Shown here in pieces: positions 1 through 64,000 of a DNA stretch of 64,000 nt. The position numbers and the translations under genes were made by a program. The notes beneath the pieces are model-generated. The model was not told the origin of the DNA, ran no database searches, and worked only from the letters and a program-made list of their open reading frames with translations. How positions within the stretch are numbered: the stretch's first letter is position 1; each line of letters opens with the position of its first letter. Origin of the DNA: Urechis unicinctus (lineage: Eukaryota > Annelida > Polychaeta > Xenopneusta > Urechidae); contig CM067343.1 in assembly GCA_034190875.2 (NCBI GenBank), forward strand, positions 24,511,942-24,575,941. Reading direction: 5' to 3'.

Positions 1-75
1 TAAAAGGTTTATGAATATAACTGCGATCGTTTTCACAATAATACCTTATACAAGTCATGCTATTTTTGTACTTAC

Positions 76-270
76 CTCTAAACCTTCATATTGGTGAAGG
101 GTCGTTTCTGTTTCCGTTGCTTGTTCTGGATTTACCGACGGTATTGACCTTTTCTTTCGTGGTATCTTAAGCTATATAACTACCAATAACACTACCACAT
201 TTGCCTTGGCGGATAAACCGAAGAGTACTCTAAATGCTGTTGCCTGGGTTTCACAACTATTGCAGCGGCA
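76..270 (-). pseudogene. Decayed transmembrane/tail exon of a tail-type receptor
   Basis: Read on the minus strand this resembles the TM exon of the intact receptor at 54.8-55.0 kb. A hydrophobic stretch containing LFGLS is followed by a basic stop-transfer PRKKR and a tail ending in HQYEGLE, directly before a good GTAAGT donor at position 75. The YEGL tyrosine motif matches the one in the intact gene. One in-frame TAG interrupts the end of the membrane segment. The final tail exon would lie left of the window. I read it as the 3' part of a decayed copy, though a single error at the TAG cannot be excluded. Confidence 0.5.
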
Positions 271-480
271 AAGCACATCTGTAGAATGACCGAAGGCTTC
301 ATTCAGCCATGCGAACAGGAAGATATTGTACTGCCTGTGTTTTAGCCCTTCTATTGCATCATCACAGATATTTGGTAATTGCTCCTCTCATATAAGGTAG
401 AGTAGCTTCTGTTTTCACATATCTGTTTATCTTAATGATACATTTGAATATGCATTACTGAGTACACCATCCAGTACCGG

Positions 481-800
481 TTCATGACGTCTTGACTTCC
501 ACTTGATGCGTCGGCTATGACGACACTTCGAAGAGGTTGCCGTGTTGTCTGTACACAATCATTCTCAGTCTGTACCAGGTGCTGTAGAGAGAACAGCTGA
601 TGATTGTGCTGTACTCAGTCACACCAGATATGTGAGGTACATTCGGGTCACGCAGAAACTCAGAGTCATTTCTGACTTTATACCGGTCCTGATAACTGTA
701 GTACTGAACCAAATTAGGTGTGATATCGTCAGCAGGTCCCCATATCACTCTGATTTATGTAGCGTTCGAGACTTCCACTGCTGAGATTGAATCCAATTCC
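481..800 (-). pseudogene. Decayed FN3 exon of the receptor family
   Basis: The minus-strand translation aligns along its length with the first FN3 exon of the intact receptors: a WGPADDI block, QYYSYQ, NDSEFL, TEYSTIIS and a VYRQHGNLFEVS ending. Two in-frame stops are present, one near the start before IRVIWG and one after LFEVSS. With the TM/tail remnant at 76-270 and the EGF remnant at 1150-1262 it makes a collinear dead receptor copy truncated by the window edge. Confidence 0.7.
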
Positions 801-1149
801 TGGTCGTCTAATGAAGTGATAAAGAACACGATATGCATTGCCAAATCTAGTACATAATTGTATTAGCTTGAACCCGAAGTTTTAGCATGAGGCAAATTGC
901 TCTGGGTGGATGACCTTGTGAAAATCATTCTTTATTAACGAATTATAGCATAGTAGAAAACGTCGTAGTGGTAACATAATACTTTACGTTCTAAAGGCAA
1001 TCATTGTCACACTTATCATGTGCACAGTATGATAATGATATATAATGATCTCGTGCATGACCAAATCATTGCTTTATTGAAAACGTAGTTAGTTGACTAA
1101 GCAATTTACAAAAGGTATTCATTGTGAAATACATTCGTTTGAACTCACT

Positions 1150-1262
1150 GACGTGTTTCACATTTCTTTCCAATATACCAGTCTTCACATCTGCCTAGAC
1201 ACTCTCCAGTCACGTGATCACGTGTCAAGTAACCTCCTTTACAATTATGACCATCACAAGCC
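1150..1262 (-). pseudogene. Decayed second EGF-like exon
   Basis: Minus-strand sequence preserves the C-terminal half of the second EGF module (CKGGYLT, DHVTGEC, then an E-D-WYIGKKCE stretch). It has lost the N-terminal [10 protein letters not shown] part, one cysteine codon (TGT to CGT) and the normal donor. It lies collinear and upstream of the FN3 remnant at 481-800. Confidence 0.6.
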
Positions 1263-1458
1263 GAAACAGATGTGCAGTATAAAGGATCATACCATCTGAC
1301 ACCATTTAGGTTGATTAACTGAGTACTCTTGTCAATAATTTAGTGTAAGAAGGAGGGCTGACAGTGAGATTTTCATCGGCACTGCGATTAGCTTGATCTA
1401 TGCAGTCGCACAATATTAGAGAATAGTTCATTGTAAACCTCAAGGATGCGTTTACAAA

Positions 1459-1558
1459 NNNNNNNNNNNNNNNNNNNNNNNNNNNNNNNNNNNNNNNNNN
1501 NNNNNNNNNNNNNNNNNNNNNNNNNNNNNNNNNNNNNNNNNNNNNNNNNNNNNNNNNN
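1459..1558. other. Assembly gap (100 N)
   Basis: Exactly 100 unresolved bases, a conventional scaffold gap of unknown true size. It sits just upstream of the first visible GH10 exon, so missing GH10 exons may lie inside it. Confidence 0.99.
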
Positions 1559-1711
1559 GATGTCTGTGTGACCTTTGTGTTCTTTAGCTTGCCTTCGAAT
1601 TTGTTATCATACATGCGTTATCACATATGTTACTAGCTCTTCAATTTTACTCATTGAACAAAATTAATGCTGCGTTGGCTGTTGATGCATCATGATGTTG
1701 ACCGGTGATAG

Positions 1712-2493
1712 AAACGCCTGGAGCAACTAGATGAAGCCGGACTTCCAATGTGGGTGACCGAGTTTTCGTATGGTAACCCAGACCGAGCAGTGCGCGCTCA
1801 AACGTACACCGATATCTTGACGCTCTACTTCAGGTGAGTGGCCAGATGTTAACACGAAACAGTCATGCAAGAGATAATGACTTTAAACTTTGAAAATTCA
1901 CTACAGATTGATTCTGCCAAGAAATGTATATTAATTAATAATTATGTCGTGAACAAAACATGTCAAAATCTATGACCTTTGACATTTTTGGCTGAGCATG
2001 GTTTGAATATAAGCATGGTACATTGACCTTTCCACAGTTGGCCTTCTATTGACGGCGTGTTGATCTGGGGATTTTGGGACGGTGCTCATTTCAACCCGGA
2101 CGCTGCCTTGGTTGAAGGAGATGACCTTGAGGTTGTATTTTATTAGCTGCTGGAATATTGTGAAGTCATAGCTGACATCTAATTAGTGAACGTGAACGTA
2201 ACATGTGCTGCATTTTGAGTCGATACTTATTAATATTTGCATTTGTTCAACTTTATAAATGACCTTTATCGATACAGTGGAACGAAGCAGGAGAGGCGGT
2301 CCATAACCTGATCCACAATGAATGGAAAACAAAAGCTCAATTCTTCCCTTCAGCTTCCACCGAAGATTACATCATTCGTGGGTACCATGGTAACTACACA
2401 GTGACAGTGCGATACGAAAACAGTGAAATTCAAAAGCAACTGTTTTATCTGACGAAAGGCGAGGATGCCGTAGTTGAAATCAGCATTGTATAA
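1712..2493 (+). CDS. 3' end of a GH10 glycoside hydrolase (endo-1,4-beta-xylanase-like)
   Basis: Three exons, 1712-1833, 2038-2131 and 2278-2493 (stop TAA at 2491-2493), join in frame through AG/GT junctions. The first contains EAGLPMWVTEF, where the Glu after VT is the family's catalytic nucleophile. The second contains GVLIWGFWDGAHF and DAALVEGDDLE, the strand 8 signature of animal GH10 enzymes. The third carries NEAG and a small C-terminal beta-rich tail. GH10 enzymes cleave beta-1,4-xylan, and secreted animal versions occur in algivorous molluscs. Only about the last 140 residues are visible. The acid/base Glu and the start would be in the 100-N gap or left of the window, or are lost. It lies on the strand opposite the receptor array, beside receptor relics, so it may be a truncated duplicate. 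Confidence 0.85.
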
Positions 2494-3450
2494 ATTGGTT
2501 ATCATTGAAACCAAATGTCCTTTTTTGCGGACTTGACAAAAAATACCATTCATAATACCGTTTAAACATCTATTGTAGAAAATAGATCTACAATCAGCTT
2601 TATTGCTATTAACAACTATTAATATAATGCTGGGTCTACTTACCAGTCAACACATATAATGTCTGTCGAAGGCGAGACTATTGTATTAGCTCTGTAGAAA
2701 CATTATAAATTGGCACATTTACACCTTTTATTTCTTCAGCATTCTTTATCTGTTGTACAAAAATACACAAAATCTTCTCTCAATGGTGCATATATTAAAT
2801 ATTGTGAAATACAAAACAAGCTAGTCAGGAACAATAGCATGCCAAGCGAATGAAAAACTCAAAGAAAAATTCAGTTCCTTTCTGTTTCCTACTTACTGTA
2901 AATTAGGTTAACGATGAGTTGCAAGCACATTGCATCAAGTGAATATGGGAATAAGTTGACAACTTGTCGTTTAAGTCACCATCCTCTGTCCCAGCCACGG
3001 CGAATAATAATTAATAGACTAATAACAAGATTAAGATTCCATCACGTGCTTGTGATATCTTAATGATTAGGATTAACCAGCGTACAAAATTACACGTCAG
3101 ATAAATTAAATATATTCGATCGAACTGATATACAGCAAGTACCATTCATTTACCTCTTCATCAAGTAGCTTGTGATGTGCCTTGCATGACTCAATCAGAT
3201 ATAATCCACTAAGTAGGGATGATGGTGAATTACGTCCGCGTAGAACAGCAGGGATTAAGAGTGAGATGCCTGCTGGTGATACCTGTAGCAAAACAACACT
3301 AAAGTCGTATGTCCTACTTGCTTCTCGTCGCCCATAAACAAAACAGATAGAAAATACAAACCTCAAATGAAACTTGTACTGAAGTGAAGCTTTTGAGTAA
3401 ACTGTCGCAGATAAAGAAGGCGATAAAGTTTCAGTCCTGGCGATTGTATA
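2494..3450. other. No gene recognised
   Basis: AT-rich intergenic DNA downstream of the GH10 stop. A stretch at about 3150-3250 resembles 59935-60050 (shared words around TGTGCCTTG.ATGACTCAAT), so part of it is a dispersed repeat. No supported coding exon is seen. Confidence 0.5.
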
Positions 3451-3595
3451 GGGATCAAAGGCCGCTCTAGTAACGGTTCACGGTGGTAAACCCCTGGACG
3501 CTTTGAAAAATACCCCTACGGCCGTCGCTTTGGCTACTCAAAGAATCCAGGCAACAGTAAAGTCAACGGTTGAGAGCGGCCCTTACTTTGATCGG
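3451..3595. mobile_element. Small MITE-like element with imperfect terminal inverted repeats
   Basis: The left end GATCAAAGGCCGCTCT is mirrored, with a small internal gap, by the reverse complement of the right end, giving a non-coding element of about 145 bp. Parts of its interior resemble 13845-13960. No transposase and no clear target duplication were identified. Confidence 0.4.
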
Positions 3596-3599
3596 GTAT

Positions 3600-3925
3600 T
3601 AATCATTGTATTTATAATTACATATAATAATACTGATTAACTTTTCAGTGTCAATGGTGCCAGAGATGACTCTCTTATTAGATAAACTCACTATCACAAG
3701 TATAGGCTCAGTATGGTACTGGCTAGCATCTGAATCAAGACGTCGATGCTGCTGTCAGCCAATAAGTGTTATATCAGAGAATGGTTGGTGCCACTGATGG
3801 CTATAACCAGAGTATATACCAGGGTTGACATCCATCAGGACATTATCAAGTCACATGATCACGTCATGTTACCTCCTTGACAGTGACGAACGGATCAGGA
3901 AGACACCATGTTCATTGTTAATCTA
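3600..3925 (-). pseudogene. Highly decayed TM and EGF receptor fragments
   Basis: Around 3725-3780 the minus strand matches the TM exon core of the tail-type receptor (the segment CAGCATCGACGTCTTGAT). Around 3800-3900 it matches the second half of EGF module 2 (GGTAACATGACGTGATCA and a following Cys/Trp-Tyr stretch). Both have deletions and no open frame. They extend the trail of dead copies left of phosphatase unit 1. Confidence 0.5.
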
Positions 3926-5285
3926 TCATGGCCCCAGACAGCATGATTTCTTTAAGAATTTGATTGCTTATAAAATCTGCAATATGTGTGTGTAGATCAA
4001 GAAATTTTTGGGAGTTGAGGTTACCATGAAGTTAAAATCCAAAATAACTCATTGACATCCATAAAAACTTACCATACGATAGAAAAAGCCTTTTATAACA
4101 TTTGGACCTAATTTTCATGATCCCGATCAAATATTGTCAATTTTATAAGCGATTAAAAAATGTGGTAAAACAATACCACAAATTTTTGAACCAATAGCCA
4201 AAAAAGTTGGGGCTACGGAACAATATATGCATAAACAAGGCAACAAGGAACTATAAATCTTTTCCAAATCGCACGAAAGGTTAGGATGATATGAACGATT
4301 AAAAGATTTACAACGTGACCTTGACCTCAATATGAGTTCCATCTCTAAACAAAACTCTCGGTTTGTGCATTGTTCAGACCTTTTATTTTAAAAATAATCT
4401 ACAAAATTTCAAACAATTTGGTGTATTTGATAACATTTTTTAATCATGATCAACAACATCAAAATCACCATTATAACCATCAAGAGTTTGCTGAAAAGTG
4501 CAAAAACTCACTGGTACGATGACTGCTCACCATGCACCCCACTTCCACTTTGATCAGGCTGTCTGTTATCTATCCCACACAACTCAGTTCACGAGTACCA
4601 GACCTATCCCTTCTGCTATTTAGGGGAGGGTGCTGCTATAAGGCCATAGGACCGGAGGTAGACGTATGTATATATTTCAAATATATGCTCGTAAAACATT
4701 ACGCACTACACACATACGGTGGTTATAACCACTTAGAGCCCTGCAATGTCATTCTGAGGAGCAACAACTATGAGACAACTCTGTGCTACATAAGTACAGA
4801 GTTTGTGCATGCAACAAAATATGTTCACATTCGCCCAAAATTTCTACCAATACACTTAAAATCTGAAAGTGACCCCCATGCGTTATACATGATCACCCAC
4901 ACTTGGGCCTTAAAGATGTAGACTTCCAACGAACTAGATGTGTCTTTCTTATGCAAATAATCCACGATGTGACCTGTTAAAGGGTGCGGATATTCCGAGC
5001 TCTGCCGGAGAGGCAACTTTTGGTAGTCCTTGTTCGGAACCAGAACAGCCGTTTCTTTAAGTATAAGGCTTGGTTTTTCCCTAGCCACCGAGTGTGGTTG
5101 CCCCTGGGAAATGTTTTGCAATTTACAAATACACAACGATTTTTGGTTTATGCTGTGTTCAGTGAGTCTCTGTAACAAGTGTACATGGCTAGTGTGCTGC
5201 TATCACAAACGCGTATTGTACTATGTGAAAGAGTTCAAGCAAACATATGGCTTGTTTAATACCTCTAATACTACTATATTTTTTT
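3926..5285. other. No gene recognised
   Basis: Open frames exist on both strands between 4532 and 5178, but they overlap each other, lack recognisable domains and splice context, and have no paralogous counterpart in the window. I do not call a gene. Confidence 0.5.
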
Positions 5286-5425
5286 TAACTCATCAGTATA
5301 TGTGTCACATTTCCCTTCAATACACCAGGGTTGACATATGACAGGACATTCTCCAGTCAAGTGATCACGTCATGTTACCTCCATGACAGTGACACCCAGT
5401 TGATCCCGTAATGTCTAGCACCACA
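5286..5425 (-). pseudogene. Decayed second EGF-like exon
   Basis: Minus strand starts with a preserved acceptor (TTCAG then CTTGTG) and the ARHYGINW equivalent of DAGRYGINC. An internal deletion then removes several cysteines before the distal half resumes (GGAGAATGTCCTG). The reading frame is lost. It resembles the exon at 45893-46045. Confidence 0.65.
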
Positions 5426-7104
5426 AGCTGAAGTAACTATACAGGATAAGCCGATCATAAAAACAAAAGTTTTGGCCCATTGAGATGTAATAATAGAGTG
5501 AATACCGGCCAATTTATCAAAAACAATCTGCACACCATGGACGTGCACTGCTAAAAGGATAATATAAAAATATAAAGGTTGCATGTAATAGGCGTAAGGA
5601 ACGGTCTTGTGCCTCTTTTTTCACAAGAAGCACCAGAGCAATGTGGATTTGTATAAACATAAAAAAGCGATACAGCTGAACAATACTGATATTGGCAGTC
5701 TGTTTGATCGGCGTGGTTTGACAAGAGATGAATTTGTATTGCGTCACTTACTTATACAATGTACTAAAACAGAAACTTACATTTCGGGTAAGGTGAATGT
5801 AATGACATTGCATGGGCCTACTTATCTTTGCGCTGCAGCCAAATTGTAACCAGTGTTTGATCAATGAGGTAAGAATGAATGACAACACGGCTATAACATG
5901 GATTTTCCTTTCATTAATTCATTAATTGAGAAATGATGCATAGACAGACCCATGGCTTCCATAGCGATTGGCATAGATAATACCTTGTGTTGTGCGCCAA
6001 ATTTGACAACAAACCTACCCATCATCATAACATATCCTCTCAGTCATCAGTTGATGGAGTACCCCCTACAGCTGATAACAATTATAAACCCCAGGTTGCA
6101 CGAGTGACATATGTGTCACCTGCCACTTCCCCCTCTCCTCATACATACCCCATATTCTAGAGCCACATGGCAATCCTGCCGAGGCAACCAACCCTCATTG
6201 TTCTGGCTAATGCACGTCCTATGAGAATTGGAATAACGTGCCTTAGTCGTTGAGGGAAGCACTTTACATTTTAAAATCAGATAACTTCTGGCCGCCGAGC
6301 TCAACTCTGAAAGCTCCATCCAAAATTCGAAAGTTCTTATTAACCCTACAACTGGAGTTCGGGTCCTACTTCATTATCAGATGTGAGTACCGTTTGCACC
6401 ACAGATCACGATACGACATATATGCACACGTTACGACACATCAGATAATGAAGTAAGACTTCACACATCATGGAAGGTACAAGACTTTTTTAGAACCAAA
6501 GTGTGGCTGGCGTCATTCATTGACAACTAGACAAATAAAGTTGTGCACAAACAAATATCCTGTTTTGAAGATCTTCTTTTTCGTAAAAAAATATTTCTCG
6601 CTAAGAATCTACAGAGCATTTTACTACCATCGCCTAAGAAAACAATTTGAACTTCATTAAAGGATTTTTGGCGATACGGATTCAACCACGGTTTAAACAT
6701 TTACAAAATTCAATAAGAATTACTTTCAAACGACGCTTTCACTTTAATTCAATCAAAAATATGTACATGTATTGTATTAATATAAAAACACAAATGACGA
6801 GTATTTGCAGATATACTAGTCTATAATAAAAATAGGCCTCTGCTACGCTTTGATTACATATATATAACCAAAATTGAATACGACCGTCAACTCCTAGCAT
6901 AAAATTCAATCTAGCATGCTGTATGAAGCCTACACACGAAGCAAAATATTGCTTGCCAAAATAAGAAATCATAGAATGTAGTTAATGTAAGATGATACAG
7001 AAGAGCACGCTTTGATATAGTTGTCAGCGATTTAACTACATTTAAGAACATGAACTTATTTGGTGACATTATGCTGGCAATCGCTGTCCTAAGCTTTTGT
7101 GCAC
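5426..7104. other. 3' flank of phosphatase unit 1, no separate gene
   Basis: AT-rich. About 5850-5990 resembles 37555-37700 (shared ACACGGCT.ATA and TTAATT.ATTAATTGAGAAAT blocks), so it is the 3' portion of the same duplicated unit. No coding exon, RNA gene or clear poly(A) signal is assigned. Confidence 0.5.
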
Positions 7105-10100
7105 TTAGTTTCTTCTTACGTTTGAGATATTGCCATAGGTATGGGATCCGGATAAATAGCATTTTGCCAACTCGTGCAAAAATTTGTATTGTTCCTGAAA
7201 CATAGTGTTGATATTCTCTAGCTGATTGCCATGACAATAAAATATATAGCATATTATTAGCTATAGCCCACTTGCGTGAGTTTATTATTTGTAATCGTTA
7301 CACATACCAGTGAACTGATGGCCTGTGGTCGTCTGGAAGTTATGTAGCGAGCTGCAAGCATTACATCTACTTCTTGTTCTGCTTTCAGTAAGTCCAGCAT
7401 AGAGCAACTGGCTGCAAAGAGACCACTCCGCTCGGCCCCATCCCTGTGAAACAATATAGTAGAAGAATAGCAAATAATTCAAAGATGCGGTTCGGTCGTT
7501 TCATTTAGCACCCGTCAATAAATCTTGATGCATACATGCAGTGTACCACCACAGTTCCTCTAGTTGGCTGAAGACGCCATTTTGTCACTTTGTCGATCAT
7601 TTCAATGATGTCATTAAGTCGAGGTGGAACTTGCTCGCGATTGGGCCACCCAAGCAACTGGAAATGACGCACGGTCCTGGGGTCCTCACTGGGCTAGATA
7701 TGTAAGAGCAGTTGAACTCTAATTAAAGAAGAAGCTGAATCGCAAATCTACCAATTAAATGACGTTATATCAAATTATATGCTGCCACACAGAAATATAT
7801 CGAGCATCTCCCTTTGAAGGTCGCATTCCATAATTTATGGCATTTTAAAATGCTTTGAACGAATTAATTACCGTTCCACGAATTTTGGACACGTTCAATG
7901 TGCGAATGACAATGTTGGGATTCCTTGTTCTTTCTGTGCTCACGTGCTCTACACGTATCGGACCATGAGTCTCCTGTCCCAGTTTGTTATTCCCTATGTA
8001 CTTTGGAAATGCCTGGAATGATCAGATAATGACTCAAGCGAATATCCTACGCAGCAAAGTATTAACAATGCATTTGAAAGAATGATACATGACCGCGAAT
8101 TTATTTATAAACACTTTAACTCCTTTAAACCACAGCAATGGCAATATCTTGTTATGTTAGTTACATTTAATAGAAATTTGACTTTGGAATATGTTAAGGT
8201 TAAAAAAAAATAAAAGAAAGGCTGCTCAGACCCCAACACAGTAAAACGTTTAATGGAATGACGCCCAGCTGCAGATGTATCCTATTGATCTTACCCCGTT
8301 AGCCACGCTAGTTTCATTAAGCATGATAATACAATTGCATTCGTGATCGTAAACCAATCTCCAGAAGTCTACAACCGTATTGGGCAGCGGCATTTGCGTC
8401 AGGATTGTTTCTTTGCGATGAGTATATACCTGCAACGCCATTACAACAACTCCATAACAATGCAGAACACATCATTTAGTTTGTACATAGAATATCTCTT
8501 ATGCTACTTATTCAAAACAAATATCGATACAAACAACCGTTAGTTAACACATTGCAAAGAATAATGGAATCCGCCAATTAAAGTAAGTAACATGCACTGG
8601 CGATATATCTCACATTCGTATAAACAGCATTGATGTAGTCATTACTCCCAGAATAATGTGTGCATAAAATCGGACGATGTCTTTCAGCTGAAAACACATA
8701 TGTAAGCACCGTATCAAAATGTGACGTTTAATAACATTCCGGACTTTTTTGTGCACAACAGACGAGGCCTGGATTTTATTCACGTCAGAAACACAGCTTT
8801 GATTAAAGTCACCTGGGAGAACTTCTAGTGACCGGTTTTTTTCCATATTGGCAGCACTTTTGACAGAGGTTTCTTCTTGTGGCTTGTATTTGCACATCAC
8901 CTGTACAGAAACAAGAGTAAAGTTACAATACATCGTAAGTTAAGCCTGTTGGTGTATAAAAAGCTAATAAATTGAAAACCGACATCACCTCGTACTCCTC
9001 TTGTAGCGGATTCTGGTTTGAATGTATTGTATTATGGAACATCTTGTCATACTGAGCAATAAACATAGCACTTGGTTTTCCATTTTCTCCTATGTGAGTT
9101 TCAATTCCTTCCAAAACCGCATCATACAGAAACTTGTATTGGTTCTGCCAGGTACAAATTAGCACCATCATATGTAAGGTAAATATGTAACTTTCTTTGT
9201 CCAACATGCAACGTCATATGTGTGCGCTTATGCGTGTACTTAGGTTTGTGCGTATATGCATGTTTTTATAATTTACATTCATTATCTCACTTGCTTCAAC
9301 ACGTTGTGCTTAATGGACATCTACCAATCTATTTAAATGAACTTTATGCAATCGTTTGTACTTATGTATGTTGCTGCATGTAGCTACTCAATTGCCTCAT
9401 CTTATTTTGTCTTAAACAGCAGCAGGTTGATACATTCTTCTCACCGCTGTTTGTATCATGTTCATCCTCTGTGTTCTCAGGCGATAAGCACACAAGAACA
9501 CGTCGACCTGGTCTTCATGCTTGGCTTGATTCAGTAGGTAATCTAGTGCAATGTAGGTCCCTGTCCGGCCAACACCAGCGCTGTGTAGCAGTGAGAACAA
9601 TATATATTATAATATGATCATTTTAAAAACCTTTTATTTTGCTTCCTTTTCTGGGTTGTTTCTGAAATGACTTGTAACCAGTCAATCATTAAGAACATCA
9701 AATCATCCATTATTCGATGTAGGCGCATGGAAGCATAGTCCAAACTTGGTTTAGAAAAATATTCATATGAATAGCGATCTTGACATCATTTGACATCATC
9801 GCTCAAACTCAGCTCGTTTTCAGCTTCGGATGTATTTCTGCGTCTACCATATGCCATACATGGGTCAAATTTACATAGCGACAGAATAAACGTATCTGGG
9901 GTCAGCGAATCGACTCATTGGATAACATTACTAAACGCAGTGGGTATCGGTCGATGATTTTGTTTTCAAAACAGAATATTGATTATGTTTTGAGAAAGGC
10001 ACCTTTAATGTGCAACATAATTATAGAATCGCTTTTGTTCATGAAAACCACAGTGTTCTAGTTTCATATGAGATAATTAAACAGACTAGTTGATCCAAAT

Positions 10101-12172
10101 ATAATCTAAACCTCTGGATAACTATCCTCAATTGCACTGCAATGTGGGGACGTACCTGCCATGCACGATCAAAGGACCTGTCACCTTGCATGCCAGACGG
10201 GACATTTTTCCTCTGAAGGCGAGAAGAGAAAAGTTATCCTGAGGACATTTCTTGTCCTCCCAAGTCAGGAAATGAAGCTGGTGGACCACACGTTCCTCGC
10301 CCTAATGGGACAGTTGTGAAATAAATATTTGGATGAAGTATGTTTATTACATTCTGTCTATGTGAAAGAGCTTCCTGTACCTGGTAAAACAGACGTAGTC
10401 TCCTGTAGGCAAAGTCTGCGTTAACTCCGGAAAAAATCAATTCGACCTTGAAAGGTCCACAGGTCATCCTTTTATCTTCCTTTAAGTCATCAGGCCAATA
10501 CTGCTCACACTTTCTCTGAATTCAGAATACATAAAGCTCATGATCATCGTGTACATCGGATCCGTTGCGATGCTGTTGGCTGGCCAGCACAGGTATTTAA
10601 GAATGCCATTCTAATGAGACGTAATCGTTTGTGATGTAAGGAGTACTTAATACCTTGCCTCCTTCCACCAGCTGTGTCAGCATCACTATACAGTTGGAAC
10701 GTTGTTGCCATATCATAAACCAGAACGCAACTAGAGTGTCCTTTGTTGGGCCTGAACTCATATCAATAACAAATACCTACTAGCAATAAGTTAGCAATGC
10801 AACCGATCTTGGTCAAAAAGATGGTGTGTATTGGCTTTGTTTGTTGCATTCTTGTCACCCGAATCAACAGTATGAACCAGCTCACCCTGTGTGGCTATGT
10901 AGTGTCGGGCTAGCTTTTGATATCCCTGGTTATGAACAAACATATGTTTGATCATTTTGTATCGTGTACAAAAGCGTTATTTATCTCTATTGGCAAGTCT
11001 TTTGATACAAATACAGAAATAGTACTAACCACAACGAAACTTGCATTAATGTAGTCAGAACCACTCAGCTCATCGGTAGCATCCAACTTTACACGTGTGT
11101 CATCAACTGAAAACGTTTAGTTTGAGGTAAACAAGGGAACCATAGAAAATACACCATATCTAATGAAGCCCGAGACCAATGCACATGGCTGAATGCTGTT
11201 AAATCTATTCTTGGTAAGGTTCGCCTGTAACTGACCGACGGTGCCAAGCTTGAAGTCAATCCCTGGTAAGTCCTTAGTCACATGCGAAACACACAACTTC
11301 ATTACATGTATTCATCACTCGAATGAATCATAAGATATTGAGAAAAAGGAAAGCCTTGCATGTGTACTATTTGCACTTACATCAAATTCTCTCTCAAACC
11401 CATTCGTGATATACTTCTTCCCGTTCTTGGTCCTCATGGCCGGATGTATTGGTTGGGACAGTTCAGTGATATATGCCTTCAGACGAGCCAATGAAATCGG
11501 GGCATTTTTATATGACTGTGTGGACCTCTTTAGAGAGGACGCAGAGATTTTCACCATGTCACTGGCAGGTTGAAAGCTTGTCGGGGGCTGTTCTTTGGTC
11601 ATATTAAATAGAGAGTTATATTCTTGTTGCGTTTTTTGTAATGAGACACCGTCCATTGCTGTGTCCAATACCCGTGTTGTCCGGGGTTTGGCAGGCACTT
11701 CAATCTTACTCACCAGCCCCATGACGCCTATGGGCTTGTCAATATACCCAGCAGATACTACACAACAGTCAACCAAACCATATGAATTGTTCTGAACAAA
11801 TTACCACTTGTCTCTCTTCTTTAAATGGCCTGATAGAGACGTTATTAACGAAGATGATTCTTACAACGATTGGAACCGGGGCGACTGTCTAACCCTTTCA
11901 TGGTGGATATAGGTGTGGAACTTTGTCGTCTGCAAATATGACAAATATAGCCATAATACGATAATTAAATGACGGCCTGCTGATGAAAGTTACGATAACC
12001 CATGTGCATTTATTGTCATCCACATTGAATAAAGTAATTTGAATAATTTAATTCAAGCATAAAGTCTCCAAATATAACCTGCGGCAAAAGACAACAATGG
12101 CGACACCAGCGGTCACCACCAAGAAGCCTGCAATCACGGTGCCAGCTATAATGGCTACATTTGAGTTACCAC
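7105..12172 (-). CDS. Receptor-type tyrosine phosphatase, unit 1: TM, D1 (Cys to Gly) and D2
   Basis: Eighteen exons run in frame from the TM exon to the stop at 7105-7107: 12172-12079, 11929-11865, 11757-11381, 11272-11185, 11106-11030, 10925-10886, 10751-10654, 10515-10381, 10301-10156, 9580-9445, 9144-8989, 8900-8813, 8687-8614, 8429-8295, 8012-7872, 7693-7536, 7443-7308, 7194-7105. They encode a TM helix, a Ser/Thr-rich juxtamembrane segment and two PTP domains of R2B-like type. D1 has KNRF, HYIATQ, a WED loop and QTANQY. Its P-loop reads [11 protein letters not shown]: the nucleophilic Cys codon TGC is GGC (exon 10301-10156). D2 is complete, with WPN and HCMDGAER. No stops or shifts are seen, but one donor (after 11185) is the weak GTGCAT. 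The full ectodomain is missing. The signal exon at 15710-15644 is phase-compatible with the TM exon and would give about 766 aa. Confidence 0.75.
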
Positions 12173-12289
12173 CTAATCATTCAAAAACAAACAAAAAGGC
12201 ACTTATTTATAAAAGACAGCTGTTATAATTTACGGTGGACCAAACAATATGACAATTTTTTTTACAATTTACAAACAACACTATCAGTG

Positions 12290-12930
12290 TACCTTGATCC
12301 CCAAAACAAATGATTGCATTCATTGTAAAAATAGAAATGTACCCTGATTAACCTACGTGATGGCTGTTGGTGGGTGAGTAATGTAGTGTTATTATAAATG
12401 GCGTTGATGTTCCAAACTGGCTTGATTTCCAAATCGACGTGGGACCAAGGGAAAAAAACTATTGCCTCCATGTCATACCTAATATGGTAACACTTCTGAT
12501 CTCTGATTCTGAAGGAATCAGCCTGTCATTTATAAAAGGAACCTTATCCTCCCAAACACCAGCTGCATCTTGATCCCAAAACATGTTATTTGGCCAATTG
12601 CAAAAAGTGAAAATGTACCCTGATTATCCTCGATGGTGGTTGGTGGAGGCGTTTTCATCGTGCTTTGCGCTGAAACATTATTGATTAATATAAATATAAT
12701 AGGCGTTGAAAACAAATTTCTTTTTGTTTTATGTTCCAAAATGGCTTTATTTCCAAATCGATGTGGGACTAAAAGAAAAAAACCTCTTCCCTCTATAACA
12801 TACATATTATGGTAACACTTATGGTCGCTGAATCAGAAGAGATATGTTCGTTATTCATAATGCGGACCTTAACCTCCCAAACAGCGTCTGTGACGTCAGT
12901 TATAGTGGCGCTGATGGGACTTATGAGCTA
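12290..12930 (-). repeat. Tandem intron plus partial FN3b-exon copies
   Basis: Two tandem units of about 290 bp each carry the same intron sequence followed by the 3' half of the second FN3-like exon. One half-exon spans about 12485-12570 and ends in a GTATGA donor. The other, about 12927-12804, reads VWEVKVRIMNNE and ends in a GTATGT donor. Both lack the 5' half of the domain. Equivalent units occur at 44220-44750, so the duplication predates the split of units 1 and 3. The second copy could still splice to the TM exon in phase, but its own acceptor side is truncated. Confidence 0.6.
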
Positions 12931-14755
12931 CTAACCTGTCTTATACCTGCCTTCCTACCACTGCTCAAGTATATCTAAGAAATAATACCCATACCAATGG
13001 ACATCATCATATTTAATAGTTAAAAAGGCATCTTTTTAGCCATGCTCCATGTCCTTAGCAATATTGATTTGGGGACAAAGATGAACATGACGTTCCTTCC
13101 ATTGGGGCTAAGCCGTTAAAAGCAGCCAATCAAATGGGAGATTTTTTTATCCGTATTCACAAATAACTTAATTTGATCCAATCTAATGGCGTTTCCACTT
13201 ATCACTGTGTCTTTTTCCATATATTTTGTATAATTATAAATTCACTGACACATCACCTGATGGTTTATTTCATCGTCGACGTGTCAGATTCAAAGTGAAT
13301 GACACCTACTTATCTTACCTGAACGGCCAACTCTGTGGCATTTGGGCAGCTGCGGTAGACAAGCGACAATTCATGGCTGTTGGTTTAATTTGGTGCACAC
13401 ATAAATAAGCAATGGAGATTTGCCACATGCAATCTGTGCAGGTTGTTTATACAATTTACCTGTGTCAAAATACTCAACTTGCCCATATTTCTACTCACCT
13501 GCCCGAAATGACTACATATAAATACCATTACAAACGTTTGAAAATACTTTTTGCTGGACTTTCTAATTACTGCGAAATGCACTTCCAGTAACTGTGGCTT
13601 TAAAATAAACATGTCACCTTAATAATGTAAGAAAGGATGCTGAAACTCATTATTGGCTGGATGAAGTCTTCCTAAAACATTTGATAAAAAGGGAACTGCT
13701 GTCAACGTTGTATTGAGACAATTGGCGGTGATACTTGCAGAGAAACAACAATAAAATTGTATGCCGCTGTTTGTTTCTTGTCACTCACAAAAAATTAAAT
13801 ACCAAATACAACCATAAAAAAACTTTGGAGCATTGGAGTTAATTGTCGCAGATTAAGAAAGCAAAATGGTTACAAGCCCGACTGGGGTTTTGGAATTAAA
13901 AGCGGTTTAAATTACCCTTCAAAGTGGTACGCCCCCAAAACGCTTTGTAAAAACACAATTCCGAGGTTTCCACGGCTGAGAATTAATCACAGAATTCTAC
14001 GTGGTTTTAAGAGACGCTATGTCAAGGCATCCCAAAATGCCCAACAGATGGCGTCTTTGCAATTTTTTCTCGGACTGAGGCATGAGTGAGCGCTCTTAGT
14101 GTAGCTATAAACTCTTTGATGTCACTCCCTGGTAGGGTTCTACGTTTGGGAATAGATCCAGGGGTCAAACCTCACGAGAACGATGCTGTGGATATACAAT
14201 GATGTTAAATTGTAAGATCATTCGTATGGGGTTGTCTTCTTATGTGGACGTTGATGCTGATGCTAGACAAGTTGTTCCATCAGAAAGGGTCATATATTTG
14301 AACAACCTTTTCAGCTGGAACAAGGCAATGTTATTAACTTGTAAACAACCAATTCAAGCAGAGGATTGACAAATTTGGTTAGGTCACTTAGTTGAACTTG
14401 TAAACGTACAGACACAGTATGAGCTACTTCAAAACAACCAACAATTCCAACGGCACCTGATATCCTGAGCAACTTCATAAAACCGAGCCAGTGAAAGATC
14501 CAGGTCAGTCATTTAGACATCAGGAGTGGAATAAACGAGCTAATCTTAACAACAAATAGCGCAATAAACTTAATGGATGGCGCCCTTGTCTTGGTCAGTG
14601 TATGTATGGGTGTGATATGTTAGGTGTAGCTGTCCACCATTGCCATGACGCCGATTGGACGACAGCTAGCTGGACACGATACCGCATAGGATCACACGGT
14701 TTATTTTATGTGCATTATAATATACACAGCACACGCCTTGACACTCGCTCGCCTG
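12931..14755. other. No gene recognised; repeat debris
   Basis: About 13845-13960 resembles 3400-3500, and 14000-14130 shares words with the flank repeat at 61800 and 33000 (an AGACGCTATG.CA motif and the regular GCTATAAACTCT block). No coding exon with splice support is visible. Confidence 0.4.
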
Positions 14756-14759
14756 TGAC

Positions 14760-15105
14760 CAACTAAAAGCTTGTTGACTAAAAGCGGAAAGATTAAAGGT
14801 GCTGCAGGAGGGGGCACTTGCAGTAGCCCGGATCGGGCAGCTGGGAAGTTCGTTCTACCGCATAAGGCCATGTTTATCCGAGGCCGACGAGGGCTAAGGG
14901 TAATATTGCGAAATATTTGGGCATGAAGACTAAACTAAACAGTAAACGCTCCGTAAGGCAATATAACTGCTTACAATAGCGGGGTGTAAACAGGTTGGAA
15001 GACGAAGTAAGTTATGTGGTGATAGAGAAACTAGATTCGGAGATTGAACTTGAAGGATCATGGCAGTCTATGAATGATGACCTGAAGCAGGTTGTTGAAT
15101 TTTAG
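14760..15105 (+). other. Exon-like block, copy 1 of a duplicated unidentified sequence
   Basis: A plus-strand segment 14808-14899, between a CTGCAG acceptor and a GTAATA donor, translates openly with TCSSPDRAAG and VLPHKA. A second open stretch ends at the TAG at 15103-15105 and contains EDEVSYVVIEKLDSEIELEG. A diverged copy lies at 15850-16259. Shared amino-acid patterns in both copies (TCSSP, VLPHKA) suggest protein-coding ancestry. I do not recognise the family, and no complete gene is visible. Confidence 0.3.
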
Positions 15106-15643
15106 GTTTGTCCAACACTTGTGTAATTATATATGATTATTATAATAAAAGCCTTTTAAAGCTTAAACAGATTTTGTTAAGTAACCTTATTAAGCGGCAA
15201 TATTTTATGCAAATCTTTTCATTGATATGTTTTGTGATTAATACGTTCAGCTTCACATGTCAATCATCTGAAACAATGGCAGAGTACTCATGCTGTCTGA
15301 CAGTATAATGTATATCCGCATTTCTTGAATTGATATATTCCTTGATATTACTGCAAGGGTTCCTTATATGGCTGATCCCTAACTTAACTAGGTAGCGTGG
15401 GTTGTATAATTCGCTCTTTATTGCGATGAAGTTTTGGTATCTTAGCTCTTCTGTTAATTCGTACCTGATCCGTGATTCCTGTTTGGAGCGCGAATGACGG
15501 CACAATTCATGGAAAACGGAAGAACAAACATTCCATTTAGTATTATAGTTCATCGGGAAGAGAAGCTTTGACGTTCAAATGCCTAGTGCTGTCAGGGTCA
15601 AATTAGCAGTCATGTAGGTACGAGGTACATAAAATTAACTTAC

Positions 15644-15710
15644 CTCGCGCCAGATGCTTCTGAAGCACGAATATTGCAACAATGTAGTATCCAACTTTAA
15701 CGGCAGCCAT
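15644..15710 (-). CDS. Signal-peptide first exon (orphan or for phosphatase unit 1)
   Basis: Encodes [22 protein letters not shown] and ends in phase 1 at a GTAAGT donor, closely matching the leader exons of the intact genes at 48561-48627 and 58979-59045. No EGF or lectin exon follows before unit 1's TM exon at 12172. Its phase fits that TM exon, so it may provide the start of a nearly ectodomain-less phosphatase. Alternatively it is an orphan left by deletion. Its intron sequence resembles 19020-19230 and 48300-48550. Confidence 0.65.
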
Positions 15711-15849
15711 AACTGGAATGATAATTGTTCAAGATAGTTGCTCAATGTATAGCATAACTAGAACTTCCAGGATAGAACACCACGTGAACGCTAAGTAAAC
15801 AAACAACAGTTCAATATGCACTTGGAAATATCTGTATTATAAACGCAAT

Positions 15850-16259
15850 GCACTTTATGGCACTGGCTCACATGTGACCAACTTAAAGCTTGCATACTAA
15901 AAGTTGACTGGTTAAAGATACTGCAGGAGGGGCCACTTGCAGTAGCCCAAGTCGGACACCAGGGAGGATCGTTCTCCCACATAAGGCTTTGATTTTCCCA
16001 GGCGGACGAGGATGGTGGGCCATCCCTGGAAAAGGTTATGTAATATCTATAAAACGGTGCGCAACATTCGCGGTTAGTCGAGCATGGCTTAGTTGCTAAC
16101 CAATACTATAATTCGGCCTGTATCGATAAAGTCGAGTTCGATTATCTCGTCAGAGATACCCTAGTTGGAGAGTTGCCACATGATTGGCTCTGTAACAAGG
16201 CATACTATGAGGAGGCCATATTTGAATACAGGGAAAAGGTGGACGCCCTTAAGTCGTGA
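15850..16259 (+). other. Exon-like block, copy 2 of a duplicated unidentified sequence
   Basis: The segment 15927-16039 (CTGCAG acceptor, GTAATA donor) encodes TCSSPSRTPG, VLPHKALIF and GGRGWWAIPG. A further open stretch ends at TGA 16257-16259 and contains CIDKVEFDYLVRDTLVGELP and YYEEAIFEYREK. The phases of the two pieces do not join simply, so an intact gene is not shown. It parallels 14760-15105. Confidence 0.3.
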
Positions 16260-16499
16260 AGGAGCGTGTCCGCCCAAAGCGTGACAAGGTCCAGTGTCGC
16301 GCTATGTGAAATGGCCTCCCCCTCTGCCTGGTTTGGTATCGTTTTGTGGAGCGGTGGACTCCAAAAGACCGCATAGTGAGTCCGCGACAGGGCATTGGAG
16401 CCTCTTCTACAGCAACACAAGAAGAGCTACTCAGTCGAGCTGGTGCCGTTAATGTATCACCCCATCAGCGAGCGGCCCATATTTGGTTGTCTCTCATGA

Positions 16500-16966
16500 A
16501 AAAGTTGTAGGTGTGTTGGTTCGCTTGTATTTTTGTAGGTATACAGCGGATCCAGACGCCGATGCTGATTACAGCACGAATACTAACGAGAGGTTCGCAT
16601 GCTATCACTTGTTCTTCAAAACAACCAGACTTTCACAAATTACCAATTTTGATTATTTCATAGCCCATCACAACCACCACGCATATATTGATTATGTGTG
16701 GTTGGTAGCCAGTAATTCTGTGCATACTGACGTAGCGATTGTTGGCTGTAGTATGTATGTAAGTGCAGCACTCCGTTCAGACGGAACCCGACCAGGGTAT
16801 CGGCGACATAAGGGGCATGTCATGTAACATTGCCTCCAGTCAGAACACGACCAGGGTAGCGGATACATACAGGGTTCATTCTGTATTACTGTCGGTGCCC
16901 AAGACGGATGGTGAAGTTATAACTTCGTGTCTGTAAATCAAGTATGTATGTATGTATGTATGTATG

Positions 16967-16998
<32 letters not shown>

Positions 16999-18373
16999 TG
17001 TATGTATGTATGTATGTATGTATGTATGTATGTATGTATGTATGTATGTATGTATGTATGTATGTATGTATGTATGTATGTATGTATGTATGTATGTATG
17101 TATGTATGTATGTATGTATGTATGTATGTATGTATGTATATTAGTATGTATGTATGTATGTAAGAAACAATGTATGTATGTATGTATGTATGTATGTATG
17201 TATGTATGTATGTATGTATGTATGTATGTATGTATGTCTGTATGTCTGAATGTATGTATGTCTGTATGTATGTATGTATGTATGTATGTATGTACGTACG
17301 TATGTATGTATGTATGTATGTATGTATGTATGTATGTATGTATAGTTGTATGTATGTATGTATGTATGAATGTATGTATGCATGTATGTATGTATGTGTA
17401 TGACGTGTCTGCGTATGTACACATTTGTATGTATGTATGTATGTATGTATGTATGTATGTATGTATGTATGTATGTATGTGTATGTATGTATGTATGTAT
17501 GTATGTATGTATGTATGTATGTATGTATGTATGTGTATGTATGTATGTATGTATGTATGTATGTATGTATGTATGTATGTCTGTATGTATGTATGTATGT
17601 ATGTATGTATGTATGTATGTATGTATGTATGTATGTATGTATGTATGTCTGTATGTATGTATGTATGTATGTATGTATGTATGTATGTATGTATGTATGT
17701 ATGTCTGTATGTATGTATGTATGTATGTATGTATGTATGTACGTACGTACGTACGTACGTATGTATGTACATGTATGCATGTTGTATGTTTTGTGTACTG
17801 CGTGTACACATTTGCGTTTTGTGTAACTGTTTATTAGAATTTGTCTTCAAAACACTTAGGAGATTCTGGTCTACGAAACTTACTATCACTGTCTTATCTG
17901 TTGAATAAAGTTATGTTGTAGATATGCTGAAGATCCACACTTCACCAGGCTTTTTTTGTGTTGTCGATTTTTCATATGGGTGCAGGTTGCCTCGTGTTTG
18001 CTCTCTGTTGACAGTAGCTAGCCGTCTACAGAATGATTAGCATACCACTTTCCATACACTCCTTTCTGGTTAACGACTTTGTAGAGGGCTACATTTCCTG
18101 ATACCAGACCCAAACAAAGATGAACAAAGATTATTCGTCGAATACACACAGTTCTTGCAATATGCAATCAAACAGAGTAGGGTTTATGTTTCACTGATCC
18201 CCCCCCCCCCCACCATCTTCGCCAGTCAAACCTGGTCTCGTTACCAACAAGTCATGGTTTCCCATCTCTGCATCCATCAGGACATGCTCCAGTCTGGATG
18301 TCACATTGAGCATTGTCGGCGCAGTTACAAGGAAATATACAGTCATTTAAGCCCCAAAAGATACGCATCGTGC
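16500..18373 (-). pseudogene. Decayed tail-type receptor (EGF1, FTP, TM relics)
   Basis: Collinear relics of the tail-type receptor lie downstream of the leader exon at 19304-19238. EGF1 (about 18373-18198) has lost its first cysteine region, carries an in-frame TGA (GKP then stop then LVGN) and runs into a poly-C tract. The first lectin exon (about 18097-17890) has an in-frame TAG replacing a Lys codon after SVDG. The second lectin exon (about 16905-16650) is rearranged. A TM fragment (about 16600-16505) keeps the ISIGVW-type core and a YKNTSEPTH stretch. A TATG satellite fills the intron between the two lectin exons. The copy cannot make a full protein. Confidence 0.75.
16942..17790. repeat. 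(TATG)n satellite, about 850 bp
   Basis: Nearly uninterrupted TATG on the plus strand with occasional TCTG, TACG and TAAG variants. It occupies the intron between the two FTP exons of the decayed receptor, the same intron that holds a TATG array in the intact phosphatase gene at 46691-46981. Open frames across it, with Tyr-Ile-His-Thr or Met-Tyr-Val-Cys periodicity, are artefacts of the repeat. Confidence 0.97.
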
Positions 18374-19237
18374 CTGAAAGTTAATGCATTTAGCAATCTA
18401 CGTAAGTTATTTTCAAGTCTATGAACTGTTTCAGTGTTTACAGAGCAATTATTGGTCCGTTGGCGATAACCCTGTGAGCCAGCTACAGACAGCTTATTCG
18501 TATTATGTGACAGGTAAGTCAAATTTTAACAACATTTTATCATGATAAAACTGTTTCTGAAATCACAATAATGTGCAATGAGTTCACAAGCGCACTAAAT
18601 GTAACGTTCGGCTGACAGGAACATCAGATAAAGATCTGTCTATGTCACTTTCAATCACTTACACTGTTTTAAGTATAAACTTAACGTTCCCCGTAGCTTG
18701 CTGTTGAGTTCTGATAGGGGGCATGTTTATATAAACAAAATTCTGGAATGCTGAAGCTGTTTGTAGGTGCAACAAACTAACCTGTAACATTCTATGCAAC
18801 TCTGTATTCTGATATGTTTAGTAATAAATACCTTAAACTTCACGCAAGTCGTTAATGTGAAATGTCTGCAAACATGTTGCCACACAGGATACTATGTCTG
18901 GAGCGCAATGGTATTTCTAAAGCTTGTTCGATTCTTTGATATTACCAAGAGGGTTACACACATACGCTGCTAAGTTTCTCTTGCAGATCTAAGGCAAAAC
19001 TAGGTTGTATTGGTCCGATAATTCGCTCTTTATTTGGATGAGATTTTGGTATCTAAGCTCTTCGGTAAAGTCGTGCCTGATCCGTGTTTCGAATTGAGAA
19101 CGTGAATGACTACACAATGAATTTTCCACATAGTATTAATGTTAATCGGGAAGAGTCGCTTTAAACAATACAAATCCTTATCCTTTTTAGGAACAAGTAG
19201 CAGTTATGTAGGTATGCTGTACAGATAGTTCACTTAC

Positions 19238-19304
19238 CTACCACCAGATGATTCTGTAACACGAATATTTCAACAATGTAGCATCTAACGGTAGCGACAG
19301 CCAT
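19238..19304 (-). CDS. Signal-peptide first exon of the decayed receptor
   Basis: Encodes [20 protein letters not shown] followed by VV and a phase-1 GTAAGT donor. The exon itself is intact, but the exons that follow (EGF1 and FTP at 18.4-17.9 kb) carry stops. It may be a dead leader or may be used by a downstream unit. The upstream 100 bp resembles the region before the other leaders, with an ACAGCAAATTATTG.CAAG block. Confidence 0.55.
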
Positions 19305-20032
19305 AACTTGATTGATGACTGCTCACTGTATAACATTTTACTATTACTTTCTTGTTAGAACAGCAAATTATTGCAAAGTAAAAACATCTGTTTGACATGC
19401 AGAAGGAAATATTGTATACGACCGCAAGACTTTGAAGGGTATTTGTCTATTGGAAAGAAAGTTTTTCCCTTGTTTTCATATGTACGCCACTGCTAGTGTT
19501 TGTGCGTCTTTTCACTACCACCATATTCCAGTCGAGTAAGGCCAGAGGAATACATAACTCGAGCTCAAGTGATTTCAAAGTGTGACATCATAAGAATGTG
19601 GGTGACAATTGACCAACGCATTATTCGGTTTAATATCTAAAACATAGTTGACAAGTAAAGAAATGAAATGGAGCATATAAGTGCAACAATCGATCAAGTT
19701 GTCATACATGCATAAAATATGGCGTGTGTGCCTCCTGGAGGTTACTTGTGAGTGAACGCCATTCCAAATGATGCAATTTTTTAAAGCCGGCCCCCATTGT
19801 CGTCTATATTTTTCATTTCACTGTATTTATTGATTGAGTGGATTAATTCTGTGAATATTGACATCGATTAATATGTTTTTGATCCTTGTAATTGTGGTAA
19901 CAGGGATATTTCACTGGAACGAGTGATGTCAACAGAGAGCTAAAAACCCTCCGGTTGCTGGCATGGCTCATATCTGATGGTGAGTTGTTTGGTTGGTTGG
20001 TTGGTTGGCTGGTTGGTAGTTAGATAGATAGT

Positions 20033-20470
20033 TAGGTAGGTAGGTAGGTAGGTAGGTAGGTAGGTAGGTAGGTAGGTAGGTAGGTAGGTAGGTAGGTAGG
20101 TAGGTAGGTAGTTAGGCATGTAGGTAGGTAGGTAGGTAGGTAGGTAGGTAGGTAGTAGGTAGGTAGGTAGGTAGGGTAGGTAGGTAGGTAGGTAGGTAGG
20201 TAGGTAGGTAGGTAGGTAGGTAGGTAGGTAGGTAGGTAGGTAGGTAGGTAGGTAGGTAGGGTAGGGTCTAGGTAGGTAGGTAGGTAGGTAGGTAGGTAGG
20301 TAGGTAGGTAGGTAGGTAGGTAGGTAGGTAGGTAGGTAGGTAGGTAGGTAGGTAGGTAGGGTAGGTAGGTAGGTAGGGTAGGTAGGTAGGTAGGTAGGTA
20401 GGTAGGTAGGTAGGTAGGTAGGTAGGTAGGTAGGTAGGTAGGTAGGTAGGTAGGTAGGTAGGTAGGTAGG
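20033..20470. repeat. (TAGG)n satellite
   Basis: About 440 bp of GTAG repeats, with single-base slips giving GGGTAGG junctions. Minus-strand open frames of Thr-Tyr-Leu-Pro periodicity are repeat artefacts. Confidence 0.97.
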
Positions 20471-20662
20471 TTCATTTAAGTTTCGCACATACAAATATCC
20501 TGCTTGAAGCGATGATTATTCGTAAAGCAATCTCTCTGTCTAAGAATGAGCAGTCTTCTGTAATCTCTAGGCTCTGAAGTGTGATAATCTAGCTAAGGGA
20601 GCAATTTACTCCACTACCGAGAAATCAATAGGCACTTCACAAAATGATTCTTGGCGCCATTG
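20471..20662. repeat. Duplicated 3'-flank block between two TAGG arrays
   Basis: This 190-bp unique-looking segment matches 23940-24125 and 38825-39040, which are the 3' flanks of phosphatase units 2 and 3 (shared AGGCACTTCACAAAATG and GTAAAGCAA words). It marks an additional truncated copy of the receptor unit's 3' end. Confidence 0.7.
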
Positions 20663-20911
20663 GTAGGTAGGTAGGTAGGTAGGTAGGTAGGTAGGTAGGT
20701 AGGTAGGTAGGTAGGTAGGTAGGTAGGTAGGTAGGTAGGTAGGTAGGTAGGTAGGTAGGTAGGTAGGTAGGTAGGGTAGGTAGGTAGGTAGGTAGGTAGG
20801 TAGGTAGGTAGGTAGGTAGGTAGGTAGGTAGGTAGGTAGGTAGGTAGGTAGGTAGGTAGGTAGGTAGGTAGGTAGGTAGGTAGGTAGGTAGGTAGGTAGG
20901 TAGGTAGGTAG
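20663..20911. repeat. (TAGG)n satellite, second array
   Basis: About 250 bp of GTAG repeats. The sequence beginning about 21045 (GGCAAACCAGGAAGAGCTAG) is equivalent to 36350 onward, which also follows a TAGG array, so the satellites belong to the duplicated unit. Confidence 0.97.
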
Positions 20912-21242
20912 TGCAAATGACGGGACGAGTATTGAGTACTATACAAGTGCTAGAAGAACGCAGCAAATAACGTCACCAGCAGACGTACTCGGAATGAAGA
21001 TGCTGTTTGCTTTCATGTAATATTCAAACACCTTTAAAGAAATATTTACATGGCAAACCAGGAAGAGCTAGCTATTATTTTAAAGTACTTATCAAACGCT
21101 TTTGACGACGCCCCTTCGGTATAGTTGTCATACAGCTCTTTTTTATTGTTTTCGTCATTCATGTAACAGACTTCTATTGGTAAACGCTTTTGGAACCCAG
21201 CTTGCTTTTCGAGCTCAGGTATTGCATGTTTGTGAGCCTCTT

Positions 21243-22436
21243 CAGGGGTGGAAACTAACTTTTTCAGCTACCAGCGAACCGGGCCGGTACATGAAAAAAG
21301 TAACCCGCCCAGCTATAAACATACCGGCCCAAAAAATGTGTAAGGAATTTCTGCTTCCTGAGTGCCAAATTTATTCTAACAAAAACGCGTATACAGAACA
21401 AAAACGCCTATACAGGAAAACAAAAAAAAACCTGCAACCTCAGCAAATAGACGAAAATAATTTTTAAAAAAAATTCTCATACAAAACCCTTAATGAACAA
21501 ATCACAGATTAGAGGTCCTTTAGCTCCTCCCCTTAGGCAAGTTCTCCGAACCTTTCAAGCGTCATCTTCCTCACCATCACTCTCCTCATCAGTGTCTCCT
21601 TTCCCCTCCATGAACATGACTCCCTTCTTTCTGGGGCCACCGTAACTCAATGGCCCATGATGTGTCATAGCTATTAATGTCAGATTGAAGCATTGTTATC
21701 ATGTGGTCATTAAGGGTGGTTGTATTGAGGCTGAAGCGCCAGTCACTCTTGATAATCCCCATTGAGCTAAAACCACGCTCTGCGTTGTTTACAATGCACT
21801 AATTATTTTTCATGGTCGAATACCAGTCACTCACTTATTTTCCCCAAATCGTCTCGCATCCTGTGATCTCTTTCGTAGGTTCTTGCCAATTCCTTCTATT
21901 CCTCTCAGACAAGCGCAAGATTGATAGTTGACGCCTCAACATAGCTGACGTGTTAGGCTGAGTAGACGACGACGTTCATAAGCTTCACGGTAACGTACAG
22001 TTTATCCACGTCGCAAGGCTCGAATGGTTTTATTCGCTACGGATCAGATAACAACTCTCTCTCTCACACCCAGCTTACAGTGTCGTCCTACTGGGTGTAA
22101 TAAATTTATATCACCAATGTTTAATTTTTTGGTGACGTTCACGAGTAATTGGCTGGTTGATACTAAAAGCAAATAGCGCTAACAATGCGAGATTGGCGTG
22201 ATCATTCTTTCGTAGTCGCACGCTGACCAATGATTGGCTGTCTGTTACAAATTTAATTAATCATTCATGAGGTTAATCGCGAACGCCAGGCTGCTGCTTG
22301 CTGAAGCCAACCACGAATGGTGGCAGCATACAAGAAAATACTGAGGCGAAGTTTTGCCATGGGAAAAATTGACTCGCCATCCGGACGACTGAATTGGGTA
22401 CCGCCACTCGCCCGTGCCTGATTTTACTCGCCCCTG
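21243..22436 (-). mobile_element. hAT-like DNA transposon remnant, 1.2 kb
   Basis: The ends form short inverted termini: CAGGGGTGGAAAC on the left and, on the complement of the right, CAGGGGCGAG. The element is flanked by CTCTT at 21238-21242 and 22437-22441. The minus strand at about 21594-21790 encodes a hAT C-terminal dimerisation-type segment with NNAERGFSSMGIIKSDWR and LNTTTLNDHMITMLQ, ending at a stop. The rest of the transposase is absent, so it is non-autonomous. The paralogous site at about 36528-36545 lacks it. Confidence 0.75.
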
Positions 22437-24130
22437 CTCTTGTATCATGTGTATTAGCAAATAGCTCATGGGTACAATATGAGAGCCGATCCCGATTACC
22501 AATGAAATGAAACTGCAAAGGAATGAAACACATGTCCGTCGCTAGGTGGCGCTGCCATAACAATCAACATAACCACATATTGCTGATGATACAAATTCTC
22601 GGGGACCTGCCCCTACAATTTAGGGTGTAGATATCGTGTAATCGGAGATTCTATGATAAAGCAGCACGCGCTCACAAGTGAGCCCTATAAGCTTCTTAAT
22701 ATTAGTGCACCGACATCATTGTTGTATATGTTGAATTTGGTGATTGGTCAAAACACGGTCATTAAGAGTGCAAATAAACCTAAAAACACCTACACCAAAC
22801 TACAGTCTCTCCAATTGTTGTTTTATTAAAACACAATGACTTTCTAATCATCTCCTCAATATGTTCGAATGTGTTATGCTGCGAATAATTACAGTATCAG
22901 GTGTCGGTTTCTTAACATTATCTCAATATATGCAATTGACAAATATGAACAAATCAGCTGAGGACATGTGTATAATATCGATGCTGTTATAAGATTGGTT
23001 TTACTGTTGAATTATCGGAGTATGTATGCGTTCGGGAATAAAATGGCATTCTAGTAACATGCAAATACGTCGTCTGATTACTGTTGAAAATATTTTTTCG
23101 ATTTCTGCTGAACGGAGAAACAGTTGCTTAAAATCTGGGAAAAATATCCACTGATCTAACATATCATAGAAATGAACGTGAGCTGTTGAAGCGATTATAT
23201 ACAATGCATACGTTTCTGTGATTAGTCAATGGCATCTTTGGCGTTACTGCATCGCAGTGAGTACTGGCTTTTGTTGTTTACTTAGGGGCTTTGTATATGA
23301 TTGGTTCTAACAGCATCAATGGATTTGCCTTAAACAGCAGATCATTCACAATTCCTTCCCATGTGTCAATCTTGGCATCCGCCATCACAGCTCCAAGATA
23401 TATTATCACATTTCATATTTCCTATGAGCATGGCGAAGAGACCAACAGCATTTTGTAGTTAAGCTTGGTACCCAAAGCGATAGACCTTGCTAACAGGATA
23501 CGATACTGTTCGGTATGGCATTTAGATAAAGGCGGGTCTTTTAATTTCTGTAATCAAATGCCTGAACTTCTGCATTGGTTTAGGTGTTGGCAACAAATGT
23601 CGCCCTATCGATTATATAACGGTACTTATGGGCCAATACACATAGCTGGAATATGCATTAGTCGCCTTTAAGCCATTAAGATTAACAAGCATGATCAGAT
23701 CCGGGTTTTGGTACATTGTAAAACAATATTACTAACCCCGAGTCGCCCGAGCTAGTAATATATCCGATTATTGTGGAGATACTAAATATGATTAGATCAT
23801 GCAAGAAATCAAGGCTCTTGAAGCTTATAGTGCTTTCAAAATAGACGAATAACAAAAGCAAGCTGTGTCACACAACATGACCGGGCTTTAATCACAAATG
23901 TAGCTTGCGTCATTCATAGACTACTCTGTTATATTGGCCTTCATCTAATTTAAGTTTTGCACGTACAAATATCCTACGTGAAGCGCCAATTATTCGTAAA
24001 GCAAACTCTTCGTCTTCTGCAATGTCCAGGCTCTGGGGTGTGATGCTCTAGCTACCGGAGCAATTTACTCTCCTACCTAGAAAACAATAGGCACTTCACA
24101 AAATGGTTTTAGGCGCCATTGTAGGCACTG
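22437..24130. repeat. 3' flank of phosphatase unit 2, duplicated at 36.5-39.05 kb
   Basis: A non-coding stretch with collinear similarity to the other unit: 22440-22640 with 36530-36730, 23000-23220 with 37160-37360, 23450-23780 with 38380-38720, and 23940-24125 with 38825-39040. No exons or RNA genes are recognised. Confidence 0.65.
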
Positions 24131-24175
24131 TTTCAACAATCAAACAACTGCTTAATAATACTATAATTATTCATG

Positions 24176-24181
24176 TTTATT
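24176..24181 (-). promoter_or_regulatory. Candidate poly(A) signal AATAAA for phosphatase unit 2
   Basis: AATAAA on the minus strand about 410 bp past the stop codon at 24590. The hexamer is common by chance and unit 3 shows no copy at the matching place, so this is only a candidate. Confidence 0.25.
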
Positions 24182-24589
24182 CAATCAACATTATATACAA
24201 GTATTGTAACAATATGAAAGCATTGATGCTGACATACTAAGGCATAATCAAATTAGGCCTCTGCTACACTGTGCTTACATAAATGACCAAATTTGAATAT
24301 GATAACCAAACATAAACATCAATTTTAATTTAACATGCTTCAAAAGTCCTCCACACTCAAAGCTAAATATTTCATGCCAAAGAAACAAGTTATATAATAA
24401 AGTTAACATAACATGATACGTAAAAGCACGCCTTAATATTGTTATCAGGGATATAGTTACGTGTATGTAAAGTACTTTTGTTTTCATACAAGACCTCAAA
24501 CCTATACGGTTCATTTGCTTCGTCCAGTGTTATTGTTAGCTTTGTACCGATAAACATATCCAACAGGTAAGAGCTGTCCACCATCCGTT

Positions 24590-27500
24590 CTAGATATTGC
24601 CATAGGTGTGGAATCCGGACAAATAGCATTTTGCCAACTCGTGCAAAAATTTATATTGCTCCTGAAACAAGATGTTGACACTCTGCAGTAGATTACCATT
24701 ATAACAAAATATAAAGAAACTGTTGCGCTACAGCGAATCTTTTGACGGTTCACATACCAGAGAACTGATAGACTGTGGTCGTCTGGATGTTATGTAGCGA
24801 GCTGCAAGCATCACATCTACTTCTTGCTCTGCTTTCAGCAAGTCCAGCATGAAGCAACTGGCTGCAAAGAGACCACTCCGCTCAGCCCCATTCCTGCAAA
24901 AGTAAGTAAAAGAGGAATAGAAATGCCTCCAAAACACTATTAGAACTTTATATTAAAACCTGTTAATACATCTTGATGCATACATGCAGTGTACCACTAC
25001 AGTGCCTCTTGTTTGCTGAAGGCGCCATTCGGTCACTTTGTCGATCATTTCAATGATGTCATGAGGTCGAGGTGGAACTTGCTCGCGATTGGGCCACCCA
25101 AGCAACTGGAAATGACGCACGGTCCTGGGGTACTCACTGGGCTAGATATGTAATAGCAGTTGAACTATAATTAAAGGAGAAGCTGAATCGCAAATCTACC
25201 AATTAAATGACGTTATATAAAATCATATGCTGCCACACAGAAATATATCGAGCATCCCCCTTTGAAGGTCGCATTCCATAATTTATGGCATTTTAAAATG
25301 CTTTTAACGAATTAATTACCGTTCCACGAATTTTGGAGACGTTCAATGTGCGAATGACAATGTTGGGATTTCTTGTTATTTCTGTGCTCACGTGCTCTAC
25401 ACGTATCGGCCCATGAGTCTCCTGTCCCAGCTTGTTATTCCCTATGTACTTTGGAAATGCCTGGAATGATCAGATAATGCCTCAAGCGAATATCCTACGC
25501 AGCAAAGTATTAACAATGCATTTGAAAGAATGATACATGACCGCGAATTTATTTATAAACACTTTAACTCCTTTAAACCACAGCTATGGCAATATCTTGC
25601 TATGTTAGTTACATTTAATAGAAATTTGACTTTGGAATATGTTAAGGTTAAAAAAAAAAAAAGTTGCTCAGACCCCAACACAGTAAAAACGTTTAATGGA
25701 ATGACGCCCAGCTGCAGATGTATCCTATTGATCTTACCCCGTTTGCCACGCTAGTTTCATTAAGCATGATAATACAATTGCACTCGTGATCGTAAACCAA
25801 TCTCCAGAAGTCTACGACCGTATTGGGCAACGGCCTTTGTGTCAGGATCGTATCATTGCGATGAGTGTATCCCTGAAACACAGTCACAACCTTTCTAACC
25901 ATATGTTGCAGAAACCACCATTCATGCAATACCCCTTATGCTAATGATTCAAAATGATATTGGTACAAACAACCAAATGAATAATGGAATCCTCTAGTAT
26001 TCATCAATTAAACGTAGAAGCATGTGCTAACGAAAGCTCTCACATTCATATAGACAGCGTTGATGTAGTCACGTCCCTCAGAATAAGGTGTGAATAAATG
26101 AAGACGATGTACCTTTGCTGAAATCACAAGTGTAAGCATAATATTAAATTATAGAGTGATGTTACATGATATTGCATCAGATGTGATCTTCACATTAGAG
26201 ACAAACATGTGATTGAAGCGACCTGGGAGGACTTCTGGTGACCAGTTCCCTGTCATATTTCCAGCACTTGCGGCAGAGGTTTCGTTATGTTGTTTGTATT
26301 TACACATCACCTGTACAGAAACAATCTTATAGTTACAATACATCGAAGTTAAGCCTTTGTGTGTATATAAAGCTAATAAATGAAAAGGCGACATCACCTC
26401 ATACTCCTCCTCGAGTTGGTTCTGGTGGTTCAAATAGATTGCATCTTGGCACTTCTTGTCATACTGGGCAATAAACAGAGTGCTTGGTATTCCAGTTTCT
26501 CCTATGTGAGTCTCAATTCCTTCCAGAACCGCATCATACAGAAACTTGTATTGGCTCTGCTTAGCACAAACAAGCTCCATCATATATTACGTTTGCTTAA
26601 GCACACGTCTTTAAACCATCATTATATATGGTACGACAGCCCATTATGCAACTACATATGTGTGTGCATATGTTTGTGCTGCGTTTTTGTACGTGTATGC
26701 AATATACATTTATTATCTTACTTGCTCCATAAAGGTGTACTTCAATGGTATCTATTAAACTATGTAAATGCCATTTATGTAATCGTTTAAAATCATGCAT
26801 GCTGCTGTATGTGGTCAATCGATTATCTCATCTTATCTTATCGTAAACAGCAGCTGGTTGATAATGTTTTCTCACCGCTGTTTGTACCATGCTCATCCTC
26901 TGTGTTCTCAGGCGATAAACACACAGGAACACGTCAACCTGGCTTTCATGCTTGGCCTGATTCAGTAGGTAATCAAGTGCAATGTAGGTCCCTGTCCGAC
27001 CAATACCAGCGCTGTGTAGCAATGGGAATAAAATTACCGCAAAACATTTATATAATAGTTATCTAAATAAGCATTTTTCGTCGATTTGGTGTCTTTTTAT
27101 TTTTCTTCCATTTTTGTGTAGTTGCAAAAATGACTCCTTTCAAATCATTGGCTACACCAAATCTGCTGATAATTAAACGACAATTTTTTCAAATGGATGG
27201 CAATGCGGACTAGTAACTACGCATGCGAAACTCTATCTTTTACTTAAATTATCGATCAAACTTCCCGTTTTCAGCTTCAGATGTATTGTAGCGTCTACCG
27301 TGTGCCATATATGGGATTGCATGTTATTTTATTTACAGAACATTGATTTTTCATTAACTGCACATTTCATTTGCAATACAATAAAAGATTCGCATCTATT
27401 CATAAACATAATGTTGTACATCAAATTATACAATAGGGCGGACTGCAGTAGATACAAATATAATCCAAATTTCTGGATTAGAATCCACGATTGTATACAC

Positions 27501-30500
27501 TGTAGGGACGTACCTGCTATGTACAATCAGAGGACCTGTCACCTCACATGGCAGACGGGACACTCTTCCTCTGAAGGCCAACAGAGGGAAGTAATCCTCT
27601 GGACATTTCTTGTCTTCCCATGCCAGGAAATGAAGCTGGTGGACCTCTCGTTCCTCGTCCTAGAAAACAAATTGTGAATTATACTCTTGGATGAGCTACC
27701 TTATTTATATGCTACCTATGCTATTGAGTTGCCTGTACTTTTTGCAAAAGACGAAGTCTCCTGTAGGCATAGTCTGCGTGGACTTCGGAAAGAATCAATT
27801 CGACCTTGAAAGGTCCACATGACATCCTGTTATCATTTTCTATGTCAGCCGGCCAATACTGCTCACACTTTTTCTGAATTCAGAACACATGAAGATCGTG
27901 ATCATCGTGCTCTTCGGATCCGTTATGATGTTGTTGGCTGGCCAGCGCAAGAGTTTAACAATGTCAATCCGATGCGCCGAAATCAAAATACCTTGCCCCC
28001 TTCGAACAGCTGCGTTAGCATCACTATACGGTTGGAACGTTGTTGCCATATCATGGACCAGAACGCAACTAGAGTGTCTCTTGTTGGGCCTGATGTCATA
28101 TCAATAACAAACAACAATTTGTCAATAAGTTTATAATGCTATCTATCTTGGTCTAGAAGATCAACCCAATACATTATTCGAATTCTAGTCGACCGAATCA
28201 ACAATTTGCATCAGCTCACCCTGTGTGGCTATGTAGTGTCGGGCTTGCTTTGGATAACCCTGGTTATTGAAAAACTTCGGTTTAATGAATTCGAAATATA
28301 CATAAAATCTCCCTTGGCAAATTGGCTTATGCAAAAACGGAAATAATACCTACCACTATATGACTTGCATTGACGTAGTCAGAACCGTTCAGTTCTTCAG
28401 AAGCGTCCAACTTAACACGTGTTTCGTCAACTGAAAAGGTAAGCATGAGATAAAAAAAGGTTCAATAGGAAACAAGCCATTTCTAATGCAGCCTAAGACA
28501 TACTCACACGGCTGTATGTTCTTAAATCGATTCTTGACGAGGTTCGCCTGTGAACGGCCAACGTTGCGAAGCTTGAAGTCAATCCCTGGTAAGTCCTGAG
28601 TCAAACGCACAATACACCTCTTCCTTACATTTATTCATCACTTGTGTGAACGGAGCAGTAGGTATTGAGCAATGCGTTAAAATGCAAGCCATGGTCTGTG
28701 TATTATTCGCACTTACATCAAACTCTCTCTCAAACCCATTCGTGATATCCTTCTTCCCGTCTTTGGTCTTCATGGCCTCAGGTATTGGTTGGGACAGTTC
28801 AGTGATATGGGCCTTCAGACAAGCTAATGAGATCGGGGCTGTTGTACCTGACACGGCCGAGCTGTTTACGGAGGGCTCTGTGATTTGCACCATAGCACTG
28901 CCAGTTTGCAAACTTATTGTAGGCTCTTCACTTGTCGTATCTGAAGAAGTATTAAATTCTTGGGGCATTTGTTGTAGCGGGGCGCCGCCTGATATTCTGT
29001 CCAATACCTGTGTAGTTCGGAGCTTGGCAGGCACTTCAGACTTATTCACCAGCCCCACGACACCTACAGGCTTGTCAATTGACGCGCCAGAACCTTCACA
29101 ACAACCAACCAAACCACATGTATTATCGTTAAAATGTAAAGCTGCTTCTCCCTTTTAGTAGGTCAGACAAAAACATTATAAAACATCAAATGCGATGGCA
29201 ATTCTTACAACGGTTAACACCGGGGCGACTGTTTAGCTCTTCCATGAGGGATGTTGGTGTAGATTTTCGTCTTCTGACAAAATTGTCAAATAATATTGAT
29301 ATGAGTATTCCGTTACGGCCTGCTGAAGCAAGTTAATTATTTTAGAAATGGTAAGAAATCGATATGAATAATACAATTAAACCTAGCTATTATAGAATGT
29401 AACCTGAAGAAGAAGACGGTAATGGCGACACCAGCGGCAACTACCAGGAATGCTGTAATAACAGTCCCTGCTATGACGCCTACATTTGGATGACCTTCGG
29501 AGTTACCTGGTCATTAAAAAGTAAACAAATAAAATGAATTTATTGCTTAGATTTATGTGAAAATTTACTCTGTCGCACGCACCGATGGTTGTCACAGCCG
29601 TAACTATCATCGTTTCCTCTGATATGAAGATATGGGATTTATGTATCACACCAAATGGCATTGAGTGCAAAACACGCAGGCAGATGTTTCATTGTTACAA
29701 AAATGTTACCAAATTAATCACCATTTACCCAGGGAAGAGGTTTTCACTCCAATACAAACCTGTTATGGCGATACTTCTGGTTTCAGATTCAGAGAAGAGC
29801 TGTTTGTTATTCATAACGCGAACTTTAACCTCCCAAACACCATTTGTGACGACAGTTATATTGGCGCTGTTGGACGTAGCGGGATTCATGACGTCATGCG
29901 TCATCCACGCGGTTGTGTTGGCTTTGTAAAGAACCAAGATGGAGGAGACGTTGTCACATCCAGAAGACCTCGACTGGTGCAAGACATCATAAAGAAAGAT
30001 ATATTTGTGCGTGTGTGTCACAGCCTATTATTTAAGTTGGTGAATAAATTCCTAACTACAATGAATTGAGACGGGACTTGTGAACAACCAACCTTCCACA
30101 CTACGTGTAACGTTATTGGCCACCCGTCGTCGGAGGATGTCAGACTCAACAAAGTCACGGGATCGGGAGCTGACAACAAAGGTTTCAACAAATCACCATA
30201 AAATAAGCCGCCCATGATTATTTTTGTCCCCAAATCAAAATAATTGCGCAAAATTTTGTCTGTAAATATTAGGTTAAATATATCGTGAACTGTTCAATGT
30301 ACATAGTTTGGGTGGACGAAATGTAAACACGACAAACTACAATTCCCATTTGCGTTTGCTATGTCCTTACAAACGCACGGTGTCTTGACCTCCACTTTAT
30401 GTGTCGGCGATGGAGATATATCGAACAGGTCGCCATGCTTTCTGTACACACTCACACCCAGTATGTACCGTGTGTTGTAGTGCAAACCGCTGATGATGGC

Positions 30501-33500
30501 GCTGTACTCATTCATGCCAGGTACGTGAGATACATTGGATCCAGACAGGAACTCAGGGTCATTACTGGTTTTATACTGGACCTGGTAACCGTAGTACTGG
30601 GACAGGTGCTGAGTGATATCGGCATCAGGTGCCCATGTCACGTTGATATGAGTAGCGTTAACCTCTTCTGTTGATGGTGTCGCATTATATTCCACATCTT
30701 CTATATGGACAGTAACAGTTAGACAAAACATAAAACCTTTAATGGGGCTATATGCATCGTAACAACATGAGTGGTGATAGATACATACAGTATTATGATC
30801 AACTAAATAATGATAGATAATGAAGTCCAAACCTTCTATGAAGAGCGACGCAAGCCTTCCTGTGACTTGTTGAAAACATCTAATAATACCATACTTTTAA
30901 ACTGTTAGGTATATATAACAAATGCTGGACTCACCGATGAGCGTGTCACATTTCCCACCAATATACCAGGATTCACAGCCATCTAGACACTCTCCAGTCA
31001 CGTTATCACATATCTTGTAACCTCCGTTACAATGATGACCAGAGCAAGAGGACGTACAGTTTATTCCGTAACGTCCAGCATCACAAGCTGAAGCAAATTA
31101 TGGGATAAGCCGATCTTAAATACAAACGATTTTCTACCAATGATATATGATGCTGAGTAGAAACTGAAAATTTCGCACATCACACACATGAATCCGTTCT
31201 GTTGCATTCATAGATTTTACTTACTGTGAAAGTAACCACTTGACACTATTATGCAGAATATCAATTCCAAAACGACCAGTATTCACTGAGTTTCCCAATA
31301 CGGCCGGCGCAACAATCACATTCAATAAATACATATGCATATTAATACAGATTAAACACCTTACTATGATCCGCAGAAAATGTTTGCTTTTGCAAAAGCT
31401 GCAGTTATTCCATTTATTCATGTTCCTGTTGTGCCGTCGCCTGCCCCTCTTCCATGTTAAGCTCATCGTAGGGGATATGTGGTACAGCAACGGCCCCTGC
31501 ATGTGGGATAGATTAGTGATGTAACAACAATCCCAAACAGACAGTAACTCTCTTATTTTTAGACTTACCATTAAGCCTTCATAATTATCCGCACCCAGCC
31601 CAGGTTCGGGTGTCTTTCTAGATATACTGTGGGTGGGTTTGGTCGCTTATGATGTATATTATTACGTATACAACGGATCAAGACGCCGATGCTGATGACA
31701 ACAGAAATACCAAAGAGAGCCGTAAATGTTATCACCAGTGGATAGTCGGTGTCGCTGAGGCCTATAGCATATGTTAAATGATTAACACATGCATTCATGA
31801 ATCATTTATCCATTTGATTTGAACAATATTTCCCCATATCTGCTAATTGTGCTATTGCTCTGATACAAAGTCTCTCTTCCAACGATACACCAATATATTT
31901 GTAACGGATTACTTTACCTTCGTTAGGTTGATCATGGTTTGTTTAGACGGCGATTGTCGATACTGTCCCTGTATCTGAACATGGCACCCATTACCCTGAC
32001 TCAAAATAAAATTAGCCAGTCACTGGTCACCTTCCCAGAAGTAAACTATAGATTTACATTAGAATAATGTGACAATGTTCCTGAAAGTGGAGCCGTATGT
32101 GTCTGTGATTCAGAGAAATTGAGTTCTTTGTAAACAATTCGAATTTTAATCTCCAGAATATAATCTTCTATTATGCCAGAGGAACACTGGTGGAAGTCAT
32201 GGGATTGATGACGTCATGTTCCACCCACTCCTCATCGCCGTAATCTCTGGATCAAGGAAATGTGGGCACATGTAGAATGCACAGTCTGTATAGACATAAT
32301 TGAACACACGTTAGCATTATTGCAAATTTTACATCCATAAATAACAAAATCTTTTAGCATTGGGGTCATCTTGTTTGTCTGCACTGGTGGTCAGCAAAAG
32401 TGTAACATGCCTTCCATTCAACATATAAGGTGATAGACATAGCGTCTCATGTACAGACCAGATAAGCTATTGTAAGACGTTCCGGTGCTGCACACAACGA
32501 GACAAACATACTCTCAATAAACCAGTATTTGATAATCAATATTTCAAATTGATTTGAGTGGTAAACAACTACACATCACCCAAACACGGCGTGTTTACCT
32601 CCACTTCGCGTGACGCCCATGGCGACACTTCAAACAGATCGCCATGTTGTCGGTATATATTTACTCTTAGTGTGTACTGTGTGTTGTGCTGCAAGCCGCT
32701 GATGATGGCGCTGTACTCAGTCACACCAGGTACGTGAGATACATTGGGTCCAGGCAGGAACCCAGAGTCATTAACGGTTTTTACTGGACATGATAAACGT
32801 AGTACTGAGCCATGCCTGATGCGATGTCGGCATCAGGTCCCCACGTCACTTGAATTTGCATTTCATTAACGAAAACATTTGTAATGGTTGCATCAAATGG
32901 CTGCTGATCTACAACAGACAGAGGGGAACACAAAATCGAGTCGATCCTAGCCACGCCATTCCGAAATATGTGAATACGCTACCTGTTAGCCGAAGCGCAT
33001 TGTCATTGCGTCTTGATATACCGTCTTATCATAGCGTCTCATAAAGCCACGTGGAATAATTCTCTGCTTAAGTTGGAAATGTAGTCGCCTACACACCAAC
33101 CAGATGACTCCTTATTTTAAACAGCCGGCGAGCCCTAACACATTAGAACAACAGTCCCATGTGTTTTTGCTGATTTCATGGTATCGTTTCCTAGTGAGGG
33201 GTATGTCTTTCGTGTAAATTCATAATTGTCACGCAGGTCAGCGTAGCTATTGACTCTTTGCTCGAGACCTTCACATGCTCCTGACATGTCAGAAAATGTT
33301 AATGTCAACCCCAGGCCAGTAGCCTCACTCCAGTCAGTTATTAACAGTCTAAAACTATCATCCACAGTGAAGACATGACCGATCGAGGATAGTAAACTGC
33401 GCGGACGCTGTTAGAGGCGAACTGTTTTGGACTGGGTTATTTATTAAGTTGACATTTATTCCATAGTGTACTTGTTATTTTTGCTAATCATAAGCCTATG

Positions 33501-33817
33501 GTTTGGGCAGCGGCCAGGCTCTCCACTCTCATCAATCGAAGTGACATCAGCCCTGTATGCCCCTGAGCTTTTGTTTGTGTCATGAAAGCGCCACCTTACG
33601 ATTGCACTGTATTATAATTAGGGAAGCGATCACCACAGAACCACTCGAAGTTAGTCCTTTTGGCGTAGCTGTTAATTCTCTGATAAAAGCCTGGTGCTTT
33701 TAGGGTCAAGAAGCAGTTATGATTGTATGCGGTGCAGAAAGTTCACTTACCTCCCGCCAGATGGTTCTGTAACACGAATATAGAGACAATGGAGCATATA
33801 TCGTTAACGACAGCCAT
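24590..33817 (-). CDS. Receptor-type tyrosine phosphatase, unit 2: EGF-FN3-FN3-TM-D1 (Cys to Ser)-D2
   Basis: Exons (minus): 33817-33751 (leader), 31087-30935 (EGF), 30700-30371 (FN3), 30169-30093, 29973-29760 (second FN3), 29506-29404 (TM), 29273-29209, 29093-28717, 28595-28508, 28430-28354, 28259-28220, 28089-27992, 27873-27739, 27659-27514, 27011-26876, 26556-26398, 26310-26223, 26117-26044, 25872-25738, 25460-25320, 25141-24984, 24893-24758, 24661-24590. All junctions are AG/GT and in frame, giving 1,022 aa if the 33.8-kb leader is used; that first junction spans a decayed receptor copy and is inferred. D1 keeps KNRF, WED and QTASQY, but its P-loop is [10 protein letters not shown]: the nucleophile codon is AGC (Ser, about residue 656). 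D2 is complete with WPN and HCMNGAER, and the protein ends in HTYGNI. The EGF1, FTP and Cys-rich exons are absent. It is probably a pseudophosphatase. Confidence 0.8.
31395..32912 (-). pseudogene. Decayed tail-type receptor embedded in unit 2
   Basis: Relics of FN3 to tail exons of the 54.6-59.0 kb type. FN3a (about 32912-32585) has a one-base deletion and a TAA at the QVQY position. The linker exon (about 32488-32414) has an in-frame TGA. FN3b (about 32275-32090) has a deletion that creates a TGA. The stem exon (about 31976-31918) has a TAA. The TM exon (31763-31571) keeps a clean helix with LFGISVV and GVLIRC, but a one-base insertion puts a TAA before the donor and removes the YEGL frame. 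The tail exon (about 31482-31395) keeps YDELNMEEG in a mismatched frame. Lesions in nearly every exon make it a pseudogene, though its leader exon at 33817-33751 is intact. Confidence 0.85.
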
Positions 33818-34860
33818 AACTGGTATGACGACGCTCACGATAGCTGCTTGCTGTATAACATCAAATTACTTCCCGGTGAGAACAGCAAATAATTGTCAAG
33901 GTAAAAAAAATGAGGCGGGTTTGCCTCCAGTAGGCCAATAATTCATAAGTGAACGTTAGTCAAAATGATGGAATTGTTTAAGATGGCCGCCATTCTTAAC
34001 AGAATTTTCATCTTGCTGTACATTTTAACTGGGTAGGCAAATTCACGTGATATTGACATCTATTCATATTCCTAACTCGTTGTATTGTGGCATCATGCAA
34101 TATTTCACTTGAACGACTACGACAGGATAAGCTAAAATAAGAGAGATTCCAAAACTGACTGTCAATAGTTGTGTTGTGTGCATGAGCTTATAACGATGAT
34201 GAGTGTTGCACTCTGATGTCTAAATAAATCGTATTGAACGAGCTTCAGAAACATAAATTGAAGTATAGGCCGATTAGCGGCAAACCTGGCGCTCTTAAGG
34301 TGTGCTAACTTTATACCCAGATCAAATATCACATGTATCGCTTGCAAATCACTTTTCTTCGTTGACAGGGTTCTGATACCGAAGTATGGTCAATAATCTG
34401 GTTTATATACGGTATCACCTTTAAGCCACTAAAAATGAATTTCAACACAGTAATGGGATACCAAGACTTCAATATTTTCTCATGTGATTTGCCTACCAGA
34501 GGACAACCGCGAGGTATTTTGAATATTAATAACGACCATCCTTGAATGATTGACCTAACTCTGTTATCACCTTCTGGAATCAATATGTTAAATTCGATTA
34601 AAAGGTTCAAATTCAGAAAAGTCTCATAGCCGATCACATGTGGTGTTATATATGACCCTCATTGGCAGACATTAACTATGACTAACGTTTATAGTTTTCA
34701 TAAATTTCATAATTCCTTGATACAGCGGCGATGAATGAATGCATGTATTAGAAAGAACATCTATAATAGCACATAAGCTATAACAGATCTTAGATTTCTT
34801 TGTGTATCGGCTATTGCACGTTATTGCTCTTGTTCAACAGAATGACCCCATACACTCTCT
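32960..34860. repeat. Segmental duplication block (partner 61790-64000)
   Basis: Collinear, high-similarity sequence covering intron 1, the leader exon (33817-33751) and the upstream region, repeated at 61790-64000 to the window end. Shared blocks include a conserved CATAGCGTCTCATAAA.CCACGTGGAATAAT stretch and the GGTTCTGATA.CGAAGTAT.GTCAATAAT stretch upstream of the leader. A further partial copy is at 51780-52500. Confidence 0.8.
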
Positions 34861-35150
34861 CAATAGAATTACCCTATACTCGCTCTCAACAGAAATAACA
34901 CATACTCGCTCTCAGCAGAAGGACCCCATACACTCTCTCAATAGAATTACCCTATACTCGCTCTCAACAGAAATAACCCAAACTCGCGCTCAACAAAAGT
35001 AATCCATACTCTCTCTCTCTCAAAAGAATAACCCCATACTCTCTCGCAATATCCCATTCTCTCTCTAAATTGACGTACCTCATAATCGTACCCCATACTA
35101 TCTCAACAAAAGTAACCATATTCTCACGCAATAGAATAACCTCATACGTT
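34828..35150 (+). repeat. Minisatellite of about 25-30 bp units
   Basis: Imperfect repeats built on CAACAGAA..AACCCCATACTC.CTCT, about ten units, progressively degraded to the right. The same array begins at the window's right edge (about 63975), in the partner duplication. Confidence 0.85.
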
Positions 35151-36134
35151 CTAGAAGTTCCCCATAGTCACTGACGCTTATAGCGCCGTGTATCGATTTT
35201 CATATACAAGTGACAAGTGCTCAACTGGTAGGCATTTACACTCAGCCAGCTCAATACATGTTGATTTGCTTTCATGTAACTGGCTCGTCGGTAGTTCATG
35301 TTCAAGTTGACTGGGGTGTCAGTGAGCTCTTTATATCAAGCGACATTAGAAAACAGCTTACAGCTACAATAAGAGGCCTCGGACCAATTTGCACTGCGGT
35401 GAGTATGCAAAACGATTGAAGCACATTCCCCTCGTCAGGTGGTGTTACAATAAAAGCAACAAAAGCACATACTACAATTGGTTCAAATTCTCGGGGACCT
35501 GCCCTTGTGACTTATGTTGAAGATATTGAGTCTTCTGAGGCGCTATGACAAAGCAGCGAACTATTGACAATCCTGTTCAATTAGTAAAGTTAGGGACTGT
35601 GTCTTTTCTTTCGATTATAACTTTTTGCAATTGACAGGTAACAATGTAACTGCGAAGAGACCAACAGTACTTTATATTTACGCTGGGTTGGCAGCTAGAG
35701 CGATTGGCATTAGCAATACTTTGCCAACGATATGCAAAGCGATTCTGTATGGCGTATAAATATGTGGTGGGAGGGGGGTATTTTAATTTCTATAAGCAAA
35801 TACTTCAGGTTCTGCATTGGTTTGCAGAGCTACAAATGTCGCCATATCGATTGCATACCGATACTTAAGGGCCATTAGACAGAGCTGGGAAATTTATTAG
35901 TCGCCTTTAAGCCGTTAAGTTTAACAATCATAATCCGATCATCGGCGAACATGACCATCTTAAGTTATGCTAATTTGATACCAAGATCAATTTTCACGTG
36001 TACTGCTTGTAAATGAGTTTTCTGCGTTGACAGGTTTCCTATATGAAGTAATATCCAATAAAAAGTTACCATGAAGTCTATTTACTGTTTCAAATATCAA
36101 TAACGACCGTCTTTAAATAATTGACTGACTCATG
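35151..36134. other. No gene recognised
   Basis: Duplicated intergenic sequence. About 35640-35930 resembles 23440-23680 and 38340-38600 (a GAAGAGACCAACAG followed by GGCATTAGCAATACTTTG type block). No coding exon is seen. Confidence 0.5.
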
Positions 36135-36317
36135 TAGGTAGGTAGGTAGGTAGGTAGGTAGGTAGGTAGGTAGGTAGGTAGGTAGGTAGGTAGGTAGGTA
36201 GGTAGGTAGGTAGGTAGGTAGGTAGGTAGGTAGGTAGGTAGGTAGGTAGGTAGGTAGGTAGGTAGGTAGGTAGGTAGGTAGGTAGGTAGGTAGGCAGGTA
36301 GGACGGTAGGTAGGTAC
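36135..36317. repeat. (TAGG)n satellite
   Basis: About 180 bp of TAGG repeats, the positional counterpart of the 20.0-20.9 kb arrays, since the sequences to the right are paralogous. Confidence 0.97.
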
Positions 36318-39300
36318 ACTCATATCAAACAAAAATAATACTTACATAGCCAACCAGGAGGAGTTAGCTATTATTTAAAAGTACTTATCAGACGCTTTCG
36401 ACGACGCCCCTTTGCTACAATTCTCATACAACTGGTGTTTGTTGGGTTTCGTCATTCACGCAACGGACTTGGTAAACGCATTATGGACCTCGCTAGTTGT
36501 TTTATTTTAGGTACCTCATGTTTGTGAGCCTTTTGTATCATGTAATATTAGCAAAGAGCTCAGAGGTACGATATGAGAGCTAAGTCCGATTACCAACGCA
36601 ATGAATGTGCAAAGATATGAAACACATGCCCGTCGCCAGGCAGCGCTGCCCTAACAATCATCATAAGCACATATTTCTGATGATACAAATTATCGGAGAC
36701 CTGCTCATGCGATTTATGGTGAAGATACCGCGTCTTCGGAGACACAATGGCAAAGCTGCACGCCGCTCACAAGTGGCGTGTTCACCCTTTTTGTCTGGCG
36801 GAGGCACGAGTGACCTCTATAAGTATCTTGATATTAGTGCCTGCCATCATAATTGCACCCACAAGCGGTGTAAATATTGTATTTGATGATTTCGCATAAC
36901 ACGGTCATTAAGAGTGCCAATCAACATAACAAGAAGCATCTGCACCCAATAGTTTTTTTTTATTAAAACACAATGACTTTCTGATCAATGACTCATCTCA
37001 AAAAGGTACAAATATTCATATAGGTGAATAAAATATGTTCGAATATGTTATGCCGCGAATAATAACAATATTTGGTGTCAGTTTCTTAACATTAACTCAA
37101 TATATGCAATTGACGGGAATGAACAAATCAGCCGAGGACTCCTGTTTAATAAAGATGTTATGATAAGATTGGTTGTTGGGTTGAACTATTGGCAAATGGC
37201 ATTCTAGTAATATGCATAAGTATAAATAAATCACCTGAGGTCGATTTCTGCTGAACCGAGAAACAAACGGTTGCTTAACGTTTGGAAAAAGCAACCACTG
37301 GTTCAGTATATCAAAGAAATGGACGTGAGCTGCTGATGCGATTATATACAATGCACAGTGTACATGTTTATAGACGTAGGTAGAACTCTTGTGACTGGTT
37401 ATGCACACGAAGCAATATTATAATGCGCCATTCTATTTCGAATATAACTTATGTATCTGACCATGGCGGTCTATTTGAATGGCTTGGCTTGGCAATAGAT
37501 TGTTAGTCTTTGATTAAGGTCATTTTATGGACCTTTTAATTTAGCTCTTATGACCAATACAGTCTTTGATTAATGAGGAATGCATAATTGATAACACGGC
37601 TGATACATACAAATCTATTGACCCTGGTCGAAAAGAAATTTTTCTTTCATTTGTTAATTGTTTGAGAAATTGTGCCCTGAGAGTACCACTCTGATGTACC
37701 AGGTACCCGGAATAAGCGCGTGTTAAGGAGTTCGAACACCTCCTGTGATTTGTCCATGGCACCTTGAGCATCCCTGCAGCACAGCGATTATTCGCTTTTG
37801 AAGGGTTGGTGTCGATTTCTAAGGGCCTTTGTATATGATCGGTTCTAACTGCAATAGTTTTTACTAAAACAACAGATCATTCACATCTCCTCCCCATATG
37901 CCAATCTTGGCATCCACCATCACAGCCTCATGACATATAATTACATTTCATGTTTCCTCAGAGCAGGGTTTACACAATTGATCTTGAGACATATACACAG
38001 CAATGACAAAGCACCAACAGCCAATTCAAAATGGTTAACCAGTCTGCCAGGCATTTATTCGCCACGAAAATACCCAATGCCACACGCCAGTACCTGTAAA
38101 CAGGTATGATGATTAAGCCTACACATTGGACAGTAGGACGGATTGACGTGGCATTAGTTATGGGGTTATCGACGGAGAGCAGATGAGTCAGGCAGTAGCC
38201 TAACTAACAGACCAACATGCTGGCAGTACGATTTTAAATCTGGTTGTTTAAAACATACACAATTATATGAAATCAGCAGAAGTAGTGAGAATGAATTTTT
38301 GGTTGTATCACTATTTATTGCAGTTGATAGGTAAAAAAGATAATTTTATTGCTAAGAGACCAAAATCATTTTGCATTTTCGCTTGGTACCCAAAGCGATT
38401 AGCATTGGCAATACTTTGTTAACGGGATAAGAAACTGTTCGGTATGGCATAAAGCTATAGGCGGGTCTTTGAATTTCTGCTAGCAAATACCTGCGGTTCT
38501 ACATTGGCTTAAGTATAACCTACAAATGTCGCCCTATAAATTATATATCGCTACTTATGGGCCAATAGACATAATTGGGATATTTCATAATTGTCTTTAA
38601 GCCATTAAGATTAACAAGCATGATCAGCTCCGGGTTTTGGTACAGTGTAAAATAACATTACTAACCCTGTGTCGCCCGCACTAGTAATATATCCAATTAT
38701 TGTGGATCAAGAAAGAATTAAAGCAATGGAAGCTTATAGCGCTTTTCAGATAGACGAGTACCCAAAGAAATCTGTGTCACACATCATGGCAGGGTTTTGA
38801 ACAAAAATGTGGCTTGACTGCTCTGTGAAATTGGCCTTCATCTTAATAAAATTTTGCTCCTACATATATCCTGCTTGAAGCACTGATTATTCGTAAAGCA
38901 ATTTCCGTTTTAGAATAAACAAAGTCTTCTGTAATTGCTAGGCTCTGGAATGTGATTTTCTAGCTAACGGAACAATTTACTCCCCTACCGAGAAAAACAA
39001 TAGGCACTTCACAAAATGATTTTGGGCGACATTGGATTCAGGCACTGCTTTAACAATCAGACAAAAAAACTTAATACAACACGTAGCTGCAATCAATCAA
39101 TGTGCTTACATATATGACCAAATGTAAATATGATAGCCAATCACTAATATCAATTTTAATGTAACATGCTATTACAAGTACTCAAACCTATAAGCTAAAT
39201 ATGTCATGCCAAAGTGACAAGTCATAGAATATAGTTAACATAACATGATACAGCTGAACACGTCTTGATGTTGCTATCAGGGATCTAGTTACATTTATGT

Positions 39301-39436
39301 AGAGTGCTTTTGTTTTCATACAAGACCTTTAACATATTCAGTGATATTTTGCGGTAAATTGCGGCTTCCTCCAGTGTTATTTTCAGCTTTGAACCAATAA
39401 ACATATCTAGCAGATAAGTGTTTTCCATCATCCGTT
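36318..39436. repeat. 3' flank of phosphatase unit 3 (duplicated with 20.9-24.1 kb)
   Basis: Non-coding DNA collinear with the flank of unit 2. At about 36528-36545 it carries the uninterrupted site corresponding to the hAT insertion of the other copy. No exons or RNA genes are recognised, and no clear AATAAA was found close to the stop codon at 39437. Confidence 0.65.
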
Positions 39437-42400
39437 TTAGATATTGCCATAGGTGTGGAATCCGGACAAATAGCATTTTGCCAATTCGTGCAAAAATTTA
39501 TACTGCTCCTGAAACAAGATGTTGACACCATTATTGCAAAATATAAAGGAACTTTTAAGCTACAGCGCATCTTACGACAGTTAACATACCAGCGAACTGA
39601 TAGCCTGTGGTTGTCTGGATGTTACGTAGCGAGCTGCAAGCATCACATCCACTTCTTGCTCTGCTTTCAGTAAGTCCAGCATGAAGCAACAGGCTGCAAA
39701 GAGACCACTCCGCTCGGCCCCATCCCTGCAAAAGAATGTGGCAGAGGAATGGAAATGCCTCCAAAATACCGTCTGATATTTATGTTAGAAACTGTTAATA
39801 ATCGTGATGCATACATGCAGTGTACCACAACAGCGCCTCTAGTTTGCTTGAGTCGCCATTCTGTCACTTTGTCGATCATATCAATGAAGTCATCAGATCG
39901 AGGTGGAACTTGCTCGTGACTGGGCCACCCAAGCAACTGGAAATGACGCACGATCCGAGGCTCCTCGCTGGGCTAGAAATGTAATCCAAATTTTACTCTA
40001 ATTAAACAATATTACGGAATATGAAAGTTGGTTATAAAATGATGTTATCTTTTTAAATGAGACAAGCGGCTATAATTTTGCTAATATAAAAATGAGAGCG
40101 TTTAATAGAACAAACTTATATACTGTCGTACAAAAATGCATTGAGGCCATATTACACAATATATTTTACATTTTCAAAGTATATTGAAGCGATGTTATTA
40201 CCACTCGGCGAATTTTGGACACGTTCAATGTGCGGATGACAATGTTGGGATTCCTTGATCTTTCCGAGCTCACGTGCTCAACATGTATCGGCCCATGAGT
40301 CTTCTTTCCCAGCTCGTCATTCACTATGTACTCAGGATTTGCCTGATTCAAACACAAGCTGTTACAATAGTTTGTTATGTGATTATCATTGAATAGAAAT
40401 TTGCAGGTTCAAAATAATTTTGAAAGTCTCAGAGCCCAACACAATAACGACGCAGAGTTTTATGGAATGGCGCCAGGCAACGGATTTATGTTATTTATCT
40501 TACCCCGTTCAAAACAAACATGGGTACATTCAACCCTTAGTTTACATATTGCGATGAATAATAGAATCCACTAGGATACATCAATTGCACTTAGTTGCAA
40601 TTTCTAACAAAATATCTCACATTCGTATAGACAGCATTGATGTAGTCATCACCCTCCGAATAAGGTGTGGATAAATACAGACGATGTCTTTCAACTGAAA
40701 GCACATGCATATGCATCACATTTAAAATGTCATGTGACGTTACATGTTATTCCATCCTCTGTATATAATAAGTGGACATTGGATGTCATCTCCACGTTAG
40801 AAACACTAATTTTAATGAAGTGACCTGGGAAAACATCTGGTGACCGGCTCGTTTCCATATTGGCGGCTTTTGCGGGAGAGGTTTCTTCTTGTGGTTTGTA
40901 TTTACACATTACCTGTGCAGAAACCATCCTAAAGTTACAATACATCGAAGTTAAGCCTTGTTGTGTACACAAAGCTAATCAATCAAAAAGAACCATCACC
41001 TCATACTCTTCTTGCAGTGGGTGTTGGTTTGAATATATTGTATCATGGAACTTCTTGTCATGCTGAGCAATAAACAGAGCAATCGGTATTCCAGTTTCTC
41101 CTATGTGAGTTTCGATTCCTTCCAAGACCGCATCATACAGAAACTTGTATTGGTTCTGCCAAGTACAAATTAGCACCAATATGTACTGTTGCTTCCATTG
41201 CCTAATATGCAACTACATAAATGTGTGTGATTGAGGATGTGCTTGCGTTTACATTCATTATCGTTCTAGCTTCACAAAGTAGTACTTAAATACTATGTAT
41301 CAATCAATGCAAATGACATGCATATGATCTTTTGTACTTATGCATGTTTTTGCATGCACCTCCTCACCGCTGTTTGCACCATGTTCATCCTCTGTGTCCT
41401 CAGACGATAAACACACAAAAACACGTCGACCTGGCTTTCACGCTTGGCCTGATTCAGCAGGTAATCCAGTGCAATGTAGGTCCCTGTCCGACCAACACCA
41501 GCGCTGTGTAGTGGTGGTAACAAATTCAATATATTATTATATGAGCGATGTAAAGAAGGATTTTTCGTCAATTTGGTGCATTTTGCTTCCATTTTGTTGC
41601 TTTCTTTCATGCTATTGGGAGCAGCAAGTCATCGATAATTATTCGATAAAGGCACATGGAAGCACTCTGCAAAATTATTCAAAGAAATAGCGATCCTGCC
41701 CAGTTACTACGCATGCACATCTTTATATTTTCCTAGTATTATCATTCATTCATGTGTTGTAACGTCAACTGCGTGTCATATATCGGTTAAAATTTACGTC
41801 CCCATAAATATATATAATCGAACTTTACAAAGACCTTAAACATTGCTGGGGTCACCGTTTGGATTTATCAGATGTCATTTCTATACGGAGGGAATCGGTG
41901 GATGAATGATTTTCAAAATAAAATATCGATGATTTTTGATGAAATGCATTTTTGATGTCCAATACAATGATAGACTAGCTTCCCTTCATGAAAACTACAG
42001 TGTTATATAGACTTATAATACAGACATTGTGATGCACTGTAGGTACGTACCTGCAATGTACAATCAGCGGACCTGTTACCTCAAATGACATACGGGACAC
42101 TGTTCCTCTGAAGGCCAGCAGAGGGAAGTTATCTTCAGGGCATTTCTTGTCTTCCCATGCAAGGAAATGGAGATGGTGGACCTCTCGTTCCTCGCCCTAA
42201 AAAAAAAATTTGAAATATATTTTTCGATTGAGTACCTAATTTATATGCTACCTATGCTAATTAATTGCCTGTACCTTGTGCAAAAGACGAAGTCTCCTGT
42301 AGGAATAGTCTGCATGGACTTCGGAAAGAATCAATTCGACATTGAAAGGTCCACATGACATCCTTTTATCGTCTTTTTTGTCATCCGGCCAATACTGCTC

Positions 42401-45400
42401 ACACTTTTTCTGAATTCAGAATACATATCGTTCATGAAGATCGTGACATCAGATCCGTTATGATGCTGTTGGCTGGCCAGCGCAAGAGTTTAACAATGTC
42501 ATTCTGATGCGACTAAATCGAAATACCTTGCCTCCTTCGACCAGCTGTGTCAGCATCACTATTCGGTTAGAACGTTGTTGCCATATCATGGACCAGAACG
42601 CAACTAGAGTGTCCTTTGTTGGGCCTGACGTCATATCAATACCAAACACCAATTTGCAATAATTTTAGAATGCTATCGATCTTTGTCTTAAAGATTGTTG
42701 ACATCGATCCAATATATTGTTTGAATTCCAGTCGACCGAATCAACAGAATGCATCAGCTCACCCTGTGTGGCTATGTAGTGTTGGGCTTGCTTTGGATAT
42801 CCCTGGTCATTGAAAAACTTCGGTTTAATAATTTTATAATGTACATAAAATTACCCTCGGCAAATTGGCTTATTCAAAAACAGAAATAGTACTTACCACT
42901 ATATAACTTGCATTGATGTAGTCAGAACCGTTCAGTTCTTCGGTAGTGTCCAACTTAACACGCGTTTCGTCAACTGAAAATTGTTAGTTTGAGATAAACA
43001 AAGGTTCAATGGAAAATACGCCATATCTAATGCAGCTGGAGACCAACTCACAAGGCTGTATGTTCTTAAATCGATTCTTGATGAGATTCGCCTGTGAACG
43101 ACCAACGGTGCGAAGCTTGAAGTCAATCCCTGGTAAATCCTAGGTCCAATGCAAAATGCACCACTACATTGATTTATTCATCACTTATGTTAACGGATCA
43201 GTAGGTGTTGAGCAATGCGTTAAAATGCAAGCGATGGTATGTGTACTATTCGTACTTACATCAAACTCTCTCTCAAACCCATTCGTGATATCCTTCTTCC
43301 CGTCTTTGGTCTTCATGGCCTGAGGTATTGGTTGGGACAGTTCAGTGATATACGCCTTCAGACGAGCCAATGATATCGGGGCATTTGTACCTGACTGCAT
43401 GGATCTCTTTAGAGAGGGCGCTGAGATTTTCACCATGGCACTGATAGGTTGTGAACTTGTGGTAGGCCGTTCACTAGTCGTATCTGATGGAGCATTAAAT
43501 TCTTGTGTCGTTTGTTGTGAGGAGGTGCAGCTTGGTGCTGTTTGCAATGTCGGTGTAGTCCGCGGTTTGGCAGGCACTTCAGGCTTATTTACCGGACCCA
43601 CGACGCCTACGGGCTTGTCAATTGACGCGTCCGATACTAAACAACACAAACAAATAATAACCAAACCACAAGGATTCTCTTGAAGAACGTAGTACCTGCC
43701 TCTCCCATTTATATAACCTGACAGAAATCTTAATAACAAAGATGATTCTTACAACGATTGGTACCGGGCCGACTGTCTAACTCTTCCATTGTGGATTTTG
43801 GAGTAGATCTTTGCCGTCTGTAAAAATGACAAATAAAGCCAAAATTTGATCATTTCATGGCTGCCTACTGATGTAAGTTGCCGAATACGATAAACCATGT
43901 ACATCCATGGTCATTGGCATTGCATGTGGTAATTTTAATCATTCAATGCGTGCGTGAAGTCTCACAACGTAACCTGAGGCAGATGACAACAAAGGCGACA
44001 CCAGCGGTCAACACCAGGAAGCCTGCAATCACGGGGCCAGCTATAATGCCTACATTTGAGTTACTTTTGGAGTTTCCACCTAATCAATCAAAAACAAACA
44101 AAAGGCACTTATTTATATAAGGCAGCTGTTATAATTTACGGCGTACCAAAGAATATGTTTTGGTATGCTGGTCCCTGTGACCATATGATGACAATTTACA
44201 AACAACACTAACAAGGTATCTTGATCCCCAAATGAAATGATTGCACTCATTGTAAAAAAAATGTACCCTGATTAAACTCCGCTATGGTGGTTAGTGGGTG
44301 TGTTTTTTGCTCTGAAACAGTATTGAGTAATATAGAGCTATTATAAATGGCGTTGAAAATGACTTCAGATTGATTTCCAAATTGACGTGGGACCAAAGGA
44401 AAAAAACTATTCCCTCCATGACATGCCTATTAAGGTAACACTTCTGATCACTGATTCAGAAGGGATTAGTTCGTTATTCATAATGGGAACCATAACCTCC
44501 CAAACTCCGGCTGCATCTTGATCCCCCAAAAAAAATATTTGGTCAATTGTAAAAAAGAGAAAATATACCCTGACTATCCTCGATGGTGGTAGGTGGAGGC
44601 GTTTTCATCGTGCTCTGCTCTGAAACATTATTTATTAATGTAAGTATAATATGCGTTGAAAACAAATTTCACTTTTGTTTGATGGTCAAAATTGGCATCA
44701 TTTCCAAATCGAAGTGGGACCAATGAAAAAAAACTCTTGTCTCTTTGACATACCTATTATAGTAACACTTCTGGTTTCTGATTCAGACGTTATCTGTTCG
44801 TTATTCATCACGTGGACCTTAACATCCCAAACACCATATGTGACGTTAGTTATACTGGTGCTGATGGACGTAGCGGGATTAATAACGTCATGCGTCATCC
44901 AATCGTCTGTTGTGTTGGGTTTGTACCAAACCACGACGGAGGAGATGCTGTCACATCCAGAAGACGTCGCCTGATGAAAGACATTGTAAAGAAAGATGTT
45001 TTGTTGAAGTTGGTGGGTGAATTCACAATGCATCACATCTCCAATAGGTCAAGACGGGACTTCTTAACGACTAACCTTCCAAACTACATGCAACCTGATT
45101 GACTCCACATCGTCGGAGAATGTCAGCCTCAACACGGGATCGGGAGCTGACAACAAATCACCGGGAATGAAGCAGACCAAGAATATAAAAACATTTTGTC
45201 CACGATTCAAAGATAAGTACATAAATATTGGGCTATATATAGCGTACACTGTTTACTGTACATAGTTTAGACGCATGAAATGTTAACTTGATTAACTAAC
45301 TTCGCATTAGCTTATTATGTGTCCTTACAAACGCACGTTGTCTTGACCTCCACTTCACATGTCGGCGATGAGGATATATCGAACAGGTCGCCATGTTTTC

Positions 45401-48400
45401 TGTACACACCCACACCCAGTATGTAATGTGTGTTATAATGCAATCCTCTGATGATGGCGCTGTACTCACTCACGCCAGGTACGTGAGATAGATTGGGTCC
45501 AGACAGGTACTGAGGGTCACTACTGGCTCTGTATTGGACCTGGTAGCCATAGTACTGAGCCAGGTTTGATGCGATATCGTCATCAGGTCCCCATGTCACG
45601 TTGATATGTGTAGCGTTCACACCTTCTGTTGATGGGGTCGCATCAAATTCCACCTCATCTATATGAATAGTAACAGTTGGACAGAACATAAAACGTCTGT
45701 TGGGACTATATTCAACCTTATAACATGATCTGTGATAGATAGTACAGTACTCCTAATCAACTCATTAATGATAGATAATGTAACACACAAACTCATATAA
45801 CCTTGTCAACGGATGTAAGCAAACCAATGAATTGTGTGAATTTATTTAATTATACCATATTGTTCCAATTCTTAGAGCTATGTTGTACTCACAGATGAGC
45901 GTGTCACATTTCCCACCAATATACCAGGGTTGACATCCGTCAGGACATAGTCCAGTCACGTGATCACATGTCATGTAACCTCCTTTACAGTGAATATCAG
46001 AGCAGGAAGACATACAGTTGATCCCGTAACGTCCTGCATCACAAGCTGAAGCAAATCTACAGGATAAGCCGATCTAAGATACAAAGGTTTTTCCCCAATG
46101 AGATATGAAGCTGGGTAGAATCTTACGTTAACTGAATATTTAAGCACAACACATCAAGCACATATCACGCAATAACCCGTTTAGTTGCATTCGTAGATTT
46201 AACTAACTTAGACATTGGGGTGGTTCAGATCCAGAGCAATTGCTGCATCCAACCAAGTCATCGCAGTCCGTGAGACACCTCGAGCAATCTAGGATAAAAA
46301 GCAATACATGTTCGTAAATGCAAATTATAAAATGCACTGAAAGAGTTGTAACATTAGATGTGACCAATAATACTCTTTAATAACATTAACATTTTCCTTA
46401 ACAGAGATTGCTTGATCTAAAAATCAACAATCTTTAACAACTCACCAACTGTGATAACTTCATAGCCCATCACAACCACCTCGCATATATTGATAATGTG
46501 TGGGTCGCGACCGCCGACTCTCTGCATACTGACGTAGCGACCGATGGTTATAGAGGTACATGTCAGTGTAACGCTGCCTCCAGCCGGAACACTACCAGGG
46601 TAGTAGAGGCATAAGGGGTTCATATTGATATCACTGCTGTTGCCAACATGGATGGAGAAGTTTCCTGTACGGTCTGCGTCTAAAACAAATCATGTATGTG
46701 TATGTATGTATGTATGTATGTATGTATGTATGTATGTATGTATGTATGTATGTATGTATGTATGTATGTATGTATGTATGTATGTATGTATGTATGTATG
46801 TATGTATGTATGTATGTATGTATGTATGTATGTATGTATGTATGTATGTATGTATGTATGTATGTATGTATGTATGTATGTATGTATGTATGTATGTATG
46901 TATGTATGTATGTATGTATGTATGTATGTATGTATGTATGTATGTATGTATGTATGTATGTATGTATGTATGTATGTATGTGTAAAGAATCTGATGCAAT
47001 CCCTTTTCCGATGCACATCCATGCAAAGATTATTATGCACCAACTTACTCTGTTCATCTTTTCGATTGAATATAGTTATGCTGTAAATTTGATGATTTTC
47101 TTGAAGGTCCACGCTCCACCAAGCTATTTTTCCACCTACAGCTGTATGGGCGCAGGTTGCCTCGTGTTCGCTCTCTGTTGACGGTAGCTTGCCGTCTACA
47201 GAATGATTAGCATACCACTTGCCATACACTCCTTTCTGGTTTACCACTTTGTGGAGGGCTACATTTCCTGATACCAGACCCATATAATGTATATTGATTG
47301 ACAGTCGAGCGCACACTGCTACTTAAATATGCAATTTAAACAAAGAAGGGCTATTGTGTCACCGATTCTACATCCGGGTCCTCGCCAGTCAAACCTGGTC
47401 TCGTTACCAACAGGTCGTGGTTGCCCATATCTGCATCCATTAGGACATGAGCCAGTCTGGTTGTCACATGGAACATTGTCCACGCAGTTACAAGGAAATA
47501 CACAGTCACTTGAGCCCCCGTAAATGCACTCCGTTCCTGAAAGATAATGCAGACTATCAGCGCTCACAACATCAAGTATCACTCTCATAATGTGATGGGT
47601 GTATCTGCGTAAGTCATCTTCAAACATATTAACTGTTTCAGTTTTTGCAGTAAGTTCACTGAAACATAACAATAAATGGATTCCAACCCCTTAACGATCG
47701 TTCTATGCTAGCTCGGTGTTAAGATTCATTACCCTGTGGGCCAACTTCAGGCAGCTTACCAACATTCTGTGACGAGAAGTTTTAATTTCAAAACAATTCT
47801 ATTGTGATAAAGTGATTAAGTCCCAGAGATAATTCACAAGTGCATTAAATAATACTTCTTGTGTCAGGGACTCTAGATTTAGGTCTTCGATAGTCACTTT
47901 CAAGTCACGGATAGTGTTTGATTGTTTAAACTTTGTTATCTGCTTACACCGTGTCATAGTCGACAGCTGGCAGTGGCGTCGCGTTCTGTTAGGGGCTTTA
48001 TTATTTAAACGAAAGTCAAAAATAGCTATTCTAGAATACTTTAACTGTTTCGGAAGTGCAACAAACTTACCTGTAATATTCTATTCAAATCTGTACTATG
48101 ATATGGATTATAATTAATACGTCAAGCTTTACACATGTCAATAACCTGAAATGTCTGCAAATAATAACTGAGTACTTAGACAGATTATTATGTCTAGAAC
48201 GCAATGGTATTTCTTAAACTGATAGATTCCTTGATTCTACGAGAGGGTTGCACTTATGTTAATTTACTCTTGCTGTTTTAAAACGTAACTAGATACTACG
48301 GGTTTGATAATTCACTCTTTTTGGGGTTAATCTATCGGTATCTTAGCTCTTTTACAAATTCGTTCCTGATCTGTGATGCGCAATGTGAGTGCGAATGAAG

Positions 48401-48627
48401 ACACAATTACAGAACGCTTTAGATAATAAATCGATTAAGGACAAATATATGTTCCGCCTGGTATTATAGTTAATCGGGAAGAGCCGCTTTGATGATACAA
48501 GATTGGTTTATTTAGGGACAGGTATCAGTTATAGATATTCGGTATAGAAAGTTCACTAACCTCCCGCCAGATGGTTCTGTAACACGAATATAGCGACAAT
48601 ATAGCATGTAACGTTGACGGCAGCCAT
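39437..48627 (-). CDS. Receptor-type tyrosine phosphatase, unit 3: EGF-FTP lectin-EGF-FN3-FN3-TM-D1-(truncated D2)
   Basis: Twenty-six exons join in frame, 1,212 aa: 48627-48561, 47536-47363, 47267-47049, 46679-46446, 46288-46208, 46045-45893, 45658-45329, 45146-45076, 44970-44754, 44079-43974, 43817-43753, 43636-43260, 43139-43052, 42973-42897, 42802-42763, 42624-42527, 42409-42275, 42196-42051, 41503-41368, 41155-41000, 40912-40825, 40694-40621, 40342-40202, 39972-39815, 39725-39590, 39508-39437. Order: signal 1-22, EGF to 80, FTP lectin 81-231 ([28 protein letters not shown]), Cys-rich to 258, EGF to 309, two FN3 to 515, TM about 526-549, D1 about 699-985, D2 about 1020-1212. D1 keeps KNRF, WED858-860, HC892SAGVGR and QTANQY. 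D2 has WPS and HCMDGAER but lacks one 45-codon exon. Family role: it would bind glycans or ligands outside the cell and dephosphorylate phosphotyrosine inside. This is the only D1 in the window with its cysteine. Confidence 0.9.
40440..40545 (-). pseudogene. Scar of a deleted D2 exon
   Basis: In units 1 and 2 a 135-bp exon (8429-8295 and 25872-25738), encoding the [17 protein letters not shown] segment, lies here. In unit 3 only the last two codons AACGGG, the GTAAGAT donor and the downstream intron remain (about 40500-40513). The acceptor, the rest of the exon and adjoining intron are gone. Flanking intron sequence aligns on both sides. Confidence 0.85.
44220..44750 (-). repeat. Intronic partial copy of the second FN3 exon
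   Basis: Between the real FN3b exon (44970-44754) and the TM exon (44079-43974) lies a second 3' half of that exon at about 44530-44440. It is open ([13 protein letters not shown]) with a GCATGT donor, preceded by the same intron sequence. It is equivalent to the tandem units at 12290-12930. Skipping it leaves the main transcript in frame. Confidence 0.65.
46691..46981. repeat. (TATG)n satellite in the FTP intron
   Basis: About 290 bp of perfect TATG between the two lectin exons of phosphatase unit 3. It begins only about 10 bp upstream of the 46679 exon acceptor and could influence splicing. Confidence 0.97.
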
Positions 48628-48760
48628 AGCTGGAATGGCGACTGTTCACGATAGCTGTTCGCTGTAACGTAACCGTTACTTCCTGGTTATAACTGTACAC
48701 AATTGCCAAGTGAAACGAATCAGTTCAATATGCGATGGGAAAAGTTTTATAAGCCCATCT
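48628..48760 (-). promoter_or_regulatory. Putative promoter of phosphatase unit 3
   Basis: Upstream of the start ATG at 48627 the minus strand holds TTATAAAA at about 48744-48752, 120 bp before the ATG. A block resembling ACAATTGCCAAGTGAAA at about 48700 is conserved before other leaders (19370, 33890, 62720). This suggests a duplicated core promoter. The TATA-like box is not shared by all copies. Confidence 0.3.
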
Positions 48761-51060
48761 AGTTTATGACACAAGACTTTAAATGGGTATTTGTCATTTG
48801 GAAAATCTTTTCTGAATCGATCAATATCCACTTGTTATCATATTGACATAACCACTAGTGTTTGCTTTTCTTTCGACAACGACCATACCCCTGTTGAGTA
48901 AAGTTAACGGCATTGGAATTCATGTCTCAACCTCAAGTGATCTTGAAGTGTGGTGTCATGAGAATGCGTCCATCCACATTGCAAGAAGCGCAGCGTGGTG
49001 GACAATTGACCAACGCAATACTCCCGAGCGCCCCAGTTACTGTTGTTTTGGTTTATATCTAAAACATGGTACATTATTAAGAAACCGGCTAGTGCAAAAA
49101 TCCATCAAATAGGGAGAGTGTGCCTCCAGTAGGCCACCTATTTAAAAGTGAACACTAGCCAAAATGATGGCCACCTTTCACGCCTATATCTTGCTAAATC
49201 TTTTGGCTGAGTAGTCAAATTCTCGTGGTATTGACATCAGATCATGTTTTCATCTCTTGTTATTGTGGTATCATGCGATGTTTCACTTGAACAAGTACTA
49301 CCGGTTATGTGAAAAAACAGACATCCAGTAACCACTTGTCAATAGTTATGTGGCGTGCGTGGCCCTTAAACGATGATGAGTGTTGTATAGTGATATCTAA
49401 ATGACTCTGGAACCACTTAAATCAATAAGTTTTCCGCAGGATTTCGATTTAATTGTCTGAATCTAGAAAGTGGCGTAATCGTTAACTGCGTTGCCTTTTG
49501 ACTCGCAGGGATGAAATCCTGACTGGTTACTCGTGACTCGTGACGGTCCCATCTCTAAAAGGAGATGCTCCCAACCTATATCGTGCATGACCTTCGTCCA
49601 AGTGTGAATCTCGCAGACCTGTCAGGGCAGCAGGTTGGTGCCAAGTTAGCGCTGGCACTTAAGGGGAGCTATTCATTGCTCACAATCTTTCTCATCCTCC
49701 ACGGTCACGATATCACTTCGTTTTTCAAATTGACGTAATACCCAATTATTATTATAACCATTACATATGCAGTCCAAATATCAGGTCAAGAATTAGCCAT
49801 GGTGATATTGATCGGCGGGTGAATAGTTTTCCTGAACCCAGGTCATACACCAGGCCTTTATGTGAAGTGTTTGTTAGTGTGCTGCAGGTGGTGATTCAGA
49901 TCTCACAAATGACAAACGTGTTCTAATGCGCTGTGTAATGGATCGTTGAAATTCGAAGTGTTGGCTTCTTAATCATTAGTGTTTCAATATGTGCAAGTGA
50001 CATGATAAATATTAGCTGTGGACATATGTGTAATATTTATGCTATGATAAGTTTGGGTGGGGTTGAATTGTTGTAGTAGGTATGTGTTCTACAAAATGGC
50101 ATTCCCGTAACATATATGGGTACTAAAATGTTGCTCTCTGACTGTTGATTGCTTATCAAAACGCTCTGTGTGATTTATATTGAACAACAAACGGATGCAA
50201 GGGTACAAAATAAAGCGCCTCTGTTTCAACATAGCGTAGAAATAGGTACATTCTGTCGATGTCAGTATGTACAATCAAAAAGATGCATGCTGAAAGGTGA
50301 CCCCTTGAATATCGCATAACATTTTCAAAAAAGCAGATTGCGTATATTAATAAGCGCACACACAGGTTCGATTGAATAATATATAAATAAGTCATTAATT
50401 TTCCCAATCAGTACAATGGCAGTTTATCTGAATGTTATTTATTCATAGGTATGTTGTAATCAATATGGGCTGTATAGTCTAGCACTCTAATAAAAAATGG
50501 TCAATAGCTTTGGCAAAACTCCTAGTCTTAATTACTTGTCACAATGTTATCTGCCTAGTAACAACTAGGGTTATCACATTGTTTAATACGCTGGCCGTTG
50601 TATCACTCAGGTCTCGTCCGTGCGGAGGTCTTCATATTGACACTCTGCGACAGCGGCGATTCGCGCCAGTATGCCACAACAGCTTTTCAGTATAGTTACA
50701 AATAGTTATAGATATTGATGTCTTAAGCGTAAACGCATATTGAAACCGACCCTTAATCCTTCGTAAATGTCAGTGACCTGGTCAGTTGCTGGTGAATTTA
50801 CTGAAGTTGGATGGTTCGCCTATGAAGTAACTATTGCAGACTGCCAAAATAGTACAACAAATGGCAATACCAGACGGCTGTAAGCCTCATTGCAGTGAAG
50901 GTTATCTTTAAACTGAAAGCAAATAGCGCATAGTGACTCAAACATTATTTATTGCATTATTGTGAAAATGCAAATGAACTGCACCATCTCTCACAATGTT
51001 TAATGCACAAAGTTTTTGCGTACGGATGCAAACATGACGCACTACATTTCGTGTTTACTC
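48761..51060. other. Intergenic; no gene recognised apart from a SINE-like stretch
   Basis: About 48780-49450 shares blocks with 33900-34200, 62750-63400 and 19430-19900 (the upstream regions of other leaders). 49990-50400 resembles the 23.0-23.2 and 37.1-37.4 kb flanks. No coding exon is seen. Confidence 0.45.
49466..49720 (+). mobile_element. Possible tRNA-derived SINE
   Basis: The segment starts with a tRNA-like A-box region (GTGGCGTAATCGTTAACTGC) and a degenerate B-box region (GGGATGAAATCCTGACTGG). A body of about 170 bp follows, containing GTGTGAATCTCGCAGACCTG. Homologous copies are not seen elsewhere in the window, so this is only suggestive. Confidence 0.35.
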
Positions 51061-51115
51061 CAAAAGCTGAACCGAATATACATGATATATCATGCTGGGT
51101 AGAAGTTTACGTTAA

Positions 51116-51630
51116 AGAGACTGTTCAGCCCCATATTTGGAACAAGGTTTTGGCAACCGCACCTTGGAAACCAAAAATGTTAGGTTTTCAGACTTTCAGT
51201 CGCTAAGCACGCTGTGGTCTCGGAAAAAATATCCTTACTTCGGCTGTCGCCATTTATGCTGTCGGACATTGCCCTTCCTGCTTGTCGGTCTAATGTGTGC
51301 ACAATGATGCCCACATCTTGAATGACGAATACAGATCGATAGCGAGGTAAATTCAGAGCGCGTTATGATTAACAGCTAACATTCGTGTGGTTCATGGTTT
51401 TAGGGAGGCACCGTTGTCGATGGAACAACATAACTGAATAAAACAGATTTCCACAGTAGATCATGAATCTTTCCAGTCAAATAATAATGTTAAAAACTTA
51501 TCAACCTAATTTCCATCAAGGAAACTTTGCGGCATAAATTAGAAGATGTTATTACTTATGTCTGCGTTAATCGTAGTAATGTAATAACGAGATGATCCCA
51601 GATCGCCTTACACGGGGCTGAACAGTCTCT
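51116..51630. mobile_element. 515-bp inverted-repeat element with TTAA target duplication
   Basis: Perfect 17-bp terminal inverted repeats, AGAGACTGTTCAGCCCC, are bounded by TTAA at 51112-51115 and 51631-51634. The flanks match the receptor intron at about 46110-46160, where a single TTAA joins the same two sequences without the insert. TTAA duplication is characteristic of piggyBac-type transposition. No transposase is visible, so it is non-autonomous. Confidence 0.8.
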
Positions 51631-51760
51631 TTAACTGAATATTTAAGGCCAACAAAGTATGCACATGTCAAACATAAATATGCACTGCTGCGTTCGAGAG
51701 GTGCATGTCAGTGTAGCACCCACTCCAGCCGTAACACCAAAGAGTTTATAGCTTCGCATT
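51631..51760 (-). pseudogene. Fragment of the second FTP exon
   Basis: About 51690-51745 matches the lectin exon around 46545-46610 (AGAGGTGCATGTCAGTGTA and TCCAGCCG.AACACC). It is out of frame and truncated. With the intron match at 51060-51115 it shows another dead receptor copy here. Confidence 0.55.
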
Positions 51761-51779
51761 ACGCCCTCACTCGAGTTTT

Positions 51780-52500
51780 TCGCACGAGGAAATATATGAA
51801 GACGCCACCTGTTAGCCGAAGAGTTATTGTCATAGCGTCTTGTCATAGCGTCTCTTAAAACCACGTGCAATGCTCTGTTTCCTTTGGAGCTGTAGTCGCT
51901 TCGACCAAACAGATGACTCCATATCTTTAACAGCCGCCGAGCCCCAAGATTGTAGAAAAACAGTCTCTTGGCTTTTGTTGATTTCATGGTATCGTCGTCT
52001 GATATCGGGGGTGTCTTTCGAGTAATTTCATAATCGTCACGCAGCTCAGCGTAGCTATAAACTTATCGCTCGAGACCTTCACATCCCCCTGACATGCCAA
52101 AAATGATTATGTCGACCCCAGTTAAGTTCCCTCGCTTCAGACATTTATTCACAATCTAAAACTTCCATCCACAGTGCGGACATGAAAGATCGAGGATTGT
52201 TAACTGCGCGGACGCTGTTAGCGGCGAACTGTTTTCCATAATTTATTTAGTTGAGTACTTGCTATTTTCGCTATTCATAAGCCTATTGTGCGACGTGTTT
52301 TGGCACTGGCAAGGCTCCGTGAAAATACATTTTTCCCGATCTCAACAATCACAGTGACGTCAGCCCAGTATTCCAATGTGCTTTTGTTTGTGTCACGGTA
52401 GAGCCACCTTGCGATTGCAATGTATTATAATTAGGGAAGCGATCGCCACAGAGCCACTCGAAGTAAGCCCTCTTAGCGGAGCTATAAACTGTTCGATTTA
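51780..52500. repeat. Partial copy of the leader-intron duplication
   Basis: Aligns with 61790-62510 and 32970-33660 but ends before the leader exon, so no signal peptide is present. No coding content. Confidence 0.7.
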
Positions 52501-52740
52501 TCCTCAATGTGATCGCTCTGTTCATGAAGAAGCGACGGCCGTAATGTTATGTCATAAAGTCTCCCTCAGATGATCATTATGGTCACACTATATGTCGTAA
52601 TGTCTCAGTAATGTCAAGCATAACCGGATCATTTCTTTATCTGAGAACATATTCTGTTCACCAACTAAAGTGTTTATCTTCTTTCATGAACAATATCCAC
52701 ATTTAATGGGATATTTTAAACTGACAAAAATGTATTCAAG
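52495..52740. repeat. Dispersed repeat, partner at 59525-59765
   Basis: About 240 bp of closely similar sequence (shared ATTTATCCTCAATGTGATC and GGGATATTTTAAACT ends). No coding potential and no clear inverted termini. Confidence 0.75.
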
Positions 52741-54635
52741 CTTGACTATGGATTTTGTAATGGTATTTTTTACTAGTAAAGTATATACTAGGGGCTTTAA
52801 TCTCTCTCTTGGTTACGATGCTTACACACTTTTGTTTGGTTGGTGTTTTCTTACGTGGAACGGACCTCCAGAATTAGAACATTGATTGCATTTGAAATCT
52901 TGCAAACTAGTCCCCTGGAAACATATACAAAGTTATTCAAGGCAGTCCAGGTCCCACTTGACAAATGCGTTAGTGAGCTTGTCTTGTTGCCAGTACGACG
53001 AAACATAACCACAAACGCTGGAGATATTGTGCGCATCACGGCTCTGCAATTGATTTATCGTCCAATGTGTGCTGATTTAGTGTAGAGGGGTAGGTGTGAG
53101 TTCTAGACGACGAATCTTGTGACAGCTTGCGACGACTAACGTTCCTATAGGAACCTTACTGAATCATATAAAACAGACCAGCAAGTTCTGGCTGCACAAA
53201 GTGTCAGTAAAAGAATCTTCAATTGAGAGTGAGGATTTACTAGGCACAAACCTATGGGGTTTGAATCTGCAGCTTACCTTCACCTTTGATGAATAAATTG
53301 TAAGCGCAGATAACAAGCTGCAAAGGTTCACATATTTACTGAAAGGGAACGAGTTTCGAGACAATATAATGAAGCTTTACACAAAGAACTGAGAGGCTGG
53401 AAGTCACATAAAAAAGTGTTGACAGCTACGCACTCAAATTAACTAAATCAGCGAAACAATCCGTCGGTTACCCAATAAACAACCAACACTAGCTGTTCAA
53501 AGTGCCCGTTATCACTACAGCTAGCATCTTTACAGTGATCAGAAATCAAATGGTGCTGACCGGTGCGACATAAGCAACCCCTTCTCTAGCCGCATTAGGC
53601 AAAGACGGTGTGTATGAGTTGGTCGATAAACATGGTCGAGTGTTGGTACACTGAATGGTATTACAGAATGTTCTGTTAGCTCAGCCTTCTCCTTAAAACA
53701 AGAGAGTGCCACATGGAACATATATGGATATTGGTGACTGCAGTTGCTGGGGTTCCTTTTATAATTGCAAAAGAGGTTTGATGATGAATTGGGAGGCGGG
53801 TCAGCTCATTCCGGTCTTTAACGCGGAGATACACTCGAAGGTAGAAATTTACTACCGTCATGTAAATCATAGTTTAATACTGACAAGTTGACAGCACTGG
53901 TCTTAAGACCAAAGCTAAGGGGGCGCCATAACACAACATGTGGATACCGCATTTCGCATCTGGGCTCTCTGACAGTTGATAACTCGCGCTTATAAACACT
54001 GAAGCAATGGGTAAGCCTGTCACCTGAATAATGCCAGTTGGGAAGCTAAGCACACCAGTTCGCTGAATGTTGAGTCTACTAAAAATTTCGCTCTGTCTAA
54101 AAAGATAGGGAAAAGGAAAAAGTGAACCGTTGTCATACTTTAAGTAAGAGTGCGGTGGTTAGTGGTGATACTCGGAAGAAAAAGAAAACATGTGTTCAAT
54201 AGAAAACACTCAGAGGGTGCACTATTCATTGTATTCATAATAACATATAATTAGAGAAACAAACGTATCATTCATATCGCCGCAACAGTGGATACATGGA
54301 TTAGTATATGCTCAACATGCTACTGGCTGGCAGATGCCCCTGCTACCGCGAAGTGGTTAAAAGAATCATATAGAAATTCCTTCTGGGGCATGCAAACCTG
54401 GGTAAAGCGAATGTTGATCTTGCTTTGGTGTTATAATACGTTACCACTTGACACAATCATACAGAATATTATTTACTATATGACAAGTAGTCACTGGTTT
54501 CCCAAATACACTAGACAACAATCACATTCTATAGATACATTTGCATATTGATACAGATTAAACTCCTTACTACATCTGTAGTCAGATACATATCTTATGT
54601 TTGTCAACAAAAGATTTTGCAATAGGCTGCTGTTA
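52741..54635. other. No gene recognised; includes the 3' flank of the tail-type receptor
   Basis: Short open frames occur on both strands but none has domain or splice support. From about 54430 to 54635 it resembles 31225-31420, the duplicated 3' untranslated/flank region of the tail-type receptor. Confidence 0.5.
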
Positions 54636-57600
54636 TTACATTGGTTCATACTCCGTCTCTGTCGTAGCCTGTCCCTCTTCCATGTGAAGCTCGTCATAGA
54701 GGCTCTGGGGTAGAGCAGCGAGCGGCCCCTGCATGCGGGATAGATTAATGATATCACAACAATCCCTAACAGACAGTAACCTCCGAAGATAGCTTGTCAT
54801 TTTTCAACTTACCACTAAGCCTTCGTAATTATCCACGCCAGGCTCAGGTTCGAATGTCTTTCCAGATGATGCCGGTGCGTTGGTTCGCTCATGATGTAAT
54901 TTATCAAGTGAACAATAGATCAAGACGCTGATAATGATAACAGCAGCAATACCAAAGAGAGCCGCAAATGTTATCACCAGGGGATGGTCGGCGTCGCTTG
55001 AGTCTATAACATATATTAAATGATAAACACATGCATTCATAGTTTATGTATCTATATGGATTGAACAATATTTCCTCATTTGTGCTAATTGTGCTATTCA
55101 CAGAACACTTTACCTTCGTTTGATTGATCATGATTCGTTTCCATGGCGATTGTTGATACCGTAGTTGAATCTGAAAATGGCATTCAATACCTTGATCCAA
55201 AACGAAATCAACAGATCACTGGACGGATGTGCAATCTCCAAAAGAACAAAACACTTGCCTGCCACAGAACCTAGCAACAAATGTACCTGAAAGCTGAACT
55301 GTATGTGTCTGTGATTCATAGAAGTGGAGTTCTTTGTTTACAATTCGAATCTTAACCTCGAGAATATTGTCTTCTATGCTGCCAGATGACCTGAGCCAGA
55401 CACTAGTGGAAGTCACGGGATTGATGACGTCATATGCCATCCACTCCTTATTTCCCTTGCCTCGGTATAGCAGTTGGATCGAGGAAATGTAGGCACACGT
55501 GGAATGCGCAGTCTATATGACCACCATTAATGCCGTTAGCATGGTTATACGTTTTACACAAGAAAATAGAAAAATTAGTTAATAATGAACTCATCTGGCT
55601 GGTATGCACTGGCAGCAAGCAATAAAATAACATGCCTTCCATTCCACATATAAGGTGATAGACTTAGCGTCCGATGTATACACCAGATTAACTATTGTTA
55701 CACGCTCTGGTGCTGCACAGAACGAGACAAACATACTATCAATGAACCAGTATTTGATATTCAATATTTCGAAATGATTTGATTGGTAAACAATTATACA
55801 TCACCAACACACGGCGTGGGAACCTCCACTTCGCGTGGCGCCCATGGCGACACCTCAAACAGATCGCCATGTTGTCGGTATATATTTACTCTTAGCGTGT
55901 ACTGTGTGTTGTGGTGCAAGCCGCTGATGATGGCGCTGTAAGCAGTCACACCAAGTACGTGAGATACATTTGGTCCAGGCAGAAACCCAGAGTCATTACT
56001 AGCTTTGTACTGGACCTGATAACCATAGTACTGAGCCATGTCTGATGCGATGTTGGCATCAGGTCTCCACGTCACTTGAATTTGCGTTACATTGACGAGA
56101 ACAGCTGTAATGGTTGCATCAAATGACTGCTGATCTACAACAGACAGAATGAAACACAATATCGAGTCGATCCTAGCCACGCCATTCCGTTAACTGTGAC
56201 AATAAATTAGTAGTCTATCCTTGGGTTTATTTCAAATTATGTGAGAGCAATCAATTACATAAAACATTGATATCCTAATGTAGCCAATATGCAGGTATAT
56301 AGTGTTTTAGGTCAATTTCACTTTGTGATTGTGCGCATTCCAATGATTGAATCAAGTACTACACAATTCATAGTACTCACTGATGTGCGTGTCACATTTA
56401 TCTCCAATGTACCAGTCTTGACATCCGTCAGGGCATTCTCCGGTCACGTGATCACATGTCACGTAACCTCCTGTGCAGTAATGATCAGTACAGGAAGACA
56501 TACAGTTGATCCCGTAACGTCCAGCATCACAACCTATGACGAATGTACAGGATAATTACAAATGGTCTTTATCCAAATGAAATATGATGCTGGGTAGAAG
56601 CTTACGCTAACTAAATATTTCAACACAACAAATCAGGCATATGTGGCTGATTAATCCGTTCTATCACGTGCGTTGATTAACTAACTTAGGCACTGGGGTG
56701 GTTTAGATCCAGAGCATCTGCTGCACCCAACCAAGTCGTCGCAGTCAGCGAGACACCTCGAGCAATCTAGGATAACGCAATACATGAAAGATTTAAAACT
56801 TTAGATGTGTCAGTTTGCTCACAGATACTTCCCAAAGAGAGATTACTTGCATTTAAACAACAATGACCCTGGCACAACTCACCAACTTGAATCACCTCAT
56901 AGCCCATCACCACAACTTCACATATATTGATAATGTCTGGTTGGAAGCCACCAATTCTCTGAATACTGACATAGCGACCGATGGTTGTAGAGGTGCATGT
57001 CAATGTAACATTGCCTGCCTGCGGAACACGACCAGGGTAGTAGAGACATAAGGGGTTCATATTGATATCACTCCTGTTGCCAACATTAGGCTCAACAATT
57101 ACATGAATAAACATGATCATGACACATGAGCAACATCCTTTTGCCTACAGCGCAGTCCACATCTCTAAATCTGCACTTATAAGGGTCCAAAATTATCTAC
57201 TGTGGTTAAATACAAGGTAGCGAATCTCATCCTTTTTGACTAACGTGTTGATTTCAACACGATTGACCACGACTCTTCCCTTAACAGGATGAATATGACC
57301 CTTCCTATCTATTACCAAGCCCTTGAAAACTGTCTGTCAAAGATCTCTTCCTGGCTGATTGAAAGCGAGCTCATACAAAACAGAGATACTGCTCGAGGAA
57401 ACAGTTTAGCAACTTTTCTATGTCATCCTTTTCAAGCGTTATACAAATATCACTATATAATCATTAGTATATTATGATGTATTATTAGGCACGTACGTAC
57501 ACACGCATGCATGCATGCAAGTATGGGTGGTTGAATGTATTTATGTATACATCGATGTATTCATGCATATGTGTGAGTGTATGTTTATGTGTATGCGGGA

Positions 57601-59045
57601 ATAAATTTATGTAAATAAACCTGTCTAATCTGTTCGCAAAATAAAGACAGTGGAGATTCTGATGCCATCCCATATCTGATACAGACCACAAGAAGATTGT
57701 TTTGCACAAACTTACTTTGTTTATCCAAGCGATTGATAATAGTTATGTTGTTTATACGGTAATGTCCCTGAAGGTCCACGCTCCACCAAGCGTTCCCTCC
57801 ACCAACAGCTGTATGGGAGCAGGTTGCCTCGTGTTCGCTCTCTGATGACGGTAGCTTGCCATCAACAGAGTGGTTAGCATACCACTTGTTAAACACTCCT
57901 TTCTGGTTGACGACTTTGTGGAGAGCTACATTTCCTGATACCAGACCCATTTAATGAGTATTGATCATCAAGCACACACCGTTCTTTTAATTTACAAATC
58001 TGACAAACAAAGGGTATAATGTGTCACCGATTCTACATCCGGGTCCTTGCCAGTCAAACCTGGTCACGTTACCAGCAGGTCGTGGTTGCCCATCTCTACA
58101 TCCATCAGGACACACGCCTGTCTTGCTGTCACATGGAACGTTGTCTACGCAGTTACAAGGAAATACACAGTCACTTGAGCCCCCAAAGGTACATGCTGTG
58201 ACGGAACAGTAAGACATTGAGCGTTCATTATGCTATACCTCACTCATCGTTGTCATGTTATTCGCGTCGCTTTCTTCGTGTTAGCTGCTGTTGTACAATG
58301 ATATGTCCCATGCTGTTTGTCAATGATATCGCTGTCAAGCTTCATATTTAGATGACAATTGCACAATTAGTTTGTGCACTGGATTGCCATTTTGCTAGTA
58401 CAATGCAACCTTGTTCAGCAATCATCTACCCCACAGTGACGTTTGCTCGGGCTGCCTTTTGATAAATTCAGGCATCAAAGGGGCCCACTGTTGGCCCTTT
58501 AGCCATTGACTTTGTTTAGCGATAGTAAGGTCTATCCTATTTTAATTCAACTGCTTGGATCAGGAATTGTATACTGCAAGAATGCTTTGATGCAATCATC
58601 AGTTAATTTGTAAGCTTTGAATTAATCGGTTCATGTGTATCGCAATTTACTGCGTTCAATTGATATCCTGATCTTATTGCTTTATCAATTATAGGTTCAG
58701 ACAAATGCAGACTTGTTCAGGTATATATACAGTATGCAAAGATACCCCTCACTTATACGTGCATTTTAGGTTTGGGACATCAATGAATTGTGCTCCTCCG
58801 GGTATAAAGTGAACCCACAACGATTACACTACTCCTATGACAGTTTTGATAGTTCGCGTTGTATTGCAATACTTCCTGTTTTCTATATGGTCAAGCAGAG
58901 CACAAATGACACCACAATTACTAGACGACAAGAATTCAGCCTTGCTCAAAATGGTATGGTCAAAGAAAGTTACCTTACCTCCTACAAGATATCCGTGTAA
59001 CACAAGTGTCGTAACAAGGCAGCATATAACGTCAACGGTGGCCAT
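54636..59045 (-). CDS. Tail-type receptor: EGF-FTP lectin-EGF-FN3-FN3-TM with tyrosine-motif tail
   Basis: Twelve exons join in frame, 638 aa: 59045-58979, 58195-58028, 57934-57716, 57137-56883, 56766-56686, 56533-56381, 56134-55805, 55712-55636, 55512-55287, 55170-55114, 55003-54813, 54728-54636. Leader MATVDVICCLVTTLVLHGYL, then EGF (CNCVDNVPC) to 78, FTP lectin 79-236 ([28 protein letters not shown]), Cys-rich to 263, EGF to 314, two FN3-like domains to 525, stem, TM about 553-575. The 60-odd-residue cytoplasmic tail has no enzyme domain but contains Y604EGL, Y619DEL and Y635EPM. The ectodomain order equals that of the phosphatase at 39.4-48.6 kb. The start of exon 4 (57137) is the phase-compatible acceptor, but its first residues diverge from the paralogue. 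The linker exon uses a GC donor. Confidence 0.88.
57280..57600 (+). mobile_element. 3' end of a LINE (antisense, in the FTP intron)
   Basis: Plus strand encodes CLSKISSWLIESELI and RDTARGNS, similar to the segment downstream of the reverse transcriptase fragment at 61556-61216 on the other strand. It ends in GTACGTAC/GCATGCATG and then a degenerate TATG/TGTA tail. It lies in the intron between the lectin exons of the tail-type receptor. Confidence 0.6.
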
Positions 59046-60745
59046 AGTTAGTATGAAGACCCTTCTCGATAATAGCTTTCGTGTAATATTACCATAACTT
59101 CCTGGTTAGAACCAATCTGCACTCAATAGTCACTGACATATATTTACTTTACTCCGTTCAAACTTGACTACGGACTTTATGGGGTAGTTTTCATTCAACA
59201 AATACATATCCTAAGCTTTTATTGATGTCCTGGATATTGTGTTTACACCAGAGCTATTTGTACTATGCTTTCTCACGGGGAAAAAAACTCCATTTGCCTA
59301 AGATCGACGATGAATCATCAATATATTGTACCGTGTGCACATTGAAATTTTTGAAAACTTGTAGAGCCATCATTCTCAGTCCCAGCAAAGGCGATTTAAT
59401 ATTTTAAGTCATACATCGACATAATTCTGATCGGATTACATGGTTGTGATATCATTTTAGTCGAGTTGAACCTGTCTACTAATTTGGAATTGTTGGATAT
59501 AATCGCTGAAACATTGACACAGAGCTAACAATCGGCAATTTATCCTCAATGTGATCATTCTGTTTTGAAGAAGCAGCGGTCGTAATGTTATGTCATAACG
59601 TCTCCCTCAGATGATCATTATGGTCATAAAATTTGTCATAATGTCTGGGTAATGTCAAGCATAACCAGATCATTCCTTTTTCTGGGAACATATTCTGTTT
59701 ACCGACTAAAGTGTTTATCTTCTTTAATGAACAAAATCCACATTACATGGGATATTTTAAACTTCGTATTCTAATTAAGGCATGTATGATCGCGCAAATT
59801 CACCACCGCAAATGAGAAATGCCCAGACGAAAACTTACACTCAGTGTCAGGATGGAATAATTCTGGCGATTGCTGGCAGAATGCCTTGTCTTGTGACTGG
59901 TCGTTAGAGTAAAAATACAGGCCAGTAAGATTGCTTATGATATGTGCCTTGTATGACTCAATGACCTTATATCCAGATAAAATAGGGGGTGGGTGGGGGA
60001 GGGTAGGTGGTGATTGTGAACTGCGTCCGTGTTTTAAACAACCGTCTCATACCTGCCGGCTCACTGCCACTCGGATAACACGTTTGTATCCAATTTAAGC
60101 TCCTGAATGTAACCGCAACAATAAACTACCACAACATCGATGCACCAGATACTTCTGCTGTCACAACTCAGTCAGTAACGCAGTCTATTCCTAGACTATA
60201 TGGTTATGGTAATATTGGGGGTTTTACGGCACTATCAACAACAAGGTGAGACGACGGTGATTGATGAGGAAGATTATGATGCTTGGACAGCTCCCTTTAA
60301 GTGCCTGCGCCAACATGGCACAAACCAGTTGCCCAGACGGGGCTGCGAAACCCATGCTGCTGGGAAAGAGGTCAGACATGGTACTATAGAGCTACCTGGT
60401 CGAGTGCATCCACTTTTAGAGAAGGGACCACTATTAAACGTGCTAATCCAAGTCATATAGAACCAGCCGGTGTACCAATACGCAAAGGAATCGACTCCTA
60501 TCCTATAATCGACAGCTACTAAAATTATACTATTCAGTATAGTCACGGATCAGATAATATATCCGCTTGGATGAAGACAGTAAATTTGTGCAAAATAATA
60601 ATTTTATAGATCTGTATCAAAAACAAAGATTGCATTAGAATCTCAGAATCTCTTTATTGTGCAGATAAATGAGAATTGACATGTACATAGTTTACATCAA
60701 TGTACACACACATACATATATCTACACACACACACACATGCACAC
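59046..60745. other. Intergenic upstream region of the tail-type receptor; no gene recognised
   Basis: Contains the dispersed repeat 59525-59765 and a repeat related to 3150-3250 at about 59935-60060. An open frame on plus at 60200-60460 has no recognisable domain, and I do not call it. Confidence 0.45.
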
Positions 60746-60746
60746 A

Positions 60747-61215
60747 TCGACACACACATACATGCATACATACATACATACATACATACATACATACATA
60801 CATACATACATACATACATACATACATACATACATACATACATACATACATACATACATACATACATACATACATACAGACATACATACATACATACATA
60901 CATACACACACACATACATACATACATACATACATACATACATACATACATACATACACATACATACATACATACATACATACATACATACATACACACA
61001 TACATACATACATACATACATACATACATACATACATACATACATACATACATACATACATACATACATACATACATACATACATACATACATACATACA
61101 TACATACATACATACATACATACATACATACATACATACATACATACATACATACATACATACATACATACATACATACATACATACATACATACATGCA
61201 TGCATGCGTACGTAC
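60747..61215. repeat. (CATA)n satellite attached to a LINE 3' end
   Basis: About 470 bp of CATA on plus (TATG on minus) with CACA and CAGA interruptions. On the minus strand it directly follows the LINE fragment through a GTACGTACG/GCATGCATG transition. Confidence 0.95.
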
Positions 61216-61556
61216 GTACGGACGGACGTACATAATAACACAAAATAAATTAAGAATAATGTAGTAATATATATAGCGCCTGAAAAGGATGACATAAAGA
61301 AAGTGGCTGAGCTGTTTCCGTGAGCAGTATCTCTGCTTCTTATAAGCTTGTTTTCAATCAGCCAGTCGACCCTATGAGATGTGATCAGATGGTTGAGGAG
61401 TAACATATAGATGACAAAGAGTAAGGGTACAAGACCATATCCTTGTGGAACACCGTGTTCAAGATAGACTGTGTGAGATTTGGCATTGTGGATTTCGATG
61501 TGATATGGTCTGTTTGTCAGATAGGGCTTAAGCCACTCAAGGCTCAAGGACTAGTA
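61216..61556 (-). mobile_element. Non-LTR retrotransposon fragment (reverse transcriptase)
   Basis: Minus-strand frame reads SLEWLKPYLTNR then HGVPQGYGLVPLLFVIYMLL. This is the motif region before the RT active-site block, with the typical GVPQGS..GPLLF signature slightly altered. WLIENKLIRSRDTAHGNS follows and the frame runs into the satellite. The YxDD box and the rest are absent, so it is a 5'-truncated, 3'-rearranged relic. Confidence 0.75.
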
Positions 61557-61789
61557 GAATTTGCTCTTTATTGCGATGGTATCTTAGCTTTTCGATAAAG
61601 ACCTGTCTGATCCATGTTTCGCATTGAGAGCGCAAAAGATATCACAATTATGAAGCACTTTAGAAAAAGAATTGACCAAGGGCATGGAAATTTTTAGCAC
61701 AGAATAATAGTTATGTGGAATAGTTTGCTTTTGTTATAATAGCAAAGAGTTTATTGCTTTGCTAAGAGACCTCACTTACGCCTTCCGCC

Positions 61790-64000
61790 TGAGGAAATAT
61801 GCGAAGACGCCATCTGTTAGCTGAAGCGTATTGACAAAGCGTCTTGTCATAGCGTCTTGTCATAGCGTCTCATAAAACCACGTGGAATAATTCTCTGTTT
61901 AAGTTGGAGCTGTAGTCGCCTACACCAATCAGATGACTCAATATCTTAAACAGCCGGCGAGCCCTAAGACGTTAGATCAACAGTCCCATGTCCTTTTGTT
62001 GACTTCATGGTATCGTTGCCTGGGGACGGGGTGTCTTTCGTGTAATTTCTTAATTGTCACGCAGCTCAGCGTGGCTATCAACTCTTTACTCGAGACCTTC
62101 ACTTGCCCCTGACATGCCAGAAAATGTTAATGTCAACCCCAGGCGAGTAGCCTCACTCAAGACAGTAATTAACAGTCTAAAACTTCCATCCACAGTGCAG
62201 ACATGACCGATCGTGGATAGTAAACAGCGTGGACGCTGTAAGATAAGTGTACCCCAGACCGGGTTATTTATCAAGTTGACATTTATTTCATAGTGTACTT
62301 GTTATCTTCGCGATTCATAAGCCTATAGTTTGGGCAGCTGCTAGGCTCTCCACTCTCATCAATCGCAGTGATGTCAGCCCAGTATACCCATGTGCTTTTG
62401 TTTGTGTCATGAAAGCGCCGCCTTATGATTGCACTGTATAATAATTAGGGAAGCGATCACCACAGAGCCACTCGAAGTTAGCCCTTTTGGCGTAGCTCTA
62501 AACACTCTGATAAAATCCTGGTGCTTTTAGGGTCAAGTAGCTGTCAAGAAGGTATGCCGTACAGAAAGTTCACTTACCTCCGGCCAGAGAGTTCTGTAAC
62601 AAGAAAATAGCGACAATGTAGCATATAACGGCAGCCATAATTGGCATGACGACTGTTTGCGAAAGCTGCTTGCTGTATAACATCAAACTACTTACCGGTT
62701 AGAACAGCAAATAATTGTCAAGTACAAAAAATCGGTTATTTGAAAGAAACTTTTTGTATAGATCAATAGCCACTTGTTATACTAGCCACGCTACTGCTAG
62801 TGTTTGTGGTTCTTTTCACAACCACCATATCCCTGTTGAGTAAAGAAAACGCCGTAGGAATACATTGATCGACCTCAAGTGATCGTAAAGCATGGTATGC
62901 TGAGAATGCGTCCACCTGCTTTGTTGGAAGCGCACTGTGGTGGACAATTGGCCCGAGCGCCTCCGTTCCTGTTGTTTGCTTTATATCTAAAACATAGTTG
63001 ATATGCAAAGAAACCGAATAGAACCGTTTAGTGCAATAATCGATCCAAGCGTCAAATATGGCGGGTTTGCCTCCAGTAGGCCAATAATTCATAAGTTAAC
63101 GTAAGTCAAAATAATTGAATTGTTTAAGATGGCCGCAATTCTTAATTTTTTTTTCCATCTTGCTGTATCTTTTAAATGGGTGGGCAAATTCACATGATAT
63201 TGACATCTATTCATGTTTCTAACTCGTGTTATTGTGGCATCATGCGATATTTCACTTGAACGAGTACGACCGTTTATGCTTAAGTAAGAGTGATTCCAAA
63301 ACTGATAGTCAATAGTTATGTGGCGTGCATGGCCTTAAAACGACGGATAGTGTTGTACTCTGATGTCTAAATAAATCGTATTGAACAATCTTCAGAAAAA
63401 TAGATTGAACTTTATGGCCGAGTTGCGGAAAACCTGACCCTGTTAAGTTATGCTAACTTCATACCAGGATCAAATATTACATGTACTGCTTGAAGATCAC
63501 TTTTCTTCGTTGACAGGGTTCTGATATCGAAGTATAGTCAATAATCGGGTCTATATAAGACTTCACCTTTAAGCCACTCAAAGTGAATGTCTACACAGTA
63601 ATGGGATACCAAGACTTCAATATTTTCTCTGCCAGAGGTCAACTGCTAGCCGGCAATCGTGTTACTGAGGGGTATTTTGAAAATCAATAACGACCGTCCT
63701 TGAATGATTGACCTGACTCTGAAATCACCTTCTGGAATCAATGTTTTCTTCAGCATTTCGATTTAAAGGTCCAGATTCATATACGTGTTATATAGGACCC
63801 TCATTTGTAGACATTAACTATGCCTGGCGTTTAAATTTTTCATAAATTTCATAATTCCTTGATACAGAGCAGATGAATTAATACATGTATTAGAAAGAAT
63901 ATCTTTAATAGCACGTAAACTATAACAGATCTTAGATTTTGCTGTTGTGTATCGGCTATCGCACGGTATTTCTCTCTTTCAACAGAAGGATCCCATGCAC
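61790..64000. repeat. Segmental duplication block (partner 32960-34860)
   Basis: Carries intron 1, a leader exon and the upstream region in the same order as 32960-34860 and continues to the window end, where the CAACAGAA minisatellite starts. Confidence 0.8.
62578..62638 (-). CDS. Signal-peptide first exon, orphan in this window
   Basis: Encodes MAAVICYIVAIFLLQNSLAG with a phase-1 GTAAGT donor, two codons shorter than its paralogues. No EGF or lectin exon follows before the next leader at 59045. In principle it is phase-compatible with EGF1 at 58195 as an alternative first exon of the tail-type receptor. Otherwise it is a leftover of a deleted copy. Confidence 0.6.

Follow-up and report, generated by a model that had tools for sequence, protein, structure and literature searches.

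Paired receptors have been described chiefly in the vertebrate immune system, in which the inhibitory member depends on a phosphatase that it borrows. Siglec-11 and Siglec-16 are paired receptors with gene conversion in their ectodomain region (PMC5701461). Opposing tails have also been described in invertebrates: the fly splice forms Draper-I and Draper-II carry an ITAM and an ITIM, respectively, the latter acting via Corkscrew (PMC4503800), and the fester family and fester co-receptors of Botryllus (FF/FcoR) are encoded as adjacent gene pairs whose motifs are of the ITIM, hemITAM, or core tyrosine kind (PMC12065747). The statement in the initial annotation that no system of the present design had been described was therefore too strong, because Draper-I/II and FF/FcoR, as far as the available text of those sources goes, are similar in logic; an opposing partner with a built-in phosphatase domain was not found among the literature matches listed. 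The locus considered here lies in a stretch of 64,000 nucleotides from Urechis unicinctus (assembly GCA_034190875.2, contig CM067343.1, positions 24,511,942 to 24,575,941; hereafter the window). Its minus strand holds a tandem array of duplicated receptor genes in a repeated module, B-A, B'-A2, and B''-A3 (Table 1), with further broken fragments at 485-5366. Judging from sequence, we tentatively read this array as an invertebrate version of paired receptors in which A and B would signal in opposition, and we give this reading somewhat less than an even chance.

Table 1. Features of the receptor array, in positions of the window
Feature	Position	Strand	Description	Evidence
Extra leader exon upstream of B	62578..62638	-	Open, phase-1 GT donor	Sequence, blastn of flank
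Gene B	54636..59045	-	Leader, EGF, F-type lectin (2 exons), Cys, EGF, FN3, FN3, stalk, TM, short tail	Exon model, splice sites and phases; Pfam
Start of second lectin exon of B	57087..57137	-	About 51 nt, non-homologous to A	blastn A versus B, protein alignment
TM and tail exons of B	54636..55003	-	64-residue tail, YEGL-x11-YDEL and C-terminal YEPM	Sequence, pattern, shuffles
Gene A	39437..48627	-	Ectodomain order of B, two stalk exons, TM, juxtamembrane, PTP D1, PTP D2 without one exon	Exon model; Pfam
D1 of A	41000..43139	-	Catalytic Cys codon TGC at 42055-42053	Sequence; PDB matches
Linker and D2 region of A	39437..40912	-	HCMDGAERSG retained, WPD = WPS, one 135-nt internal exon absent	
B' leader exon	33751-33817	-		tblastn
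B' pseudogene	31411..32912	-	FN3s, B-type TM and tail	tblastn, sequence
A2	24590..31087	-	A-type EGF2 through D2, open, with intact splice sites; lectin exons absent	
B'' leader exon	19238-19304	-		tblastn
B'' remnant	16500..18386	-	Broken EGF1 and lectin exons, trace of B-type TM exon	tblastn, sequence, blastn
A3 leader exon	15644-15710	-		
A3	7123..12669	-	A-type, one stalk exon, TM, juxtamembrane, D1, D2, all open	

Rebuilt exon by exon, gene B comprises 12 exons encoding 638 residues and gene A 28 exons encoding 1243 residues, with AG/GT at all 27 introns of A. The rebuild bore out the ectodomain order first proposed as common to both genes (leader, EGF, F-type lectin, Cys-rich, EGF, FN3, FN3), as well as the mostly phase-1 exon borders (9 of 11 introns in B and 10 of the first 11 in A). 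Pfam matched F5_F8_type_C_2 (7.2e-13) and, over two phosphatase stretches, Y_phosphatase (5.6e-112) in A, and F5_F8_type_C_2 (9e-12) and fn3 (8.4e-8) in B; fn3 in A fell slightly below the curated cut-off (22.9 versus 25). The genes had been described as an intact pair. Both do model out, but "intact" holds for a model only, because B begins its second lectin exon with non-homologous sequence and its model requires a GC donor at exon 8. A, in turn, lacks a D2 exon. According to blastn, A-B homology in that lectin exon picks up again at 57086, and its acceptor has no pyrimidine tract; this acceptor, the foreign start, and the GC donor all count against the pair. A part of an intron of B (57613-57351) matches 61101-61365, but the match is largely microsatellite, and we do not claim a transposon as the origin of the odd exon.

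By sequence, the lectin domain has an F-type fold in both genes, with matches to FBP32 (3cqo; 1.3e-28 in A and 2.2e-16 in B) and eel lectin (1k12; 3.3e-9 and 1.5e-7, respectively). The fucose motif of this fold is HX24RXDX4(R/K) (PMC5712786), and a pattern check of both proteins found its strict form in neither. Gene A reads H-x27-RxD-x5-R; gene B reads H-x27-RxD-x2-R, with the basic residue too close and the expected last basic position empty. In the protein alignment, the foreign stretch of B takes the place of the part of A that holds the final basic residue around the fucose site. We therefore dropped fucose recognition as a firm claim; the motif does not support the earlier suggestion that fucosylated glycans might be recognized, and the lack of its strict form in both genes counts against the paired reading.

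We then compared the two ectodomains. B and the head of A are 60% identical overall as proteins. Over the sum of the five distal exons, 705 of 825 aligned bases are identical, so this likeness is not due to chance. The proximal exons are far less alike between types (FN1, 240/330; FN2b, 115/217), whereas FN2b remains similar within types (A-A2, 178/214; B-B', 171/205). Three distal introns also align between A and B (264/355 bases). The A-B dS was 0.39 for the distal exons (bootstrap 0.28-0.53), 0.70 for FN1, and 1.63 for FN2 (bootstrap for FN1 and FN2 together, 0.72-1.43), and the order of distal below FN1 plus FN2 was reversed in 1 of 2000 resamplings. In the dN/dS comparison, exons of unequal length were omitted, save D1h, which was trimmed to 35 codons where lengths differed; FTPb was compared over its homologous part alone, and dS for FN1 of B and B' was counted as two pieces flanking a frame break. 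Purifying selection alone was rejected as the source of the head likeness, since the distal half is also the more similar one at synonymous sites and in introns. These results show that the distal exons of A and B have been exchanged or homogenized while the FN3 domains are old, which is the mark of gene conversion as in vertebrate paired receptors; as in such receptors, closely similar ectodomains are linked, and the ectodomain has been homogenized while the remainder diverged. Of the original description of one ectodomain on two cytoplasmic ends, the shared distal head stands, but the FN3 domains have diverged and the start of the lectin exon in B is not homologous.

The tail of B contains the three tyrosine motifs noted at the outset, YEGL, YDEL, and YEPM. 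The first two fit the ITAM pattern YxxL/I-x6-12-YxxL/I, which occurred in 0.46% of 20000 composition shuffles of the tail; the pseudogene B', with the only other copy of this tail, keeps both and has a stop codon where YEPM would be. No NPxY motif was seen on reading the tail sequence, and EMI, the domain that marks the CED-1/Draper/MEGF10 family, was absent from the Pfam hits that B gave at E values of up to 0.1; on these two grounds, membership of B in that family was ruled out. Yxx-hydrophobic is also the AP-2 endocytic sorting motif, and B might instead be an endocytic lectin scavenger receptor whose three tyrosine motifs are sorting signals rather than an ITAM, with A an ordinary adhesion phosphatase whose matching head comes from recombination in the array. 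We regard this as rather unlikely: a hydrophobic residue at +3 of all three tyrosines suits an endocytic motif, and homogenization could come from unequal exchange within a tandem array, but the ITAM spacing is exact, acidic residues follow both ITAM tyrosines, and homogenization between types did not reach the proximal domains of this array.

Gene A has the transmembrane segment and first domain of a classical tandem receptor tyrosine phosphatase. The catalytic motif of D1 (HCX5R) is intact, the WPD loop reads WED with the aspartate retained, KNRY reads KNRF, and the PDB matches of this domain are PTPRS, LAR, PTPRA, and CD45. A complete D2 of that class is missing. The 135-nt exon is present in A2 (25872-25738) and A3 (8429-8295), whereas blastn found no trace of it in A, where the flanks on both sides align. 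The tandem phosphatase domains first assigned to A thus exist as two stretches, the first with an intact catalytic motif and the second incomplete. We counted private changes in A, A2, and A3 with D1h trimmed to 35 codons in all three, the D2c exon absent from A omitted, and stop codons skipped. D1 of A is the most constrained copy, with 20 synonymous and 11 nonsynonymous changes against a neutral expectation of approximately 29% synonymous; its D2 is near neutral (15 and 30, respectively), and both this and the missing exon count against the paired reading.

In the other two A-type copies, the catalytic Cys codon of D1 has been lost, being AGC (Ser) in A2 (27518-27516) and GGC (Gly) in A3 (10160-10158). 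As a control, of the 120 relatives listed, 118 have Cys at this position of the first domain, 115 of them recognized by pattern and 3 by eye; the remaining 2 were unreadable. A2 and A3 resemble pseudophosphatases in having lost the catalytic residue with open D1 exons. Such losses would also fit a decaying birth-and-death array in which A is the sole working gene and B, A2, and A3 are at varied pseudogene stages with no paired function. In favor of this account, B' is broken by stops and one frame break, B'' (with a TM trace of 83 bases, 69.9% identity, E 2e-12 by blastn) and the outlying fragments are broken as well, B has its odd lectin exon and GC donor, and neither A2 nor A3 has lectin exons. 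A3 has further lost its stop codon, the frame extending six residues more, together with one stalk exon and most of FN2, and its FN2b and second stalk exon are broken. Constraint on D1 is also weaker than in A (synonymous/nonsynonymous private changes, 16/18 in A2 and 32/40 in A3). We nevertheless consider this account improbable, to about the same degree as the endocytic one, because the located exons of A2 from EGF2 on and the TM-to-D2 exons of A3 are open, with splice sites kept and length changes in-frame only, against 51 gap openings across 2367 aligned bases of their introns; two stalk exons of A2 were missed by the script, one of which was found by eye and then confirmed. In addition, a synonymous excess over neutral persists in D1 (p 0.036 for A2 and 0.006 for A3), and the distal exons of B have a dN/dS of 0.28 versus A. 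The open frames set against the many intron gaps make it unlikely that A2 and A3 are long-dead pseudogenes, but recent death is compatible with them.

The 5' end of B is uncertain because a second leader exon stands upstream at 62638, a possible alternative first exon of B. Its flank (63377-62508) matches the upstream region of A at 70-73%, and this leader and flank resemble the leader region of A more than the leader of B itself at 59045 does. A further account makes A and B two ends of a single transcription unit, in which the same leader and head would be joined by splicing to the short tail in one case and to the phosphatase in the other; we consider it very unlikely. In its favor, almost all ectodomain introns are phase 1, so exons of neighboring units are splice-compatible, six leader exons of the array have phase-1 GT donors, and neither A2 nor A3 possesses a complete head. 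Against it, A and B, approximately 6 kb apart, each have a complete head and leader, and the upstream flank of A is of the same type as those of the leaders at 62638 and 19304.

Under the paired-receptor reading, A and B probably bind the same or overlapping ligands because their membrane-distal heads (EGF, F-type-lectin fold, Cys-rich, EGF) are nearly alike. If both genes are expressed, as we infer, a Src-family kinase would phosphorylate the ITAM-like tyrosine pair of B and a tandem-SH2 kinase would be recruited, and YEPM at the end of the tail could bind PI3-kinase. A would carry its D1 to the same contact and strip phosphates from the B tail or from the kinases, so opposing B, and the A:B ratio would set the threshold. 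Should the dead-phosphatase copies A2 and A3 be expressed, they would bind these phosphotyrosines, leave them unhydrolyzed, and dampen A. Only one B may work because B' and B'' are broken. A broader proposal, which we consider doubtful as a whole and less probable than either the endocytic or the decay account, is that related ectodomains serve three outputs, namely, an ITAM end (B), an active phosphatase (A), and substrate traps (A2 with Ser and A3 with Gly), that gene conversion keeps the ligand-binding exons of A and B alike, and that a spiralian balances kinase-recruiting, eraser, and dead-eraser receptors to tune a recognition threshold. If the pair is real, a spiralian pair with the phosphatase built into the opposing partner would mean that the same balance logic evolved from a different part list, and it would give access to the study of how annelids and molluscs, two groups in which phosphatase receptors of the lectin type are common, recognize self and non-self or symbionts. 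The dead-phosphatase copies yield a simple prediction that is testable in cells.

Among the matches listed, the closest proteins are annelid phosphatase receptors with the architecture of A. LSAT2_024929 of Lamellibrachia satsuma (P0004; 39% identity over 44% of A) shares the EGF, F-type lectin, Cys-rich, EGF, FN3, TM, and two phosphatase domains; unlike A, its D2 includes the exon missing in A, and its model has extra domains within the lectin. A protein of Paralvinella palmiformis (P0019) is like A starting at the second half of the lectin and includes two FN3s. In the tree, the D1 domains of these two proteins are the closest to those of the window among the relatives listed, and we know of no short-tailed partner for either. 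Among the 120 relatives listed for A, 19 combine lectin and phosphatase domains according to Pfam annotation. A profile search over length-limited proteins sharing words with the query gave seven proteins, none of them a short-tailed annelid relative or from an annelid at all, which counts against the paired reading. Five are from molluscs. The ITAM pattern occurs in two of these, the Patella kinase P0127 and P0001, a relative whose head combines lectin and EGF and whose short tail contains YIEL-x12-YDVI, which favors the paired reading; it is absent from P0124, P0125, and P0126.

The head of Draper is EGF-rich, with neither F-type lectin nor FN3. Draper is like A and B as proposed here in being an invertebrate receptor with an activating or inhibitory end and inhibition through a tyrosine phosphatase, but, as that source describes it, a single gene is spliced two ways, the phosphatase is recruited rather than built in, and the protein has an NPXY motif, which the B tail lacks (PMC4503800). 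The FF/FcoR genes of Botryllus are likewise side-by-side invertebrate receptor pairs, discussed as an NK-like balance; they differ in their Ig and sushi ectodomains and in that the pair is proposed as a heterodimer, and no phosphatase domain is described in the available text (PMC12065747). PTPRU resembles A2 and A3 as proposed here in that its D1 lacks catalytic activity but still binds proteins that active relatives use as substrates (PMC7320164). Its inactivity is due to loop changes, with the catalytic cysteine retained, whereas A2 and A3 have lost the cysteine itself. Siglec-11/16 and CEACAM1/3, as reported, share with A and B near-identical ligand-binding exons on opposite cytoplasmic ends (PMC5701461, PMC5112662); their ectodomains are of other kinds and their inhibition is by ITIM, whereas A is itself a receptor phosphatase.

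Two receptor genes were modeled in this stretch of animal-type DNA, where introns are short and CATA repeats are numerous; the minus strand carries the receptor exons. Gene A (receptor phosphatase end) and gene B (short tail) share the order leader, EGF, lectin-type domain (two exons), Cys-rich exon, EGF, FN3, and FN3 (two exons), with phase 1 at 9 of 11 introns in B and at 10 among the first 11 in A; the exon models and phase counts thus confirm the common ectodomain of mostly phase-1 borders described in the initial annotation. The A model has AG/GT at 27/27 introns and the B model requires one GC donor, at exon 8; "intact" was judged too strong a term for either gene. Pfam matched F5_F8_type_C_2 and fn3 in both proteins, fn3 of A scoring under the curated cut-off, and A gave two phosphatase matches besides; EGF and the second FN3 were assigned by Cys pattern and homology, without a Pfam match. 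Among solved structures, the lectin domain matched FBP32 and eel lectin, and the phosphatase half of A matched PTPRS, LAR, PTPRA, and CD45. Because the leader at 62638, upstream of B, and its flank are nearer to those of A than B's own leader is, this leader may be the first exon of B.

Features of the receptor array (window positions)
Feature	Position	Strand	Description
Leader exons	62638, 59045, 48627, 33817, 19304, 15710		open, phase-1 GT donor
Reverse transcriptase-like frame	60654-61550	minus	beside long CATA repeat
Gene B	59045-54636	minus	exon model, 12 exons, 638 aa
Gene A	48627-39437	minus	exon model, 28 exons, 1243 aa
Non-coding match	~52200-51790; 33390-32960		between B and A; upstream of B'
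B'	32912-31411	minus	B-type FN3s, TM, tail; stops and frame break
B''	18386-16500	minus	broken head, trace of B-type TM exon
Array fragments	5366-485	minus	after B''-A3
D1 Cys codon	27518-27516 (A2); 10160-10158 (A3)		AGC (Ser); GGC (Gly)
135-nt D2 exon	25872-25738 (A2); 8429-8295 (A3)		missing in A
D2 halves	25872-24590 (A2); 8429-7123 (A3)		compared in text

Searches by tblastn with A and B, combined with sequence reading, resolved three minus-strand modules, B-A, B'-A2, and B''-A3. The tail of B' retains YEGL and YDEL, with a stop at the YEPM place, and the TM trace in B'' covers 83 bases (69.9%, E 2e-12); there is at most one working B gene. The two non-coding segments in the table align at 78% over 381 bases, which again reflects the module's repetition. 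The frame 60654-61550 reads GVPQGYGLVPLLFVIYM and resembles part of the reverse transcriptase of a non-LTR element.

The distal exons of A and B (EGF1, FTPa, the homologous part of FTPb, Cys, and EGF2) were identical at 705/825 bases, versus 240/330 in FN1 and 115/217 in the FN2 exon FN2b. Within types, the corresponding values were 284/330 (A-A2) and 298/329 (B-B') for FN1, and 178/214 and 171/205 for FN2b. Three aligned distal introns agreed at 264/355 bases, and synonymous divergence between A and B rose from 0.39 in the distal exons to 0.70 in FN1 and 1.63 in FN2, the distal-proximal order being reversed in 1 of 2000 bootstraps. As the likeness of the heads includes synonymous sites and introns, selection on the protein alone is, on these comparisons, insufficient as an explanation, and the distal half was most likely swapped between the A and B types after their split. 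Siglec-11/16 are described in the same terms, with gene conversion in the ectodomain region (PMC5701461).

Some results count against the paired reading, among them the limit of one working B gene above and the profile search below, which yielded no annelid protein. In B, the initial ~51 nt of FTPb, the second lectin exon, have no counterpart in A, the acceptor lacks a pyrimidine tract, and the replaced stretch is the one bearing the last basic residue of A's site. The strict fucose motif of F-type lectins (PMC5712786) was likewise found in neither A nor B, and we regard the suggested recognition of fucosylated glycans as weak.

The tail of B comprises 64 residues and carries the three predicted tyrosine motifs, YEGL, YDEL, and the terminal YEPM. 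YEGL-x11-YDEL matches the ITAM pattern, as did 0.46% of 20,000 composition shuffles. The tandem phosphatase domains proposed for A are borne out by the two Pfam stretches, but D2 lacks one 135-nt exon kept in A2 and A3; blastn found no trace of it in A, and the flanking sequence aligns on either side. D1 of A keeps an intact catalytic motif, with WED replacing WPD and KNRF replacing KNRY; D2 has HCMDGAERSG and WPS. Private changes in D2 on the A branch (15 synonymous/30 nonsynonymous) were near neutral, unlike those in D1 of the same branch (p 0.010), in keeping with the absent exon.

A2 and A3 have lost the catalytic Cys of D1, with the rest of the phosphatase domain open. This Cys was recovered by pattern in 115 of the best 120 of 321 relatives of A and by eye in 3 more, the other 2 not being readable. 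Open frames run through the exons located in A2 from EGF2 onward and through the TM-to-D2 exons of A3, with acceptors AG, donors GT, and in-frame length changes only; in both copies the donor of exon D2e is shifted 3 nt downstream. A3 has lost its stop codon (the frame extends six residues), one stalk exon, and most of FN2, and an alignment of the A2 and A3 introns shows 51 gap openings over 2367 aligned bases. Synonymous/nonsynonymous private changes in D1 were 20/11 (A), 16/18 (A2), and 32/40 (A3), in each case exceeding the ~29% synonymous expected from neutral simulation (p 0.00007, 0.036, and 0.006, respectively). From these counts, D1 of A2 and A3 looks less constrained than that of A (difference not significant, p 0.068), yet its history does not look neutral. 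Between A2 and A3, the D2 halves agree at 1170/1282 aligned bases with 7 gaps, introns included, and are more alike than the D1 halves (1663/2122 bases, 35 gaps); they have probably undergone recent exchange.

With B as query, the protein search gave 3 relatives and the profile search 7, no annelid among the latter. Of its five mollusc proteins, the ITAM pattern occurs in P0001 (Haliotis, short tail) and P0127 (Patella caerulea), and is absent from P0124, P0125, and P0126, the last of which resembles a truncated gene model of a phosphatase. P0127 has EGF repeats followed by a tyrosine kinase domain, with the match at its C-terminus; EGF-repeat heads in molluscs thus sit on a kinase too. For A, 19 of the best 120 of 321 proteins combine F5/8-type and phosphatase domains by Pfam annotation, the majority from molluscs. 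Read by eye, the best match, P0004 from the tubeworm Lamellibrachia, has the domain order of A with a single FN3, and P0019 from Paralvinella follows A from the second lectin half onward, with two FN3s. A D1 tree built from 35 selected rows placed these two nearest (supports 90/88 and 92/78), with long branches and a program warning that such joins could be false. On this basis the window is annelid-like.

The initial annotation is largely right in its observation, and its paired-receptor reading now has support beyond what it could know, with a homogenised head above diverged FN1 and FN2; its functional core is a proposal. The heads would bring both receptors to the same contact, where phosphorylated B would activate and A would dephosphorylate. 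If the A2 and A3 proteins are made, they could bind phosphotyrosine and leave it uncut, as argued for PTPRU (PMC7320164). Among the matches listed in literature searches covering few subscription journals, we found no described pair whose partner carries the phosphatase. Precedents exist: opposite tails on one receptor in fly Draper-I/Draper-II (PMC4503800), and side-by-side pairs in Botryllus FF/FcoR (PMC12065747).
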